Shown here in pieces: positions 1-64,000 of a DNA stretch of 64,000 nt; the first letter of the stretch is position 1, and each line of letters opens with the position of its first letter. Origin of the DNA: Guyparkeria halophila (GTDB lineage: Bacteria > Pseudomonadota > Gammaproteobacteria > Halothiobacillales > Halothiobacillaceae); NCBI RefSeq assembly GCF_034479635.1, contig NZ_CP140153.1:1371501-1435500 (forward strand), read 5' to 3'. The notes under the pieces were generated by a model. The model ran no database searches. It saw nothing but the letters and a program-made list of their open reading frames with translations, and was not told the origin of the DNA. A program made the position numbers and the translations under genes.

Positions 1-1972
1 GATCGCTGCGGGATGGCTCGGCCAGTGCCTCGAGCCAGATCAGCATGTCGGCGGCCTCGGTCGAGTCGAATATCGACGAGCGTTCCGACAGGAACACCGC
101 CGGCACCCCGAAATCCGCCAGCACGCGGCGCATCAGTTTGCCTTCCTCCTGCTTGCGCACCAGGACGGCGATATCGCGTGGCTCGATGCCTTGCCGTTGC
201 CCGTCGTCGGTTTCGAAACCGTAGGTGCCCGCCTGACCGGCATTGAGCATTGCGGCGATCTCGCCGGCCGCGCGGACCGCCAGCTGCTCGCGGAACACAC
301 CGCTGGTCCATTGCTCTTCCGGCGGCGACGTCCATAGCGTCAGGGCGGGCACCGTGCCCTCACGCCGATCGTCGACCAGGCGGCTGTCACGTCCCTTGGC
401 CTGGACAGGTTCGAAGGGTAACGGGGATTGAGCCCCATCGGCCGCGAAGCGAAAGGCGCCGTCGGGGTGTTGGTCGGCGATGGTGAACAGGTGGTTGACC
501 GCGCCGACCAACGGCTTGGTCGAGCGGAAGTTGCGGGGCAGGCTGGCGTGCCGTCCCTCGGTGGCCTTCCGGGCGGAGAGGTAGCTGTGGATGTCGGCGC
601 CGCGAAAGCTGTAGATCGCCTGCTTGGGATCGCCTATCAGCACGATGGCGTGTTCGTCCGACTCCGGTGGCGCCTCACCTAGGGGGTAGATGGCCGAGAA
701 AATGGCGTACTGCAGCGGGTCGGTATCCTGGAACTCGTCGATCAGGGCCACCGGGTACTGGGTGCGAACCGCCTCGATCATCCCTCGGGCATTCGGATTG
801 CGCGTTGTATCCACCGCCTCGCGCATCTGGATCAGCATGTCATCAAAGCCCATGCCCCGTCGGACGGCGAGCAGATGGGCGACGCGTTCGCGGATCCACA
901 GGGCGGCGAACCCCTCGATCATGGGTTTGATTTCCTTCGCTTGCCGATCGAGTCCTTCCAGCGCCTTCTTCCAGTCGGCGATCGCATCCAGCGCGGGGTG
1001 CACCGGCGGCTCGTGGCCCTTTTTCGTCTTCGACGCGGCGAGCTTCCGCCGATCGGTGTCGGTGAGCGTTCCCTCGCCGGCGGCCCAGGCATCGATGTGC
1101 TCTAGCCACGTCTGAAGAGCCTCGGCCGTTTCCTGCTCCGGATGGCTCGTCTTGTTCAAGCCCTCGCGCACCGCATGCCAGAGCGCGTGGACCGCCCCGG
1201 CATCGGCCAGCCAGGCCTGGCGGGCGCGGCCCTCGGCCGTCTCGGCTCGTTTCTGATCGTCTGCCAGGCGGTCGAGCAACTCGGCCGGGGCCGGCAGATC
1301 ACGGCTGGACGCGGCCGTCACCGCACCGATCGCAAGCGGGCTGCCGTCGCGCTTGATCAGGTCCCTGATCCGACCCTTGAGCTTGCCCGGCGTGTCTACC
1401 AGCCGTGCAAACTGCTGGGCAAGGCGATCGTCGGTTTGTGCCAGCGGGTAGCCGTGGGTGCGCCAGAAGTCGCGGACGGCGTCACCGATCACCGGGTCGA
1501 GATCGGTAAGCAGTTCCTGTTCGAACAGGGCGCCGCTGTGGAAGGCATGCTCGCGCAGCATGCGCTGGCAGAAACCGTGGATGGTGAAGATGGCCGCCTC
1601 GTCCATCCATTCCGCGGCACGTTGCAGCAGAAAGGCGCCCTGAGCCCGTTCCGTCTCGGTGAATTCCTCGTACAGATGGCGCAGTGGCGGGTCGACCTGC
1701 GCTGGGGTCTGGGTGCCGGCAAACAGCCACGCGGCTTGCTGCAGGCGGCTGCGGATCCGGTCGCGCAGTTCGGCAACCGCCGCCTCGGTGAACGTGCTGA
1801 CCAGGATCTCCGGTGGGGTGAGCGGTCGGGCATTGCGCTGCTCGGGGGCGCGATGGCCCAAAACCAGCCGCAGGTAGAGCAGCGAGATGGTGAAGGTCTT
1901 GCCGGTGCCGGCGCTGGCCTCGATCAGGCGGCTGCCCTCCAGGGGAAAGGTGATCGGGTCGAGTTGGTTCAT
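1..1972 (-). CDS. recB: RecB, exonuclease V beta subunit (N-terminal part, runs off window)
   Basis: The reading frame starts with ATG at 1972 and stays open to base 1, giving about 657 N-terminal residues; RecB proteins are usually near 1200, so nuclease and C-terminal parts lie outside. Seen: Walker A EASAGTGKT at residues 18-26 and helicase motif II DEFQDTD, both typical of UvrD/RecB superfamily 1 helicases. In the family, RecB is the 3'-5' helicase and nuclease of RecBCD, which processes double-strand breaks for RecA. The start codon overlaps the recC stop in an ATGA arrangement, so the two genes are translationally coupled. recD is not in view and would be expected further left. Confidence 0.95.
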   Translation of the reverse strand, partial: MNQLDPITFPLEGSRLIEASAGTGKTFTISLLYLRLVLGHRAPEQRNARPLTPPEILVSTFTEAAVAELRDRIRSRLQQAAWLFAGTQTPAQVDPPLRHLYEEFTETERAQGAFLLQRAAEWMDEAAIFTIHGFCQRMLREHAFHSGALFEQELLTDLDPVIGDAVRDFWRTHGYPLAQTDDRLAQQFARLVDTPGKLKGRIRDLIKRDGSPLAIGAVTAASSRDLPAPAELLDRLADDQKRAETAEGRARQAWLADAGAVHALWHAVREGLNKTSHPEQETAEALQTWLEHIDAWAAGEGTLTDTDRRKLAASKTKKGHEPPVHPALDAIADWKKALEGLDRQAKEIKPMIEGFAALWIRERVAHLLAVRRGMGFDDMLIQMREAVDTTRNPNARGMIEAVRTQYPVALIDEFQDTDPLQYAIFSAIYPLGEAPPESDEHAIVLIGDPKQAIYSFRGADIHSYLSARKATEGRHASLPRNFRSTKPLVGAVNHLFTIADQHPDGAFRFAADGAQSPLPFEPVQAKGRDSRLVDDRREGTVPALTLWTSPPEEQWTSGVFREQLAVRAAGEIAAMLNAGQAGTYGFETDDGQRQGIEPRDIAVLVRKQEEGKLMRRVLADFGVPAVFLSERSSIFDSTEAADMLIWLEALAEPSRSD

Positions 1973-4900
1973 GCCTCTCCCTCGGTCAGCAGGGCTTTCT
2001 GGTGTTCGCCGCGGGTGGATCGGGCCAGCGGCAGGTAGAGACCCTGGGCGATCACGTCGAAATCGGGCTGCGCCGCGAGGGTGTCGAACGCGGGCCACAG
2101 GCGCGTCAGGTCGGCATCGTATTGGGTGGTGCCCTCGAAGGCCGCCCGCGCTGAACTTCGACGCTTGAAATCGTCCTTGGCCGTCAACCAGGCGATCTGG
2201 GTGCGTGGCTCGGCCGGCAAGGGCGCGCTGATGGCGCGGTGCCAGCAGGCGATCAAGGCCAACAGGTGCTCGCGGGCGTCTTCCGGCGCCAGTGGTTGCA
2301 TCGCGACCGGGCGTTCGCTGAGCGTTTCCTTGTGCGCATCGGATTCGCTGATCAGAAAGGTGGTCACCGGGCGGCCGGAGAGTTGGGCGGCGAGGTGGTA
2401 GGGCCATTCGCCCACCAGGCGATGCCATTTCAGCTCCTTGCCCTTGTGCAAGGCGCCCGGAACGAGCTTGAGCCGGACCGCCCCGTCGTCACCGAGACGG
2501 ATATCGCTGATCTCGCCGGTCAGCACCGGCTCGTCACCCCCAGCAAGGTGCTCGGCCGGGTGGAAGGCCGCCAGGGTATCGGGGTAGCGGATCTGGAAGG
2601 CCGCCCAGGTCCGCAGTTGTCGGCCGACCGCCTCGCCGTGTTCGCGGCGCAGCGACTCATCGAAGGGCGGCAGGGGCAGCTGGCCGCTCCCGGCGATGTG
2701 CTGCAGGGCGCCGGCAATCCACTCGGGCAGACGTTGCTCGAGAAGCTCGGGCGTCCATGTTTCCATCGGCTGGCCGCCCAGGCGGGTAACCATGCGATCG
2801 AGCAGCTGGGCGCTGAGTTGCGATTCCCCCAGCGCATCCAGCGCGAACGGCTCGTCGTCTTCCGGCAGGCTGATCTGCCGGCGTGGCGGCACATCGAGGT
2901 GGCGACCGAGATAGACCCGCCAGGGTTTTTTCAGCAGCAGGGAGAGGTCGGCCAGTGAGGGCGCGGACGCCTCGTCACCTTGCTCGGCGCTCGCCTCGTT
3001 TGGGCCGGGTGGCGGGGCATCGTGCACCTGATGCCATTCGCGGGCGTAGCTGAACAGCTCGGGGCGTCCCGGGGTGAAGTAGTCGCGACTGAATGGCTGC
3101 AGGGGATGTTCGGTCGTCAGTGTCGACGAGGTCGTGCCCTCTAGGTCATTACCCAGTTGATTACCGCGGCCGGCGACTGACCAACCTCGGTCGATGTGAT
3201 CGCGCAACTGGTTGATCAGCACCGATGCCGGCCGCTCATGGTTGTCGCGGATATCGCGGCCCACCCAGCTGAGCCAGAGCCGGTCGCGGGCGGAGAGCAG
3301 GGCCTCCAGGAACAGGTAGCGATCATCCTCGCGCCGCGACCGGTCGCCGGGGCGGTAGCGACCGCTCATCAGGTCGAAGTCGGCTGCCGGCTGGCGACGC
3401 GGGTACGCCTCGTCGCTCATCCCGAGCAGGTAGACCTGGCGAAACGGGATGGCGCGCATTGGCATCAGCGTGGCGAAGTTCACCGCACCGACCAGGAATC
3501 GCTGGTTGAGGCGGTGCTCGTCGAGGCGGTCGAGCCAGGCGCTGCGGGCGGTCTCGATGCCGATGGGCTGATCGAACGCGGCCGAGCGGCAATCCTCGAG
3601 CCAGCCGGTGGTGGCATCCAGCACGCGATCGCGCAGTTTGGATGCCGACTCGCGTGTTGTCAGCGGATTGGCCTCGTCTTCGTCGGGCGGGATGGCGTCG
3701 GGGTCAAAGAATGTAGCCAGCAGTTCCGCGAAGAAGTCGGCCCAACCCTGGGGGGTATGGGCTTGCGCCAGGGTATGGCGCCAGCGTCCCAGCGCATCGA
3801 CCAGCGTGTACAGCGGCCCGATCACCGCCGCGCTCATGCCGTCCATCCCCTCCACCGGCACGATGCCTTCCCAGTCGTCTTCCGGGCCGGCGAGATAGGC
3901 GTACAGCAGGCGCTCGAGGCCGAACCGCCAGGTGTTCTGCTCGATGCCCGCCGGCAGGCCGAACTCGGGGCGATGCTCGGCATCGAGTCCCCAGCGAATA
4001 CCCGCGGTCTCGATCCAGTGGCGCAACAGGGCGACATCGTCGGCGACGATACCGAAGCGCGCCCGCAACGCGTCCACCTCGAGCAGATCCATCACCTCGC
4101 TCGCCGTCAGGCGGGCCTCGGGCAGGTGCAGGAGTGTGTCCAGCGCGCGCAGCATCGGGTGGGTCTCGCGCTCGGGGCGATCGGAGATGGCGAACGGCAG
4201 GTAGCGCGGATCGTCCCGGTCGATACGTCCGAAGACCGCGTTGATCGCCGCAGCGTAATCGGCCATGTCGGGGACCATCACGATCACGTCGCGCGGGCGC
4301 AGCCCCGGATCGGCATCGAAGGCCGCCAGCAGTTGATCCTGAAGGATTTCCACTTCCCGCAGCGGGCTGTGGGCGACCGTGAATCGCAGCGAGGCATCCG
4401 CGGGATCGACCCGGCGTTGCTCGGCCTCGATTTCCCGCATCGGGCGCAGGTCGAGCAGGTCGGCCTGGATCTGGCCGAGCAGGTGCGTCGGCTGGGGGTC
4501 GTCGAACAGGTCGATGTTGAGCGCTTCGCCGCCTTGCGCCCGCTGGGGTGCCTGGTCGGGCGCTTGGTCGAATTCGTCGACCAGCCGGACCAGGTCGCGT
4601 CCCTGCTTGCCCCAGGAGGCCAGCAGCGGGTGGGCATGCTGGTGCAGGGCATGATCATCGAGGTTCGCGTCGATCTTGCGTTCGGTGATCCGTCGGTACG
4701 CGGCCTTGAACAGGTGCCGGTCCTCGACGATGTCGCCCCAGTAGTGCTTGCAGGGGTTTTGCAGGCAGAAGATCACCTGGGTCCAGCGCGAGATGGCCCC
4801 GAGCACCTCGAGCACCTGCGGGGGCAGGGCGGAGACGCCGAAGACCACGATACGACGTGGCAGATCGGTTGGGCATTCGGTTTGGCGGGCGGCTTGCTCC

Positions 4901-5601
4901 AGGAACGCTTGATGCACCAGCGCCCGGCCGGCATACCCGGTTGGAACGCGGTCCTCGTCGGCTTGGGGCGGCTGATCGCTCAGGTCGTTCAGGATCGCGC
5001 GCCACAGGGCCGGTTGCCAGCTGGAACCGGCTGGCACCGCCGGGGCTTCGCCCAATGGACCGGGCAGGGTGGCTTCGTGGTTGGCCCAGCGCTCGAGCCA
5101 GTCGGCGCGGTAGACCTGGTATTGATCGAACTGGTCGGCCAGACGGGCGGCGAGCTGGTAGGCGCGGTGTTCGTCGCCGTCGATGTAGTGCGACAACGTC
5201 TCGAAGACCGGATCGGCGGTGATCGACGGATCGCGCAGCAGCCGCAGCAGCCGCCAGGTCAGGCGAGGTTTGTCCAGTGGCGCTTCCGGGGGCACGTTTT
5301 GGCGGCCCAGCACCGCCCGGTAGCACTGCCACTGGAGTCGGGCCGGTAGCAACAGGTCCATGGCGGTGGCAATGCCCAATCCACCACCATGCCCGCCTTC
5401 GCCACGGGAGCGGCCGAGGGCCAGCCGCAGCCACTGCGCCATGCCGTTGCTCTGCACCAGAATGCGCTCGTCTTCCAACGGCGCGAGCGGTGCACGGCCC
5501 AGCCATTCGACCAGCAGATCCCTCAGGCCTTCGAGCCGGTTTCCCTGCAGCACGATAAAGCCGGGCGTGATCGGGGCGTGGGCGTCCGTGGAATCAGTCA
5601 A
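1969..5601 (-). CDS. recC: RecC, exonuclease V gamma subunit
   Basis: About 1210 residues, somewhat longer than E. coli RecC. RecC-like features include the N-terminal GNRLEGLRDLL segment, VQSNGMAQWLRLAL, and the middle stretch VYLLGMSDEAYPRRQ, which matches the RecC family. RecC is the Chi-recognition and scaffold subunit of RecBCD. The start is uncertain: no ATG lies upstream of the conserved region, the frame is open to a TTG at 5730, and GTG 5691 and TTG 5652, 5628 and 5601 are alternatives. I chose TTG 5601 because the family normally begins only a few residues before the NRLE motif; none has a good ribosome binding site. It overlaps recB by four bases and diverges from the sigma-54 activator gene. 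Confidence 0.93.
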   Translation of the reverse strand: MTDSTDAHAPITPGFIVLQGNRLEGLRDLLVEWLGRAPLAPLEDERILVQSNGMAQWLRLALGRSRGEGGHGGGLGIATAMDLLLPARLQWQCYRAVLGRQNVPPEAPLDKPRLTWRLLRLLRDPSITADPVFETLSHYIDGDEHRAYQLAARLADQFDQYQVYRADWLERWANHEATLPGPLGEAPAVPAGSSWQPALWRAILNDLSDQPPQADEDRVPTGYAGRALVHQAFLEQAARQTECPTDLPRRIVVFGVSALPPQVLEVLGAISRWTQVIFCLQNPCKHYWGDIVEDRHLFKAAYRRITERKIDANLDDHALHQHAHPLLASWGKQGRDLVRLVDEFDQAPDQAPQRAQGGEALNIDLFDDPQPTHLLGQIQADLLDLRPMREIEAEQRRVDPADASLRFTVAHSPLREVEILQDQLLAAFDADPGLRPRDVIVMVPDMADYAAAINAVFGRIDRDDPRYLPFAISDRPERETHPMLRALDTLLHLPEARLTASEVMDLLEVDALRARFGIVADDVALLRHWIETAGIRWGLDAEHRPEFGLPAGIEQNTWRFGLERLLYAYLAGPEDDWEGIVPVEGMDGMSAAVIGPLYTLVDALGRWRHTLAQAHTPQGWADFFAELLATFFDPDAIPPDEDEANPLTTRESASKLRDRVLDATTGWLEDCRSAAFDQPIGIETARSAWLDRLDEHRLNQRFLVGAVNFATLMPMRAIPFRQVYLLGMSDEAYPRRQPAADFDLMSGRYRPGDRSRREDDRYLFLEALLSARDRLWLSWVGRDIRDNHERPASVLINQLRDHIDRGWSVAGRGNQLGNDLEGTTSSTLTTEHPLQPFSRDYFTPGRPELFSYAREWHQVHDAPPPGPNEASAEQGDEASAPSLADLSLLLKKPWRVYLGRHLDVPPRRQISLPEDDEPFALDALGESQLSAQLLDRMVTRLGGQPMETWTPELLEQRLPEWIAGALQHIAGSGQLPLPPFDESLRREHGEAVGRQLRTWAAFQIRYPDTLAAFHPAEHLAGGDEPVLTGEISDIRLGDDGAVRLKLVPGALHKGKELKWHRLVGEWPYHLAAQLSGRPVTTFLISESDAHKETLSERPVAMQPLAPEDAREHLLALIACWHRAISAPLPAEPRTQIAWLTAKDDFKRRSSARAAFEGTTQYDADLTRLWPAFDTLAAQPDFDVIAQGLYLPLARSTRGEHQKALLTEGEA

Positions 5602-5858
5602 GACGTCGTGTCTACCGTGTCGTCGCAAAGAGGGGCGGTCGGGAAAGGGCAAGTGTATGGGATTGCCGGGTGCGGGGAAAACGCGACCCACGATGTCGTC
5701 ACCGCCGGTATGGAATCCGGCACTGGTCAAAAAATGAGCAATTTGCAGGAAAAGGCATACAGTAATGATATGGGATCACGGTTCTTGACCGCCCGCCCGT
5801 CGGTCGGCCTGGATCCAAAGGGGGCTCGGTGTATGGATGTTCCGAGGAAACCGCTGCC

Positions 5859-7229
<1,371 letters not shown>

Positions 7230-7327
7230 GCCATCGAGGTATTGGTTCAACCACGTGTCCTTCCTGAGACACCAGTCCTCAACGCCCCCCCCCATCCCCC
7301 TTTTCCTTGTTTGATCCCGTTGCGACC

Positions 7328-7372
7328 GGAATGCGACATCCCGGAATGCGACATCTCGGAATACGACATCAA
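7328..7372. repeat. Three tandem 15-bp direct repeats, candidate enhancer for the sigma-54 activator
   Basis: Copies are GGAATGCGACATCCC (7328-7342), GGAATGCGACATCTC (7343-7357) and GGAATACGACATCAA (7358-7372); the shared core is GGAATRCGACATC. They lie about 260-300 bp upstream of the -24/-12 promoter, a usual distance for an upstream activating sequence. The binding role is inference; the repeats themselves are seen directly. Confidence 0.75.
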
Positions 7373-7630
7373 TGGGACGTCCTGGTATCGACCCGGTCGG
7401 GCGCACGGCGCGGGCCGTTGCCGCCAGTCATCGGCGACTGTGACCCATGTCCATTCTGCTCCCGCCCAATTGCGCTGTATCAATAACGCGACAGTCCCCT
7501 TCGCAGGGAACCTTGCCAGGACGCGAGGTTCGTCTTCCACCCCGTTCCCGGGTGTATCAACGCTGCACCACTTCGCCCCCGATCGCCGAACCGATACTCC
7601 TAACCCACTGATTTTGCGGTGATGCGCATG

Positions 7631-7647
7631 TTGGCCTCGCTCTTGCT
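7631..7647 (+). promoter_or_regulatory. Sigma-54 (RpoN) -24/-12 promoter of the Fap-like operon
   Basis: TTGGCCTCGCTCTTGCT fits the TTGGCACGNNNNTTGCW consensus: GG at 7633-7634 and GC at 7645-7646 are separated by exactly ten bases. Transcription would begin near 7658, about 40 bases before the ATG at 7699. The presence of a GAFTGA-containing activator immediately upstream strengthens the call. Confidence 0.8.
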
Positions 7648-7698
7648 CCACTGATTGGCGTGGGAGCACGACGCCCCCACCACTTCGGGAGCCAGGTC

Positions 7699-8289
7699 AT
7701 GAACGACGTCATCGGCAAACAGGATTTCACCTCCACGGTCGGGAACCGGGCATTCGTCACGGGCGGCCAACGGATCGCATCCGGCTTGCCCCTTACCGGC
7801 ATCGCTCGCCACCTGACCCTCCACCTGCCCCTTTCGCTCGCCAGTGTGGCCCTCGCGGTCTCGCTGTTGCCGGGGAGTGCGTCAGCCGCCGGCTCTCGTG
7901 CCGCCGTTGACGCCAAGCCAGGTGAAATCGTGCTCCTGCGCTCCGTCCCGGCCCGACCCGCCGCGCGGCCCATGCCGCCGGGGCGTGCCTTGTTGATCGA
8001 CCCCAGCCCCAAGTCGGAAATGGAACAGGGTCTGTCTCACCTGGAAATCTCACCGGGTAGCTATGGCCAGGTCGCGGCGGGCGGCGGCAACGGCCCGGTG
8101 GCATCTGGCGGTATGGGCGGCTCGATTAACGCGATCACGCAGCAATTGGTGGGCGGTTCGGCCCACCGTGGCGATTCCGCGCCGTCCGCGGCGGGTGGGG
8201 CCATGGGGGCCGTGACCGGCTCGATCGGCTCGACCGTGACCGGTGCATTGTCCGGGGCGGGGCTGCTGGGCCAGGGAGGACAACGGTAA
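7699..8289 (+). CDS. FapA-like exported protein, first gene of the amyloid operon
   Basis: 196 residues from ATG 7699; GGGAG at 7687-7691 serves as binding site, and the predicted transcription start near 7658 argues against an upstream GTG at 7660. Residues about 33-63 form the hydrophobic core and cleavage region of a long signal peptide ending near SASA-A. A middle segment with PGRALLIDPSPK is followed by a Gly/Ala/Ser-rich C-terminal third. In Pseudomonas, FapA is a small periplasmic protein that influences fibril composition. Assignment here rests mostly on position (first of six genes in Fap order) and export signal; sequence resemblance is weak. Its TAA overlaps the next ATG (TAATG). 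Confidence 0.55.
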   Translation: MNDVIGKQDFTSTVGNRAFVTGGQRIASGLPLTGIARHLTLHLPLSLASVALAVSLLPGSASAAGSRAAVDAKPGEIVLLRSVPARPAARPMPPGRALLIDPSPKSEMEQGLSHLEISPGSYGQVAAGGGNGPVASGGMGGSINAITQQLVGGSAHRGDSAPSAAGGAMGAVTGSIGSTVTGALSGAGLLGQGGQR

Positions 8290-8972
8290 TGGCTACGCAA
8301 CGCCGACATTCCATTGATCTGTCGCGCTGCCTCCGGCTCGTTCTGGTCGGCCTCGGGCTGTTTGCCCTCGTGATGACGGCCCAGATGATCTACGCCGGCG
8401 ACGCCCGTGCCGAAGCCTCACCGCCGGCGGAGTACGACTGGATGCTGGCGGTGCTCAATGACAACCACATCGGCCAGCAATTCGCCCAAGGGGCGAGCGG
8501 CAACGTGGCGGTCAACAGCGCGGCCGGTTCGGCCAACCTGCAGACCAACCAGCGCGCCTTGCAGGGGACGATCCAGGCGACGCAACGGATCGACAACCCC
8601 CGTCAAGCCTCGCCGGTGTTGATGAATGCAGACACCCGTATCGATGGGCAGGCGTTCAGTCGCGGTCAGGGCGTATTGGGGGTCAATCAGGTCGCTGGGG
8701 ACGGCAACGCCCAGATTAATTCAATGGCCCTTGCCCCGGCGGGCGAGGGATTCAAAGAGATTCGCATGCTTGAACCGGTTAACCCGGTCCGGGCGTCGGA
8801 TTCGGCCGCCCGAGAGGACGGGCAGTCGGGGGAGGACTCTCCGGGACGGTATCGCGCGGTTGTCGCGGACACCGCCTTTAGCGGATTCGGAGGGGTTCTC
8901 CAAATCAATCAGGTGTCGGGAAGCCGAAACATCACAGGTAATCACTTCTCGATGTCCGGCCATCGACCCTGA
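8289..8972 (+). CDS. fapB: FapB-like minor amyloid subunit (candidate nucleator)
   Basis: 227 residues. A membrane segment or signal peptide spans about 17-43. Three imperfect repeats follow: around 59-91 (GNVAVNSAAGSANLQTN), 119-148 (GVLGVNQVAGDGNAQIN) and 196-222 (GGVLQINQVSGSRNITGN). The pattern G-x-(2)-V/I-N-x(2)-A/S-G-x(2)-N resembles Fap and curli-type amyloid repeats, where Asn and Gln form ladders. In Pseudomonas, FapB is the minor subunit that nucleates FapC. Unlike Pseudomonas FapB, no C-terminal CxxC is present; the only Cys is at residue 14. Overlaps fapA-like by one base and is followed 45 bases later by fapC. Confidence 0.65.
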   Translation: MATQRRHSIDLSRCLRLVLVGLGLFALVMTAQMIYAGDARAEASPPAEYDWMLAVLNDNHIGQQFAQGASGNVAVNSAAGSANLQTNQRALQGTIQATQRIDNPRQASPVLMNADTRIDGQAFSRGQGVLGVNQVAGDGNAQINSMALAPAGEGFKEIRMLEPVNPVRASDSAAREDGQSGEDSPGRYRAVVADTAFSGFGGVLQINQVSGSRNITGNHFSMSGHRP

Positions 8973-9017
8973 TTTCATGATCGAAGAAACCCCAACAAGA
9001 AGGTAGAGGTAGTAGCC

Positions 9018-10280
9018 ATGAAAACGCAACTCAAGATGACACTGATCGCTTCCGCGGTCGCCGCCCTGGTCTCCGGCCCGGTGATGGCTTCCGAATCGAA
9101 CGGTGACAATCACAACGGCGGTCATCACCACAATATCCACAAGAAGGTGAAAATCGATATTGATTACGACAAGAACGTGGATGTTGAAAAGAACATCTCT
9201 CGCAACGAGGTCGATCACGTCGATCGCGAGTTGCGTGACATCGTGATCAACGCCTCGGCGGGTGCCTCGGCACACGACACCCAGTTCATCCACGCCAACG
9301 ACGTGCGCAACAAGAAGCTGACCAACAACGCCAGCATCGGCGACAACGTCGGTAACAGCGCCTCGGGCAACATCGGCATGAACGTCGCCGCCGGTGACAC
9401 CAACGTGCAGGACAACGCGGCCGCCCTGGCTGCCGTGGATGCCGGCTTCGTGTTCGGTGAGTCCTACGCCAGTGTGAATGTCGATCAGTCGAACCTGGCG
9501 AACACCACCCGCAACAGCGGCGTGATGAACAACGCCAGCATCGGCCAGAGCGCATTCGCGAATGCCTCGGGCAACATCGGCGTGAACGTCGCCGCCGGCA
9601 CCGGCAACGGCCAGAAGAACACCATGGCGGCTTCGGTCTCCACGGCACGCGTGGCTAATGCCTCCCTGAATAGCAACCAGGAGTCGATCGGCAACAACAT
9701 CCGCAACGAGGGTCGTACCGAGCAGTACAGCGACACGACCCAGGTGCAGCTGGCCGGATTCAGCATGGGCGGCTACTACGGTGGCGGCCATGGCGGCTAC
9801 TCGGGTACCACCAGTGGCTCGATCGATGGCGAACTGGACCAGATCAACAATGTCTACCCGGACATCTGGACTGGCCCGCAGCACACCGGTGGCGTAGCTG
9901 ACGGTCACTTCGACCTCGACAACGGGGACGATGGCACCAACGGCACGCAAGGCGGCCTCGACCTCAACGAGGACGGCGGTGCACTGGCGTTCGGCACCCA
10001 CGACATGACCTACGAAGGTTCCGAAGAAGGGACCCTGGGCTTCCGTGAAGGCGGCAAGATCCTGCTCGGCAGCGTCATGAGCGGCGAAGTCGCGACTACC
10101 CGCTACGTGGTCGTCAACGCCAAGAATGATGCCTCCCTGCTGGGCAACGCGTTCCAGAACGCGTCGGGCAACATCGGCGTGAACGTCGCCTCGGGCACCG
10201 GCAACCTGCAGAGCAACGCGCTCTCCATGGCCGTGGCCTGCAACACCTGCGCCGGTGGCAATGGTGGTGGTACCGAATAA
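9018..10280 (+). CDS. fapC: FapC-like major functional amyloid subunit
   Basis: 420 residues with a clean signal peptide (cleavage near VMA-SES, residue 24). A His- and Lys-rich stretch at 32-43 follows. Three repeats share NAS...SGNIGVNVAAGTGN: R1 about 102-139, R2 about 170-208, R3 about 369-406, separated by a short linker and a long Gly/Tyr/Asp-rich linker (209-368). A C-terminal CNTC (Cys 408 and 411) matches the CxxC described for Pseudomonas FapB/FapC. The three-repeat layout with variable linkers is the hallmark of FapC, the main fibril protein of biofilm amyloid. Preceded by AGAGG at 9005-9009; two stem-loops follow the stop, which may keep this gene's expression above that of downstream genes. 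Confidence 0.85.
   Translation: MKTQLKMTLIASAVAALVSGPVMASESNGDNHNGGHHHNIHKKVKIDIDYDKNVDVEKNISRNEVDHVDRELRDIVINASAGASAHDTQFIHANDVRNKKLTNNASIGDNVGNSASGNIGMNVAAGDTNVQDNAAALAAVDAGFVFGESYASVNVDQSNLANTTRNSGVMNNASIGQSAFANASGNIGVNVAAGTGNGQKNTMAASVSTARVANASLNSNQESIGNNIRNEGRTEQYSDTTQVQLAGFSMGGYYGGGHGGYSGTTSGSIDGELDQINNVYPDIWTGPQHTGGVADGHFDLDNGDDGTNGTQGGLDLNEDGGALAFGTHDMTYEGSEEGTLGFREGGKILLGSVMSGEVATTRYVVVNAKNDASLLGNAFQNASGNIGVNVASGTGNLQSNALSMAVACNTCAGGNGGGTE
9321..9434 (+). repeat. FapC amyloid repeat R1
   Basis: Codons 102-139 of fapC. Core SGNIGMNVAAGDTNVQDN; shares NASIG and GNIG(V/M)NVA(A/S)G with R2 and R3. Asn/Gln spacing is conserved. Confidence 0.8.
9525..9641 (+). repeat. FapC amyloid repeat R2
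   Basis: Codons 170-208 of fapC, core SGNIGVNVAAGTGNGQKN. Separated from R1 by about 30 residues. Confidence 0.8.
10122..10235 (+). repeat. FapC amyloid repeat R3
   Basis: Codons 369-406 of fapC, core SGNIGVNVASGTGNLQSN, directly followed by the C-terminal CxxC. Separated from R2 by a linker of about 160 residues. Confidence 0.8.
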
Positions 10281-10299
10281 CCCGATCACTCGATCGGTC

Positions 10300-10356
10300 G
10301 ACGGGGCGCGCAAGCGCCTCGTCTTTCCAGACGGCGACATGGCCTTATGTGCCGTC
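10300..10356 (+). promoter_or_regulatory. Two intercistronic stem-loops between fapC and fapD
   Basis: First hairpin: GACGGGGCGC (10300-10309), loop GCAA, GCGCCTCGTC (10314-10323), followed by TTTCC. Second: GACGGC-g-ACAT (10330-10340), loop of six, ATGT-GCCGTC (10347-10356). Placed between the major subunit gene and the export genes, they could act as an mRNA 3'-end stabiliser or partial attenuator; role is inference. Confidence 0.65.
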
Positions 10357-10410
10357 CGGAAAGGCGACCTAACCCAGGTCTTCTGACCACAACTTCAGGG
10401 AGACAGAACC

Positions 10411-11169
10411 GTGCTGGCATCGTCGATCACGCAACGCATTCCCGAACCCATCCCGGTAGGTCGTCGGTTGGGATGGGTAGCGATGGTGGCCACGGCGCTG
10501 GTCGCGATGAGCGTGTCGCCGGCCCAGGCCGCCGACATTCGGTTTGCCGGGATCCTGCCGCACGGCCAGATGATGGAAAAGCCGGTGGAAAGCCTGCTTG
10601 AGCGGCGTTATCGCCACGTCGTGCGCCAGCAATTCGATTTCTCCTGTGGCGCAGCGGCGCTCGCCACCCTGCTGAAGCATGGCTATGGCCTCAATCTGGA
10701 CGAGGCAACGGTACTGGCCGGGATGTGGGGGGTCTCCGACCCCGAACAGGTGCGTACCCGCGGATTTTCGCTGCTGGAGATGAAGCATTACCTCGAAAAA
10801 CTGGGCTACCGCGGACGGGGCTACGAGATCGATCTCTCCCGTCTGGGGCGAATCAATGTGCCCACGATCGTGTTGATGGATGTCAACGGGTACCAGCATT
10901 TCGTGGTGCTCAAGACGGTGTCGGACGGTTGGGTACACGTTGCCGATCCGGCATTGGGCAACAAACGTTATTCGGTCGACGAGTTCATCGAGACCTGGCC
11001 GTCCCGCACGGTGTTCGCGGTGATCGGGCCAGGCTTCGATCGGCAGACCGTGCTGCTGGATCGCACCGACATCCCCAGCAGCGGTGCTTTGCATCGGCGC
11101 TCGGGCTCGGGGGCGATACCGACGGCCGATTTGCTCGATTTTGGTTTCACGCATGCCGATCTCTTCTGA
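10411..11169 (+). CDS. fapD: FapD-like C39-family cysteine peptidase
   Basis: 252 residues from GTG 10411 (CAGGGAG at 10396-10402). A signal peptide ends near AQA-ADI (residue 40). The C39 peptidase domain covers about 60-205: catalytic Cys79 in QQFDFSCGAAALATLL with the preceding Gln as oxyanion-hole residue, His163 in NGYQHFVVL and Asp179 in HVADPALG. C39 enzymes usually cleave double-Gly leader peptides in bacteriocin exporters; as a stand-alone periplasmic protein this matches FapD, which is required for secretion or processing of Fap subunits. It is separated from fapC by 130 bases containing two hairpins and from fapE by 27 bases. Confidence 0.85.
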   Translation: MLASSITQRIPEPIPVGRRLGWVAMVATALVAMSVSPAQAADIRFAGILPHGQMMEKPVESLLERRYRHVVRQQFDFSCGAAALATLLKHGYGLNLDEATVLAGMWGVSDPEQVRTRGFSLLEMKHYLEKLGYRGRGYEIDLSRLGRINVPTIVLMDVNGYQHFVVLKTVSDGWVHVADPALGNKRYSVDEFIETWPSRTVFAVIGPGFDRQTVLLDRTDIPSSGALHRRSGSGAIPTADLLDFGFTHADLF

Positions 11170-11196
11170 GACCGGCAGCTTTTCGAGGATGTAACG

Positions 11197-12009
11197 ATGA
11201 AAGGCATTCAATTGAATCGCAACCACGCATCCGTCAACAAAGAGGCCGGCGTGCCGGCCTTGCCGACCAAGGCCTTGCTCGTTGGTGGCATCGCGGTTGG
11301 CCTGGCCTGCGCCGGGCTGTTGATCAGCGGTACGGTCTTGGCCGCCAATCCGGCCATCGTGGCATTGAGCGATCCGGAACTGGCGCAGATGCGCGGACGT
11401 TTCCTCGCCGCCGACAACCGGGTGATGTATTTCGGTGTCGAGATGATCACGCAGTGGCAGACCACCGGCGGGACGATGGCCGCCGGGTTGTCCGTCGGCA
11501 TCGACCGGGCGGGACGGCAACCCAGCGTCACGTTTGCCCCCACGGTATCGATCGAGGGGACACCCGATGTCGCCACGTCGGGCGCGCGCAGCGTTGAGGG
11601 AAGCAATACCGGCAACACGCGTGGAGTACGCCAGCAGATCCAGGTGGCCGGCAACGACAACCGCGCCGCAAACCATTTCGACGTGCGCATCGAACCGCAT
11701 GGAGCCGGCGGCACGACGTCGAGTAGCGGCTACAACGTGGAAATACAGCAGGGCGGGGCGGTGGTGGCCTCCGGGCTGACCAACGCTGGTCGACACGCCG
11801 GGGTGAGCATGCAGCTGGGCAACTCGCGCGTCTTCCAGGGTTTCCAGGCCGGCAATGCCGCCCAGGTGATCCAGCTGGCCGGCGATCACCAGGTGGTAAA
11901 TAACCAGTTGCGTCTGGTGGTCGGGATCGACCCCGGCCAGATGAACAGTCGCGAACGTCTGCAACGCCAGGTAGGGCAAGCCCTTTCCACGTTGCGCGGC
12001 GGCATCTGA
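11197..12009 (+). CDS. fapE: FapE-like fibril-associated secreted protein
   Basis: 270 residues with binding site CGAGG at 11184-11188. A hydrophobic segment at about 26-50 ends in LAA and probably serves as signal peptide. The next motif, LSDPELAQMRGRF followed by VMYFGVEMITQWQ, matches my recollection of the conserved opening of FapE. Later parts contain amyloid-like patterns such as VRQQIQVAGNDNRAANHF and AAQVIQLAGDHQVVNNQL. In Pseudomonas, FapE is a minor component found with fibrils and probably assists export. Its place between the C39 peptidase and the barrel protein is the expected one. Confidence 0.75.
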   Translation: MKGIQLNRNHASVNKEAGVPALPTKALLVGGIAVGLACAGLLISGTVLAANPAIVALSDPELAQMRGRFLAADNRVMYFGVEMITQWQTTGGTMAAGLSVGIDRAGRQPSVTFAPTVSIEGTPDVATSGARSVEGSNTGNTRGVRQQIQVAGNDNRAANHFDVRIEPHGAGGTTSSSGYNVEIQQGGAVVASGLTNAGRHAGVSMQLGNSRVFQGFQAGNAAQVIQLAGDHQVVNNQLRLVVGIDPGQMNSRERLQRQVGQALSTLRGGI

Positions 12010-12061
12010 GTCAAATCGATGACAAATGGCAATCGAGGGGATTTCCCCAAGGAGACAAGCC

Positions 12062-13405
12062 ATGGATGTAACGCAGAAGGAAGCAGCGGGGCGTGTGAAT
12101 CGCGTCCCGGTGGGATTGTCGACGCTAACCGTTTGCCTGACCTTGGGCTTGGCGCCGATGACCTGGGCGGCCAACGAGGCCGATAACGTCCAACAATTGC
12201 GCTCCGAGCTGGACGATCTCAAGCAGCGCTATGTCAACGAGGTGCGACGATTGCGCGAGATCGACGCGCGCTTGATGGCGGTGCAGACACGCCTGTCCGA
12301 GGCGGGGGTTGCCCCGGAGGGTGACCTCGAAACCACGCCAGAGAGTGGCGCCCAGGCCACCATGAGCGGTGACGCGGCCGATGAGACCGCGCGCACCGCT
12401 CCAACCGCTGAAGACAAGCGTGAGGCGACGCGGCGCAGCGTCGATGACTTCCTGCAGCAGGAACACGTGGCCTTCGATCGGCCGCTGGTGATCGAGGCCG
12501 GCTTCGAGTACAGCCGATATGACCGCACCCAGTTGACGCTCAACGGCTTTCTGGCCCTCGATGCGATCTTCCTGGGCAATATCGCGGTCGACAACGTTGC
12601 CTCCGACACCTTCAAGTACACGCTCGCCGCCCGATACGGGCTGACACCGCGCTGGAACATCGGCATTTCGGCGCCGTTCATTCAGCGCTATACCACCTAT
12701 CAGAAAGGCGGTGCCGGCGGTTCGGCCGCGGCGTTTGCCGAGGTGGATCAGACCAGTGACCTCGCGATCGGTGACACCACGGTCAACCTCAGTTATCGGC
12801 TGCTTCCGGAAACGGCCAGTCGGCCCGACGTCGTGCTGACCGGTAGCGTGATCGCGCCGACGGGCCGTGAACCCTATGGCGTCGACTGGCGAGTGATCGA
12901 GACGGGCGAGGATGCCGACGGCAACTCCTTCGTCCGTTTTGCGGTGCCTGAAGAACAGGCCACCGGCAACGGTCTTTGGGGTGTCGGTGCGTCGGTCTCG
13001 GCGGTCAAGACGCTCGATCCGGCACTGCTGTTCGCCAACTTCGGCTACACGCACTACATTTCGCGCAGTTTTGACGATCTCAACAACGACCCCGATACCG
13101 TCAATCCCGGCGAAGTGAGCCTCGGCGGCAGCTGGAACTGGGGCTTGGGCCTGGCATTCGCGCTGAACGATCGCGCCAGCCTGTCGATGTCGTACTCGCA
13201 GCAGATCAACGGTAAGGCCCGCACCAAGTACGAGGGGGAAGAGTGGGTCGATCTGATCGGCAGTGACGCCAATTCCGCCATGTTCAATCTCGGTCTTACC
13301 TACGCCCTGGGCAAGAAGACCACCCTGGTAACGACCCTCGGTGTCGGCCTGACACCGGATGCGCCGGACTTCACTCTGGGTATCCGCATCCCTTACGCGC
13401 TCTGA
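12062..13405 (+). CDS. fapF: FapF-like outer-membrane amyloid exporter (coiled coil plus beta-barrel)
   Basis: 447 residues from ATG 12062, preceded by AAGGAG at 12049-12054; an in-frame ATG at 12026 lacks such a site. Signal peptide to about residue 37 (TWAA). Residues 42-80 form a heptad-rich coiled coil (NVQQLRSELDDLKQRY), followed by an acidic linker and helix (118-135), then alternating hydrophobic strands from about 143 to the end (final IRIPYAL), typical of an outer-membrane barrel. FapF is a trimeric barrel whose N-terminal coiled coil gates the pore and which secretes FapA, FapB and FapC. Last gene of the operon, followed by a terminator. Confidence 0.82.
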   Translation: MDVTQKEAAGRVNRVPVGLSTLTVCLTLGLAPMTWAANEADNVQQLRSELDDLKQRYVNEVRRLREIDARLMAVQTRLSEAGVAPEGDLETTPESGAQATMSGDAADETARTAPTAEDKREATRRSVDDFLQQEHVAFDRPLVIEAGFEYSRYDRTQLTLNGFLALDAIFLGNIAVDNVASDTFKYTLAARYGLTPRWNIGISAPFIQRYTTYQKGGAGGSAAAFAEVDQTSDLAIGDTTVNLSYRLLPETASRPDVVLTGSVIAPTGREPYGVDWRVIETGEDADGNSFVRFAVPEEQATGNGLWGVGASVSAVKTLDPALLFANFGYTHYISRSFDDLNNDPDTVNPGEVSLGGSWNWGLGLAFALNDRASLSMSYSQQINGKARTKYEGEEWVDLIGSDANSAMFNLGLTYALGKKTTLVTTLGVGLTPDAPDFTLGIRIPYAL

Positions 13406-13449
13406 CCACCCGAACGGGTGGCGCCGACCGATTCTCCTGCGGTCTTTCC

Positions 13450-13486
13450 TCCACCGCCCGTGTCAGGCCGGGCCGGGGGATTTTTT
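13450..13486 (+). terminator. Rho-independent terminator of the Fap-like operon
   Basis: A G+C-rich hairpin pairs 13450-13460 with 13469-13480 (one mismatch, one bulge) and is followed directly by six T at 13481-13486. A smaller hairpin CCACCC/GGGTGG sits at 13406-13421 without a T tract. Confidence 0.75.
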
Positions 13487-13570
13487 GCGTTAAGGTAAGC
13501 GGTTCGCTTGTCCCTGCCAGCCGGCATCGCCCGGATCGGGGAAGGATCGTCATAGTATTGAGGAGCGTCG

Positions 13571-14455
13571 ATGGACGATTTTCGCACCTGGCACTGGCTG
13601 GAAACGGTGATTGAGCTCGGCGGGCTCAAGCCGGCCTCGGAACGGCTGCACCGAACCCCGTCGACCATCAGTCACGCTATCAAGCAGCTCGAGCGTCGCA
13701 TCGGAGTGACACTGGTGGAAACACGGGCACGACGGATTCAACTGACCGAGGCCGGGTCGATCCTGCTCGAACACATGCGCCCACTGATTCGCGAGCTCGA
13801 AGGGGTGCGCGGGGTGATCGAACAATTCCGGGACACAGGCGCGTCGGTCATGCGTCTGGCGGTCGATCAGGTCTTTCCCCACGACCGGCTGATTCAGGCG
13901 ATGGAGCGTTTTTCAACGGATTTCCCGCATACCCGGCTCGAGTTGTTCGAGACGGTGCTCGGGGGTGGGCCTGCCTTGTTCCGGGACGCGGAGGTGGGCA
14001 TCTACCTGGGGCTTGAACCGGTAGGCGATCACACCGGTGTACAGGTCGGTCGGGTGCGCTTTGTTCCCTGTGTCGGCCCGGGCCACCCCCTGGCCCGGGA
14101 AGTCGAGGCCATGCCGGCGGGGCAGCTTCTCGCCGAGGGGCAACTGCGCCAGCATCGGCAGGTCGTGCTGCGCGACTCGCACCCCGAGCGCGGGGCGAAT
14201 GCCGGCTGGCTAGGCGCGGCACAGCGGATTACGGTTGATCACCTGCACACGGCCGTTGAGCTGATGCGATCGGGGCTGGGTTTCGGCTGGTTGCCGGAAC
14301 ATCAGGCCCGTGATGAGTCGGACCTGACGGTCTTGCCCGTCGAAGAAGGGTTGTGTCCCGAGGCGGCATTAATGCTGTATCGGCAGCGTGAACTGATGGC
14401 GAGCCCGGCCCACCAGTGCATGATGGAATCGCTGGTCGATTCGTCACTGGGCTGA
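13571..14455 (+). CDS. LysR-family transcriptional regulator
   Basis: 294 residues, GAGGAG immediately upstream. N-terminal winged helix-turn-helix at about 5-65 (LHRTPSTISHAIKQLERRIG), then a substrate-binding effector domain of periplasmic-binding type from about 90. Its target is not evident. It lies after the Fap operon terminator and converges on the SUF operon, so neither link is firm. A short inverted repeat AAGCG-N3-CGCTT at 13497-13509 lies 60 bases upstream of the start and could be an autoregulatory site. Confidence 0.9.
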   Translation: MDDFRTWHWLETVIELGGLKPASERLHRTPSTISHAIKQLERRIGVTLVETRARRIQLTEAGSILLEHMRPLIRELEGVRGVIEQFRDTGASVMRLAVDQVFPHDRLIQAMERFSTDFPHTRLELFETVLGGGPALFRDAEVGIYLGLEPVGDHTGVQVGRVRFVPCVGPGHPLAREVEAMPAGQLLAEGQLRQHRQVVLRDSHPERGANAGWLGAAQRITVDHLHTAVELMRSGLGFGWLPEHQARDESDLTVLPVEEGLCPEAALMLYRQRELMASPAHQCMMESLVDSSLG

Positions 14456-14499
14456 TTCGTGTGGCGGCCAATCAGTCTGGAGAGCGGCGTGGGGCCTGA

Positions 14500-14931
14500 T
14501 CAGGCTGCGGCACGCTCGGCGGCAAGCTGCCGGATCTTCTCGATCATGTTCGACAGGCCGGTCGCGCGATTGGCCGACAGATGCGATGACAGGCCCAGAT
14601 CGTCGATGAAGTCGCCATCGGTTGCCAGAATCTCCTCCGCGGTTCGCCCCGAATAGACGCGAAAGAGCAGGGCGATCAGGCCGTTGACGATCATGGCGTC
14701 ACTGGCGCCGCGTAAATCGAGACGGTTGCCGTCCCATTCATAGTCGAACCACACTTGCGACTGGCAACCATGAAACTTGTGCGCCTCGTCCTGTTTCTCG
14801 GACGGGAAGGCGGGCATCTGCTTGCCCATGTCCATGATGTACTGGTAGCGCTCGGTCCAGTCGCCGAGGAAGGCGAATTCGTCCTTGAGTGCCTGGATTT
14901 CGGCGTCGATGCTGGGCGCCTGCTCGGCCAT
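14500..14931 (-). CDS. sufE: SufE, cysteine desulfurase sulfur acceptor
   Basis: 143 residues from ATG 14931; the frame is open further upstream into the preceding gene but homology starts here. The motif HGCQSQVW with Cys56 is the persulfide-accepting site of SufE, which takes sulfur from SufS and passes it to SufB. Length agrees with E. coli SufE (138). Last gene of the SUF operon; the ATG is 14 bases after the SufA-like stop. Converges with the LysR gene. Confidence 0.95.
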   Translation of the reverse strand: MAEQAPSIDAEIQALKDEFAFLGDWTERYQYIMDMGKQMPAFPSEKQDEAHKFHGCQSQVWFDYEWDGNRLDLRGASDAMIVNGLIALLFRVYSGRTAEEILATDGDFIDDLGLSSHLSANRATGLSNMIEKIRQLAAERAAA

Positions 14932-14945
14932 CGGTAGACTCCTGA

Positions 14946-15392
14946 TCAGTCGGTTTCGTGAACGGTGAAGCTCTCGCCGCAGCCGCAACTGTCCTCGACG
15001 TTGGGATTGTTGACGTGAAGCATGCGGGTCAGACCATCGACCACGTAGTCGAGCTCCGAGCCGCGGATCGCATCCAGGCTTTGCGGGTCGGTAATGATCG
15101 GCATGCCATCGCAATCGAACCAGAGGTCGTCCTCGGCCACGTCGCGTGCCGCGTCCATCACGTAGGCGAAGCCCGAACAGCCCGACTTCTTGATCCCCAG
15201 CCGCAACCCGAGCGCCGCCGGATCGTCGGCGAACGTCCGCTCGAGATGCTTTCTTGCCGCCTCAGTCATGGTTAAACGCTGCTCGGCCGGCAGGGCAGCG
15301 GCGTGACCTCGCGCGGCCTCGATTCGGGCCGGGTCGACCGGGGAAACCGGTGTGTCATTGACGGGTTGTGCGCTGTGCGTCTGAGCGGTCAT
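14946..15392 (-). CDS. sufA: SufA-like A-type iron-sulfur carrier
   Basis: 148 residues. The conserved A-type domain begins near residue 41 and contains three cluster-binding cysteines: Cys72 in KSGCSGF and Cys136/Cys138 in SCGCGESF. The first 40 residues are Pro/Ala-rich and not typical of SufA, so an internal ATG (residue 42) is a possible alternative start. The A-type carriers receive Fe-S clusters from the SufBCD scaffold and hand them to target proteins. SufA, IscA and ErpA cannot be separated from sequence alone; operon context favours SufA. Confidence 0.9.
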   Translation of the reverse strand: MTAQTHSAQPVNDTPVSPVDPARIEAARGHAAALPAEQRLTMTEAARKHLERTFADDPAALGLRLGIKKSGCSGFAYVMDAARDVAEDDLWFDCDGMPIITDPQSLDAIRGSELDYVVDGLTRMLHVNNPNVEDSCGCGESFTVHETD

Positions 15393-15416
15393 GGACCACC
15401 TCCAGCAAAGTTCGCC

Positions 15417-15755
15417 TCAGCCGCCACGCGGCGTCTTGGCGACGAAAATGGTGTCGTTTTCGACTCGAATATCGTAACAGTCGATCGGCTCGTAGGCCGG
15501 TGCCGAGAGCGGCTCACCGTCGCGGAGACAGAACTGGGCGTCGTGCCATGGACAGGTGATGATGTCGCCGTCCAGCGGACCCTCGGAGATGGGGAGGTCC
15601 TGGTGGCTGCACTCGTCGGCGACCGCCAGGATGACCCCATCGGCATTGATCACGAGAATGTCGACATCCGGGCCTTCCACCACGCGGCGTTCGCCCGGGG
15701 CGAGCTCTCGCTGCTCACAGACCCGGATCCAGTTTTCGTCGAGGGATTCGCTCAC
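15417..15755 (-). CDS. Rieske [2Fe-2S] ferredoxin-like protein in the SUF operon
   Basis: 112 residues comprising a single Rieske domain of the dioxygenase-ferredoxin type. The two cluster ligand pairs are visible: Cys49-x-His51 (ECSHQDLP) and Cys68-x2-His71 (TCPWHDAQF). No signal peptide or membrane anchor, so it is cytoplasmic. Such proteins normally pass electrons to ring-hydroxylating oxygenases, but no oxygenase lies nearby. Position between sufT and the SufA-like gene suggests a redox role in cluster assembly, or use as a client (inference). Confidence 0.9.
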   Translation of the reverse strand: MSESLDENWIRVCEQRELAPGERRVVEGPDVDILVINADGVILAVADECSHQDLPISEGPLDGDIITCPWHDAQFCLRDGEPLSAPAYEPIDCYDIRVENDTIFVAKTPRGG

Positions 15756-15807
15756 GGTTTCTCTCTTAACGATTTGATTTGTTTAGAAGGCGTTCGTTCC
15801 AACCGGG

Positions 15808-16353
15808 CTAGAACATGCCGGTGGCTAACTTCGCCTCGTCGGACATCATCTCGCGGCTCCAGGGCGGGTCGAATACCAGTTCCACCGCGGCCTCTTCGAT
15901 GGTGGGAATCTCCATGATCCGCTGATGCGCATCCGAGGCGATTACGCCCCCCATGCCGCAGCCGGGAGCGGTGAGGGTCATGTCGACCTCCACCCGGCGA
16001 CCGGCGACCGGCAGCGATTCGACCTTGACCTTGTAGACCAGGCCGAGGTCGACGATGTTGATCGGGATCTCGGGGTCGAATACGCCGCGCAGCTGCTCCC
16101 AGACCATTTCCTCGACCTCGTCGTCGGAGGCGTTTTCCGGCAGTTCCGGCTGCGGGGGCGGCTCCTTGCCCAGTGCGTCCGCATCCTTGCCCTCGACCCG
16201 CAGCAGGTGACCGCGAGCCTTGATGGTGAAACTGCCACCCAGGGCCTGCATCAGTTCGACGGGCGTGTCCTTCGAGGCGAGCACCTTCTGCCCCGAGGGC
16301 ACCATGGTGCAGACCACGTCACGGCTCAGTCGAATGCGTTCCATCGGTTCCAC
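15808..16353 (-). CDS. sufT: SufT, MIP18/DUF59-family Fe-S maturation factor
   Basis: 181 residues. The C-terminal DUF59 domain (about 80-175) has the conserved VDLGLVYKV and TLTAPGCGMGGVI segments, the latter with the family Cys. The N-terminal 70 residues match SufT-specific sequence (small beta-rich part with GSFTIKARGHLLRV). SufT helps mature Fe-S proteins in SUF-dependent bacteria. It follows sufS by 16 bases. Confidence 0.93.
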   Translation of the reverse strand: MEPMERIRLSRDVVCTMVPSGQKVLASKDTPVELMQALGGSFTIKARGHLLRVEGKDADALGKEPPPQPELPENASDDEVEEMVWEQLRGVFDPEIPINIVDLGLVYKVKVESLPVAGRRVEVDMTLTAPGCGMGGVIASDAHQRIMEIPTIEEAAVELVFDPPWSREMMSDEAKLATGMF

Positions 16354-16369
16354 GGTTTGTTCTCTCCGT

Positions 16370-17611
16370 TCAGACGAGCATGTCGCGCACGCGGGTGACC
16401 GCGGCGACGAACTGGTCGATCTCGTCGAGTGTGTTGTAGAAGGCCGCGGACGCGCGGGCCGTACCTGCCGGCGCGTCGAAGCAGTGCATCAGCGGCATCG
16501 CACAGTGATGACCGGTACGCACGGCAATGCCCATCGAGTCGAGCAGGGTACCGATGTCGTGCGGATGCGCCCCGTCGATGAGAAACGAGACCACCGGCAC
16601 CTTGTGCGCGGCCTGACCCACGATCCGCAGCCCCGGGATGTCGGACAGCCCGCTGCTCATGCGCTCGAGCAGCGCCGCCTCGTGGCGCTCGATCGCCAGC
16701 CAATCCAGCCCGTCGGCCCATTCGAGGGCGGCGCCGAAGCCGATCGCGCCCTCGATATTGGGCGTGCCGGCCTCGAATTTCGATGGCGGCGGGGCGAAGC
16801 GCACGCCGTCAAAACGCACCTCTTCGATCATGTCACCGCCACCCATGAACGGCGGCAGGCGGTCGAACCAGTCGCCGCGGGCGTACAGGGCGCCGACCCC
16901 ACTGGGGCCGAATACCTTGTGACTCGAACAGGCGTAGAAGTCGCAACCGAGCGCCTGGACGTCCACCGGCCCGTGCGGCAGTCCCTGGGCACCATCGACC
17001 AGCACCGGCACATCGTGCCCATGCGCGATCTCGACGATGCGTGCCACCGGATTGATCGTGCCGAGCGCGTTCGAGACGTGATTGACTGCCACCAACCGGG
17101 TGCGGTCGGTGATCAGGTCGGGCAGGGCATCGATCTTGAGCTCGCCCTGCTCGTTGACCGGGATGGTGCGGATCACGATGCCCTTGCGCTGCCCGAGCAT
17201 CAGCCACGGGACGATGTTGGCGTGGTGCTCGAGCTCGCTCAAGATCACCTCGTCACCGGCCCGCCAGTCGTCCGAGAGCGAGTGGGCCAGCAGGTTGATC
17301 GCCTCGGTCACGCCGCGGACGAACACGATTTCGCGCTCGTGCTCGGCATTGAGCGAGCGGGCGATCCGGGTGCGGGCGTTCTCGAAGCGCTCGCTGGCAC
17401 GGGCCGACAGCGTGTGCACACCGCGGTGGATGTTGGCGTTGTCCTGCTCGTAGAACTCGCGGATCGTGTCGATCACGACCCGTGGTTTCTGCGTGGTCGC
17501 CGCATTGTCGAGATAGACCAGCGGCTTGCCGTGCACCTCTTGGTCGAGCGCCGGAAACTGGGCCCGGATCGCATCGACCGAGAATGGCTGGGTGCGACCG
17601 TCGTCTGCCAT
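16370..17611 (-). CDS. sufS: SufS, cysteine desulfurase
   Basis: 413 residues starting at ATG 17611, whose A is shared with the sufD TGA (TGATG coupling); a GTG one codon earlier also exists. PLP-binding Lys sits in CSSHKVFGPSG and the catalytic Cys in RTGHHCAMPL, characteristic of the group II (SufS) desulfurases. It removes sulfur from cysteine, forms a persulfide and transfers it to SufE. Length agrees with E. coli SufS (406). Confidence 0.96.
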   Translation of the reverse strand: MADDGRTQPFSVDAIRAQFPALDQEVHGKPLVYLDNAATTQKPRVVIDTIREFYEQDNANIHRGVHTLSARASERFENARTRIARSLNAEHEREIVFVRGVTEAINLLAHSLSDDWRAGDEVILSELEHHANIVPWLMLGQRKGIVIRTIPVNEQGELKIDALPDLITDRTRLVAVNHVSNALGTINPVARIVEIAHGHDVPVLVDGAQGLPHGPVDVQALGCDFYACSSHKVFGPSGVGALYARGDWFDRLPPFMGGGDMIEEVRFDGVRFAPPPSKFEAGTPNIEGAIGFGAALEWADGLDWLAIERHEAALLERMSSGLSDIPGLRIVGQAAHKVPVVSFLIDGAHPHDIGTLLDSMGIAVRTGHHCAMPLMHCFDAPAGTARASAAFYNTLDEIDQFVAAVTRVRDMLV

Positions 17612-18905
17612 CACGCCGTCTCGTTGCCGGCAGTGTCACGCTCGCCGAGACGTTGCTCGACGCGCTCGGTGAGCCAATCGCGCAGTTCGACCAGCGGGAT
17701 CTCGTCGATGACCTCCTGGGCGAAACCGGCGATCAGCAGGCCGCGGGCCTCGTCCAGCTGCAGGCCACGGGAACGCAGGTAGAACAGCGCTTCCTGGTCG
17801 AGCCGGCCGATGGTCGCGCCGTGCGAGCAGCTGACGTCGTCGGCATAGATCTCGAGCTCGGGCTTGGCATCGATCTCGGCGTTGTCCGACAGGATCAGGT
17901 TGTTGCTCGACTGATACGCCTGGATGCGCTGGGCATCCTCCTCGATCAGGATGCGTCCCTTGAAGATGCCGCGACCGGCATCGTCGGCAATGGTGCGGTA
18001 GTGCTCGTTGCTGGTGGTATCGGCCGCGGCGTGCGTGATGCGGGTATGGGTGTCCAGCACCTGCTTGCCGCGCGGCATCATCAGACCGATCAGGTTGGTA
18101 TGCGCGCCGGTGCCTCCCACGTGAATGTCGTATTCACGGCGGATCATGCGACCGCCCAGCTGAACGTTGTAGCTGTGGTAGCGCGCATCGCGGTCCAGCT
18201 CGGCGAAGGTGCGCGCCGTGGTCAGGCGCGACTCACCGTCGAGCCCCAGCGCGATGTGCGTCAGGGCGGCGTTGGCGGCGATCGTCGAGACGATCACGCT
18301 GTTGCGCCAGGTCGGCTGCTCGCCAACCGTCTCGATGTGTTCGATCACGGTCGCGGCCGCACTCTGACCCAGTCGAATGAGCACGCGTGGGTGACTCATG
18401 ACCGATTCGGTCGCCCCGTCGAGCCATTCGATCACGATCGGACGGTCGATGGCCGCGTTGGCCGCGACGTCGATCACCACCCCTTCGCGTGCCATGGCGG
18501 TGTTCAGGGTCACCAGCGCGTCGTTGGGATTGTCGACGCTGGGCGCCGGGGTAGGGGAGAACGCCGCCTGCCGTGTTGCCTCGTCGGCATCGGCCAGCGC
18601 GGTGATGCTCAGACCCTCGGGTGCGTTGTCGGGCACACCCTGGAACACGCCGTCGATAAAGCGCAGACGCAATGGGTTGTCCAGCGGCAGGCGGATGCCC
18701 GGCTCGATATCCGCGCCGACCCCGGACGGGGCGTTGAATCGACCACGCTGGATGGCGCGCAGGTTGGTCCAGCGCCATTCCTCGTCACGCAGGCCGGGCA
18801 GGCCAGTCGATGCGACCTGTTCGCGTGCACTGCGAGCGATGGTTTCCGGGGCGGCCGCCGTCTCCGGGATGGCCGTCTTGAGCCAGTCGGGAAGTTCCTG
18901 GCGCA

Positions 18906-18906
<1 letters not shown>
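17611..18906 (-). CDS. sufD: SufD, scaffold subunit of the SufBCD complex
   Basis: 431 residues. The C-terminal half shows the SufB/SufD beta-helix signature with DVSCSHGATIGRLD and [21 protein letters not shown]; the His in this motif is needed for iron acquisition in the family. The N-terminal third (DEEWRWTNLR) is typical of SufD. ATG 18906 overlaps the sufC TAA by one base, consistent with coupled, stoichiometric synthesis. Confidence 0.96.
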
Positions 18907-19661
<755 letters not shown>

Positions 19662-19711
19662 GTTGAAAAGCCTCAATAGTTTGTTCGGTTAACCCGTTGA
19701 TCAAACGGGTC

Positions 19712-21184
19712 TTAGCCCACGGATCCCTCGAGGGAGACGGCCAGCAGGGCCTGTGCCTCGACGGCGAACTCCATGGGCAGTTCGTTGAATACGTCCTTGC
19801 AGAAGCCGCTGACCACCATGTTCATCGCGTCTTCCTCGGACAGGCCGCGCGAGCGCAGGTAGAACATCTGGTCGTCGCTGACCTTGGAGGTGGTTGCCTC
19901 GTGTTCGACCTGGGCGCTGGCGTTCTTGGCCTCGATGTACGGGAACGTGTGGGCGCCACAGCGATCGCCGATCAGCAGCGAGTCGCACTGGGTGAAATTG
20001 CGGGCCTCGGTCGCGGTCTTGCCGATGTGTACCAGCCCGCGGTAGGCATTCTCCGCCCGACCGGCGGAAATGCCCTTGGAGACGATCGTCGAGCGGGTGC
20101 GCTTGCCCAGATGGATCATCTTGGTGCCCGAGTCGATCTGCTGGTAGTTGTTGCCCACGGCCACCGAGTAGAACTCGCCGACCGAGTCATCGCCCTTGAG
20201 CACGCAGCTGGGGTACTTCCAGGTGATCGCCGAGCCGGCCTCAACCTGGGTCCAGGTGATCTTGGACCGGTCGCCGCGGCATTCGCCACGCTTGGTGACG
20301 AAGTTGTAGATGCCGCCCTTGCCTTCCTCGTCGCCCGGGTACCAGTTCTGGACGGTGGAGTACTTGATGGCGGCGTCGTCCAGTGCCACGAGCTCGACCA
20401 CCGCCGCGTGCAGCTGGTTCTCGTCGCGCTGCGGGGCGGTGCAGCCCTCGAGGTAGCTGACCGAGGCGCCTTCCTCGGCGATGATCAGCGTGCGCTCGAA
20501 CTGGCCGGTGTTTTGCGCATTGATGCGGAAGTACGTCGACAGCTCCATCGGGCAGGTCACGCCCTTGGGGACATAGACGAACGAGCCGTCGGAGAACACC
20601 GCCGAGTTGAGGGCAGCGAAGTAGTTGTCGCCCTGCGGCACGACGGTGCCGAGGTACTTCTTGACCAGTTCCGGGTGGTTCTCGACCGCCTCGGAGAACG
20701 AACAGAAGATCACACCGGCCTCGGCGAGCTTTTCCTTGAAGGTGGTGGTCACCGAGACCGAATCGAACACGGCGTCGACCGCGACGTTCGCCCCCTTGAC
20801 CCCGGCCAGTGCCGCCCGCTCGTGCAGCGGGATACCCAGCTTCTCGTAGGTCTCGAGGAGCTTCGGGTCGACGTCATCGAGCGATTCCGGCGCGTCGGCG
20901 TCGAGCTCTTCCTGAGACTTGGGCGCGGCATAGTAGGAAAGCGCCTGGTAGTCGATCTTGGGATAATGGACGTGTGCCCATTCCGGCTCCTTCATGGTCT
21001 GCCAATGGCGGAAGGCCGACAGGCGCCACTCGAGCATGAACTCCGGCTCATGCTTCTTCGCTGAGATCATGCGGACCACGTCTTCATCAAGACCGGGCGG
21101 GATGATCTCCTGCTCGATGTCGGTCGTGAAACCGTACTTGTACTCGCGCTTGACGAGTTGTTCGAGTTCCTGGGTTTCGGTCAT
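19712..21184 (-). CDS. sufB: SufB, Fe-S cluster scaffold
   Basis: 490 residues, close to E. coli SufB (495). The conserved stretch [19 protein letters not shown] contains the Cys that receives sulfur from SufE and forms the nascent cluster with SufD. The downstream [13 protein letters not shown] is the shared SufB/SufD signature. Separated from the regulator gene by 73 bases. Confidence 0.97.
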
Positions 21185-21257
21185 GTCGTTATCACCTGGT
21201 CGAAGGCTGATGGCCGGTCGGTCGCGCCGCCCGGCGGTGTTCGTGTCGGGAATCCCT

Positions 21258-21788
21258 TCAGGAGGCGCCGGCCCGGGAGTGAGCGCCGGCTTGGGCGTCG
21301 GGGTCCTTCACCTCGCCGCCGCGCGACCGCTCGTACCACACGGGCACCTGCGTCGTGATCGCGCTCTCTTTTACCGGCCGCGTCATGTCGGCCAGCGTGG
21401 TGGCGTCCAACAGGGCGTGTACGCCGCGGTTGATCGCCTCCCAGTGGGGGCGAACGGCGCAATCGCCCTGCATCGAGCAATCGTGATCGGGGCGAAAGCA
21501 GTCGGTCATCGCGATCGGGCCGTCAATGGCCTCGATGATTTCGGCGAGCGTGATCTTCTCGGCCGGCCGGGCAAGAAAGTAGCCGCCGCTTCGCCCCTGA
21601 CGGGACTGCACGATGCCCTCGCCGTTGAGCAACTTGAGCAGCTTCCCCACCGTCGGCATGCTGATGCCGGTACGCTCGGCCAGAGCCCGGGCGTTGGCGC
21701 GCTGTTCGCTGGGTTTTTCGCGCGGATCACCGGCCAATGCCGTCAGTAGCACGATGGCGTAATCGCTCAGTCGGCTGATCTTCAACAT
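21258..21788 (-). CDS. sufR: SufR-type Rrf2 Fe-S-sensing repressor
   Basis: 176 residues from ATG 21788 ([15 protein letters not shown]); an upstream in-frame start adds a non-homologous stretch. Rrf2 winged helix with recognition segment [18 protein letters not shown]. Three cysteines (97, 104, 110: [14 protein letters not shown]) followed by HW resemble the IscR cluster-binding site with slightly different spacing. The opening sequence fits the gammaproteobacterial SUF regulator family. As first gene of the operon it probably senses cluster status and represses its own promoter. Confidence 0.93.
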
Positions 21789-21868
21789 GCCTGCCTCCGC
21801 GGGTAGCGGTCCGATGCCCCCGATTGCCGGCGGCACGGGAGTGCGCCACCGGCAACCGGATAAGTCCG

Positions 21869-21900
21869 TTAAAAGTACTAAAACGGTACGGTTTAATCAA
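21869..21900 (-). promoter_or_regulatory. Candidate SUF operon promoter with overlapping operator
   Basis: On the minus strand, TTGATT (21895-21900) and TACTTT (21872-21877) are 17 bases apart, a plausible sigma-70 promoter. The spacer and -10 lie inside an AT-rich imperfect dyad, TTAAA at 21869-21873 and TTTAA at 21892-21896, enclosing two GTAC tetramers. An Rrf2 repressor bound here would block the promoter. Pattern seen; function inferred. Confidence 0.6.
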
Positions 21901-22042
21901 GCCGTGTGGTCAAGCGCGCCACGGCATCTCCTGAATGTCGTCGTTATCGGGCTTAAGCCTTTGTCCCGGCTTCGATTTGACGGCGATTTCTGCTATCTTT
22001 CGCCCCCTTTCCCAACGCCGGAATGACGAGGAATTCGTTCAC

Positions 22043-23464
22043 GTGACGACGACAGCCACCGACAAGACATCCGTGCCCACCGACGGCGCCGGCAAGCGGC
22101 TCTACATCAAGACCTGGGGCTGCCAGATGAACGAGTACGATTCGGCCAAGATGGCCGACGTGCTGGGCGTCTCGCGCGGCTTTGAGCCGGTTGCCGACCC
22201 GGCCGAGGCCGATGTGATCCTGCTCAACACCTGCTCGATCCGCGAAAAGGCACAAGAGAAGGTCTTCTCCCAGCTGGGCCAGTGGCGCCCGCTCAAGGAA
22301 AAGAACCCGGACCTGATTATCGGCGTGGGTGGTTGTGTCGCGAGTCAGGAAGGCGAGGCGCTGCGTGAGCGCGCGCCGTTCGTCGATATCGTTTTTGGTC
22401 CGCAGACACTGCACCGACTGCCGGAGATGGTGGCGGTGGTCGAGGCCGAGCGAAAGCCGGTGGTCGACATCTCCTTCCCGGAGATCGAGAAGTTCGACAA
22501 CCTGCCGGACCCGCGCGCCGACGGCCCGGTGGCGTTCGTCTCGATCATGGAAGGCTGCTCGAAGTACTGCACCTTCTGCGTGGTGCCCTACACCCGGGGC
22601 GAGGAGATCTCGCGGCCGTTCGACGACGTCGTGGCCGAAGTCGCCGACCTGGCCGAGCAGGGCGTGCGCGAGGTCAATCTGCTGGGCCAGAACGTCAACG
22701 CCTACCAGGGCCCGATGCATGACGGGCAGATCGCCGATCTCGCGCTGTTGATCGAGGTGATTGCCCAGGTCGACGGTATCGATCGCATCCGATTCACCAC
22801 CTCCCACCCGGTGGAGTTCACCGATCGCCTGGTCGAGGCCTACCGCAATGTGCCGGAGCTGGCGAGCTTCCTCCACCTGCCGGTGCAATCGGGCTCCGAT
22901 CGGGTGCTGGCGCTGATGAAGCGCGGCCACACCGCGATGGAATACAAGTCCAAGATCCGCAAGTTGCGTCAGGCGCGCCCGGGCATCTCGATCTCCTCGG
23001 ACTTCATCATCGGCTTCCCCGGCGAGACCGACCGGGATTTCGAGCAGACCATGAAGCTGATCGAGGACATCGGCTTCGATCACTCCTTCTCGTTTGTCTA
23101 CAGCGCCCGCCCGGGCACGCCGGCATCCAACCTGCCGGACGACCAGCCCGAGGAAATCAAGAAGGCGCGTCTCAAGCGGTTGCAGTCGCGCATTACCGAG
23201 TTCGAGCAGGAGATCTCCCGCGCCATGCTCGGCACGACGCAGACGGTGCTGGTGCAGGGACCGTCGAAGAAGGACCCCAACGAGTTGATGGGCAAGACCG
23301 AGAACAATCGCAGCGTGATCTTCCGCGGCCGCCCGGGCCTGGTGGGGCTGTTCGTGGATCTGGAGATCACCCAGGTCAACCCGAACTCCCTGCGCGGCGA
23401 GTTCATCGATATTCATCCGACAGACCGTGAGCGGGCCAAGGCCCGCAACCTGGTGGCAGCGTAA
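22043..23464 (+). CDS. miaB: MiaB, tRNA-2-methylthio-N6-dimethylallyladenosine synthase
   Basis: 473 residues from GTG 22043 (GAGGAA at 22029-22034); an in-frame extension to 21935 lacks family similarity. N-terminal methylthiotransferase domain has Cys27, Cys64 and Cys98, which bind the auxiliary cluster. Radical-SAM Cys172, 176 and 179 are in [14 protein letters not shown] domain ends the protein. It adds the methylthio group to i6A37 in tRNAs. It uses two [4Fe-4S] clusters and diverges from the SUF operon; this may be coincidental. Its stop overlaps phoH (TAATG). Confidence 0.97.
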
Positions 23465-24432
23465 TGACCGAGACACAAGCCGAACGGCTTGAATTCGCCC
23501 TGGAGCCGACCGACAACGAACGGCTGGCCAACCTGGCCGGCACGTTCGACGAGCACCTGCGCATGATCGAGCGCCGGCTCGGGGTGGAGATCAATCACCG
23601 CGGCAATCTGTTTGCCGTCATCGGTCCGGCCGCCGTGGCCGGCCAGGTGGAGACCCTGCTCGCCGATCTCTACAAGCTCAGCGAGAGCCAGGTGATCGAC
23701 CCCGAGCGGGTCAACCTCGGGATGCAGGAAGCCGGCATGGAAGAGGCGCCTCCGCCACCGGGTGACGAGGTGATGATCAAGACCTTGCGCGGCATTGTCC
23801 GCGGACGGGGCAATCGCCAGGTGCAGTACCTCAAGGCGATCCGCGAGTCGGATCTCAACTTCGGCATCGGCCCGGCGGGAACCGGCAAGACCTACCTGGC
23901 CGTCGCCAGTGCCATCGACGCCTTCGAGCGCGGCCAGGTCCAGCGGATCGTGCTGGTCCGCCCGGCGGTCGAGGCGGGCGAGAAGCTGGGTTTCCTGCCC
24001 GGGGATCTCGCCCAGAAGATCGACCCGTACCTGCGGCCCATGTACGACGCCCTCTACGAGATGATGGGCTTCGACAAGGTCAACCGCCTGATCGAGCGCA
24101 ACGTGATTGAGGTCGCCCCGCTGGCCTTCATGCGCGGGCGCACGCTCAACGAATCGTTCGTCATCCTCGACGAGGCGCAGAACACCAGCATCGAGCAGAT
24201 GAAGATGTTCCTGACGCGGATCGGCTTCGGCACCTCCGCGGTGGTCACTGGCGACATCACCCAGGTCGACCTGCCCAAGGGGGTCACCTCGGGCCTGCGT
24301 CACGCCATCGACATGCTCAGCGACGTCGAGGGCGTTCAGTTCACGTTCTTCCAGAGTCGCGATGTGGTGCGCCACCCGCTGGTCAAGCGCATCATCGACG
24401 CCTACGAGAGCCGGGGACGGGCGACGGATTGA
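23464..24432 (+). CDS. ybeZ: PhoH-like ATPase (YbeZ)
   Basis: 322 residues. N-terminal KH-like region about 10-80, then the PhoH domain with Walker A GPAGTGKT (136-143) and Walker B-like FVILDEAQNTS. The miaB-ybeZ-ybeY-corC-lnt order is the standard gammaproteobacterial one, in which YbeZ acts with YbeY in ribosome or rRNA metabolism. Confidence 0.95.
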   Translation: MTETQAERLEFALEPTDNERLANLAGTFDEHLRMIERRLGVEINHRGNLFAVIGPAAVAGQVETLLADLYKLSESQVIDPERVNLGMQEAGMEEAPPPPGDEVMIKTLRGIVRGRGNRQVQYLKAIRESDLNFGIGPAGTGKTYLAVASAIDAFERGQVQRIVLVRPAVEAGEKLGFLPGDLAQKIDPYLRPMYDALYEMMGFDKVNRLIERNVIEVAPLAFMRGRTLNESFVILDEAQNTSIEQMKMFLTRIGFGTSAVVTGDITQVDLPKGVTSGLRHAIDMLSDVEGVQFTFFQSRDVVRHPLVKRIIDAYESRGRATD

Positions 24433-24914
24433 ACGGTACCGTTTCGATCGACCGGCAGCGGGCCTGCGGGGCGCGCTGTCCGTCGCGTGAGACGCTCGCG
24501 CAATGGGTTGCTAGCACCCTCGATGAGCTGGGTTCGCGAGGACCCGGGGTGGGCGAGGTGACGGTTCGGTATGTCGAGCCCGAGGAAAGCCGCTCGCTCA
24601 ACGCGCAGTTTCGCCACAAGGACCGGCCGACCAATGTCCTGTCGTTTCCCGCCGCGGAGGATCCGGACGAATTGATCACGTTGCCGGGATCCGATCGACC
24701 ATACCTGGGCGATCTCGTCATCTGCCCGGCGATCGTGGAGCGCGAGGCGGCCGAGCAGGGCAAGAGTCGGCGCGCCCATCACGCCCACATGGCGGTACAT
24801 GGGATTTTGCACCTGTTGGGCTATGATCACCTCACCGACGAGGAGGCCGAGCAAATGGAATCGATCGAGATTCGCGTGCTCGGCTCGTTGGGTTACCCCG
24901 ATCCCTATGCCTGA
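24429..24914 (+). CDS. ybeY: YbeY, endoribonuclease for rRNA maturation
   Basis: 161 residues from TTG 24429, overlapping the phoH stop by four bases. The zinc-binding motif HMAVHGILHLLGYDH carries His124, His128 and His134. The family acts in 16S rRNA 3'-end maturation and 70S quality control. The N-terminal 20 residues are Cys/Arg-rich and poorly conserved; no better start is visible. Confidence 0.95.
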   Translation: MNGTVSIDRQRACGARCPSRETLAQWVASTLDELGSRGPGVGEVTVRYVEPEESRSLNAQFRHKDRPTNVLSFPAAEDPDELITLPGSDRPYLGDLVICPAIVEREAAEQGKSRRAHHAHMAVHGILHLLGYDHLTDEEAEQMESIEIRVLGSLGYPDPYA

Positions 24915-25007
24915 AATCGCAACCGTCGCGACCTGAGAAACCACGTCGCCCGTTGAACCGATCTCGTTGATTTTCCCTTAACTTCACTCCTTCTCAAAAA
25001 GAGCCCC

Positions 25008-25910
25008 ATGGAAGACGAACCTCCTAGTACGGACTCGCCGCGCGGGTCCATGTTGCAGCGCATCAAGCAACGCATTTGTCCTTGCGAAATCCGGTCGATC
25101 GACGAGATGAAGTCCCTGGTACGCCAGGCGACCGAATCCGAGGTCTTTCCGGTGTCCACCGGCGGCCTGATCGATTCGGTGCTCGATTTCCATGACCTGC
25201 GTGTCCGTGACGTGATGGTCCCGCGTGGCCAGATGGACGTGATCGAGGAGGGCACGACGCTGCCGGAATTGCTCTCCTCGGCGATCGAGACCGGGCATTC
25301 CCGTTATCCGGTGATCCGCAGCAACCGTGACGAGGTGATCGGGATCCTGCTGGTCAAGGAACTGCTTCGTTTCTACGCCAATTCCCAGCAGCCCGGTGGC
25401 GAATCGACGTTCGATCTGCTCGACCTGGTACGCACCCCGATGTTCGTGCCCGAGAGCAAGCGGCTGGACGCGCTGCTGGCCGAATTCCGCCTGACGCGCA
25501 CGCACATGGCCATCGTGCTCGACGAGTTCGGGGGCGTGGCCGGTCTGGTCACCATCGAGGACGTGCTCGAAGAAATCGTCGGTGACATCGACGACGAGTT
25601 CGATGTCGAGGAACGGGTCAATATTCGTCAACAGGCGCCGCGCCGACACACGGTCCGTGCCCTGACGCCGATCGGGGAATTCAACGAAGTCTTTGACACC
25701 GACTTTTCCGACGACGAGTACGACACCATCGGCGGACTGGTGTCCAACACGTTGGGGCACCTGCCGCGCCGCGGCGAAGTCGCGCGTCTGGGCGAATACG
25801 AGTTCAAGGTGCTGGGTGCCGATCGTCGCCGGCTCCACTTGCTGCTGGTGACCAAGCTCGATTTTGAACCGAGTGAGGAAACGGATGGCTCGCCAGCCGA
25901 AGAGAGCTGA
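25008..25910 (+). CDS. corC: CorC/HlyC-family CBS-domain protein
   Basis: 300 residues without membrane segments. Two CBS domains span about 65-190 (VRDVMVPRGQMDVI and FVPESKRLDALL mark them), followed by a CorC_HlyC C-terminal domain (about 205-290). E. coli CorC (292 residues) is linked to magnesium and cobalt efflux together with CorA. It overlaps lnt by 26 bases; the coupling is common in this gene group. Confidence 0.95.
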   Translation: MEDEPPSTDSPRGSMLQRIKQRICPCEIRSIDEMKSLVRQATESEVFPVSTGGLIDSVLDFHDLRVRDVMVPRGQMDVIEEGTTLPELLSSAIETGHSRYPVIRSNRDEVIGILLVKELLRFYANSQQPGGESTFDLLDLVRTPMFVPESKRLDALLAEFRLTRTHMAIVLDEFGGVAGLVTIEDVLEEIVGDIDDEFDVEERVNIRQQAPRRHTVRALTPIGEFNEVFDTDFSDDEYDTIGGLVSNTLGHLPRRGEVARLGEYEFKVLGADRRRLHLLLVTKLDFEPSEETDGSPAEES

Positions 25911-27480
25911 TTCCAAAAGCATCGATTCCCCTGTCGCCGGTCACCGGGTGATGGGCAGGCTGAACGGGTGGGGCGGCAGTCTGCTCGCTCTGCTTGCGGG
26001 CGCCACCCTGGTGCTCGCGTTCGCTCCATTCGCATTCTGGCCGGCCGCGATTATCGCGCCGGCCATCCTGTTTGCCCTGATCCGTCGATCTGGTCCCGGC
26101 CGAGCCTTTCGGCTGGGCTGGTGGTTCGGGCTGGGGCAATTCGGCCTGGGCGTCAGCTGGGTCTACGAGAGTTTCACCTTGTTTGGCGGCATCATCGCGC
26201 CGCTGGCCTTCATGGTGACCGCGCTGTTCGTCATGGGGCTGGCCGTCTACCCGGCGGTCGCCGCTTGGGCGGCCGTGCGCATCACGCCGCGAGCCGACTG
26301 GCCCAGCCGGGCGGCGGCGTTCGTGGCAAGCTGGGTGCTGATCGAGGCGTTGCGCGCCTGGCTTTTCGGCGGCTTTCCCTGGCTCAACCTCGGCATCAGC
26401 CAGGTGGACGGTCCATTGGTGGGTTGGCTGCCCATGATCGGCGAATACGGGGTCACCGCGATCCTGCTCGCGCTCGCCGTGGTCCTCTGGCGTGTGAGCA
26501 GCCGGGTGTGGGTACATGGGCCCGATTGGCGTCACTGGCTGGGCCCGGCCGGGATACTGCTCCTGGTCCTGCTCGCCTCGTTGCCGCTTCGTTCCCTCGA
26601 ATGGTCCGAGCCGACGGGGCAGTCGCTGACCGTGGGCGTGGTGCAGGGCAACATCACGCAGATGCAGAAGTTCGACCCGGAATTCTTCCAACGCACGCTG
26701 ACGGTCTACCGGGAACTGACGGACTCCTTGCCCGACGTCGACCTCGTTCTCTGGCCGGAAACCGCCATCCCGCGAGTGATCGATGACCTCCCCGAGGTGC
26801 GCGCCGGCCTGGAGGCGCTTGCGCGCGAGCGTCAGTTCTCCTTGCTGGTCGGCACGTTCTCGCGTGATTCGGCCGGGCGCTATTACAACTCGCTGCTCGG
26901 CTTTCCCGAGTCGGTCGGCGAATACCGCAAGCGCCACCTGGTGCCCTTCGGTGAGTACTTTCCGCTGCGCGGGCTGATCGAGCGCATGCCATGGCTCTTC
27001 CAGGTGCCGATGTCGGATCTGAGCCCGGGCAGGGCCGATCAGCCCCCATTGCGGGTCGGCGAGCTGACATTGGGCGCCTCGATCTGTTTTGAGGCGGATT
27101 TCTCGCGCGACATCCGCGCGACCATGCCGAGCGCGGACATCCTCGTGACGGTGTCCAATGATTCGTGGTTCGGTGAGAGCTTCTCGCCGCATCAGCACCT
27201 CCAGATGGCGCGGGCGCGAGCGATCGAGTTTCGCCGCCCCCTGGTACGGGCCACCAACACGGGCATCTCCGCGATCATCGACACAACCGGACGGGTGGAG
27301 CAAACCCTGGGCACAGGTCAGCGGGGTGTGCTGACGGCGGAACTGAAGCCACGTGAAGGGAACACGCCACTGGTCTACGTTGGTGCGTGGCCGGTGCTGG
27401 GGCTGATGCTGATCGTCCTGGCCTTGGTCGCCTGGCGGCAAGCCCGGCTGCGTTCCGGGACGGTATCCGGACCCGAATGA
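25885..27480 (+). CDS. lnt: Lnt, apolipoprotein N-acyltransferase
   Basis: 531 residues from ATG 25885 (GAGGAA at 25875-25880). Several hydrophobic membrane segments lie in about 30-230, followed by a periplasmic nitrilase domain with catalytic Glu292 (WPETAIPR), Lys349 (RKRHLVPFGEYFP) and Cys401 (SICFEADF), and a final membrane helix near 500-520. It adds the third acyl chain to lipoproteins in the inner membrane; LolB and the TPR lipoprotein in this window would be substrates. Confidence 0.97.
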   Translation: MARQPKRADSKSIDSPVAGHRVMGRLNGWGGSLLALLAGATLVLAFAPFAFWPAAIIAPAILFALIRRSGPGRAFRLGWWFGLGQFGLGVSWVYESFTLFGGIIAPLAFMVTALFVMGLAVYPAVAAWAAVRITPRADWPSRAAAFVASWVLIEALRAWLFGGFPWLNLGISQVDGPLVGWLPMIGEYGVTAILLALAVVLWRVSSRVWVHGPDWRHWLGPAGILLLVLLASLPLRSLEWSEPTGQSLTVGVVQGNITQMQKFDPEFFQRTLTVYRELTDSLPDVDLVLWPETAIPRVIDDLPEVRAGLEALARERQFSLLVGTFSRDSAGRYYNSLLGFPESVGEYRKRHLVPFGEYFPLRGLIERMPWLFQVPMSDLSPGRADQPPLRVGELTLGASICFEADFSRDIRATMPSADILVTVSNDSWFGESFSPHQHLQMARARAIEFRRPLVRATNTGISAIIDTTGRVEQTLGTGQRGVLTAELKPREGNTPLVYVGAWPVLGLMLIVLALVAWRQARLRSGTVSGPE

Positions 27481-27568
27481 ACCCGCCGGTCGTCGACCCG
27501 AGCGGGTCATAACGGGTCGGGCTATGGCCAGGCTATTGGCGTGGCGATCGGCCGGGGCGGGCGCCTAT

Positions 27569-27596
27569 GTGAGCCTATTTGGGTGAGCCTATTTGG
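27569..27596. repeat. 14-bp tandem duplication
   Basis: Two exact copies of GTGAGCCTATTTGG in the lnt/tRNA-Met gap, just before the terminator. Probably a neutral slippage duplication. Confidence 0.7.
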
Positions 27597-27606
27597 GCAC
27601 GAGAAA

Positions 27607-27635
27607 CGAAAAACCCCCGCCAGATGGCGGGGGTT
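27607..27635 (-). terminator. Rho-independent terminator after tRNA-Met
   Basis: Stem AACCCCCGCC / GGCGGGGGTT around loop AGAT at 27612-27635. Read on the minus strand it is followed by a T run, fitting termination of tRNA-Met; it may also stop lnt transcripts on the plus strand. Confidence 0.85.
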
Positions 27636-27666
27636 TCGTGATTCCACCATGAGGTGAAATCGGTAC

Positions 27667-27743
27667 TGGTGGCTATGGGTGGATTCGAACCACCGACTCC
27701 GGCATTATGAGTGCCGTGCTCTAACCAGCTGAGCTACATAGCC
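27667..27743 (-). tRNA. tRNA-Met (CAT), elongator
   Basis: 77 bases including encoded CCA. Acceptor stem GGCTATG pairs with CATAGCC; the anticodon loop CTCATAA gives CAT; the T arm has GGTTCGAATCC. A paired first acceptor base indicates an elongator rather than initiator tRNA. Confidence 0.97.
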
Positions 27744-27825
27744 AAGCGAGGCGCGCATTATCGGGATTCCCCGACGGCTTGTCAACCCTGTCCGCGCGCC
27801 TTTTCACGGCCAATTGAGGGCATGA

Positions 27826-28920
27826 TTACACGTTAAAGCGGAAGTGCACGACATCCCCTTCGTGCATGACGTAATCCTTGCCTTCCAGTCGCCATTTTCC
27901 GGCTTCCTTCGCCCCTTGTTCGCCGCCACAGGCGACGAAATCGTCGTAGGCGACCACCTCGGCGCGGATAAAGCCCTTCTCGAAGTCGGTGTGGATCACA
28001 CCGGCGGCCTGCGGCGCGGTCATGCCACGCTTGATGGTCCAGGCACGCACTTCCTTTACCCCGGCGGTGAAATAGGTTTGCAGGCCGAGCAACTCGTAGC
28101 CCGCGCGAATCACGCGGTCGAGCCCGGGCTCCTCGAGTCCCATTTCGTCCAGGAACATCGCCTTGTCGTCACCCTCAAGGTCGATCAGTTCGGCCTCGGT
28201 GGTCGCGCACACCGGCACCACCGTGGCGTCCTCACGTGAGGCAAGATCGCGTACCTGGTCGAGGTACGGGTTGTTCTCGAAGCCGTTCTCGTCGACGTTG
28301 GCAATGAACATCAGCGGCTTGCTGGTAAGCAGGTGCAGGTCGTGCAACAGGGCGCGCTTTTCGGCATCGAGTTTCATGCTGCGGACCGAATGCCCCTGGT
28401 CGAGGACCTCGGCCACTTCCTTGACCAGCTCGAGCTTGGCCGCGGCATCCTTGTTCTGACCGGACTTGGCCTGCTTGGTCAGCCGATCGATGGCCTTTTG
28501 CACGGTGTCGAGATCGGCGAGCGCCAGTTCGGTATTGATCACCTCGATGTCGGCAGCCGGGTCGACCTTGCCGGCCACGTGGATCACGTCGTCATTGGCG
28601 AAGCAGCGCACGACCTGCACGATCGCATCGGTCTCGCGGATGTTGGCGAGGAACTGGTTGCCCAGACCTTCGCCCTTGGAGGCGCCAGCCACCAGCCCGG
28701 CGATGTCGACGAACTCCATGCTGGTCGGAATGACCCGCTCGGGCTTGACGATCTCGGCCAGCGTGTCCATGCGCGGATCCGGGACGGCGACGACACCGAC
28801 GTTCGGCTCGATGGTGCAGAAGGGGTAGTTGGCCGCTTGAATGCCGGCCTTGGTCAATGCATTGAACAGGGTGGACTTGCCGACGTTGGGCAGGCCCACG
28901 ATGCCACAGTTGAAACCCAT
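27826..28920 (-). CDS. ychF: YchF (OLA1-type) ATPase/GTPase
   Basis: 364 residues, matching E. coli YchF (363). P-loop GLPNVGKST at 9-17, and a NxxE-type nucleotide motif (NVDENGF) typical of the ATP-preferring Obg relatives. A coiled-coil insertion lies in the middle, and a TGS domain at the C terminus ends [13 protein letters not shown]. It binds ribosomes and has a role in stress responses. It follows pth by 74 bases, the usual neighbour. Confidence 0.97.
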
Positions 28921-28994
28921 AGGGACTCCGTTGATTCAGTGTCAGAAAGTGGCCGGGGAGGGCGGCCAACGGTTTGTTGGGGCGTCCGTCCGTT

Positions 28995-29579
28995 TCAGGC
29001 AGACGGGCGATAGCTGTTGATCGCCTGCATCAGGGCCGAGTCGTCGGCCTGCACGAGCTTCGGGGCGAGGTGGCGAACCTCGATGACGACGTCCTCGATC
29101 AGACGGCGCTCATCCGGCGGCGGGTTGGTGAGGACATACCCGACCACCGCATCCCGATGCCCCGGGTGTCCCACGCCGATGCGCAGGCGCCAGAAGTCGG
29201 CGCTGCCGAGCGCGGCCTGGATATCCTTGAGGCCATTGTGACCGCCGTGGCCGCCACCGCACTTCAGGCGCATCCGGCCGGGTGGCAGGTCGAGCTCGTC
29301 GTGGATCACCAGGATCTCTTCGGGGGCAATCTTGAAGAATTGCGCCAATGGCCCAACGGACTGGCCCGAGCGGTTCATGAAGGTGTCGGGACGCAGCAGC
29401 CTCAGGTCGACCCCGTCGACCATTACGCGGGTCACCGCCCCCTTGAACTTGCGCTCCTCGGCCCATTGGCCGCCGAGGGTGGCAGCAATGGCGTCCACGG
29501 CCCAGAAACCGGCATTATGTCGGGTGGTGTCGTACTTCTGCCCGGGGTTACCCAGCCCCACGATCAGCTTGATACTCAT
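28995..29579 (-). CDS. pth: Pth, peptidyl-tRNA hydrolase
   Basis: 194 residues. Opens with KLIVGLGNPGQKYDTTRHNAGF, containing Asn11 and catalytic His21; the middle has VIHDELDLPPG and GGGHGGHNGLK. It releases tRNA from drop-off peptidyl-tRNAs. Lies downstream of rplY, from which a terminator separates it. Confidence 0.97.
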   Translation of the reverse strand: MSIKLIVGLGNPGQKYDTTRHNAGFWAVDAIAATLGGQWAEERKFKGAVTRVMVDGVDLRLLRPDTFMNRSGQSVGPLAQFFKIAPEEILVIHDELDLPPGRMRLKCGGGHGGHNGLKDIQAALGSADFWRLRIGVGHPGHRDAVVGYVLTNPPPDERRLIEDVVIEVRHLAPKLVQADDSALMQAINSYRPSA

Positions 29580-29627
29580 GGGCGCGGATTATCGCATAGC
29601 TGGTCGCCGCCCTTGCGGAGCGGAAAC

Positions 29628-29655
29628 GAAAAAACCCCGATCAATCGATCGGGGT
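29628..29655 (-). terminator. Rho-independent terminator after rplY
   Basis: Perfect stem ACCCCGATC / GATCGGGGT with loop AATC at 29634-29655, followed on the minus strand by a T run (29629-29634). Sits 25 bases after the rplY stop and upstream of pth. Confidence 0.9.
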
Positions 29656-29680
29656 CGGTCGAGCATCAAGGCAGGGAGGA

Positions 29681-30340
29681 TCAGGCTTCTTCGTCGCCTT
29701 TCTCTTCCTCGCCACCGGCCTCGGCCTGTTGCTCTTCCTCTTCCGGCTCCTTCTCCACCTTCGGCGGGTGGATCGCGACGACAGCGACGTCGTGCCCTTC
29801 ACCCAGCGCGAGCTCCGGGATAGCGATGCCTTCCGGCAGCTTGATCTCGGACAGATGGATGGCCTCGTTGACGTCCAGATCGGCCAAATCGATGGTCAGG
29901 TATTCCGGCAGCTGGCGCGGCAGACACTCGATCTCGATCTCGTTGTGGATAACGCTGATTACGCCACCGGCCTTTGCGCCCTTGCTCTCTTCGCGGTTCT
30001 CGAAGTGCAGCGGGACGTGCATGCGCATCTTCTGACCCCGGGTGATGCGCTGGAAGTCAGCGTGCAGCACGACGGTGGTCTTGTACGGGTGGCGATGCAG
30101 GTCACGCAGGACCACCTCGTCGGTCTCGCCGCCGACATTGAGCTCGAGGATATGCGAGAAGAACGCCTCGTGGTCGAGGTGCTTCAGGAGCTCGTTGTGA
30201 TTGATGGTCAGCGAGACCGGCGGCTTCTTGCCACCGTAGACGATTGCCGGGATGTTCCCTTCGCGACGCAGGCGGCGGCTCGCACCCTTCCCCAGGTCAT
30301 CGCGAACGGACGCTTCAATCTTGAAAGTTTCTTGAGACAT
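29681..30340 (-). CDS. rplY: Ribosomal protein bL25, long CTC/TL5 form
   Basis: 219 residues from ATG 30340 (MSQETFKIEASVR). N-terminal bL25 domain (about 1-95) binds 5S rRNA, then a CTC-type beta domain. The last 25 residues are almost purely acidic (Glu/Asp with Gly and Ala). This long form is usual in gammaproteobacteria outside enterics. Located between prs and pth as expected. Confidence 0.96.
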   Translation of the reverse strand: MSQETFKIEASVRDDLGKGASRRLRREGNIPAIVYGGKKPPVSLTINHNELLKHLDHEAFFSHILELNVGGETDEVVLRDLHRHPYKTTVVLHADFQRITRGQKMRMHVPLHFENREESKGAKAGGVISVIHNEIEIECLPRQLPEYLTIDLADLDVNEAIHLSEIKLPEGIAIPELALGEGHDVAVVAIHPPKVEKEPEEEEQQAEAGGEEEKGDEEA

Positions 30341-30523
30341 GATTGGGTCCACTCCAGAAATAAAAACCGCCGGGGCGACGATTGTCCGGCTCCCGGCGTC
30401 TGATGTACGGCTGCGGCCCGCGACCAAGCCACAACCGACGCGCGCCACCCGATACGTTTCGAGTGGCGCGCGAATTGTACAGGGAAAGCCCTTCGTAAGG
30501 AAGGGCGAGGGCGGCTTGCGTCG

Positions 30524-31483
30524 TCAGTCGTCGTTATAGAGCGAGCTGACCGACTCGTCGGTGTGAATGCGACGAATCGTCTCGGCGAGCATGCCCGCGA
30601 CCGAGAGGACGCGGATGCGCTCGCAGGCCTCGGCCTCGGGCTTGAGCGGTACGGTGTCGGTCACCACCAGCTCGTCGAGGGACGAGGTCTCGATGTTCTT
30701 GATCGCATTGCCCGACAGGATGGCGTGGGTGGAGTAGGCGACCACCTTGCGGGCACCGTGCTTCTTCAGGGCATCGGCTGCCTTGCAAAGCGTGCCGGCG
30801 GTATCGACCATGTCGTCCACCAGCACACAGGTCTTGCCCTTGACCTCGCCGATGATGTGCATCACCTGCGAGACGTTGGCCCGCGGACGGCGCTTGTCGA
30901 TGATGGCAAGATCCGCATCATCTAGGCGCTTGGCAACGGCCCGGGCACGCACCACGCCGCCGACGTCGGGGGAAACCACAATCAGGTCTTCGTATTTCTG
31001 CCGCCAGATGTCACCCAGGAGGATGGGTGAGGCGTAGACGTTATCCACCGGGATGTCGAAGAAGCCCTGGATCTGGTCGGCGTGCAGGTCGACCGTCAGG
31101 ATGCGATCCACACCGCCGCTTTGCAGCATGTTGGCCACGACCTTCGCGCTGATCGGCACGCGAGAAGAGCGGACGCGACGATCCTGGCGGGAGTAGCCGA
31201 AGTAGGGGACGACCGCGGTGATGCGGTGAGCCGAGGCCCGACGCAGCGCGTCGGTCATCAGCATGAGCTCCATGACGTGTTCGTTCGTCGGATCGCAGGT
31301 CGGCTGGATGACGAAGATGTCGCGACCGCGGACGTTTTCCAGGAGCTCGACGGCGGATTCGCCGTCCGAGAAGTGCGCTACCGATGCCTGTCCGAGTTGG
31401 CTGTCCAGGCTTTCCGCAACCCGTTCGGCCAATGGCCGATTCGCGTTGCCCGTGAAGACCATCAAGGAGCGTGTTAGTGACAT
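30524..31483 (-). CDS. prs: Ribose-phosphate pyrophosphokinase
   Basis: 319 residues (E. coli 315). Contains the PRPP-binding segment [14 protein letters not shown], the ATP-site region [10 protein letters not shown] and the metal-binding [11 protein letters not shown]. It makes PRPP for nucleotide, histidine, tryptophan and NAD synthesis. It lies 17 bases after tRNA-Gln, suggesting co-transcription with ispE and the tRNA. Confidence 0.97.
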
Positions 31484-31500
31484 CGGTCTCGCCGGTTATT

Positions 31501-31577
31501 TGGCTGGGCCGGCAGGATTCGAACCTGCGAATGCCGGAATCAAAATCCGGTGCCTTAACCAACTTGGCGACGGCCCA
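31501..31577 (-). tRNA. tRNA-Gln (TTG)
   Basis: 77 bases with encoded CCA. Acceptor TGGGCCG pairs with CGGCCCA, discriminator G; anticodon loop TTTTGAT gives TTG; T arm GGTTCGAATCC. The tRNA-Gln between ispE and prs is a conserved gammaproteobacterial arrangement. Confidence 0.97.
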
Positions 31578-31664
31578 TTCGAAAGAGGTGCGCATCTTAA
31601 CCAAGCGATCCGGGTTTGCCAAGGGCTGGTGGCGGTTTTTTTCCCTTTTCGCTTGGTTGGCGAT

Positions 31665-32618
31665 CTAACGCACTGATTTGGCGTGGTCGACCCGCGAGGA
31701 CACGAAATACCGTCGCAGGATCTCGTGCCTCGATGCCAAACGATCACCGATCCGCTGGCCGTCACGTTCGGAGGCAACCGGGGCGAACAGGCACGCCCCC
31801 GAGCCGGTCATGCGGGCAAATCCCGCTTCGGTCTTCAGGTCGGAGAGTAGGGCGGCCAGTTCCGGGTGTTGCTCGAGTACTCGTGGTTCGAACACGTTTT
31901 GCCCCTTGTCTCGCCATCGATCGAGCAGCTCGGCATCCGGTTGCTTGGGCAGGCTGCGCTCCAATCGCTCACTGGCAAACAGGGCTGCGGTCGGTGATGA
32001 GAGGCGTGGCACCAGCACCAGGTAGATCCCGCTGGTGTCATGCGCCACATCGGGATGCAATTGCTCACCGATGCCATGTGCCGTGGCGCTGTGACCATGA
32101 ACGAAGACCGGCACGTCCGCGCCCAGCTCCTTGCCGATTCGGGCGAGGGTGTCGATGGGATAATCCAGCCCCCACGCCCGGTTGAGCACACGCAAGAGAC
32201 GGGCGGCAGCGGCGGAACCACCACCCAGGCCACCGCCGACCGGAACATGTTTTCTCAGCGTGACGTGCGCACCGTGGGGCGTAGTCTGATCGCCGCGTCG
32301 ATCGTCACGGGCTTGCTCGCGCAACCGGATGGCCGCCCGGTAGAGCAGATCCTCCTGGGGGGCGGTGGGTTGTCCCGTGATGGGCTCGTCGCCGGCGACC
32401 CAGTCGATCCGGATGTCATCGTGATCGGTGTCGACTCGCAGTTCGTCCCCGTACTCCAGCAATTCGAAGAAGGTCTGGAGCTCGTGATAGCCGTCCGCCC
32501 GGCGGGCGTTGATGTGGAGATAGAGATTGAGCTTGCAGCCGGCCCGGAGCCAGTGCGCCTCGGCGGCGGGCTCGATATGGGGGGCGTGGGTCGTCAACGT
32601 GACTGCCCGGTATCCCAT
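31665..32618 (-). CDS. ispE: IspE, 4-diphosphocytidyl-2-C-methyl-D-erythritol kinase
   Basis: 317 residues from ATG 32618; the open frame continues upstream through lolB but similarity starts near LRAGCKLNLYLHI. GHMP-kinase ATP loop PVGGGLGGGSAAAARLL is intact, and the C-terminal MTGSGACLFA motif is present. Carries out the fourth step of the MEP isoprenoid pathway. Slightly longer than E. coli IspE (283), mainly from a short N-terminal extension and a charged insertion (EQARDDRRGDQ). Overlaps lolB by 25 bases. Confidence 0.95.
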   Translation of the reverse strand: MGYRAVTLTTHAPHIEPAAEAHWLRAGCKLNLYLHINARRADGYHELQTFFELLEYGDELRVDTDHDDIRIDWVAGDEPITGQPTAPQEDLLYRAAIRLREQARDDRRGDQTTPHGAHVTLRKHVPVGGGLGGGSAAAARLLRVLNRAWGLDYPIDTLARIGKELGADVPVFVHGHSATAHGIGEQLHPDVAHDTSGIYLVLVPRLSSPTAALFASERLERSLPKQPDAELLDRWRDKGQNVFEPRVLEQHPELAALLSDLKTEAGFARMTGSGACLFAPVASERDGQRIGDRLASRHEILRRYFVSSRVDHAKSVR

Positions 32619-33250
32619 GAATCCACCACGATGCGGATGCGCATGCCGTCGTTGTTCAGCTCGACGAAATGGGGCAGGGTGAAGCGCCCGACCGCCTGAT
32701 AGCGGGCATATTCCACCTCCCAACCTTCGTCGGTGAAGGCAGCGAGGCGACCCTGATTGTCGAGCTGGTAGTCGCCTGCGGACAATGCATCCAGGGAGTC
32801 GCTCGGCAACCCTCGCACCCAGCGGGGCAGTGTGGCCAGGGGAATTCGCCAGCCGGTCTGTTCCTCGAAGAGTGCCTCGGGGTCGTCGGTGACACGCCGG
32901 TTGCCTTTGCCGTCGGTCAGCAGCATGTGGCCTGGCGTCCCGGTCATGGCCAGTCGCCCGGTGTCGAAGGGACCGCTCAGGTCGAGCGAGGTCACCGTGC
33001 CGACTTGTGTCCACTCGAGCTGAACGCTGCCGCCGGTGACGCCTGATCGGACCGCGGCGCGTCCGTCGAATGACCAGTCAGTCATCGATTCAAGTTGACT
33101 TGCATGCGACCCCCAGGCCGCCAGTTGCGCTTCGCTGGCCGGCTCGGTCGGTTGTGTGCCAAGAAGTGACGCACAGCCGGAAAGCAGGGCGGTGACAACG
33201 AACAGCGCGGCAAGGCGTCGTAAGGCGGCGGAAGGGGCGATGACTGGCAT
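32594..33250 (-). CDS. lolB: LolB, outer-membrane lipoprotein receptor
   Basis: 218 residues. Lipoprotein signal with lipobox LLSGCAS (Cys26). The rest fits LolB: WSFDGRAAVRSG, a GTPGHMLL segment and a C-terminal RIRIVVDSW. LolB receives lipoproteins from LolA at the inner face of the outer membrane. Gene order lolB-ispE is conserved in gammaproteobacteria. Confidence 0.93.
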   Translation of the reverse strand: MPVIAPSAALRRLAALFVVTALLSGCASLLGTQPTEPASEAQLAAWGSHASQLESMTDWSFDGRAAVRSGVTGGSVQLEWTQVGTVTSLDLSGPFDTGRLAMTGTPGHMLLTDGKGNRRVTDDPEALFEEQTGWRIPLATLPRWVRGLPSDSLDALSAGDYQLDNQGRLAAFTDEGWEVEYARYQAVGRFTLPHFVELNNDGMRIRIVVDSWDTGQSR

Positions 33251-33293
33251 GAAGAACGATGGAATCGGTTTTTAGGGCGGGTGGGCAGTCGAC

Positions 33294-35063
33294 TCAGGGT
33301 TGACCGTTTGCCGGTAGCAGTTCGGGGGCGAACTTGCGCAGGGTTTCAAGCAGGACGCTGTCACCGGCATCGATCTCCAGCGCTTCCTGCCAAACCTCGA
33401 GTGCCTGCTCGCGTTGGCCATCGGCCCACAGGACCTCGCCGAGATGCGCACCGATTTCGGCGTTGGGGGCACGGCGGTACGCATTTTTCAACACCTTGAG
33501 CGCCGACTCTAGCTCGCCCTGGCGGTATTTGAGCCAACCCAGGCTGTCGAGGTACGCCGCGTTGTCCGGATCGATATGCAGGGCGCGAGTGATCAGGCTC
33601 TCTGCCTCGTCGAGATTGCGATTTTCATCAGCCAATGTGTAGCCCAGCGCATTGAGTGCCTGGGCATGCTCCGGGTCGCGCTCGACGATCTCGCGCAGCA
33701 CGCTGATTGCCGAGCCGGATTCATCGAGGGCAAACAACGTCATGGCCTTTTGCAGACGGAAGTCGTTGGCATCCGGCCAGGCATCGAGGGCCTGGTCGGC
33801 GGTCTGGAGGCTTTCCTCGAACTGGCCGATTTCCGCCAGCGTCGAGGCGAGCGCCAGCATCAGTTGCTGTTGGTCGGCCTCGTCGATCTCGTCCGAGAGC
33901 AGGGCGGTTTCCAGCCCACGGACCGCGGCATCCCCCTGGCCCTGAGTGACCCGGGCTCCGGCCAGCAGCACCTGGGCATTGGCGTAATGCTCGCTGCGCG
34001 CGCTTACCTGTGACAGGGCAGATTCCGCACTCTCCAGATCGGCCTCCTGCAGCGCGACACGGCCCCGGATCAGATGGACCACATCCGACTGGCCGGGCAG
34101 GCGTTCAAGCCGGCTCAATGCCTGTTCGGCCAGATCGGGACGATCCAGGCGAAAGGCGAACAGCGACAGGTTGCGCAACAGCTCGGCGTCGTTCGATCGG
34201 GTCTCCAGGCTGCGCTCGAGCAGCGCGACGGCGGCATCCCCGCTTCCGGCCGCCAATCGTGCCTCGATCAGTCCGCTGGTGTAACGCCCCTGGTCGGGGA
34301 ATCGATTGTGGGCCTTTTCGAGTACCCGGATCGCCTCTCCCACGTCACCGTCACGATTGGCGATGACCATTGCCAGGTCGTAGGCCATGGTCTCGTCGGG
34401 ACGCAGGGCCATCGCCCGATTGGCGGCCTCGCGCGCCAGCGTCATCTCGCCAAAGGTCAGTGCGAGTTTGGCGACCACTACCTGGGCCTCGTATTGCTGG
34501 GGAAAACGCTCGGCCAGATGGTGCGTATAGGCCACGGCGCGTTCGCGATCGAGACTCTTCTGCAGGTACTGGCCCGTTTCGTTGAAGATCTTCTCGACGT
34601 TGCCGGAATCGGATTCCAGCCACTGATTAAGCGCCCGGTCCGCCTGTTCGGTTTCGCCGAGCTCAAGCGAGGAGATCATCATCACGGCCGCGGCGCGGGC
34701 ATTTCCCGGCGAGAGCTCGCGCAACTGTTCGGCCAGGGTCTGGGCCAGATCGAACCGATCGGCAAAGATGGCAGCCTGAATGGCACGCTCCAGCAGGGCC
34801 GGATCGTTGCTTTCCTGAGCCACCGCCGCGTAGTGGGTGGCGGCCTGATCATAATTCTTGTGCCGGCCGTAGAATTCGCCGGCCAGGACGTTGTAAATCG
34901 GACTCTGGTCAGACGACTCCAATTCACTCGCGGTTGCGCCGGATTCGGTGGCGCTCGTGTTCAAGTCAGCCGCGGGCTCGTTGGCCGGGCTAACGGAACA
35001 GCCGGACCCGAGCAAGGCCAGATTCATTCCGAGGAACAATGCAGCGGACGGGATCGGTCGCAT
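33294..35063 (-). CDS. TPR-repeat lipoprotein upstream of lolB
   Basis: 589 residues with a lipoprotein-like signal (LGSGCSV). From about 55 to the end it is built of tetratricopeptide repeats; clear units include AQALNALGYTLADENRNLDEAESLITRAL (long form) and the last pair near the C terminus. Homologues commonly precede lolB in gammaproteobacteria and are thought to be outer-membrane scaffold proteins; the precise role is unknown. lolB starts 43 bases after its stop. Confidence 0.85.
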   Translation of the reverse strand: MRPIPSAALFLGMNLALLGSGCSVSPANEPAADLNTSATESGATASELESSDQSPIYNVLAGEFYGRHKNYDQAATHYAAVAQESNDPALLERAIQAAIFADRFDLAQTLAEQLRELSPGNARAAAVMMISSLELGETEQADRALNQWLESDSGNVEKIFNETGQYLQKSLDRERAVAYTHHLAERFPQQYEAQVVVAKLALTFGEMTLAREAANRAMALRPDETMAYDLAMVIANRDGDVGEAIRVLEKAHNRFPDQGRYTSGLIEARLAAGSGDAAVALLERSLETRSNDAELLRNLSLFAFRLDRPDLAEQALSRLERLPGQSDVVHLIRGRVALQEADLESAESALSQVSARSEHYANAQVLLAGARVTQGQGDAAVRGLETALLSDEIDEADQQQLMLALASTLAEIGQFEESLQTADQALDAWPDANDFRLQKAMTLFALDESGSAISVLREIVERDPEHAQALNALGYTLADENRNLDEAESLITRALHIDPDNAAYLDSLGWLKYRQGELESALKVLKNAYRRAPNAEIGAHLGEVLWADGQREQALEVWQEALEIDAGDSVLLETLRKFAPELLPANGQP

Positions 35064-35285
35064 GGCGGGCCTGTCGAAACGGTGGATTCATTCGGTCCGA
35101 AGAGAATTCCGACCAACTGGCGACCATTGTAGTGCAAGTACCCGTGGGCATGGCGGCTGCGTGACGGGGCGAAGGTTGAGGAGCCACGCATCCCGACCAG
35201 GAAACGTCACGTCTCGCCTGAGCCATGGATTCGTAGAATATATATTATGTTAAATAGGATGTGGACGGAGCCTAAGCTCGCCTTT

Positions 35286-35801
35286 TCACCACCGATACTT
35301 GTCCCATAGCTCCGGGTTGGCCCAGTGGCGGGCATTCAACCAATCCGGGGTCCGCTTGTAGGTTTCAATGTCGAACAGGTAGATCGGCTCGTCTGCCATC
35401 TGTCGGGTAAACCCCAGCGATACCATCTGCTGGTCAACCGAACCACCCACTCGATGCCCGTCACCCGTATGGACGATCAGTGGGTGATTCAACCGGTCAC
35501 GCAGTGCGGCGAGATATGGCGAGATCGCTTTCGTCCACTCATCCATCTCGACGATCAATTCGATCACGGCATCATCCTCGGTGGCCGCCTGTGCAATCAA
35601 GTCGCCAAGGCTAACCTCCGTCGTGCGCGCATTGTCCGACTTGGTTCGGCATTCGTTCGAGGTCAGGAAAACCGTCAACCTGGGTGCGTCGGGATACGGC
35701 TTCTCACATGCAATCAATCGCTTGTCGTCATCGCCCAATGCTCGACGGCCTTCGGGCTCGACCGCCCGCAAGATCAAGTTCGGCGTTTTTTTTGCAGTCA
35801 C
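35286..35801 (-). CDS. Conserved hypothetical protein (DUF6231-like)
   Basis: 171 residues, no signal peptide or membrane segment. The C-terminal sequence YLFDIETYKRTPDWLN...WDKYRW and WTKAISPYLAALRDRL resemble a small uncharacterised gammaproteobacterial family that I recall as DUF6231; this name should be treated as tentative. The middle resembles a Rossmann-like fold (AVIELIVEMDEW). Stands alone between the TPR lipoprotein gene and tRNA-Leu. A 220-base AT-richer gap (35064-35285) with no visible gene follows it. Confidence 0.75.
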   Translation of the reverse strand: MTAKKTPNLILRAVEPEGRRALGDDDKRLIACEKPYPDAPRLTVFLTSNECRTKSDNARTTEVSLGDLIAQAATEDDAVIELIVEMDEWTKAISPYLAALRDRLNHPLIVHTGDGHRVGGSVDQQMVSLGFTRQMADEPIYLFDIETYKRTPDWLNARHWANPELWDKYRW

Positions 35802-35842
35802 TGTTGACAGCCCCTCTCAGGATTCCTAATATGCGCCGCGTT

Positions 35843-35927
35843 GCCCAGGTGGCGGAACTGGTAGACGCGCTAGTTTCAGGTACTAGTGGAGAGATCCGTG
35901 GAGGTTCGAGTCCTCTCCTGGGCACCA
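35843..35927 (+). tRNA. tRNA-Leu (CAG)
   Basis: 85 bases with CCA encoded. Acceptor GCCCAGG pairs with CCTGGGC; anticodon stem CTAGT/ACTAG encloses loop TTCAGGT, giving CAG; a long variable arm typical of class II tRNAs is present. Followed by its own terminator. Confidence 0.97.
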
Positions 35928-35949
35928 AATTGCAAGACCGAGATGAAGG

Positions 35950-35979
35950 CCGGTGGCTCTACGAGTCGCCGGTCTTTTT
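35950..35979 (+). terminator. Rho-independent terminator after tRNA-Leu
   Basis: Stem CCGGTGGCT (35950-35958) with AGTCGCCGG (35964-35972), two G-T pairs, followed by TCTTTTT. Confidence 0.85.
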
Positions 35980-36078
35980 CGTTTCTCGGCCTGCGCGCTG
36001 GTTTGATCATCATTGGCCGATTTCGACAGGCCCCGTGCGCCGATCTGTTTACGGAGCCAAGCCCGGCTCCCGACAATA

Positions 36079-36109
36079 ACAAAAAGGCCCACCGACGTCG
36101 GTGGGCCTT
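36079..36109 (-). terminator. Rho-independent terminator after fimV
   Basis: A perfect 26-base palindrome at 36084-36109 (AAGGCCCACCGAC and its complement), followed on the minus strand by further T residues. Lies 35 bases after the fimV stop and can also stop plus-strand transcripts. Confidence 0.88.
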
Positions 36110-36143
36110 CGCTTTTCTGGCGGCATGAGTCGCCCGCGGGAGA

Positions 36144-38513
36144 TCAGCCCGCCGAACGTTTCTTCAACTCCTCAAGCCGCTTGAGAGCAGCCGTGGCGCC
36201 CTCTTCCTGCAGCTCGGCTTCGATCATGTCAAAGCTCTCCCGGTCACCCACATCAAGGAAAGCCTCGGCCAATTCCACCCTGGTGTCGATGTTGGCTTCA
36301 TCGTCGCCAGCCGATGAGGCTTCCTTGGCCGTGGCCTCGGATGCCGCCTCTGACTCGACCGGCTCGTCAGCCGCCGGAGTCTCGCCCAGATCCAGGTCCA
36401 TGCCCTCGTCCTGATCGGACGACGCTTCTGGACGGTCGGGTTCCCCTGCCGGCTCGTAACCCGAGAGATCCAGATCGAGCGGCTCGGGCTCGCCCGCCTC
36501 GCTGTCCGGTGTTTCAACGCTGGCCACGGGTGCTTCGTTTTCCGGCAATTCGAGCTCGCCGGATTCCTTCGCGTGGTCTGCCGGCGCCTCCCTGACCGGG
36601 GTCTCCAGCGCGAAGGAATCGTCGAATTCCATCGACTCGTCTTCCACCGCGCTGGTGTCCGGCTCGGGCGTGGCGAGCATGTCGTCGAGATCATCGTCCC
36701 AGTCGGCATCGGCAGGCGCTTGTGGCTGGTTGGCCTCCTGATCGCCCGCCGCATCCGACGCCACTGATACGTCGTCTGCAGCCGTGGTCGCATCCGACGA
36801 GGCATCGGACTCGTCCGTCTCGGCCATCGGTGTGAACGCGTCGTCCTGCGGCTGTGATCCGTCGGCACTCTCGCCGGCATCGATGCCCTTGAGGCGGTTC
36901 AGTGCCGCCTGAAGGCCGCTGTGCCCCGGATGCTCGGCGAGGCTGTCCTGCAGCAGTTCCACCGCCTGGTGAGTCAGATTGAACGACTCGAGCACTCGCG
37001 CCTCTTCCAGCGCCATTTCCGGGTTCATCGGATCGTCCATGCCACTGGCCGGTGCGGGCGTTCCACTGGCCGGCTCGGACGTCGATTCCTGCCGCGTGCT
37101 TTCCGACTCCGCGTAAGCCATCCCGGATGCCGCGGTGGCTGCCGCGGCGGGACCGGCCACGGTCGATGCAGCAGTGCTTGTCGGCGCTGGTTCGACGATC
37201 GGCTCGTGATCAACCGATCGCTTGCTCGAGGCATCGGCGGTGACCGGCATCGGGACGCCCGCTTCCTCGTCGCGACGATTGCGACGCAGCGCGAGTGCAA
37301 TCAGCAAGGCGATGATCACCAGTCCCAATGCGCCGGTCAGGTACTTGCCCCACTCCATCCAGAAATTACCGGCCGAGCGCTCGGCGGCTGCCAGCTCGGC
37401 GCGGGACTGTTCGATGACATCCTGCAATTCGGCGATCTGTGCATCCCGCTCGTCAACGGCGACCTTGACCGTATCGATCTGATCCTTGAGAGCCCGAAGC
37501 TGATCGGTCAGTGCCTCGTTCTCCGCGCGAACCGACTCGACCTCTTCCTGATCCAGCGCGGCCTCTCGATCGGTCTGCTGGGTGGCCGATGGCTGCGTGC
37601 CGTCGGCGATCGCGGCGAGTGGTTGCTCGCGGGTGAGGTCACCAAAGCCGCCCAGGTTGGCGGGAGCAGCGGCGGTTTGCTCGCCCCCTGCTTCCGGTCC
37701 CAGGAGTTCCAGCGCCGGCAGTCGCTCGATCGCGGTTGCCGTATCCGACCCTGAGCCATCGGTCTCGGCTTGGTCGCTGCCGGTGGCCGACGCACCGCTG
37801 TCCGGTACCCGAAGGCGCGCCCCGGCCATCAAGGCATTGCCGTTGCCGTTGGCGAATGCCTGCGGATTGGCATCAATGATCGCCTGCATCATGGGACGAA
37901 CATCGGCCCCGTCGGCGACGTAGTCGCGGGCGATTTCGTAAAGCGTGTCGCCGCTTTGGACGTCACGCGTTCCGTCGAGGGAAACGTCCTGGGCCGGTTC
38001 GACGCGTTGCCAGGCGGAGGTGCCAGGCGACGAGCGCGAGGGGGATCGGGGCGCGGAGACAGCGGCCGCCGCCTGGTTGGCTGCGGTCGCTTCGCCGGCT
38101 TGCGCTTGCTGGCCCGAGCCCATCGATGGCGGATCGAGCAGCAGGTTGTACTCGCGGATCATCCGCCCCTGCGGGGAATCGATCTCAAGCAAGATGCTCA
38201 GGATGGGGTCACGAATCGGACGCTTGGAGCCAATCAGGACGTAGTCCTGGCCCCGGTCCGACTCGATGCGGAACGTGAGATTGCCCGTGATGTTTTCCAG
38301 CGGGACACCCGCCTCTCGGTAGAACGAGGGCGGGGCCAACTTCACGGTGATCTCGTCGAGTGGCTCGTCGCTGGAGCGCGCCAGCGGCACTCGCACATCG
38401 AGGGGTTGACTCAAGTACGACTGCACCCGGGCCTCGCCCAGGGTGGCGGCCTGGCTGATCAACGGGGTCCCGGCGCCCAGAATCCCCGCAATCACCAAAC
38501 TCAACTTCCGCAT
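36144..38513 (-). CDS. fimV: FimV-family peptidoglycan-binding polar protein
   Basis: 789 residues from ATG 38513 (AAGGAG eight bases upstream). Signal peptide to about 22 (ISQAA), conserved FimV N-terminal domain to about 140, LysM at about 190-240 (VQSGDTLYEIARDY), a coiled coil near 320-385, one transmembrane helix at about 393-412 (GALGLVIIALLIALAL), an acidic repetitive region, and the FimV C-terminal cap (ELAEAFLDVGDRESFDMI). FimV organises the cell pole and type IV pili in Pseudomonas. The leuCDB-asd-fimV order is typical of gammaproteobacteria. Confidence 0.93.
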   Translation of the reverse strand: MRKLSLVIAGILGAGTPLISQAATLGEARVQSYLSQPLDVRVPLARSSDEPLDEITVKLAPPSFYREAGVPLENITGNLTFRIESDRGQDYVLIGSKRPIRDPILSILLEIDSPQGRMIREYNLLLDPPSMGSGQQAQAGEATAANQAAAAVSAPRSPSRSSPGTSAWQRVEPAQDVSLDGTRDVQSGDTLYEIARDYVADGADVRPMMQAIIDANPQAFANGNGNALMAGARLRVPDSGASATGSDQAETDGSGSDTATAIERLPALELLGPEAGGEQTAAAPANLGGFGDLTREQPLAAIADGTQPSATQQTDREAALDQEEVESVRAENEALTDQLRALKDQIDTVKVAVDERDAQIAELQDVIEQSRAELAAAERSAGNFWMEWGKYLTGALGLVIIALLIALALRRNRRDEEAGVPMPVTADASSKRSVDHEPIVEPAPTSTAASTVAGPAAAATAASGMAYAESESTRQESTSEPASGTPAPASGMDDPMNPEMALEEARVLESFNLTHQAVELLQDSLAEHPGHSGLQAALNRLKGIDAGESADGSQPQDDAFTPMAETDESDASSDATTAADDVSVASDAAGDQEANQPQAPADADWDDDLDDMLATPEPDTSAVEDESMEFDDSFALETPVREAPADHAKESGELELPENEAPVASVETPDSEAGEPEPLDLDLSGYEPAGEPDRPEASSDQDEGMDLDLGETPAADEPVESEAASEATAKEASSAGDDEANIDTRVELAEAFLDVGDRESFDMIEAELQEEGATAALKRLEELKKRSAG

Positions 38514-38614
38514 GTCACTCACTCCTTGCTCGTGCCGGTGGGCCGGGCCTCAATGCCCGACTGACGTTCCGGCGCCTTCCGTTAGCCCCATTTCGAGCCC
38601 GATTGTGCCACAGA

Positions 38615-39637
<1,023 letters not shown>

Positions 39638-39777
39638 GAAGATTTCTCCTTGCGATTGGAAGTCTGATGAAAGCGTTTGCGGGTCGGCGGCATGCGTTCG
39701 GCTGCCGACCCTGAATCTGACACGATGAATCTAGCCTAGCGCATCACGTCGGGCGCACGAAGAGATCCATCCGTCAC

Positions 39778-40857
39778 TCAGGCGTTCAGGGCGTCGACGA
39801 CGGCCTGGCCCAGGTCGCTGGTGGATACCTGTGTCATGCCTTCCTGCATGATGTCCGGCGTGCGCAGCCCCTGATCGAGCACGGCGACGCAGGCGTTTTC
39901 GATCCGCTCGGCCAGGTCACCTCGACCGAAGGAATAGCGCAGCAGCATGGCCGCAGAAAGAATCGTGGCCATCGGGTTCGCCACGCCCTGTCCGGCGATA
40001 TCCGGCGCCGAACCGTGGCTGGGCTCATACAGGCCCTGCCCTGTCTCGTTGAGTGATGCTGAGGGCAGCATGCCGATCGAACCGGTCAGCATCGAGGCCT
40101 GGTCGGAGAGGATGTCGCCGAACAGGTTCTCGGTGACCATCACGTCAAACTGCTTGGGTGCGCGCACGAGCTGCATGGCGGCATTGTCGACGTACATGTG
40201 CGACAGCTCGACGTCCGGGTATTCGGCGGACAGGCGGTTCATCACCTCTCGCCACAGTTCGGAGGTCTCCAGCACGTTGGCCTTGTCGACCGAGCACAGG
40301 CGCTTGTTTCGCTTCTGTGCCGCCTCGAAGGCGACACGACCAATGCGTTCGATCTCGGCCTCGTTGTAATGCATGGTGTTGAAGCCTTCGCGCTGGCCGT
40401 CGACTTCGCGGATGCCGCGCGGCTGACCGAAGTACACCCCGCCGGTCAGCTCACGCACGATCAGGATGTCCAGCCCCGCGACCACCTCGGGCTTGAGCGA
40501 CGAGGCATCCGCCAGGGCGCTGTACAGCATCGCCGGACGCAGGTTGGCGAACAGCCCCATCGTCTTTCGGATTGCCAGCAGGCCGCGCTCCGGGCGGAGC
40601 GGGCGGTCGAGCTCGTCGTATTGCGGGCTGCCGACGGCGCCCAGCAGTACCGCGTCGGCCTTCTCGGCCTGTTGGCGGGTAATCTCGGGGAACGGTTCGC
40701 CTGTCACATCGTAGGCGGCACCGCCGATCAGCCCGTCGGTGAACGACAGTTCCAGGTCGCTGCCGGCCACGACGGCCTTGAGTACATTGACCGCCTGCTC
40801 GGTGATCTCCGGGCCGATGCCGTCACCCGGCAGGACGAGAATGTTCTTCTGGCTCAC
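39778..40857 (-). CDS. leuB: LeuB, 3-isopropylmalate dehydrogenase
   Basis: 359 residues, standard length. Shows [11 protein letters not shown] at the start, the substrate loop [11 protein letters not shown], the metal-site region [16 protein letters not shown] and [22 protein letters not shown]. Third step of leucine synthesis. Follows leuD by 39 bases on the same strand. Confidence 0.97.
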
Positions 40858-40896
40858 GGTGTTGGGTTTCCTTATCTTCAGTCTGTTGTTTGCTAT

Positions 40897-41559
40897 TCAG
40901 CCGCCGACGTTGCCACGCATGTCGTTGAACAGCCACGGTGTCTTTTCCATCTGCGCCGTCTCGTAGGACTTGATCTTGTCGGCGTGCTCCAGGGTCAGCG
41001 CGATGTCGTCGAGCCCCTCGATCAGACAGTGCTTGCGGAAACTGTCGATCTCGAACTCGTAGGTGGCACCGTCCGGGGCCTTGACCACCTGGTTCGGCAG
41101 GTCGATTTCGAGCTCCAGGCCCGGGTTCGCCTCAACCGACTTGAAGATCGCCCCGACCTCTTCTTCTTTCAAAGCAATGGGCAACAGGCCATTCTTGAAG
41201 CTGTTGTTGAAGAAGATGTCGGCAAACGACGGGGCGATCACGGCGCGAAAGCCGAAGTCGGTCAGTGCCCAGACGGCGTGTTCCCGCGACGAGCCGCAGC
41301 CGAAATTCTCGCGCGCCAAGAGGATGGTGGCACGATCGAACGGCTCCTGGTTGAGGACGAAGTCCGGATTCTTGCGCCGCTGGCTGTGATCCATGCCCGG
41401 CTCACCCGGGTCGAGGTAACGCCAGTCGTCGAACGCCGTCGGCCCAAAGCCGGTGCGCTTGACCGACTTGAGGTATTGCTTCGGGATAATCGCGTCGGTG
41501 TCCACGTTCGAGCGGTCAAGAGGCGCGACGATTCCCTTGTGGGTGGTGAATGCCTGCAT
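40897..41559 (-). CDS. leuD: LeuD, isopropylmalate isomerase small subunit
   Basis: 220 residues. [16 protein letters not shown] and the active-site loop [14 protein letters not shown] are family hallmarks. Pairs with LeuC. Starts 13 bases after the leuC stop. Confidence 0.97.
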
Positions 41560-41572
41560 GTTTCTGTCTCCC

Positions 41573-42976
41573 TTACGCTTGACGGACGTCGACGAAATGG
41601 CCGGCGATAGCCGCGGCAGCGGCCATGGCCGGGCTTACCAGATGCGTGCGACCGCCCTGCCCCTGTCGACCCTCGAAGTTGCGGTTCGAGGTCGAGGCGC
41701 AACGTTCACCGGGTTCAAGACGGTCGGCGTTCATCGCCAGACACATCGAACAGCCCGGCTCGCGCCACTCGAAGCCCGCCTCGAGAAAGATCTTGTCGAG
41801 TCCTTCCTTCTCGGCCTGCTCGCGCACGAGGCCCGAGCCCGGCACCACCATGGCCAACGTGACGTTGTCGGCCACGTGGCCGCCCTTGATGGCGGCGGCC
41901 GCGGCCCGCAGATCCTCGATACGCGCGTTGGTGCACGAGCCGATGAAGACCTTGTCGATCTGGATGTCGGTCATCGGCGTGTTCGCCTCGAGTCCCATGT
42001 AGGCAAGCGCCTTGCGCATGCCCTCGGCCTTGACCGGATCGGACTCGGCCGCCGGGTCCGGGACGCGCCCGTTGACCGGCCCGACCATTTCCGGCGAGGT
42101 GCCCCAACTGACCTGCGGCTCGATCTTTGTCCCGTCGAGGACCACCACCTTGTCGAATTCGGCATCGGGATCGGACTTGAGGGTGCGCCAATACGCCGCG
42201 GCCTGCTCGAACATCTCGCCGGTGGGCGCGAACGGCTTGTCGCGGAAGTAATCGACCGTCTTCTCGTCGACCGCCACCATGCCGGCTCGGGCACCCGCCT
42301 CGATCGACATGTTGCACACGCTCATCCGCCCCTCGATCGAGAGTGACTCAATGGCCGAACCGGCGAATTCGATCGCGTAACCGGTGCCGCCGGCGGTACC
42401 GATCTTGCCGATAATGGCGAGCACGACGTCTTTCGCGGTCACGCCCGGCCCAAGCTCGCCATCGACGCGTACCTGCATGGTCTTGGTGCGTTTCTGCAGC
42501 AAGGTCTGGGTGGCCATGACGTGCTCGACCTCGGAGGTGCCGATGCCGAAGGCCAAGGCGCCGATCGCGCCGTGGGTGGAGGTGTGCGAATCGCCGCAGA
42601 CCACGGTCGAGCCCGGCAGCGTGAAGCCCTCCTCGGGCCCGATGATGTGCACGATCCCCTGGCGCAGGTCGGCCATCGGGAATTCCTGGACGCCGAATTC
42701 CTGGCAGTTGCGGTCCAGCGTGCTGACTTGCTCGCGCGAGACGGGATCGACGATCCCGCCCGCCCGGTTGGTGGTCGGCACGTTGTGATCCGGCACGGCC
42801 AGCATGGCCCCGGTGCGCCACGGCTTGCGACCGGCCAGGCGCAGCCCTTCGAAGGCCTGTGGGCTGGTCACCTCGTGAACGAGGTGCCGATCGATATAGA
42901 GCAGCGCCGTGCCGTCCCCCTGTTCATGGACGACGTGCGCGTCGAAAAGCTTGTCGTAGAGCGTCTTTCCAGCCAT
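41573..42976 (-). CDS. leuC: LeuC, isopropylmalate isomerase large subunit
   Basis: 467 residues from ATG 42976. The [4Fe-4S] ligands are visible in [12 protein letters not shown] and [23 protein letters not shown] is also conserved. Its cluster makes it a client of Fe-S assembly. First gene of the leuCDB set, with DUF2237 89 bases upstream on the same strand. Confidence 0.97.
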
Positions 42977-43064
42977 TGGCGTTTTCCTCCGGATGGCCCG
43001 GTTCGGCATCAATTGCCGCCCGGGCAGGTATCCGTGTTCTCAATAAGTTGGGGCGTCATTTTCG

Positions 43065-43472
43065 CTAAAACTCGTAAAACCCGTCATCCAGTCCCGAGGC
43101 CGGCGGGTCGACGGCGTGTTCGATCAGATCGCGCAGCTTGATGACCCGCAGCACCTCGTGGTGCGTTGAAGCCAGCACCACTGGCGGCGCCACGCCGGCC
43201 TCGAAGGCCTCTCGCCACCGCCAGGCACATACGCACCAGCGGTCCCCGGCCCTGAGCCCCGGAAAATCGTAGGCCGGAATCGGTCGGCGCAACTCGTTGC
43301 CCTGGGCGGCGGTGTAATCGAGAAACGCATCATCGAGCTCCGCGCAAACACCATGCACGCCGCCATCCTCGGCCCCGACAAGGCATCGGCCATCCCGGTA
43401 AAAGCCGGTGACGGGGTCCACCGAGCATCTCGCCAGCGGCAGACCGAGCACGTTGAGGGCATCTGTTTTCAT
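43065..43472 (-). CDS. DUF2237-family protein
   Basis: 135 residues. Matches the small DUF2237 family: NVLGLPLARCSVDPVTGFYRDG near the start, VCAELDDAFLDYTAAQGN, YDFPGLRAGDRWCVCAWRW and APPVVLASTHHEVL. Several conserved cysteines (16, 30, 43, 80, 82). Function is unknown in the family. May be co-transcribed with leuC; divergent from the LysR gene. Confidence 0.9.
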   Translation of the reverse strand: MKTDALNVLGLPLARCSVDPVTGFYRDGRCLVGAEDGGVHGVCAELDDAFLDYTAAQGNELRRPIPAYDFPGLRAGDRWCVCAWRWREAFEAGVAPPVVLASTHHEVLRVIKLRDLIEHAVDPPASGLDDGFYEF

Positions 43473-43498
43473 GCCGGGATGATAGTGGCATCGGCTTA

Positions 43499-43544
43499 AT
43501 AACTAAAATGGAAATACCGCATGAAGCCCATTCCAAATAGTTAT
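43499..43544. promoter_or_regulatory. Inverted repeat in the DUF2237/LysR divergent region, candidate LysR operator
   Basis: ATAACTAAAATGGAA (43499-43513) mirrors TTCCAAATAGTTAT (43531-43544) with one extra base in one arm. It lies midway between two divergent starts (43472 and 43581), the usual place for a LysR-type binding site. The role is inferred. Confidence 0.55.
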
Positions 43545-43580
43545 ACTTGAGCGCTATCAGTTCGACTTCGGAGAGAGACG

Positions 43581-44474
43581 ATGAACCCCCTGCACCTCGA
43601 CACCCAGCAGTTGCTGACCTTTCTGGCGGTAGCGGAAAGCGGTTCGTTCTCGGCGGCGGCGACGAAGCTGCACGTCAGCCAGCCGGCCGTATCCAAACGG
43701 CTGGCGCAACTCGAGGAGCGGTTGGGGTTCCGTTTGTTCGATCGGCTCGGTCAGCGGGTCGTGCTGACCTACCGAGGTGAGCAGTTGCTCCCGGCCGTGC
43801 GCGAGGTGCAGAGCTGCCTGGATGACATCGTGGCGGCGGCCGAGGTCAGTGGCGAGACGCTCAGCGGCCGGCTGGCCCTGTCCCTGAGTCACTATGCCGG
43901 GCTGCACCTGCTGCCGCAGGTGCTCGAGCGATTTTCGGAACACTATCCCGAGGTGCTGCTCGACCTGAGTTTTCACGACTCCGAACGGGCGATCGAGCAG
44001 GTCGCGCTGGGCGAGTCGGCCCTGGCCTATGCCACCCTGCCGCCCCGCCTCGACGATCGCGTGCGCACTCGCGTGCTCTGGGAGGAGACCATGCAGCCGG
44101 TGGTGGCTGAACGGCATTGCCCGAGCGGTCGGCCACCGACGCTGGATCGAATCGGCAAGCGACTGCCACTGATCCTGCCTGCCGAGGCCACCAGTACCCG
44201 CATGGCCATCGACCGGTGGCTCGACGACCGGCGATTGCTGCCCCCGGCGATCATCGAGATCAACCAGCTCGATTCGATCGCGGTGCTGGCCGCGACTGGG
44301 GTTGGATGGGCCGTGCTGCCCACCACCCTTCAGCGTGAAGGATTGGTGCGGCTCGAATGTGGCAACGGCGTGCTGCCCACACGTCGCCTGGGGCGGATCG
44401 AGGCGGTCGGGCGGGCGCGAAATCCACTCGCCGAGGCGTTCATGGCGATGGTGGAGGGGCATGGCGAGGACTGA
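43581..44474 (+). CDS. LysR-family regulator divergent from DUF2237-leuCDB
   Basis: 297 residues, preceded by GGAGAGAG. Winged helix-turn-helix at about 8-67 (LHVSQPAVSKRLAQLEERLG), effector domain from about 95. Sequence resembles CysB/LeuO-type general LysR proteins without a diagnostic feature. The divergent placement suggests it governs DUF2237 and perhaps leuCDB, as many LysR proteins regulate the adjacent divergent unit. Converges with the HAD phosphatase gene. Confidence 0.92.
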   Translation: MNPLHLDTQQLLTFLAVAESGSFSAAATKLHVSQPAVSKRLAQLEERLGFRLFDRLGQRVVLTYRGEQLLPAVREVQSCLDDIVAAAEVSGETLSGRLALSLSHYAGLHLLPQVLERFSEHYPEVLLDLSFHDSERAIEQVALGESALAYATLPPRLDDRVRTRVLWEETMQPVVAERHCPSGRPPTLDRIGKRLPLILPAEATSTRMAIDRWLDDRRLLPPAIIEINQLDSIAVLAATGVGWAVLPTTLQREGLVRLECGNGVLPTRRLGRIEAVGRARNPLAEAFMAMVEGHGED

Positions 44475-44487
44475 ATCGCCCTTTGCC

Positions 44488-45330
44488 TCAGTCAATCTCC
44501 AGCCAGGATCGGGCCTCGGGAATGAAGTGGACGATGCCTTCGAGAATGCCCGCCGCGTAATTGCCGTTCAGGCCAAGCCAATCGCCGCGCGCGATGTACA
44601 GGCAATTTTCGATACCCCGCTCGGCGGTGGCATGGCGTGCGGCCTGCTTGACCTCCTCCCGGGCATTGGCCACCACGATCGCCTGAAGACCGCTCGTCAG
44701 CGCCGGCAGGTCGTTGCCGCTGTCGCCGGCGAAGACCGTCCGTGCCGGCGGCACGTGCAGGTGCGCCTGGAGAAACCGGATCGCATGGACCTTGGTGGCC
44801 CCGGCCGGCAGCACATCGATCAGCCCGACATCGCGCATCTCGTCGATGCTCCAGATGACGCTGCTGCGCACCCCCATGCTCGCCAGGCGCTCGCCAATCC
44901 GCCCGGCCAGCGCCTCGCCATCCAGATCCGCCGGGGCGTAGTAACTGAGCTTGTAGGTATTCTGCTTTGCCGGTTCCTGGGGCTCGATATCCGGGATGTC
45001 CTCAAGCATCCCGGCGAGCGTCTGACGGTCCTTGCCGGCCCAATCCGAGGCAATCTCGTTCGCCCAGGCCTCCCAGGGATGCCATGTGCCCTCGTCGATG
45101 CGATAGATCGTCGTGCCCACGTCGCCGATGGCGAAATCCGGTACCGGCAGCGCGAACTCGTCGATCGCCGACTCGAGCAGGTGGCGGTCACGTCCGCTGA
45201 CGTAGGCCAACGTCACCTCGGGGCGTTGGACCAGTCGCCGGAACAGATCGCGCGCATCCCGTGATTCGGGCTGGTGACCGTTCGGGATCAATGTCCGGTC
45301 GAGGTCGGTACAGACCAGCAGTTCACTCAT
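44488..45330 (-). CDS. Sucrose-phosphate-phosphatase-like HAD-IIB hydrolase
   Basis: 280 residues from ATG 45330, overlapping the preceding gene by eight bases; a start two codons upstream is also possible. HAD motif I DLDRTL (Asp9, Asp11), motif III Lys in GATKVHAIRF and motif IV GDSGNDLPAL. The order and the KLSYYAPADLD and DVLPAGATK segments fit the sucrose-6-phosphate phosphatase branch, though trehalose- or mannosylglycerate-phosphatases are related. Next to an invertase-like gene this points to sucrose metabolism, possibly a compatible solute (inference). No sucrose-phosphate synthase is in the window. Confidence 0.75.
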   Translation of the reverse strand: MSELLVCTDLDRTLIPNGHQPESRDARDLFRRLVQRPEVTLAYVSGRDRHLLESAIDEFALPVPDFAIGDVGTTIYRIDEGTWHPWEAWANEIASDWAGKDRQTLAGMLEDIPDIEPQEPAKQNTYKLSYYAPADLDGEALAGRIGERLASMGVRSSVIWSIDEMRDVGLIDVLPAGATKVHAIRFLQAHLHVPPARTVFAGDSGNDLPALTSGLQAIVVANAREEVKQAARHATAERGIENCLYIARGDWLGLNGNYAAGILEGIVHFIPEARSWLEID

Positions 45331-46573
45331 CGTCATCGATCCGGAAAAGTGGTTGTCCCTGGAGGGCGTGATGCGCGGTGACCGCGGCGGCGGCGCTCCA
45401 TCCCTGGCATCGTGTTCCGCCCGGCGTGAGCTTCCGCCCGTGCACGAATTCCGGGAATGACCAAGGCTCATCTTCCATCCGCAAGGCATTGGCCGCGTGG
45501 ATGGCATCGAGGTGCAGTCGGGCCTTTACCGTGTGCCCGCGGCTGGCCAGGTCGGCGACATAAAAACCGGTGAGCATCGGCCAGAGACCCCCGTTGTGAA
45601 ACTCGTACGGCTTGTTCTTGAAGGTGTACGAGAACATCACCTGCAGGCTTTCCCAGTCCCGGTCCACCGGCTCGATGATGGGGTGAAAGGCCGGCAGCAA
45701 CGGCATGGCCTCCGGCGTGATCTTCGCGATATAGCCATCGACCTGATCGCCTTGCCAATCCTTCGCTACACGGAACAGATTGGCCAGGACATTGGCGAAG
45801 GCGTCAAAGCGATAACCGTAGCCGGTCGGCGAGAAAAATGGCATCCAGTATTGATCGTCACGGTGCGGCGCGGCCTTGCGCCCCTTTTCGTACAGCACTT
45901 CGTGGTAAATGTCGGCCGGCTCGTTGCCGTTGAACCAGAAGTTGCTGCGGATCAGGTGCAGCAGTCGCGTGGTTCGGTCCTGGAGTTGATGATCGGCCGA
46001 ACCGTGGACATGGGCATGGATCCGGCAGAACGAGCGTAAGGCCTGCAAGTAGAGCAGCTGGTCGTAGAGGATGTAGCCGGACTGGACATATTCGTCGGCC
46101 CAGTCACCGGTCTGCGGCACGTAGATCAGGCCGCGGTCATTGAACTCCCACGCCCCGAGCAGGAAACGCACGCGCTCCAGCGAAGGCAGGATCTCCGCCA
46201 GGAAGGTGTCATCCCCGCTGGCATGCCAGTACTCGGCGCAGCCGATTACGAACCAGAGATCCGCATCCACGCGCCCGGTGGTGCCGCCGTAGCTGATCCG
46301 TTGCGTGCTGGTATCGACATTGCTGGGGATCTCGCCATGGGGGCCCTGGTGGCGCGCCAGCGTGCCGAGTGTCTGACGCATCGTGGTCACCAGTGACTCT
46401 TCCCCGGTCATCAGTGCGGCCAGGCCGATGATCACCCCGTCACGGGCCCATACGCGGCGGTAATTGTCGCGCTGGGTGGGCGAGGCAAGGAACCCGTCAT
46501 CCGTCGCGCATTGGCGCACCAGCTCCATGGCCCGTTCCAGGCCTTCCTTGCGCATGTCGGATGATTCCGTCAT
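45323..46573 (-). CDS. GH100/invertase-like (alpha/alpha)6-barrel glycoside hydrolase
   Basis: 416 residues from ATG 46573; ATG 46591 and 46558 are alternatives. Motifs: YRRVWARDGVIIGLAAL, GRVDADLWFVIGCAEYW, GYILYDQLLYLQALRSF and YEFHNGGLWPMLTGFY. These resemble the neutral/alkaline invertase family (GH100) and glycogen-debranching-type glucosidases; I favour GH100 because of the sucrose-phosphatase-like neighbour. No signal peptide, so cytoplasmic. Follows arsJ by 103 bases and overlaps the HAD gene, indicating coupling with the latter. Substrate remains uncertain. Confidence 0.7.
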   Translation of the reverse strand: MTESSDMRKEGLERAMELVRQCATDDGFLASPTQRDNYRRVWARDGVIIGLAALMTGEESLVTTMRQTLGTLARHQGPHGEIPSNVDTSTQRISYGGTTGRVDADLWFVIGCAEYWHASGDDTFLAEILPSLERVRFLLGAWEFNDRGLIYVPQTGDWADEYVQSGYILYDQLLYLQALRSFCRIHAHVHGSADHQLQDRTTRLLHLIRSNFWFNGNEPADIYHEVLYEKGRKAAPHRDDQYWMPFFSPTGYGYRFDAFANVLANLFRVAKDWQGDQVDGYIAKITPEAMPLLPAFHPIIEPVDRDWESLQVMFSYTFKNKPYEFHNGGLWPMLTGFYVADLASRGHTVKARLHLDAIHAANALRMEDEPWSFPEFVHGRKLTPGGTRCQGWSAAAAVTAHHALQGQPLFRIDDDE

Positions 46574-46676
46574 TCCCCGATCCACTCTCATTCCGGCAAC
46601 CGTCACGCAATTGAGTGTAGTGGGTAGAACGCATGGAAGGAACAACGGGCAGAACCGCCACGAGCTGTGGCTGACG

Positions 46677-47963
46677 CTACTCGACGGCGTGACCGCCGTC
46701 CCCGCTGAGGCCGGATTCCAGCGCGACGAGTCGCAGACTCAGAAGGCCCGCGATCATCACGAACGCCAGCGCAAAGCCGAGGCTGCCCGCGATACCCAGC
46801 CACTGGTAGCTCGCCCCGGAGAGCACCGTCCCCAGCAATCGGCCGCCGGCGTTCGCGGCATAGTAGAAGCCGACGTTCTGCGAGGCCTTCTCATCGGCCG
46901 AATAGCGCAACACCAGATACGAGTGGGTGGCCGAATTGAGCGCGAAAACCACGCCGAAGAACGCGAGTCCGAGCGTGATCATCCAGCCCGCGGTCTGGCC
47001 CGAGGCAATGGCCAACAGGAGTGCCCCCAGCGGCAGGACCAGGGCAAAACTCCAGGCGACGGCAGTGCGGGCACCGGGGCCATCACGTGGCCCATCACTC
47101 GCGCCATCGCCGTTATTGCCGGGGTGTCGTCCGGCCTTCGACCGGCGTGCGCCAAGCAGCCAGGGAGCCGCCGACTGGACCAGCCCGTAACCGATCACCC
47201 ACAGGGCGAGATACGCCCCCACCCAGTGGAAATCCCAGCCGATCGATACCAGGAAGACCGGCAACGCCACCACGAACCAGACATCGCGGGCGCCGAACAG
47301 GAACAACCGTGCCGCGGCGAGCCAGTTAATCAGCGGCTCGCGGGAGAACATCTGCCGAAACCCGCTCTTGCCCTTGATCGCGCCAAAACCGCCCGGCAGC
47401 GTCAGGGTCATCAGGAACCCCACGCCCAACAGCGCGGCAAGCAATCCCATGGCCCCCTGGAATCCGAGCGCGGCGAGCAGCACGGCGCCGAGGAAAAACC
47501 CGGCGCCCTTCAAGGCATTCTTCGAGCCGGTGATCCAGGCAACCCAACGAAACAGCTGCGCGTTCCCTTCACGCGCCACCAGCTTGACCCCGGCCTTTGC
47601 CGACATCTTGTTGAGGTCCTTGGCAATCCCCGAAAGCGCCTGGGCCAGCATGACGTAGACCACGGTCAGCCAGGCATCGGGCACGGTCAGCATCAGCAAG
47701 GCGACGATCTGCAGGCCGGTACCGACCTGCATGGTCCGGTTCAGCCCGATGCGCGCCCCCAGCCAGCCCCCAACCAGATTGGTGACGATGCCGAAGAACT
47801 CGTAGAAGAGAAACAGCATCGCGATGGCGAATGGCGAATAGCCAAGCTGGTAGAAATGCAGCACCACCAGCATGCGAATCGCCCCATCGGTCAGGGTGAA
47901 CAGCCAGTAGTTGCCGGTGATCGTGAGGTAATGGCGCAATGCCTGGGTCATGGCAAGGGGCAT
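46677..47963 (-). CDS. arsJ: ArsJ, organoarsenical efflux MFS permease
   Basis: 428 residues from ATG 47963 (GGAG at spacing five). About twelve hydrophobic segments. The opening MTQALRHYLTITGNYWLFTLTDGAIRMLVV, seen at the N terminus, and DLNKMSAKAGVKL are typical of ArsJ. In the known pathway, GAPDH uses arsenate to make unstable 1-arseno-3-phosphoglycerate, and ArsJ exports it. The gene for an ArsJ-associated GAPDH ends 20 bases upstream on the same strand, which makes the call firm. Confidence 0.92.
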   Translation of the reverse strand: MPLAMTQALRHYLTITGNYWLFTLTDGAIRMLVVLHFYQLGYSPFAIAMLFLFYEFFGIVTNLVGGWLGARIGLNRTMQVGTGLQIVALLMLTVPDAWLTVVYVMLAQALSGIAKDLNKMSAKAGVKLVAREGNAQLFRWVAWITGSKNALKGAGFFLGAVLLAALGFQGAMGLLAALLGVGFLMTLTLPGGFGAIKGKSGFRQMFSREPLINWLAAARLFLFGARDVWFVVALPVFLVSIGWDFHWVGAYLALWVIGYGLVQSAAPWLLGARRSKAGRHPGNNGDGASDGPRDGPGARTAVAWSFALVLPLGALLLAIASGQTAGWMITLGLAFFGVVFALNSATHSYLVLRYSADEKASQNVGFYYAANAGGRLLGTVLSGASYQWLGIAGSLGFALAFVMIAGLLSLRLVALESGLSGDGGHAVE

Positions 47964-47983
47964 GGTGACTCCAGATGCGTGTT

Positions 47984-48997
47984 TCAGTTCCGACCGATCA
48001 TCGACACCAGCTCGACCAGCCGCTGGGCATAGCCCCACTCGTTGTCATACCAGGCCAGTACCTTCACGAGATCACGGTCGATCACCATCGTGGACGGCGC
48101 ATCGATGATCGAGGATCGCGGGTCATTGGTGTAATCCACCGAGACCAGCGGGCGCGTTTCGAAACCCAGGATGTCTTTCAACTCACCCTCGGCGGCCGTG
48201 CGCAACAGTTCGTTGACTTCATCGACCGTGGTGCAGCGACCGGGGGTGAAGACGAAGTCGGTCAGCGAGGCATTGAGCAACGGCACCCGGACGGCCAGCC
48301 CGTTGAGCCGCCCGTCGAGCTCCGGAAAGATCGCGCCGATGGCCTTGGCCGACCCCGTGGTGGTGGGTGACAGCGACATCGACGAGGCCCGCGCGCGCCG
48401 CCAGTCCTTGTCGCCCTTGTCGACCACGACCTGCGTATTGGTCAGATCGTGCATGGTCGTCATCGTGCCTCGCTCGATGCCCAGGCCCTCGTGCAGCACC
48501 TTGACCACCGGCGCCAGGCAGTTGGTGGTGCAGGAGGCCGCGGTAACGACCCGGTGACGTCCGGGATCGAACAGATCGTGGTTGACCCCCATGACGACGT
48601 TCAGCACGTCGTCGTGCTTGACCGGGGCGGCCACCGCGACGCGCGACACCTCCTGCTCCAGGTGCGGGATGATCTCGTCGAACTGTCGCCAGCGACCGGT
48701 GGATTCGATCACCACGTCGACCGCGGAACGGGCCCAGTCGATTCCCTCGACGGACTCGCTCTGGGTAAAGCGAATAGCCCGCCCGGCCAGCGTCAGGGTG
48801 TCGCCCTCCCCCGCGATGGACTGTGGCCAACGCCCATGCACCGAGTCGAATGCGGTCAGGTGGGCCATACACGCCGCATCGGCCGAGGTTTCATTGACAT
48901 GCACCACTTCCAGATCGAGTTCGGGGCGTTCGGCCAACGCCCGGAAGGCCAACCGGCCGATACGCCCGAAACCATTGATACCTACCCGAATCGGCAT
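47984..48997 (-). CDS. ArsJ-associated glyceraldehyde-3-phosphate dehydrogenase
   Basis: 337 residues. NAD-binding NGFGRIGRLAFRA (8-20), catalytic Cys156 in AASCTTNCLAPV and the His in TMTTMHDLTNTQ. A GAPDH this close to arsJ belongs to the arsenate detoxification branch, which makes 1-arseno-3-phosphoglycerate, and not to central glycolysis. The start is followed upstream by a 450-base noncoding stretch with an inverted repeat. No ArsR gene is next to it. Confidence 0.93.
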   Translation of the reverse strand: MPIRVGINGFGRIGRLAFRALAERPELDLEVVHVNETSADAACMAHLTAFDSVHGRWPQSIAGEGDTLTLAGRAIRFTQSESVEGIDWARSAVDVVIESTGRWRQFDEIIPHLEQEVSRVAVAAPVKHDDVLNVVMGVNHDLFDPGRHRVVTAASCTTNCLAPVVKVLHEGLGIERGTMTTMHDLTNTQVVVDKGDKDWRRARASSMSLSPTTTGSAKAIGAIFPELDGRLNGLAVRVPLLNASLTDFVFTPGRCTTVDEVNELLRTAAEGELKDILGFETRPLVSVDYTNDPRSSIIDAPSTMVIDRDLVKVLAWYDNEWGYAQRLVELVSMIGRN

Positions 48998-49045
48998 GCC
49001 TGAACTCTCCGTTGGTGTCGATGACCACGATCTACGCGACCACCG

Positions 49046-49065
49046 TATATGGAATAAAGAATATA
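49046..49065 (-). promoter_or_regulatory. AT-rich inverted repeat upstream of the arsenate GAPDH gene
   Basis: TATAT and ATATA flank a 10-base spacer (49046-49065), 50-70 bases upstream of the GAPDH start. ArsR-family repressors bind AT-rich dyads of this kind, so it may be an operator; no arsR lies in view. Confidence 0.45.
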
Positions 49066-49210
49066 GCGCAGGCTACCCCGTGAACATGACAGTCCCGTGT
49101 CGACCGGCAACGGTGGCCAGGGGCATGCCACCTCGGCGCGGCGGGTGACAGACACGGATCAACCATAAACCGACTCGAATCGCCCCGGTTTTCAGGCCAA
49201 CCGAGTTTTT

Positions 49211-49240
49211 CACAGAAACTGTGGATAACTGTGTGGATGA
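49211..49240. other. DnaA-box-like pair with CACAG/CTGTG dyad
   Basis: TGTGGATAA (49220-49228) is the exact complement of the DnaA box TTATCCACA; TGTGGATGA (49232-49240) differs at one position. The first overlaps the CACAG-AAA-CTGTG dyad (49211-49223). Only two boxes are seen. Confidence 0.5.
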
Positions 49241-49278
49241 AACCCAGAATGGTCGGTCGCACAAGGCAGGAGACGTTG

Positions 49279-49297
49279 TTGGTTAATTTTTAACCAA
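49279..49297. repeat. Perfect 8-bp inverted repeat
   Basis: TTGGTTAA and TTAACCAA separated by three T; AT-rich, typical of a dimeric regulator site. No regulator gene adjacent. Confidence 0.5.
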
Positions 49298-49335
49298 ACC
49301 GTTGCATTCGGACCGCAATTCAATAAGAACAATGG

Positions 49336-49358
49336 GTTAGCGCATGTCGTTCGCTAAC
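49336..49358. repeat. 7-bp inverted repeat GTTAGCG / CGCTAAC
   Basis: Arms at 49336-49342 and 49352-49358 with a 9-base spacer. No T tract, so not a classical terminator; function unknown. Confidence 0.45.
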
Positions 49359-49378
49359 TGACTGATTCATCGTCCAAG

Positions 49379-49403
49379 AAAAAGGCGCAACCCACGTTGC
49401 GCC
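49379..49403 (-). terminator. Rho-independent terminator after gloA
   Basis: Stem GGCGCAAC / GTTGCGCC with a four-base loop at 49384-49403, followed on the minus strand by TTTTT. Confidence 0.88.
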
Positions 49404-49458
49404 CCGCTTGATGTGGAAAATACCGGCTGTCAAGGCTTGACAGCGGTCGTTTTTGCCC

Positions 49459-49842
49459 TCACTTCGCGCCGATCAATTCGATGGCATAGCCGTCCGGATC
49501 CGCGACGAAGGCAATGATGGTCGAACCGGCATTCATCGGGCCGGGTTCACGCAGGATCTTGCCCCCTTTCTCACGAATTTTTTCGGCGGCCGCGTAGACA
49601 TCATCGACCTCGATCGCGATGTGCCCGTAGCCGTCACCGAGGTCGTACTGGTGATCACCCCAGTTGTAGGTCAGTTCGAGCACCGCCGTTTCGCTCTCCT
49701 CGCCATAACCGACGAACGCCAGCGTGAATTCGCCGGCCGGATAGTCCTGTTGGCGCAACAACTTCATGCCGAGCACGTCGGTATAGAAAGCCAGCGACTT
49801 TTCCAGGTCACTGACGCGGATCATGGTGTGAAGCATGCGCAT
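49459..49842 (-). CDS. gloA: GloA, lactoylglutathione lyase (glyoxalase I)
   Basis: 127 residues. Metal ligands His5, Glu56, His74 and Glu122 are at the same positions as in the nickel-dependent E. coli enzyme. Converts the methylglyoxal-glutathione adduct to S-lactoylglutathione. Single gene between its own terminator and the c-di-GMP protein gene, whose stop lies 104 bases upstream. Confidence 0.96.
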
Positions 49843-49946
49843 GGGTCGTCTCTCCCAATGGAAATGAATCGAAATCTGGTTTGAATCGGTGGCGCGAGAC
49901 TGTAGACGATCAGCTCAATCCGTGCGAGCAGGCTCAGCGGCGCGGT

Positions 49947-52646
49947 TCAGCGCTTGTCCAACGGTGTGGGGCGATGGAGGAGAAAGCCCTGGATGTAATC
50001 GACCCCCATCTCGGTCACCTGTCGGTACTGGTCCTCGGTTTCCACCCACTCGGCCACGGTCTGTGCGCCCATGACGCGGGATACCTGGACGATGGCGGAG
50101 ACGATGACCGCCGCCACGGGGTCGTGTGACAGGTCTTCGACCAGTCGCCCGTCGATCTTGACGATGTCCGGGTTGAGGCGCCGCAGGTACTCAAACGAAA
50201 GAAAACCGCCGCCGAAGTCGTCCAGGGCAAACCGGCAACCGATGCGGCGCATCGCCCCGATCAATCGCTCGGCTTGATCCAGGTTGATGATTGCTGCCGT
50301 TTCGGTGATCTCGAAGACCACCCGGGCCGGGTCCACGCTCGAGTCGCCAAGCTCCTCGCGGATGAAGTCCAGCATCTCGGGCTCCTGCACCGAGTGCGCC
50401 GAGAGGTTGATGCTCAATGTGCCGCTATCCGTTGGCTGTCGAGCGAGCCAGCGGCAACTCTGGCGAATCACCCAGCGATCGATGTCACCCATGGCATGAT
50501 GTTTCTCGGCGATCTCGATGTATTCACTGGGAAATCGCAGCCGCCCGTTGGCATCGGTCACGCGCAGGAGCATCTCGTGAATCGTCGGGAGGCCCGCCTT
50601 CATCGGGGCAATACGCTGGGCAGCGAGATCCAGCCGGTCCTCGGCGATCGCCGCGCGCAAGGCGTTGAAGCGTTCGATCTGCTGCTCGCGCTCCAGCAAC
50701 TCGGTGTCCTCGCCCGAGAACTGCACCACCCGGTCGCCGCCCAGCCGTTGAGCGCTCTGGCATGCACGCTCGGCATCTTCCAACCGGCGCGAGGCCAGCA
50801 GGTCGTCGCTGTCGATCCGGGTCACGCCGACACTGGCCTTGAGCCGCAGGTGTTCGTGCTCGTCCGGCAGCCGGAAGGCGTGGATGATTTCGAGCACGTC
50901 ACGGGCGACCAGCACGCAGGTATCGCGGCTGGACAGCGGCATCCAGATGGCGAATTCGTCGACCCCCATGCGTGCAAGCACCGCATCCGACGGCAATTCC
51001 AGCGAGAAATGGCTCGCCAGCGAGGCGAGGATGCGGTCACCCAACTCGCGGCTGCCGATTTCATTGAGCAGCCGAAATTCGTCCAGATCCGTCCAGATCA
51101 GGCAACTGGCGTGGATTGGCTCGTTGCGGGGTGCCTTGCCGGGCATCGCCCGGGAGAGGAATTCCTCCATGGCTTCCCGATTAAGGACCCCGGTCAACCG
51201 GTCGTGCGTGGCGCGATAGGTCAGCAGGGCATTGGCCGAGCGCAGGTCAGTGACATCCAGTATCGACATGAGCAACTGGGTGTCGCCTTCCGCCTCCAGC
51301 CGACTGAGCTTGAGGTTGACGTCGAAACGTTGATTATCACGCTCGATCACGCCATCGACCGAACGCGTTTCACGCGTCTCCACCCGTTCGACCAGGTCGC
51401 CGAACGCGCACTGCGCCGATAACCCCTCGATCTGTAGATTGAAGGCCTCACAGAAGGGCCGCCCGATCAGTTCCCCGTCGAACTCGGGGCGGGCAAATCC
51501 CTCGACCGCCCGGTTGGTGAGCAGGATGTGTCCCGAGGCGTCGGTGAGCACCGCGCCGGTGTGCAGGCCGGAGAAGGCACGGCGGAGCCGGCGTTTTGCT
51601 GCGCCCAGTCGTTTAGCGGCGCGCCGCGCCTGCCAGGCGAACAAGGCCAGCACGGCGGCCAGGATCAGCACCAGGTAATGCCAGAAGTGCCGCAGCAGGG
51701 AGCCGGGCGAGATCGGGTCAGGCAGCCATTTGTCACGCAAACGATCGACGATCGAGTAATCCAGAGGCGTGCGCCATCCGGCGATACGCGCCTGCTCGGC
51801 GGCCGGTGCGTCGGCGGGCATCGCGATCAATTGACGGGCAACGCGGGTCGCGAGCCCGTCAGGGGCCTGGCCGGTAGCGGCAAACGGCCATTCAGGGACC
51901 AACGGTGTATTGCTGGGATACGGAAACCCCTGGCGCTCCGCCGTCCCGACCGGAACCAGTGGACTGTCGGGGTAGGCGTCCAGGTAGCGTTGAAAGAAGC
52001 TCGAGCGCACCACCCCGGCATGCGCCCGGCCATCGAGCACGGCATCCACGACGGCGGCCAATGGCAATCCGGTGAATATCGGCGTGATCTGGTATTCCAC
52101 ATCCAGCCCGGCATCCTCCAGCGCCTGCATACCGAGCAGCCAGCCACCCAGCGCATTCGGACTGGTCCCGGCCACCCGGGCACCCACCAGATCACCCAGT
52201 TCCTCAAAGCCAGCGCCCTGCCGGGTAAAGATCACCGCACCGAACTGTTCCAGTCGCTGACCATTGCCCTTGACCACCAGGGTCGCCAACGGCCAGATGG
52301 AGTCGAGCCGGGAGAGTTCGGAAAACTGCAGCGATTGCGTCAGGACGAAATCAAGCCGCCCTTCAACAAACGCATTGCGCAACTGGGAAAGGAACAGGGG
52401 ACGGATGACGAAGCGATAGCCCGGGTTGCGCTCGCTCAGGTAGTCCGCGGTGGACTGCCAACGGCTCACCGCATCATCCTTGCCGGCGTACGCGAGCACA
52501 CCGATATGGATCGGCGTTGGCGCGGCATTCGGGCCCGTCTGTGCCTGGGCCGGGCTGACCGCCGAGGCCAGCATAAGGGCGAGTAGCGCAGACGCGATCC
52601 ATCGAACAGCGATGACAGTGGCGAAAGCGGCTGTCTGTCGCGTCAT
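49947..52646 (-). CDS. PhnD-like/PAS/GGDEF/EAL membrane c-di-GMP protein, copy 1
   Basis: 899 residues from ATG 52646; an ATG at 52679 would add 11 residues before the signal peptide. Signal peptide, then a PhnD-type periplasmic binding domain (about 40-310), transmembrane helix near 325-345 (YLVLILAAVLALFAW), PAS-like region (360-480), GGDEF domain with degenerate signature MGVDEF, and EAL domain with EMLLR, NLS, EITET, DDFGGG, KIDG and AEWVE all present. The GGDEF is probably inactive as a cyclase and may bind GTP; the EAL keeps metal and catalytic residues and is likely an active c-di-GMP phosphodiesterase. Paralogue of the next gene; ligand unknown. Confidence 0.9.
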   Translation of the reverse strand: MTRQTAAFATVIAVRWIASALLALMLASAVSPAQAQTGPNAAPTPIHIGVLAYAGKDDAVSRWQSTADYLSERNPGYRFVIRPLFLSQLRNAFVEGRLDFVLTQSLQFSELSRLDSIWPLATLVVKGNGQRLEQFGAVIFTRQGAGFEELGDLVGARVAGTSPNALGGWLLGMQALEDAGLDVEYQITPIFTGLPLAAVVDAVLDGRAHAGVVRSSFFQRYLDAYPDSPLVPVGTAERQGFPYPSNTPLVPEWPFAATGQAPDGLATRVARQLIAMPADAPAAEQARIAGWRTPLDYSIVDRLRDKWLPDPISPGSLLRHFWHYLVLILAAVLALFAWQARRAAKRLGAAKRRLRRAFSGLHTGAVLTDASGHILLTNRAVEGFARPEFDGELIGRPFCEAFNLQIEGLSAQCAFGDLVERVETRETRSVDGVIERDNQRFDVNLKLSRLEAEGDTQLLMSILDVTDLRSANALLTYRATHDRLTGVLNREAMEEFLSRAMPGKAPRNEPIHASCLIWTDLDEFRLLNEIGSRELGDRILASLASHFSLELPSDAVLARMGVDEFAIWMPLSSRDTCVLVARDVLEIIHAFRLPDEHEHLRLKASVGVTRIDSDDLLASRRLEDAERACQSAQRLGGDRVVQFSGEDTELLEREQQIERFNALRAAIAEDRLDLAAQRIAPMKAGLPTIHEMLLRVTDANGRLRFPSEYIEIAEKHHAMGDIDRWVIRQSCRWLARQPTDSGTLSINLSAHSVQEPEMLDFIREELGDSSVDPARVVFEITETAAIINLDQAERLIGAMRRIGCRFALDDFGGGFLSFEYLRRLNPDIVKIDGRLVEDLSHDPVAAVIVSAIVQVSRVMGAQTVAEWVETEDQYRQVTEMGVDYIQGFLLHRPTPLDKR

Positions 52647-52812
52647 GTCCACTGCCCAATCCGTGCCGGATCGCGGCATGTCATCGTCACCATCAACGTC
52701 CCTTCGTTATCCAGCGTCAATGCAGAACCATCGCGCTCTTGGCGATCGGCAGCCAAAATGGCCCGGTTTGCGTGCCCTCGATATCCGCCCGTTGACCGCG
52801 TGGCCAACGGCG

Positions 52813-55686
52813 TCAGTCGGTCAGGGCGTGGCGTTCCAGGGCAAGTCGTTCCACCAGGGGTTCCGGCCTGTGCAGCAGGTAGCCCTGCGCAAAGTCCACC
52901 CCGATGCGCTCGAGTTGCGCCAGTGTCGCCGGGGTTTCCACCCACTCGCCCACCGTACGAGCTCCCATGACACGCGCCACGTCGTGGATGGATTCGACGA
53001 TCACGGCTGCAACGCGGTCATGTTCCAGGTCGCGGACCAGTTTGCCGTCGATCTTGACGATGTCGGGTTTCAGTCGGCGCAGGAATTCGAACGAGATCAG
53101 GCCACCGCCGAAGTCATCCAGTGCCACCAGGCAACCGAGCTCGCGTAGCGAGGCTATCAGTTCGGCCGCCTGATCGAAATTCGCGATGGCCGCCGTCTCG
53201 GTGATCTCGAAGCACAACCAGGTCGGATCGACGCCGTGACGATGCAACTCGTCCCGGACAAACCCGACCAGTTCACCGTCTTTCATCGACTGACCCGACA
53301 GGTTGATGGTCAATCGCGCCGGTGGCGCGGCGCCGGCCACCAGATGATCGCTCAGCCCCTGCAGCGTGCGGCGCACCACCCAGCGGTCGATTTGCGGCAT
53401 GTAGTTGAATCGTTCCGCGAGCTCGATCAATGGGGCTGGCGACCCCAGCTGTCCATCCTCTCCCGCCAGGCGCAGCAACACTTCCAGGCGCACGCCGTCG
53501 GTTTCGGCGGCGCCAATGGCGTGGATTTCCTGCGCATGCAGCACGAAACGGTCCTGCTCGACCGCCTCCTTGAGACGATTGAGTTCGGCGAAATCGGTCT
53601 GGCGCAAGGTCCGCTCGGCACCACTTTCCTCGAACATGACCAGACGGTTGCCGCCGAGTTTCTGCGCGGTCACGCAGGCGGATTCCGCCTCCTCGACGAC
53701 GGTGGCCGCGTTGAAGCCCCCACCGGACGCCAACGCGCGGACACCGACGCTGGCCGAGGTGCGCAGCGCCTGGTCGTCACCTTCAAGGCGGAATTCGCGG
53801 ATCGCCTGGAGTATTCGTTCCGGCCAGCCATCGCCGGCCGAGGATGACAGGTAGATACCGAATTCGTCCCCGCCGAGGCGTCCGATCGGCGTATTGGGCG
53901 GCAACATCACCCGCAGGTAGCCCGCCAGACGGCGGACCAGTTCGTCGCCCATCCGGTGTGAGCCCCCCTCGTTGACCAGGCGGAAATGGTCCAGATCCAC
54001 CCAGAGCAGCATGCCGCCCTCCTCGCCTTGCTTCGAGTCAGCGGACGCCATGCGCGACTCGACTTGCTCGAGGAAGTGCCGCCGCGTCAGCAGGCCGGTC
54101 AACTCGTCGTGCGTGGCTCGATAGGCCAGCTGACGACTGGTCTCGTCGAGCTCCGTGATGTCCATCATCGAGATGACCAGCCGCTGCACCTCGCCGTGAT
54201 CGCCGACGTCGTCCATCCGGGCGGCCGTCAGATTGAGTACCCGGCGGGGATAGCCATGCGCGAGGATCACCGAGTATTCCACCCAGCGGCGAGTGGCGAG
54301 CTGCTCGATCATGCCGGCGAGCGAAAAGTCGTGCGTGTCGTGACGAAACATCAACGCGAACACGTCGGTCAATCGCTGCCCCATGGCATCGCCCGGCTGT
54401 CTATCGTCGGGCAGCAGTCGCTCGGCCGAGGGGTTGAGAAACTGGATGCGTCCCTCCCCGTCAAGCGTCACGACCGCGTCGTGCATCGCGGTTAGGGCGG
54501 CCCGGTGCTCGCGTTCTCGACGGGCCAGGAGACGGCGGGCATGCCACTGCTGCCAGAGCAGCAGGGACAACAGCGCACTCAGGCCAACGGGTATTACCCA
54601 CCAGTACGCGCGCAACCAGTCGACCACAGTCATCGGTGGAGTGAGCCAACGGTCGGCCAGCACCTCCAGATCGCCGTAATCAACCGGTTCCGACCAACCG
54701 GCCAGATTGGCCGCACGCATCGCAGGGGAATCGACAGGCATCGACAGCAGCGTCGAACGGACCTGTTCGCGCAACGTCGGGTCGGCCCGCGTCGTCGACG
54801 CCAGTGGCCATTGCGGCACCAGTCGGGTGGAAAGCGCGTGCGGATAACCCGGTTCACTGACACGATTGAGCACGCTGAAGGCATCCGCGGCGTAGCGTCC
54901 GGCCTCGATCTCCCGCGTGAGCACATCCGCCCGGACGATACCGGCATCCGCTCGGCCAGCGGCCACCGCGCCGAGCACGTTGGCCATCGGCAAACCGACG
55001 TACAGCGGCAGGATGTCGTCATCCATCGACAGCCCGGCCCGCTCGATCTCCTCGGCCCCGAGGATCCATGCCCCCAGCGCATTGGGTGCCACGCCCGCGA
55101 CGATCGCCCCTTCAAGGTCGGCCAGGTCGCCGATCTCCTCGCGCTCGGCCAGCCGCACGATCACTGACCCGAAGCGGTTGCTCGGGCTGCCCGCTCCGTC
55201 AACCACCCGGGTAGCGAGGGCCTCGAGATCGTAATCGGCCCGCAACTGGACGAATTGGAGTGGCTGGAGGTGCACGAAGTGCAATTCGTCCTGCCGGACG
55301 GCACGCGCCACCTCCTGCAGGTACAGCGGCCGGATCTCGAAACGGGCCCCTTCAATGCGGTCACTGAGATAATCGGCGGTCGGGTTCCAGCGCGCCTTCG
55401 CTTCTTCCTTGCTGGTGATCGTGAGTACGCCGATGGTGATCAGTCGATCCTCGCTGGCCCAGGCCTGGGCCTGGACCGGGGATTGCCACGCGGCCAGCAG
55501 GATGAGGCCGAGCAGCAGGCCTTGCACCAGAGCGATTCCGGCCCGGCTGGAGGGGATACCGACAGCAAAAAGGCGGGCCATGGCCATTGCCACGACCCGC
55601 CTGAGGAAAGCTCCTTCCCTAGTCGGTCTGCGCGCCTTCATGACGCCGGTTACTCCGCGGTTTGCCACTCGCTGCATGCCAGACAT
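52813..55686 (-). CDS. PhnD-like/PAS/GGDEF/EAL membrane c-di-GMP protein, copy 2
   Basis: 957 residues; ATGs at 55677 and 55641 are alternative starts, the former with AAGGGA at good spacing. Signal or membrane anchor near 50-73, PhnD-like domain (about 80-345), transmembrane helix near 360-385, PAS-like region with VVTLDGEGRIQFLNPSAE, intact GGDEF (RLGGDEFGIYL) and EAL with EVLLR, NLS, EITET, DDFGGG, KIDG and EWVE. May be bifunctional. Both copies share order, length and many stretches (ALDDFGGG, PDIVKIDG, FLLHRP or YLLHRP), so they arose by tandem duplication. Lies 87 bases downstream of argG. Confidence 0.92.
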   Translation of the reverse strand: MSGMQRVANRGVTGVMKARRPTREGAFLRRVVAMAMARLFAVGIPSSRAGIALVQGLLLGLILLAAWQSPVQAQAWASEDRLITIGVLTITSKEEAKARWNPTADYLSDRIEGARFEIRPLYLQEVARAVRQDELHFVHLQPLQFVQLRADYDLEALATRVVDGAGSPSNRFGSVIVRLAEREEIGDLADLEGAIVAGVAPNALGAWILGAEEIERAGLSMDDDILPLYVGLPMANVLGAVAAGRADAGIVRADVLTREIEAGRYAADAFSVLNRVSEPGYPHALSTRLVPQWPLASTTRADPTLREQVRSTLLSMPVDSPAMRAANLAGWSEPVDYGDLEVLADRWLTPPMTVVDWLRAYWWVIPVGLSALLSLLLWQQWHARRLLARREREHRAALTAMHDAVVTLDGEGRIQFLNPSAERLLPDDRQPGDAMGQRLTDVFALMFRHDTHDFSLAGMIEQLATRRWVEYSVILAHGYPRRVLNLTAARMDDVGDHGEVQRLVISMMDITELDETSRQLAYRATHDELTGLLTRRHFLEQVESRMASADSKQGEEGGMLLWVDLDHFRLVNEGGSHRMGDELVRRLAGYLRVMLPPNTPIGRLGGDEFGIYLSSSAGDGWPERILQAIREFRLEGDDQALRTSASVGVRALASGGGFNAATVVEEAESACVTAQKLGGNRLVMFEESGAERTLRQTDFAELNRLKEAVEQDRFVLHAQEIHAIGAAETDGVRLEVLLRLAGEDGQLGSPAPLIELAERFNYMPQIDRWVVRRTLQGLSDHLVAGAAPPARLTINLSGQSMKDGELVGFVRDELHRHGVDPTWLCFEITETAAIANFDQAAELIASLRELGCLVALDDFGGGLISFEFLRRLKPDIVKIDGKLVRDLEHDRVAAVIVESIHDVARVMGARTVGEWVETPATLAQLERIGVDFAQGYLLHRPEPLVERLALERHALTD

Positions 55687-55773
55687 CCCTTGCCTGTGAA
55701 GCCGACCCTTTCGGGGGTCGGGTCGTCCCTGTCGCGCAGGGGCTCACTTTCGCGCCCCGCCATTGGCGAGCGT
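55687..55773 (-). promoter_or_regulatory. Structured leader between argG and the GGDEF/EAL gene
   Basis: Two hairpins are seen on the minus strand: CCCTG-CGCGA-CAGGG and CCGACCC-CCGAA-AGGGTCGG (about 55701-55741). Neither is followed by a T run, so they are not clear terminators; they could form a structured 5' leader. No known c-di-GMP riboswitch consensus is recognisable. Confidence 0.4.
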
Positions 55774-57009
55774 TCAGCCGCGCCGGCCGGCCTTCGCGCT
55801 GATACGCAGGCGCAGGGCGTTGAGCTTGATGAAGCCCTCGGCATCGCGCTGATCGTAGGCACCGGCGTCATCCTCGAACGTCGCGATCGCCGGATCGAAC
55901 AGGCTGTTGTCGGACTGGCGACCGGCCACGATCACGTTGCCCTTGTACAGGCGCAGGCGCACATCACCGTTGACGTTTGCCTGGGTCGCGTCGATGGCCT
56001 TCTGCAACATCTCGCGCTCGGGGGCGAACCAGTACCCGTTGTACACCAACTCGGCGTACTTGGGCATCAGTTCGTCCTTCATGTGGGCCTCGCCACGGTC
56101 GAGCGTCAGCGACTCGAGTGCGCGGCGCGCCTTGAGCATAATGGTGCCGCCCGGGGTCTCGTAGCAGCCCCGCGACTTCATGCCGACGTAGCGGTTCTCG
56201 ACCATGTCGAGTCGACCGATGCCATTCGCGCCGCCCAGCTGGTTGAGCTTGAGCAGCAACTCGGCCGGCGAGAGCTTCTCGCCGTCGATGGAGACCGGGT
56301 CGCCCTTCTCGAAACCGATGACGATTTCGGTGGCCTCGTCGGGGGCACGCTCGGGGCTGACCGACCAGCGCCACATCTCCTCTTCCGGCTCCCACCACGG
56401 ATCCTCGAGGTTACCGCCCTCGTAGGAGATGTGCAGCAGGTTGGCATCCATGGAGTATGGCGATTTCTTGCCGGCGGCCGCGAAGTCGACCGGGATGTCG
56501 CGGCTTTCCGCGTAGTTCATCAGCTTCTCGCGGGAGTTGAGGTCCCACTCGCGCCACGGGGCGATTACCTTGATCTCCGGGTTGAGCGCGTAGGCATTGA
56601 GCTCGAAGCGCACCTGGTCATTACCCTTGCCGGTGGCGCCATGGGCGACGGCGTCCGCACCGGTCTCGCGGGCGATATCAACCAGACGCTTGGCGATCAG
56701 CGGGCGGGCGATGGAGGTGCCCAGCAGGTACTCGCCCTCGTAGATGGCGTTGGCACGGAACATCGGGAAGACGTAATCGCGAACGAAGGTCTCGCGCAGG
56801 TCGTCGATGTAGATTTCCTTGACGCCCATCTTCTCGGCCTTTTCACGCGCCGGGTCGAGCTCCTCGCCCTGCCCCAGGTCCGCGGTGAAGGTCACTACCT
56901 CGCAGTCGTAGGTCTCTTCCAGCCACTTGAGGATCACCGAGGTGTCCAGGCCGCCGGAATAGGCCAGTACCACCTTGCCGAGCTTCTTGGGGGCCGCGGG
57001 ATTGCTCAT
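55774..57009 (-). CDS. argG: ArgG, argininosuccinate synthase
   Basis: 411 residues from ATG 57009 (AGGAG seven bases upstream). ATP pyrophosphatase loop [13 protein letters not shown] near residue 15, [13 protein letters not shown] and the segment [12 protein letters not shown] fit the type I enzyme. Joins citrulline and aspartate in arginine synthesis. Divergent from aceE across about 330 bases, which show no other gene. Confidence 0.97.
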
Positions 57010-57337
57010 CAGAACTCCTGAATTCGATTTGTGTTTGCGATGTGTTTGGCACGTAATCGGGCCATTATATAGACACCGCTGCGCCATGACAGGGCATAGG
57101 GTTTTTCAATCCCCCGATTACGCCACGCCGAGCGGCGTCAATACGGCACTTCCCATTCGCTTTCCGGCCGACATCACGCGCGTCAAACGGCTTCGGCATG
57201 CGCTCGAACATAGGAAAACTTGCCGGAATCGCGCATAATGAGGCGCAAATTTTGGTCCGGTGCGACCATCGAAACCCTGCCGTGATGCGCTTTGGCGCGG
57301 TTTCGGACGCACCCAACGACAGCTTTGAGGAGTGCTT

Positions 57338-59995
57338 GTGACCGATTACATCGATCAGGATCCGCAGGAAACCCGGGAATGGCTTGACGCACTCGAGGCA
57401 GTGGTCAGCTTTGAAGGGACGGAAAAGGCCCGCCATCTGATTGGCAGCATGATCGAGCTGGCGCGCCAGCACGGCATCGACACCCCCTATTCCGCAACGA
57501 CCCCCTACATCAACACGATTCCGCCCGAGAACGAGCCGCAATATCCCGGCGACCGTCAGCTCGAGCAGCGCCTGCGTGCCCTGATCCGCTGGAATGCCAT
57601 GGCGATCGTGGTGCGGGCCAACAAGGAAAATTCGGTCGGCGGCCACATCGCCTCCTACCAGTCCAGCGCGACCATGTACGAGGTCGGCCTGAACCACTTC
57701 TTCAAGGGCCACGACCATCCGGAAGGCGCCGACATGGTGTTTTTCCAGGGCCACGTCGCACCCGGGATGTATGCCCGGGCGTTCCTCGAGGGGCGCATCA
57801 CCGAGGAGCAACTGCTCAACTTCCGCCAGGAAGCCCACAAGGACGGACTGAGCTCCTATCCCCACCCCTGGCTGATGCCGAACTTCTGGCAGTTCCCGAC
57901 CGTCTCCATGGGTCTGGGTCCGTTGATGGCGATCTACCAGGCGCGTTTCATGAAGTACATGGACGCGCGCGGTTTCGGCAAGGTCAACAGCCGCAAGGTC
58001 TACGCCTTCCTCGGTGACGGCGAGATGGACGAGCCCGAATCCCTGGGCGCGATCGGCCTGGCGGTGCGCGAGAAGCTCGACAACCTGGTGTTTGTCGTCA
58101 ATGCCAACCTCCAGCGCCTCGACGGCCCCGTGCGCGGCAACGGCAAGATCATCCAGGAGCTCGAAGGGAGCTTCCGCGGTGCCGGCTGGAACGTGATCAA
58201 GGTGATCTGGGGGCCGGGCTGGGACGAGCTGCTCGCTCGAGACAAGTCCGGCAAGCTGATCGAACGGATGATGGAAGTCCCCGACGGCGAATACCAGGCC
58301 TACAAGGCGAAGGACGGCGCGTTCGTACGCGAGCACTTCTTCGGCAAGTACCCGGAGACCGCCGAGTTGGTCAAGAACATGACCGACGATGAAATCTTCT
58401 CGCTGACGCGTGGTGGCCACAGCCCGCGCAAGATGTACGCGGCCTACAAGGCGGCCAAGGATTGCAAGGGCAAGCCGACCGTCATCATCGCCAAGACCAT
58501 CAAGGGCTACGGCATGGGCCCGTTCGGCGAAGGCGCGATGACCGCCCACCAGCAGAAGAAGCTCGACAACGACGGCTTGAAGTACTTCCGCGACCGCTTC
58601 GGTCTGCCGATCTCCGACGAGCAGCTGGAGAAGAACGTCCCGTTCTACAAGCCGGACGACAGCCACGAGCTGATCAAGTACATGAACGAGCGGCGCAAGG
58701 ACCTGGGCGGTTACCTCCCCTCCCGCGTCGATCGCGCCGAGTCCATCCCGGCGCCGGACCTCAAGGCGTTCGACATGATCCTCAAGGGCACCGGCGATCG
58801 CGAGATGTCCTCGACCATGCTCTTCGGTCGCATCCTGGCGATGATCCTGCGCGACAAGAAGCTCGGCAAGCGCGTCGTGCCGATTATCCCGGACGAGGCC
58901 CGCACCTTCGGCCTCGAGGGGCTGTTCCGCCAGGTCGGTATCTACGACCCGGCCGGTCAGCTCTACGAACCGGTCGATGCCGACCAGGTCGCCTGGTACA
59001 AGCAGGCGGCCAACGGCCAGGTGCTGCAGGAAGGCATCAACGAGGCCGGCTCGATGTCCTCGTGGCTGGCCGCCGCGACCGCCTACGCCAATTACGGCGA
59101 GGCGATGGTGCCGTTCTACATCTACTACTCGATGTTCGGTTACCAGCGCGTGGGCGATCTGGCCTGGCTGGCCGGCGACATCCGGGCGCGTGGCTTTTTG
59201 ATCGGCGCGACCGCCGGCCGGACTACGCTGGAAGGTGAAGGCCTACAGCACAACGACGGCCACAACATCATGATGTTCTCGGCCGTGCCGAGCGCTCGCG
59301 TCTACGACCCGACCTACGGCTACGAGATGGCCATCATCATTCGTGATGGCCTCAAGGCGATGGTCGAGGAAAAGCAGGATTGCTACTACTACATCACGGC
59401 GATGAACGAGAACTACTCGCACCCGGCCATGCCCGAGGGTATCGAGGAAGGGGTTCTCAAGGGCGCCTACCGCCTGCGCGAGAGCAAGAAGAAGCTCAAG
59501 AGCCGCGTCCAGCTGATGGGTTCCGGGACCATCCTGCGCGAGGCCGAGGCCGCTGCCGTGATGCTCGAGGACGAGTGGAAGGTGGCCGCGGACGTCTGGT
59601 CGGCCACCAGCTTCACCGAGCTGGCTCGCGAAGGCCAGGCCTGCGAGCGGCACAACCGGCTGCACCCGGATGCCGAGCCGAAGACGCCGTACATCACCGC
59701 GGCACTCGAGGAGCGCAATGCCCCGGTCATCGCGGCGACCGACTACATCCAGGCCTACCCGGATCAGATCCGTCGCTTCGTGCCCGGCTCGTACACCACG
59801 CTGGGCACGGATGGCTATGGCCGGTCCGACACCCGTGCCGCCCTGCGGCGCTTCTTCGAGGTCGACGCCGCCCACATCGTGGTTGCCGCGCTCAAGGCCC
59901 TGGCCAACGAGGGCAGCATCCCGGCCGCCAAGGTCACCGAGGCGATCAAGAAGTACGGCATCGATCCGGACTGCGGCCCGCCGATCGAACGCTAA
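57338..59995 (+). CDS. aceE: AceE, pyruvate dehydrogenase E1 (homodimeric)
   Basis: 885 residues from GTG 57338 (GAGGAG at 57327-57332, five bases away). Thiamine-diphosphate motif begins GDGEMDEPES at 226 and ends at NANLQRLDGPVRGN, the form found in homodimeric E1. Length agrees with E. coli AceE (887). Decarboxylates pyruvate and acetylates the lipoyl arm of E2. First of three genes of the complex; no PdhR gene is visible upstream. Confidence 0.97.
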   Translation: MTDYIDQDPQETREWLDALEAVVSFEGTEKARHLIGSMIELARQHGIDTPYSATTPYINTIPPENEPQYPGDRQLEQRLRALIRWNAMAIVVRANKENSVGGHIASYQSSATMYEVGLNHFFKGHDHPEGADMVFFQGHVAPGMYARAFLEGRITEEQLLNFRQEAHKDGLSSYPHPWLMPNFWQFPTVSMGLGPLMAIYQARFMKYMDARGFGKVNSRKVYAFLGDGEMDEPESLGAIGLAVREKLDNLVFVVNANLQRLDGPVRGNGKIIQELEGSFRGAGWNVIKVIWGPGWDELLARDKSGKLIERMMEVPDGEYQAYKAKDGAFVREHFFGKYPETAELVKNMTDDEIFSLTRGGHSPRKMYAAYKAAKDCKGKPTVIIAKTIKGYGMGPFGEGAMTAHQQKKLDNDGLKYFRDRFGLPISDEQLEKNVPFYKPDDSHELIKYMNERRKDLGGYLPSRVDRAESIPAPDLKAFDMILKGTGDREMSSTMLFGRILAMILRDKKLGKRVVPIIPDEARTFGLEGLFRQVGIYDPAGQLYEPVDADQVAWYKQAANGQVLQEGINEAGSMSSWLAAATAYANYGEAMVPFYIYYSMFGYQRVGDLAWLAGDIRARGFLIGATAGRTTLEGEGLQHNDGHNIMMFSAVPSARVYDPTYGYEMAIIIRDGLKAMVEEKQDCYYYITAMNENYSHPAMPEGIEEGVLKGAYRLRESKKKLKSRVQLMGSGTILREAEAAAVMLEDEWKVAADVWSATSFTELAREGQACERHNRLHPDAEPKTPYITAALEERNAPVIAATDYIQAYPDQIRRFVPGSYTTLGTDGYGRSDTRAALRRFFEVDAAHIVVAALKALANEGSIPAAKVTEAIKKYGIDPDCGPPIER

Positions 59996-60109
59996 GACCT
60001 ATCGACCCTGCCCCGCTCATGTCGGCATGAGACGAGGCAACGGCCCCATTCGATCCGACGCCCGCGGCACTCTGCGGGCGCGCATGCAACCTTTCATGGA
60101 GACAGGCTG

Positions 60110-61441
60110 ATGGCCATCAAGTCGATCACCCTCCCCGATATCGGCAATTACGACAACACCCCGGTTATCGAGGTGCTGATCTCGCCCGGCGACCGGGTGG
60201 AAAAGGAAGACTCGCTGATCACGCTGGAGTCCGACAAGGCCACGATGGAGATCCCGTCCCCTTACTCGGGCGAGATCAAGAAGGTGCTGGTCAAGGTTGA
60301 CGACACGCTGAAACAAGGTGATCTGATCGCCGAGATCGAGGCCGAGGAAGACGACAAGGCCCCGGGATCGGACGAACCGCCGGCCGAGGAGCCCGGGAAA
60401 GCCGAGGAATCCGAGCCGACCGCAGAGGAAAAGCCGGCAGAGCCTGAAGAACCGGCCCCGGCCGCCGAGAAGCCCCCTGAGCCGGCCGCACCGGCAGCGG
60501 CCACGCCCGCCCCCGCCAATCGACAGAGTGCCGGCGCGAAGTCGCACGCCAGCCCGTCGGTACGCCTGTTCGCACGCAAGCTGGGCGTGGACCTGGCCAA
60601 TGTCACGGGCACCGGGCCCAAGGGGCGCATCCTGCAGGAGGACGTCGAGGGCGCGATCAAGCAGGTCATGGAAGGCGCGGCCAAGGGTGGCGCAGCTACC
60701 GGCGCGGGGATTCCGCCGCTGCCGGAAATCGACTTCTCCCAGTTCGGCGAGATCGAGGAAAAGCCGCTCTCTCGGATCAAGAAGCTCTCCGGCAAGCACC
60801 TGTCGACCGCGTGGCTCAACATCCCGCATGTCACGCAGTTCGACGAGGCCGACATCACCGAGGTCGAGGCCTTCCGCAAGTCGTTGAAGCCACGGGCCGA
60901 AAAGGCCGGCATCAAGATGACGCCGCTGGTGTTCGTGCTCAAGGCATTGGCGCATGTGCTGCGGGAATTCCCCCACATGAACGCCTCGCTTGCGCCCGAT
61001 GGCGAGAACCTGATTCTCAAGAAATACATCAACCTTGGCGTGGCCGTGGACACCCCCAATGGCCTGCTGGTGCCGGTGGTGCGCGATGTCGACCAGAAAG
61101 GCGTGTTCGAGCTGTCCGAGGAGTTGATGGAAATCTCGTCACGCGCCCGTGACGGGAAGCTCACCGGCGCGGACCTCTCGGGCGGGACCTTCTCGGTCTC
61201 CAGCCTTGGGGGCATCGGCGGCACCCAGTTCACGCCGATCGTCAACGGCCCGGAGGTGGGCATCCTGGGCGTTTCCAAGGCCAGTATGCAGCCGGTCTGG
61301 GACGGTTCGGAGTTCGTGCCGCGTCTGATGCTGCCGCTGGCGCTGTCCTACGATCACCGCGTTATCGACGGGGCCGAGGGGGCGCGGTTCATGACCACGC
61401 TCTCGCGCACGCTCACCGATCTTCGCGAACTGATGCTGTAA
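60110..61441 (+). CDS. aceF: AceF, dihydrolipoyl acetyltransferase (E2)
   Basis: 443 residues. One lipoyl domain with Lys43 in [10 protein letters not shown], a Pro/Ala/Glu-rich linker (about 83-143), peripheral subunit-binding domain (about 146-182) and catalytic domain with HRVIDG (His416, Asp420). E. coli AceF has three lipoyl domains; a single one is usual elsewhere. Follows aceE by 114 bases; its stop is 10 bases before lpd. Confidence 0.96.
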
Positions 61442-61451
61442 GGAGCGCCGG

Positions 61452-63224
61452 ATGACCATCGAAACCATCAACCTGCCGGATATCGGCAATTCGGACGAAG
61501 TCGAGATCCTCGAGGTGCTGGTCGAGGCCGGCGACGCGATCGAGGCCGAGGACTCGCTGATCACCCTGGAAACCGACAAGGCGACCATGGAGATCCCCGC
61601 TCCGGCCGCGGGCAAGATCACCGAGATGCTGGTTGGCGTCGGCGACAAGGTCAGCACCGGCACCCCGATCGCGAAGTACGAACCGGCCGCCGGTGACGAC
61701 AAGGCGGACGACGCACCGACCGAGAATGCCCCGGCCGAGGAAGCGGCCGCCACCGAAAGTGAGGCGCGCTCCCCTGCCCCGGCGGCCGCTGCGGCCACCG
61801 ATGAGAAGGCCGACGTCGAATGCGACGTCTGCGTACTCGGTTCGGGCCCGGGCGGCTACACCGCCGCCTTCCGCGCCGCGGATCTGGGCAAAAAGGTCGT
61901 GCTGATCGAACGCTACCCGGTGATCGGTGGCGTCTGCCTGAACGTCGGCTGCATCCCCTCCAAGGCCTTGCTGCACGTCTCCGAGGTATTGAACGAGACC
62001 CGCTCGATGGGCGCTCACGGTGTGACGTTCGCCGAGCCGAAGATCGACCTCGACAAGCTGCGCGGCTTCAAGGACAGCACCATCCAGAAGCTGACCGGCG
62101 GCCTCGAGGCCCTCGCCAAGCAGCGCAACGTACAGATCGTGCGCGGCTACGGCCGCTTTATCGACCCGCACCACGTGAAGGTGGTCGACGACGAAGGCAA
62201 CGAGACAGTGGTGCGGTACGAGCATTCGGTCGTCGCCGCCGGCTCGCAGCCGGTGAAGTTGCCCTTCATCCCGCACGACGATCCGCGGGTGATGGACTCG
62301 ACCGATGCGCTCGAACTCGAGGAAGTGCCGGGCAAGATGCTGGTGATCGGCGGCGGCATCATCGGGCTGGAGATGGCCCAGGTCTACGATTCGCTCGGCG
62401 CGGAAATCTCGGTGGTCGAGCTGGCCGACACCATCATCCCCGGGGCCGACAAGGATCTGACCCGCCCGCTCTTGAAGATCCTCAAGAAGCGCTACAAGGA
62501 CATCTTCCTCGGCGCCAAGGTGACCAACGTCGAGGCCAAGAAGGACGGGCTGCACGTCACCTTCGAAGGCAAGAAGACGCCGGAAACGGCTGTTTTCGAT
62601 CGGATTCTTGTCGCGGTCGGTCGGTCACCGAACGGCAAGAAGATCGATGCCGAAAAAGCCGGCGTCTCGGTGGACGATCGCGGCTTTATCGCCGTCGACG
62701 AGCGGATGCGGACCAACGTCGAGCACATCCACGCCATCGGCGACGTGGTGGGCCAGCCGATGCTGGCGCACAAGGCGGTTCACGAGGGCAAGGTGGCCGC
62801 CGAGGTCATCTGCGGCCTGCCGTCGGCGTTCACGCCGATGGGCATCCCCAGCGTCGCCTATACCGACCCGGAAGTCGCCTGGGCGGGCAAGACCGAAGAC
62901 GAGCTCAAGGCCGAGGGTATCGAGTACGAGAAGGGCGCGTTCCCCTGGGCCGCCTCGGGCCGGTCGCTGAGCCTCGGCCGCGACGAAGGACTCACCAAGG
63001 CCCTGTTCTGCAAACAGACCCATCGTCTGCTGGGTGCGGGCATCGTCGGGCCCAATGCCGGCGAACTGATCGCGGAAGCGATGCTGGGGATCGAGATGGG
63101 CGCCGATATGGCCGACATTGGCCTGACCATCCACCCCCACCCCACCCTCTCGGAGACACTTGGGTTCGCCGCCGAGATGGCCGAAGGCACGATCACGGAT
63201 TTGCTACCGCCCAAGAAACGCTGA
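61452..63224 (+). CDS. lpd: Lpd, dihydrolipoyl dehydrogenase (E3) with N-terminal lipoyl domain
   Basis: 590 residues, about 115 more than a plain E3. The extra part is a lipoyl domain with Lys43 in [10 protein letters not shown] plus an Ala/Glu-rich linker. The E3 core starts near 122 with [10 protein letters not shown]; redox-active Cys162 and Cys167 lie in [14 protein letters not shown], and catalytic HPHPTLSE is close to the end (His563, Glu568). This fusion is known in Neisseria and other proteobacteria. Its lipoyl domain closely resembles that of AceF, suggesting duplication or gene conversion. Confidence 0.96.
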
Positions 63225-63251
63225 TCCAGCGCCGGCAAAGGGAGGTCGCCA

Positions 63252-64000
63252 GTGGAGTACTTGTTGTTCGCCATCCTCGGGATGGTCGGTGGCGTCGCGG
63301 CCGGCCTGCTCGGCATTGGTGGCGGGCTGATCATGGTGCCCGTGCTGCTGATGATCTTTCCGACCATCGGGATCAGCGGCCCCCATCTGGTGCATATCGC
63401 CATCGGCACCTCGCTGGCGGCGATCGTGTTTGCCTCGATCACCTCCGTCTACAGCCATCACCGGCACGGGGGCGTCCTCTGGGGCGTGTTCGCCCGGTTT
63501 GCGCCGGGGATGGCGCTCGGGGCGATACTGGGCTCGACCGTGGCGCACCACCTGCCCGGTGAGGTACTCAAGATCGTCTTCGGGGTACTCGAGATTGCCG
63601 TCGCCCTGCAGATGGCGTTCGGCAGGACGCCACCGGCCAGCCGACAGCTCCCGGGCATCGTTCCACTCACCGGGGTATCGAGCACCTTCGGGGCGATCGC
63701 GTCGATCATGGGCATGGGGGGCGGCGCGATGACGACCCCCTTCTTCCTCTACTGCAATATCACCGCCCGTAACGCCATTGCCACCAGTGCCTCATTGACC
63801 CTGCCAACCGCGTTGTTCGGCGCGGCGGGTTACGTCGTCAGCGGCTGGGCGATCGACGGTCTTCCGGACATGACGGCCGGCTATGTCTATCTGCCGGCAC
63901 TGGCCGGAATCGCCGTATTCTCGGTGCTTTTCGCCCCCATCGGTGCCAAACTCGCGCAGATACTGCCCGCCCTGGCACTCAAACGCATCTTCGCCTTCGT
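63252..64000 (+). CDS. TauE/SafE-family membrane permease (C-terminal end beyond window)
   Basis: At least 249 residues from GTG 63252 (GGAGG six bases upstream); the frame is open to the last base. Repeated hydrophobic segments with GMVGGVAAGLLGIGGGLIMVP near the start and MGMGGGAMTTPFFLY in the middle are the two pseudo-repeats of the TauE/SafE (DUF81) family, which exports or imports sulfur-containing anions such as sulfite or sulfoacetate in some members. Substrate cannot be told. Starts 27 bases after lpd and may be co-transcribed. Confidence 0.92.
   Translation, partial: MEYLLFAILGMVGGVAAGLLGIGGGLIMVPVLLMIFPTIGISGPHLVHIAIGTSLAAIVFASITSVYSHHRHGGVLWGVFARFAPGMALGAILGSTVAHHLPGEVLKIVFGVLEIAVALQMAFGRTPPASRQLPGIVPLTGVSSTFGAIASIMGMGGGAMTTPFFLYCNITARNAIATSASLTLPTALFGAAGYVVSGWAIDGLPDMTAGYVYLPALAGIAVFSVLFAPIGAKLAQILPALALKRIFAF

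Follow-up and report, generated by a model that had tools for sequence, protein, structure and literature searches.

Tandem TtrS-type sensor GGDEF/EAL paralogues of Guyparkeria halophila are candidate anion-regulated c-di-GMP phosphodiesterases

The window, a stretch of 64,000 nucleotides from Guyparkeria halophila, contains two tandem minus-strand ORFs, A and B, of which B lies upstream across a gap of 133 bp. At 40% identity over 887 columns they are paralogues. The host genus (Halothiobacillaceae) is a sulfur-oxidising bacterium. The locus raises the question of whether a GGDEF motif that is present in one paralogue and broken in the other marks a difference in enzyme type, and of what the two proteins might sense. 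In the preliminary description both were seen to join a PhnD-type domain through a membrane helix to c-di-GMP domains, to differ in motif (ARMGVDEF in A, GRLGGDEF in B) and to keep their EAL residues. These observations are confirmed, Pfam domains and hydropathy agreeing on the layout (Table 1); the interpretation placed on them is partly supported. On the whole it is probable that A and B work independently of each other as phosphodiesterases for c-di-GMP, anchored in the membrane and regulated by a ligand, each with a TtrS-type sensor of a small anion, a regulatory GGDEF domain and an active EAL domain.

Table 1. Positions of the two genes and their features in the window.
Feature	Position	Strand	Basis
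Gene A	49947..52679	-	910 aa; TtrS/PhnD-type sensor - TM - PAS - GGDEF (GVDEF) - EAL
A periplasmic substrate-binding-type domain, residues 51-318	51726..52529	-	PF12974 2.2e-34; NF040750 TtrS 1.6e-35 (domain alone)
A Arg225, near-invariant in the TtrS-type domain	52005..52007	-	column where PtxB has Ser; alignment of 147 domains
A membrane helix, residues 328-354	51618..51698	-	hydropathy; helix 325-371 in predicted model
A PAS-like domain, about residues 372-475	51255..51566	-	secondary structure of predicted model; profile match only 0.15
A degenerate GGDEF domain	50736..51212	-	PF00990 7.1e-18; best conserved domain in A across Guyparkeria species
A GVDEF motif, residues 572-576	50952..50966	-	sequence alignment
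A EAL domain, catalytic columns intact	49968..50666	-	PF00563 1.2e-57
Gene B	52813..55686	-	957 aa; TtrS/PhnD-type sensor - TM - PAS - GGDEF - EAL
B periplasmic substrate-binding-type domain, residues 77-347	54646..55458	-	PF12974 5.2e-38; NF040750 1.2e-31; AlphaFold2 pLDDT 93.7; PtxB Z 25.4
B Arg252	54931..54933	-	aligned with A Arg225 in the TtrS-type domain
B membrane helix, residues 360-378	54553..54609	-	hydropathy
B PAS domain, residues 395-512	54151..54504	-	PAS_9 9.8e-6; PAS 4.3e-5
B GGDEF domain, motif present, GTP-phosphate Lys/Arg absent	53644..54117	-	PF00990 8.6e-23; lowest conservation in B of the four domains compared
B GGDEF motif, residues 605-609	53860..53874	-	sequence alignment
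B EAL domain, catalytic columns intact	52864..53580	-	PF00563 6.3e-58

In each protein hydropathy also marks one stretch within a folded domain, besides the signal region at the N-terminus. A PAS domain, overlooked previously, lies between the membrane and the GGDEF domain in both proteins, in A by predicted fold only. The full-length predicted model of A has a pTM of 0.46 and its domain arrangement was therefore not used.

The nearest solved structure to the cytoplasmic half is RbdA (4.5e-72 and 1.1e-85). The ‘EAL’ tripeptide is EML in A, EVL in B, the glutamate being present in both; every family copy that extends to the catalytic columns (25 of 27) retains the catalytic glutamates, Asn, Asp pair, Lys and Gln. 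LapD and FimX turn up among the profile and structure matches of A and B, as they might if the EAL domains were non-hydrolysing c-di-GMP receptors of that kind; this is very unlikely given the retained catalytic residues, and the degenerate EAL site of LapD/FimX-type receptors was found in neither paralogue.

The GGDEF domains are altered in both proteins. The GTP-site positions numbered Lys332, Lys442 and Arg446 are substituted in A and B alike, B having Gln and Gly at the latter two. In all 27 family copies the Arg446 position is Gly, ND reads NE and the I-site is missing; the Lys442 position is kept in three copies, neither A nor B among them. The signature of an active cyclase, GG(D/E)EF together with the GTP-phosphate Lys and Arg, is thus incomplete in both, A lacking the motif and the residues and B the Lys and Arg. 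Among the 42 GGDEF matches of the host genome B ranks 36th and A 38th. Because the GTP-phosphate Arg is missing throughout the family and the EAL residues are intact in both, A and B are probably phosphodiesterases only, and their residues suggest that the GGDEF domain of each is a regulatory module and not a cyclase. The most likely activity of A is that of a phosphodiesterase alone, as had been proposed for one of the pair: A has GVDEF, the GTP-site residues are gone and the EAL site is intact. The same proposal made B a possibly bifunctional partner, the two comparing a phosphate- or phosphonate-like ligand. The motif split between A and B, the family name Phosphonate-bd and a best solved fold of PtxB speak for it, but we regard it as highly improbable: B lacks the phosphate-site Lys and Arg as A does, its GGDEF is its least conserved domain, GDDEF stands in place of GGDEF in three of eight B copies, and both the sensor and the distribution of the genes (see below) argue against it. 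For B, which retains the motif, the probable loss of cyclase activity is read from the missing Lys and Arg.

Across six matched Guyparkeria species the GVDEF domain of A is its most conserved domain (90% identity) and the GGDEF domain of B its least conserved (68% identity); the two paralogues do not differ in how their sensor and EAL domains evolve. Of the two GGDEF domains, it is the one with the broken motif that is preserved far better. The motif of B does not seem to mark a kept cyclase, and from the tight conservation in A, set beside the loose conservation in B, the dead domain of A seems to serve a strongly maintained function, either allosteric or in docking. A low mutation rate or an antisense ORF overlapping the domain was rejected as the source of the conservation in A, since its dS resembles that of the other domains. 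In Halothiobacillus, checked for whether the conservation is old, that of the GGDEF domain is nothing special. The six species with both paralogues are a clean case of a misleading GGDEF motif, in which the motif-bearing domain drifts and the motif-less domain is kept. A further reading can be offered only tentatively: in Guyparkeria the dead GVDEF domain of A may have been recruited as the main surface through which the protein is controlled, a switch that docks a partner or senses nucleotides and cannot vary across species, while the GGDEF domain of B drifts despite a kept or regained motif. The paralogues would then be sulfur-anion-sensing phosphodiesterases distinguished by the binding specificity of their dead domains, and an intact motif would be a misleading guide to function.

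Both sensor domains belong to the Pfam family Phosphonate-bd (PF12974), and its two-lobed fold is present by profile and predicted structure. The best PDB fold for the sensor domain of B is PtxB (Z 25.4); other matches are XAC2383 (5ub3, Z 25.1), ArrX (Z 24.6) and AioX (Z 20.3). Of the curated models TtrS (NF040750) is the best for both sensors, which match the sensor part of that model, with the phosphate/phosphite/phosphonate model far below (2.7e-8 for B, 1.2e-5 for A) and the selenate model also matching far less well. Full-length A (119.3 bits) and B (111.7 bits) are far below the curated TtrS cut-off of 750 bits, which no protein exceeded in 229 genomes; the TtrS likeness is one seen via the profile model.

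The argument on the ligand pocket is drawn from alignment. PtxB and PhnD share the fold and Pfam family of the A and B sensors but are soluble transporter parts, and in P. stutzeri PtxB the oxyanion (phosphite) is held by the STS-H motif (Ser124, Thr125, Ser126 and His155). This motif is missing in A and B, where the STS columns read Ala-Leu-Gly and the His column is Met (B) or Leu (A). The STS triplet occurs in none of the 147 aligned domains, although 64 of them carry His at the His column, and the column in which PtxB has Ser is Arg in 142 of 147; the best match to the TtrS model in the survey (L153) is without this Arg. A TtrS-type domain that lacks STS-H argues against the phosphate- or phosphonate-like ligand proposed at first, and the C-P lyase gene phnG had no association with the domain type in the genome survey, a comparison of little statistical power.

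Genes for sulfur oxidation do associate with the sensor type. Among 229 genomes of the class, SoxZ is present in 46 of the 52 with this domain type vs 82 of the 177 without (p 2.5e-8), in statistics that ignore phylogeny and include the kin of the query (G000 and G001). A SoxZ-like ORF was found in 8 of 80 scan loci (0.55 to 1.4 expected); these eight sensors are kinases with 31-35% identity to the query domain, and five of the loci are from Sedimenticola. The two further loci examined have, next to soxY, soxZ and soxA-type genes, a kinase with this type of sensor and a response regulator. A and B themselves adjoin argG and gloA, not sox genes, and the single SoxZ match of the host genome is about 0.9 Mb away. 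The most likely ligand of the sensors would be a sulfur oxyanion, for example tetrathionate or thiosulfate.

That the two are sensor phosphodiesterases for another ligand, either arsenate, arsenite or selenate or an argG-linked metabolite such as arginine, is rather unlikely. The fold is common to ArrX, which binds arsenate and was also crystallised with sulfate, and to the arsenite protein AioX, but the sensors match TtrS far above the P-oxyanion or selenate models. As for arginine, argG lies directly beside genes of the A/B type in 18 of 18 loci tested, which may simply reflect an inherited gene order. Arginine sensors draw on a different family of binding proteins, and RmcA too reportedly recognises arginine through a binding domain of another family. 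Arginine-linked control of c-di-GMP does exist: RmcA (PA0575) is described as a transmembrane GGDEF-EAL phosphodiesterase that, like A and B, has a periplasmic ligand-recognising part, and that differs in recognising periplasmic L-arginine (PMC7825114); its GGDEF domain binds GTP.

If A and B are anion-regulated phosphodiesterases, the periplasmic two-lobed domain would bind a small anion, in all probability a sulfur oxyanion of the kind named above, and lobe closure could be relayed by the single membrane helix and the PAS domain to an RbdA-like GGDEF-EAL pair. The GGDEF domain would be regulatory and the EAL domain alone would act, hydrolysing c-di-GMP. What sets the paralogues apart may be not so much the type of enzyme as the sensor sequence (about 41% identity) and the tightness with which the dead GGDEF domain is conserved, very tight in A and loose in B. 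Sensing of sulfur oxyanions, the energy source of these bacteria, would then be tied to c-di-GMP breakdown in one protein, with neither a kinase nor a separate binding protein.

Several known systems resemble parts of this scheme. S. baltica TtrS and S. halifaxensis ThsS, which were shown to respond to tetrathionate and thiosulfate (PMC5408782), share the PhnD-like sensor that is the best curated match of A and B but have a histidine kinase output, whereas A and B have PAS-GGDEF-EAL with no kinase domain in Pfam. RbdA (PA0861) has the same PAS-GGDEF-EAL order with intact EAL residues; it is reported to act mainly as a phosphodiesterase whose activity is raised by GTP (PMC10874727). Unlike A and B, it retains the GTP-site Lys and Arg. 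In Xanthomonas citri XAC2383-XAC2382 likewise couples a PhnD-like receptor to c-di-GMP turnover, there reportedly through a separate receptor and diguanylate cyclase in place of single fused ORFs with EAL output. Shewanella PdeB keeps a cyclase-inactive GGDEF domain as the activating module of an EAL phosphodiesterase; PdeB retains GTP binding, and its docking partner is FimV/HubP (PMC9061725). A literature search, with most subscription journals outside it, found no paper on a PhnD/phosphonate-binding periplasmic domain fused to GGDEF/EAL, and the fused architecture may be in print elsewhere.

A and B need not occur together: of the related genomes, two retain A alone and one B alone, which speaks against joint comparison or fine-tuning of a ligand by the pair. 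The idea that the single-copy loci contain decayed remnants was rejected: the sole strong match was to A's own first 32 codons, which lay inside the searched stretch, and the rest had E-values of 0.18 or worse. A recent duplication in this strain was also rejected, given the 40% identity and a tree that joins A with the Halothiobacillus copies (98/96). No relative was confirmed on viral contigs, none of 112 plasmid records at E 1e-40 covered 80% of the query, comparison with PHROGs gave nothing useful, and a promoter/terminator scan was near chance level. No evidence was found that the pair feeds the VpsR-like activator and amyloid of the window, as had been suggested; these lie about 37-43 kb away in a genome with 42 GGDEF and 20 EAL matches. 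The same sensor type is present in a third protein of the host genome, which the preliminary description did not include.

Genes A and B stand in tandem in a 2.45 Mb Guyparkeria genome, between a gene upstream of B identified by eye as argG and one downstream of A identified likewise as gloA. Each protein consists of a phosphonate-binding type sensor domain (PF12974), a membrane helix C-terminal to it, a PAS domain, and the GGDEF and EAL domains found by Pfam. The PAS domain is seen by profile match in B and by predicted fold in A. The two share 40% identity, and their domains and motifs confirm the preliminary description of tandem sensor-GGDEF/EAL paralogues. Their components are largely familiar ones, the sensor being of the TtrS type and the phosphodiesterase it is fused to of the RbdA type; no paper with such a fusion was found in the library searched. 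In the proposed mechanism an anion would bind in the cleft of the periplasmic sensor domain, the signal would pass via the membrane helix and PAS domain, and the EAL domain would hydrolyse c-di-GMP, with no synthesis by the GGDEF domain.

Positions of the genes and loci discussed
Feature	Sequence	Position	Strand	Remark
Gene B	window	52813-55686	-	upstream of A
Gene A	window	49947-52679	-	downstream of B
B + argG stretch	window	52813-57087		
VpsR-domain sigma-54 activator	window	5829-7229	+	PF20161 4.5e-8
C39 peptidase	window	10411-11169	+	neighbour of VpsR-domain activator
Porin-like protein	window	12026-13405	+	neighbour of VpsR-domain activator
FimV/HubP-type protein	window	36144-38522	-	FimV_N 9.6e-29
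Third TtrS-type sensor	L007	6300-8978	-	genome C1 1556299-1558977
NMT1-like binding protein	L007	8975-10024		upstream of third sensor
Gene B of G001	L039	9072-12125		one in-frame TAG
Sensor kinase-sox locus	L174	3867-9080		
Sensor kinase-sox locus	L175	6740-11685		

Residue columns of the output domains were read against the RbdA sequence; the numbers of the GTP-site positions follow PleD. We compared 27 copies, 9 of them A, 8 B and 10 from Halothiobacillus, which represent 20 of 27 searched genomes of the family; the set leaves aside G004 (partial match only), G011 and five genus g3 genomes, whose matches were more distant or absent. In all 27 copies the Arg446 position is Gly, ND reads NE and the I-site is missing. 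The Lys332 position is occupied by Arg in 26 and His in one, and Lys442 is kept only in the three B copies with GDDEF. At the second Gly of GGDEF, A copies have Val (9/9), Halothiobacillus copies Val (7), Ala (2) or Ile (1), and B copies Gly (5/8) or Asp (3/8). Two copies stop short of the EAL catalytic columns (L055 at the end of its contig, L057 because its ORF ends early); the other 25 keep them intact. Among the 42 GGDEF domains of their own genome, those of B and A rank 36th (86.0 bits) and 38th (68.5 bits). The loss of GTP-site residues, the low rank and the intact EAL domain make both proteins, as judged from sequence, weak candidates for a cyclase and good ones for a phosphodiesterase, which argues against the earlier suggestion that B may be bifunctional. 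RbdA and RmcA have intact GGDEF domains and are likewise reported to behave mainly as phosphodiesterases (PMC10874727). Nine loci of the same fused architecture outside the family keep the GTP-site Lys (9/9) and Arg (8/9; the ninth has Lys there), which places the decay within this family. In L058, the copy from G011, GGDEF and the Lys are present, with the Arg already Gly.

The part worth following is the contrast in conservation between the two GGDEF domains. Across six species with both genes intact, mean identity (column bootstrap interval) of the A GGDEF domain is 0.897 (0.867-0.928), an interval that overlaps no other A domain (sensor 0.790, PAS 0.745, EAL 0.782), whereas that of B is 0.680 (0.639-0.730), overlapping the interval of its PAS domain (0.693; sensor 0.769, EAL 0.773). 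Wider sets give 0.85 for all nine A rows and 0.65 for B when seven rows are used, without the fragment L039_B. The dN/dS ratio, taken over five pairs, is 0.02-0.06 for the A GGDEF domain and 0.11-0.25 for that of B; dS values are comparable across the domains, at 0.36-1.63 with some close to saturation, and the constraint therefore acts on the protein. Seven full-length Halothiobacillus copies show no such excess, with 0.674 for GGDEF and 0.698 for EAL, which makes the strong constraint a property of Guyparkeria A. It may serve a docking surface, as in PdeB, where a Shewanella FimV/HubP-type protein docks a cyclase-dead GGDEF domain (PMC9061725), or the allosteric binding of a nucleotide.

TtrS is the top NCBIfam match of the isolated sensor domains of B (1.2e-31), A (1.6e-35), a third paralogue in the genome (1.3e-31) and a Halothiobacillus copy (4.4e-43). 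B and A match the phosphate/phosphite/phosphonate model at 2.7e-8 and 1.2e-5. Among solved structures PtxB is nearest in sequence (6.9e-19), and the B domain, predicted at pLDDT 93.7, shares its fold (Z 25.4, 3.6 Å over 252 residues), with XAC2383 tying as a match (Z 25.1). PtxB grips phosphite through an STS-H motif (PMC5700983). The STS triplet occurs in 0/147 related domains aligned with two PtxB chains, a set whose members are not independent, since some are fragments and some genomes are represented by more than one record. These columns read Ala203-Leu204-Gly205 and Met234 in B, and Ala176-Leu177-Gly178 and Leu207 in A. The His is kept in 64/147, so its loss is not general. Arg is found in 142/147 (B Arg252, A Arg225) where PtxB has a Ser; by count, this Ser corresponds to S178 in the protein from T. 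erythraeum, a residue that contacts the ligand His according to PMC5700983.

Shewanella TtrS and ThsS respond to tetrathionate and thiosulfate, and their authors describe a likeness to PhnD (PMC5408782). Among 229 genomes of the class, G000 (the query genome) and its kin G001 included, the sensor-domain type (E <= 1e-25, any output domain) occurs in 52 and SoxZ in 128; SoxZ is present in 46/52 genomes with the sensor versus 82/177 without (odds ratio 8.9, p 2.5e-8). For comparison, phnG of the C-P lyase occurs in six genomes, two of them with the sensor (p 0.62, with little power at n=6). The TtrS match and the absent STS disfavour the phosphate- or phosphonate-like ligand first proposed. Within the 80 best-match loci listed, eight hold a SoxZ-like ORF (0.55 to 1.4 expected if 3 Mb contain 2 to 5 copies); all eight sensors carry a kinase H-box motif, and five of these loci are from Sedimenticola. 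Four further genomes with sensor and SoxZ close together were chosen by eye and two scanned (L174, L175). In both, a sensor kinase and a LuxR-type response regulator adjoin SoxY, SoxZ and a SoxA/TsdA-type cytochrome. SoxY exceeds its curated cut-off in both loci, and SoxA in L175, the one locus scanned for it. These TtrS-type kinases and LuxR-type regulators are candidate regulators of thiosulfate oxidation. We infer a sulfur-oxyanion ligand for A and B from TtrS likeness and the sox association, with moderate strength because the pair is not beside sox (SoxZ at 503 kb, the tandem at 1,421 kb).

Sorted by motif only, the 82 sensor ORFs of the 80 best-match loci comprise 17 with GGDEF and EAL, 3 with GGDEF alone, 42 with a kinase H-box and 20 with none of these. 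In a 27-row tree, built without five of the outgroups and three partial Halothiobacillus rows, A, B and the Halothiobacillus copies form one clade each (support 100/100), and A joins the Halothiobacillus copies (98/96); the outgroups have long branches. The duplication therefore probably predates the separation of the two genera, and Halothiobacillus would have lost B. In 18/18 loci tested, argG lies next to the sensor gene on its upstream side. Six of nine other Guyparkeria loci hold both genes, two only A (L045, L046) and one only B (L047). These three are draft assemblies, 85-94% complete, whose contigs run through the site with no remnant of the absent paralogue found. A and B thus seem not to need each other, contrary to the idea that the pair compares a ligand as a unit. 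The in-frame TAG in gene B of G001 may reflect assembly error or decay.

The VpsR-like activator noted earlier is present in the window, and the genes that follow it, among them those for the C39 peptidase and the porin-like protein, are consistent with a Fap amyloid operon (5829-13405, plus strand). The suggestion that A and B may feed the activator or amyloid found no support: both lie ~37-43 kb from the pair, with nothing connecting them to it. A FimV/HubP-type protein is also encoded in the window. Elsewhere in the genome, the third TtrS-type sensor (L007) joins its sensor domain to PAS domains and to GGDEF (157 bits), which reads SGDEF and keeps the GTP-site Lys/Arg and RxxD; no EAL match was found in this protein. 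It may be the cyclase counterpart to A and B, and its gene overlaps the upstream gene for an NMT1-like binding protein.
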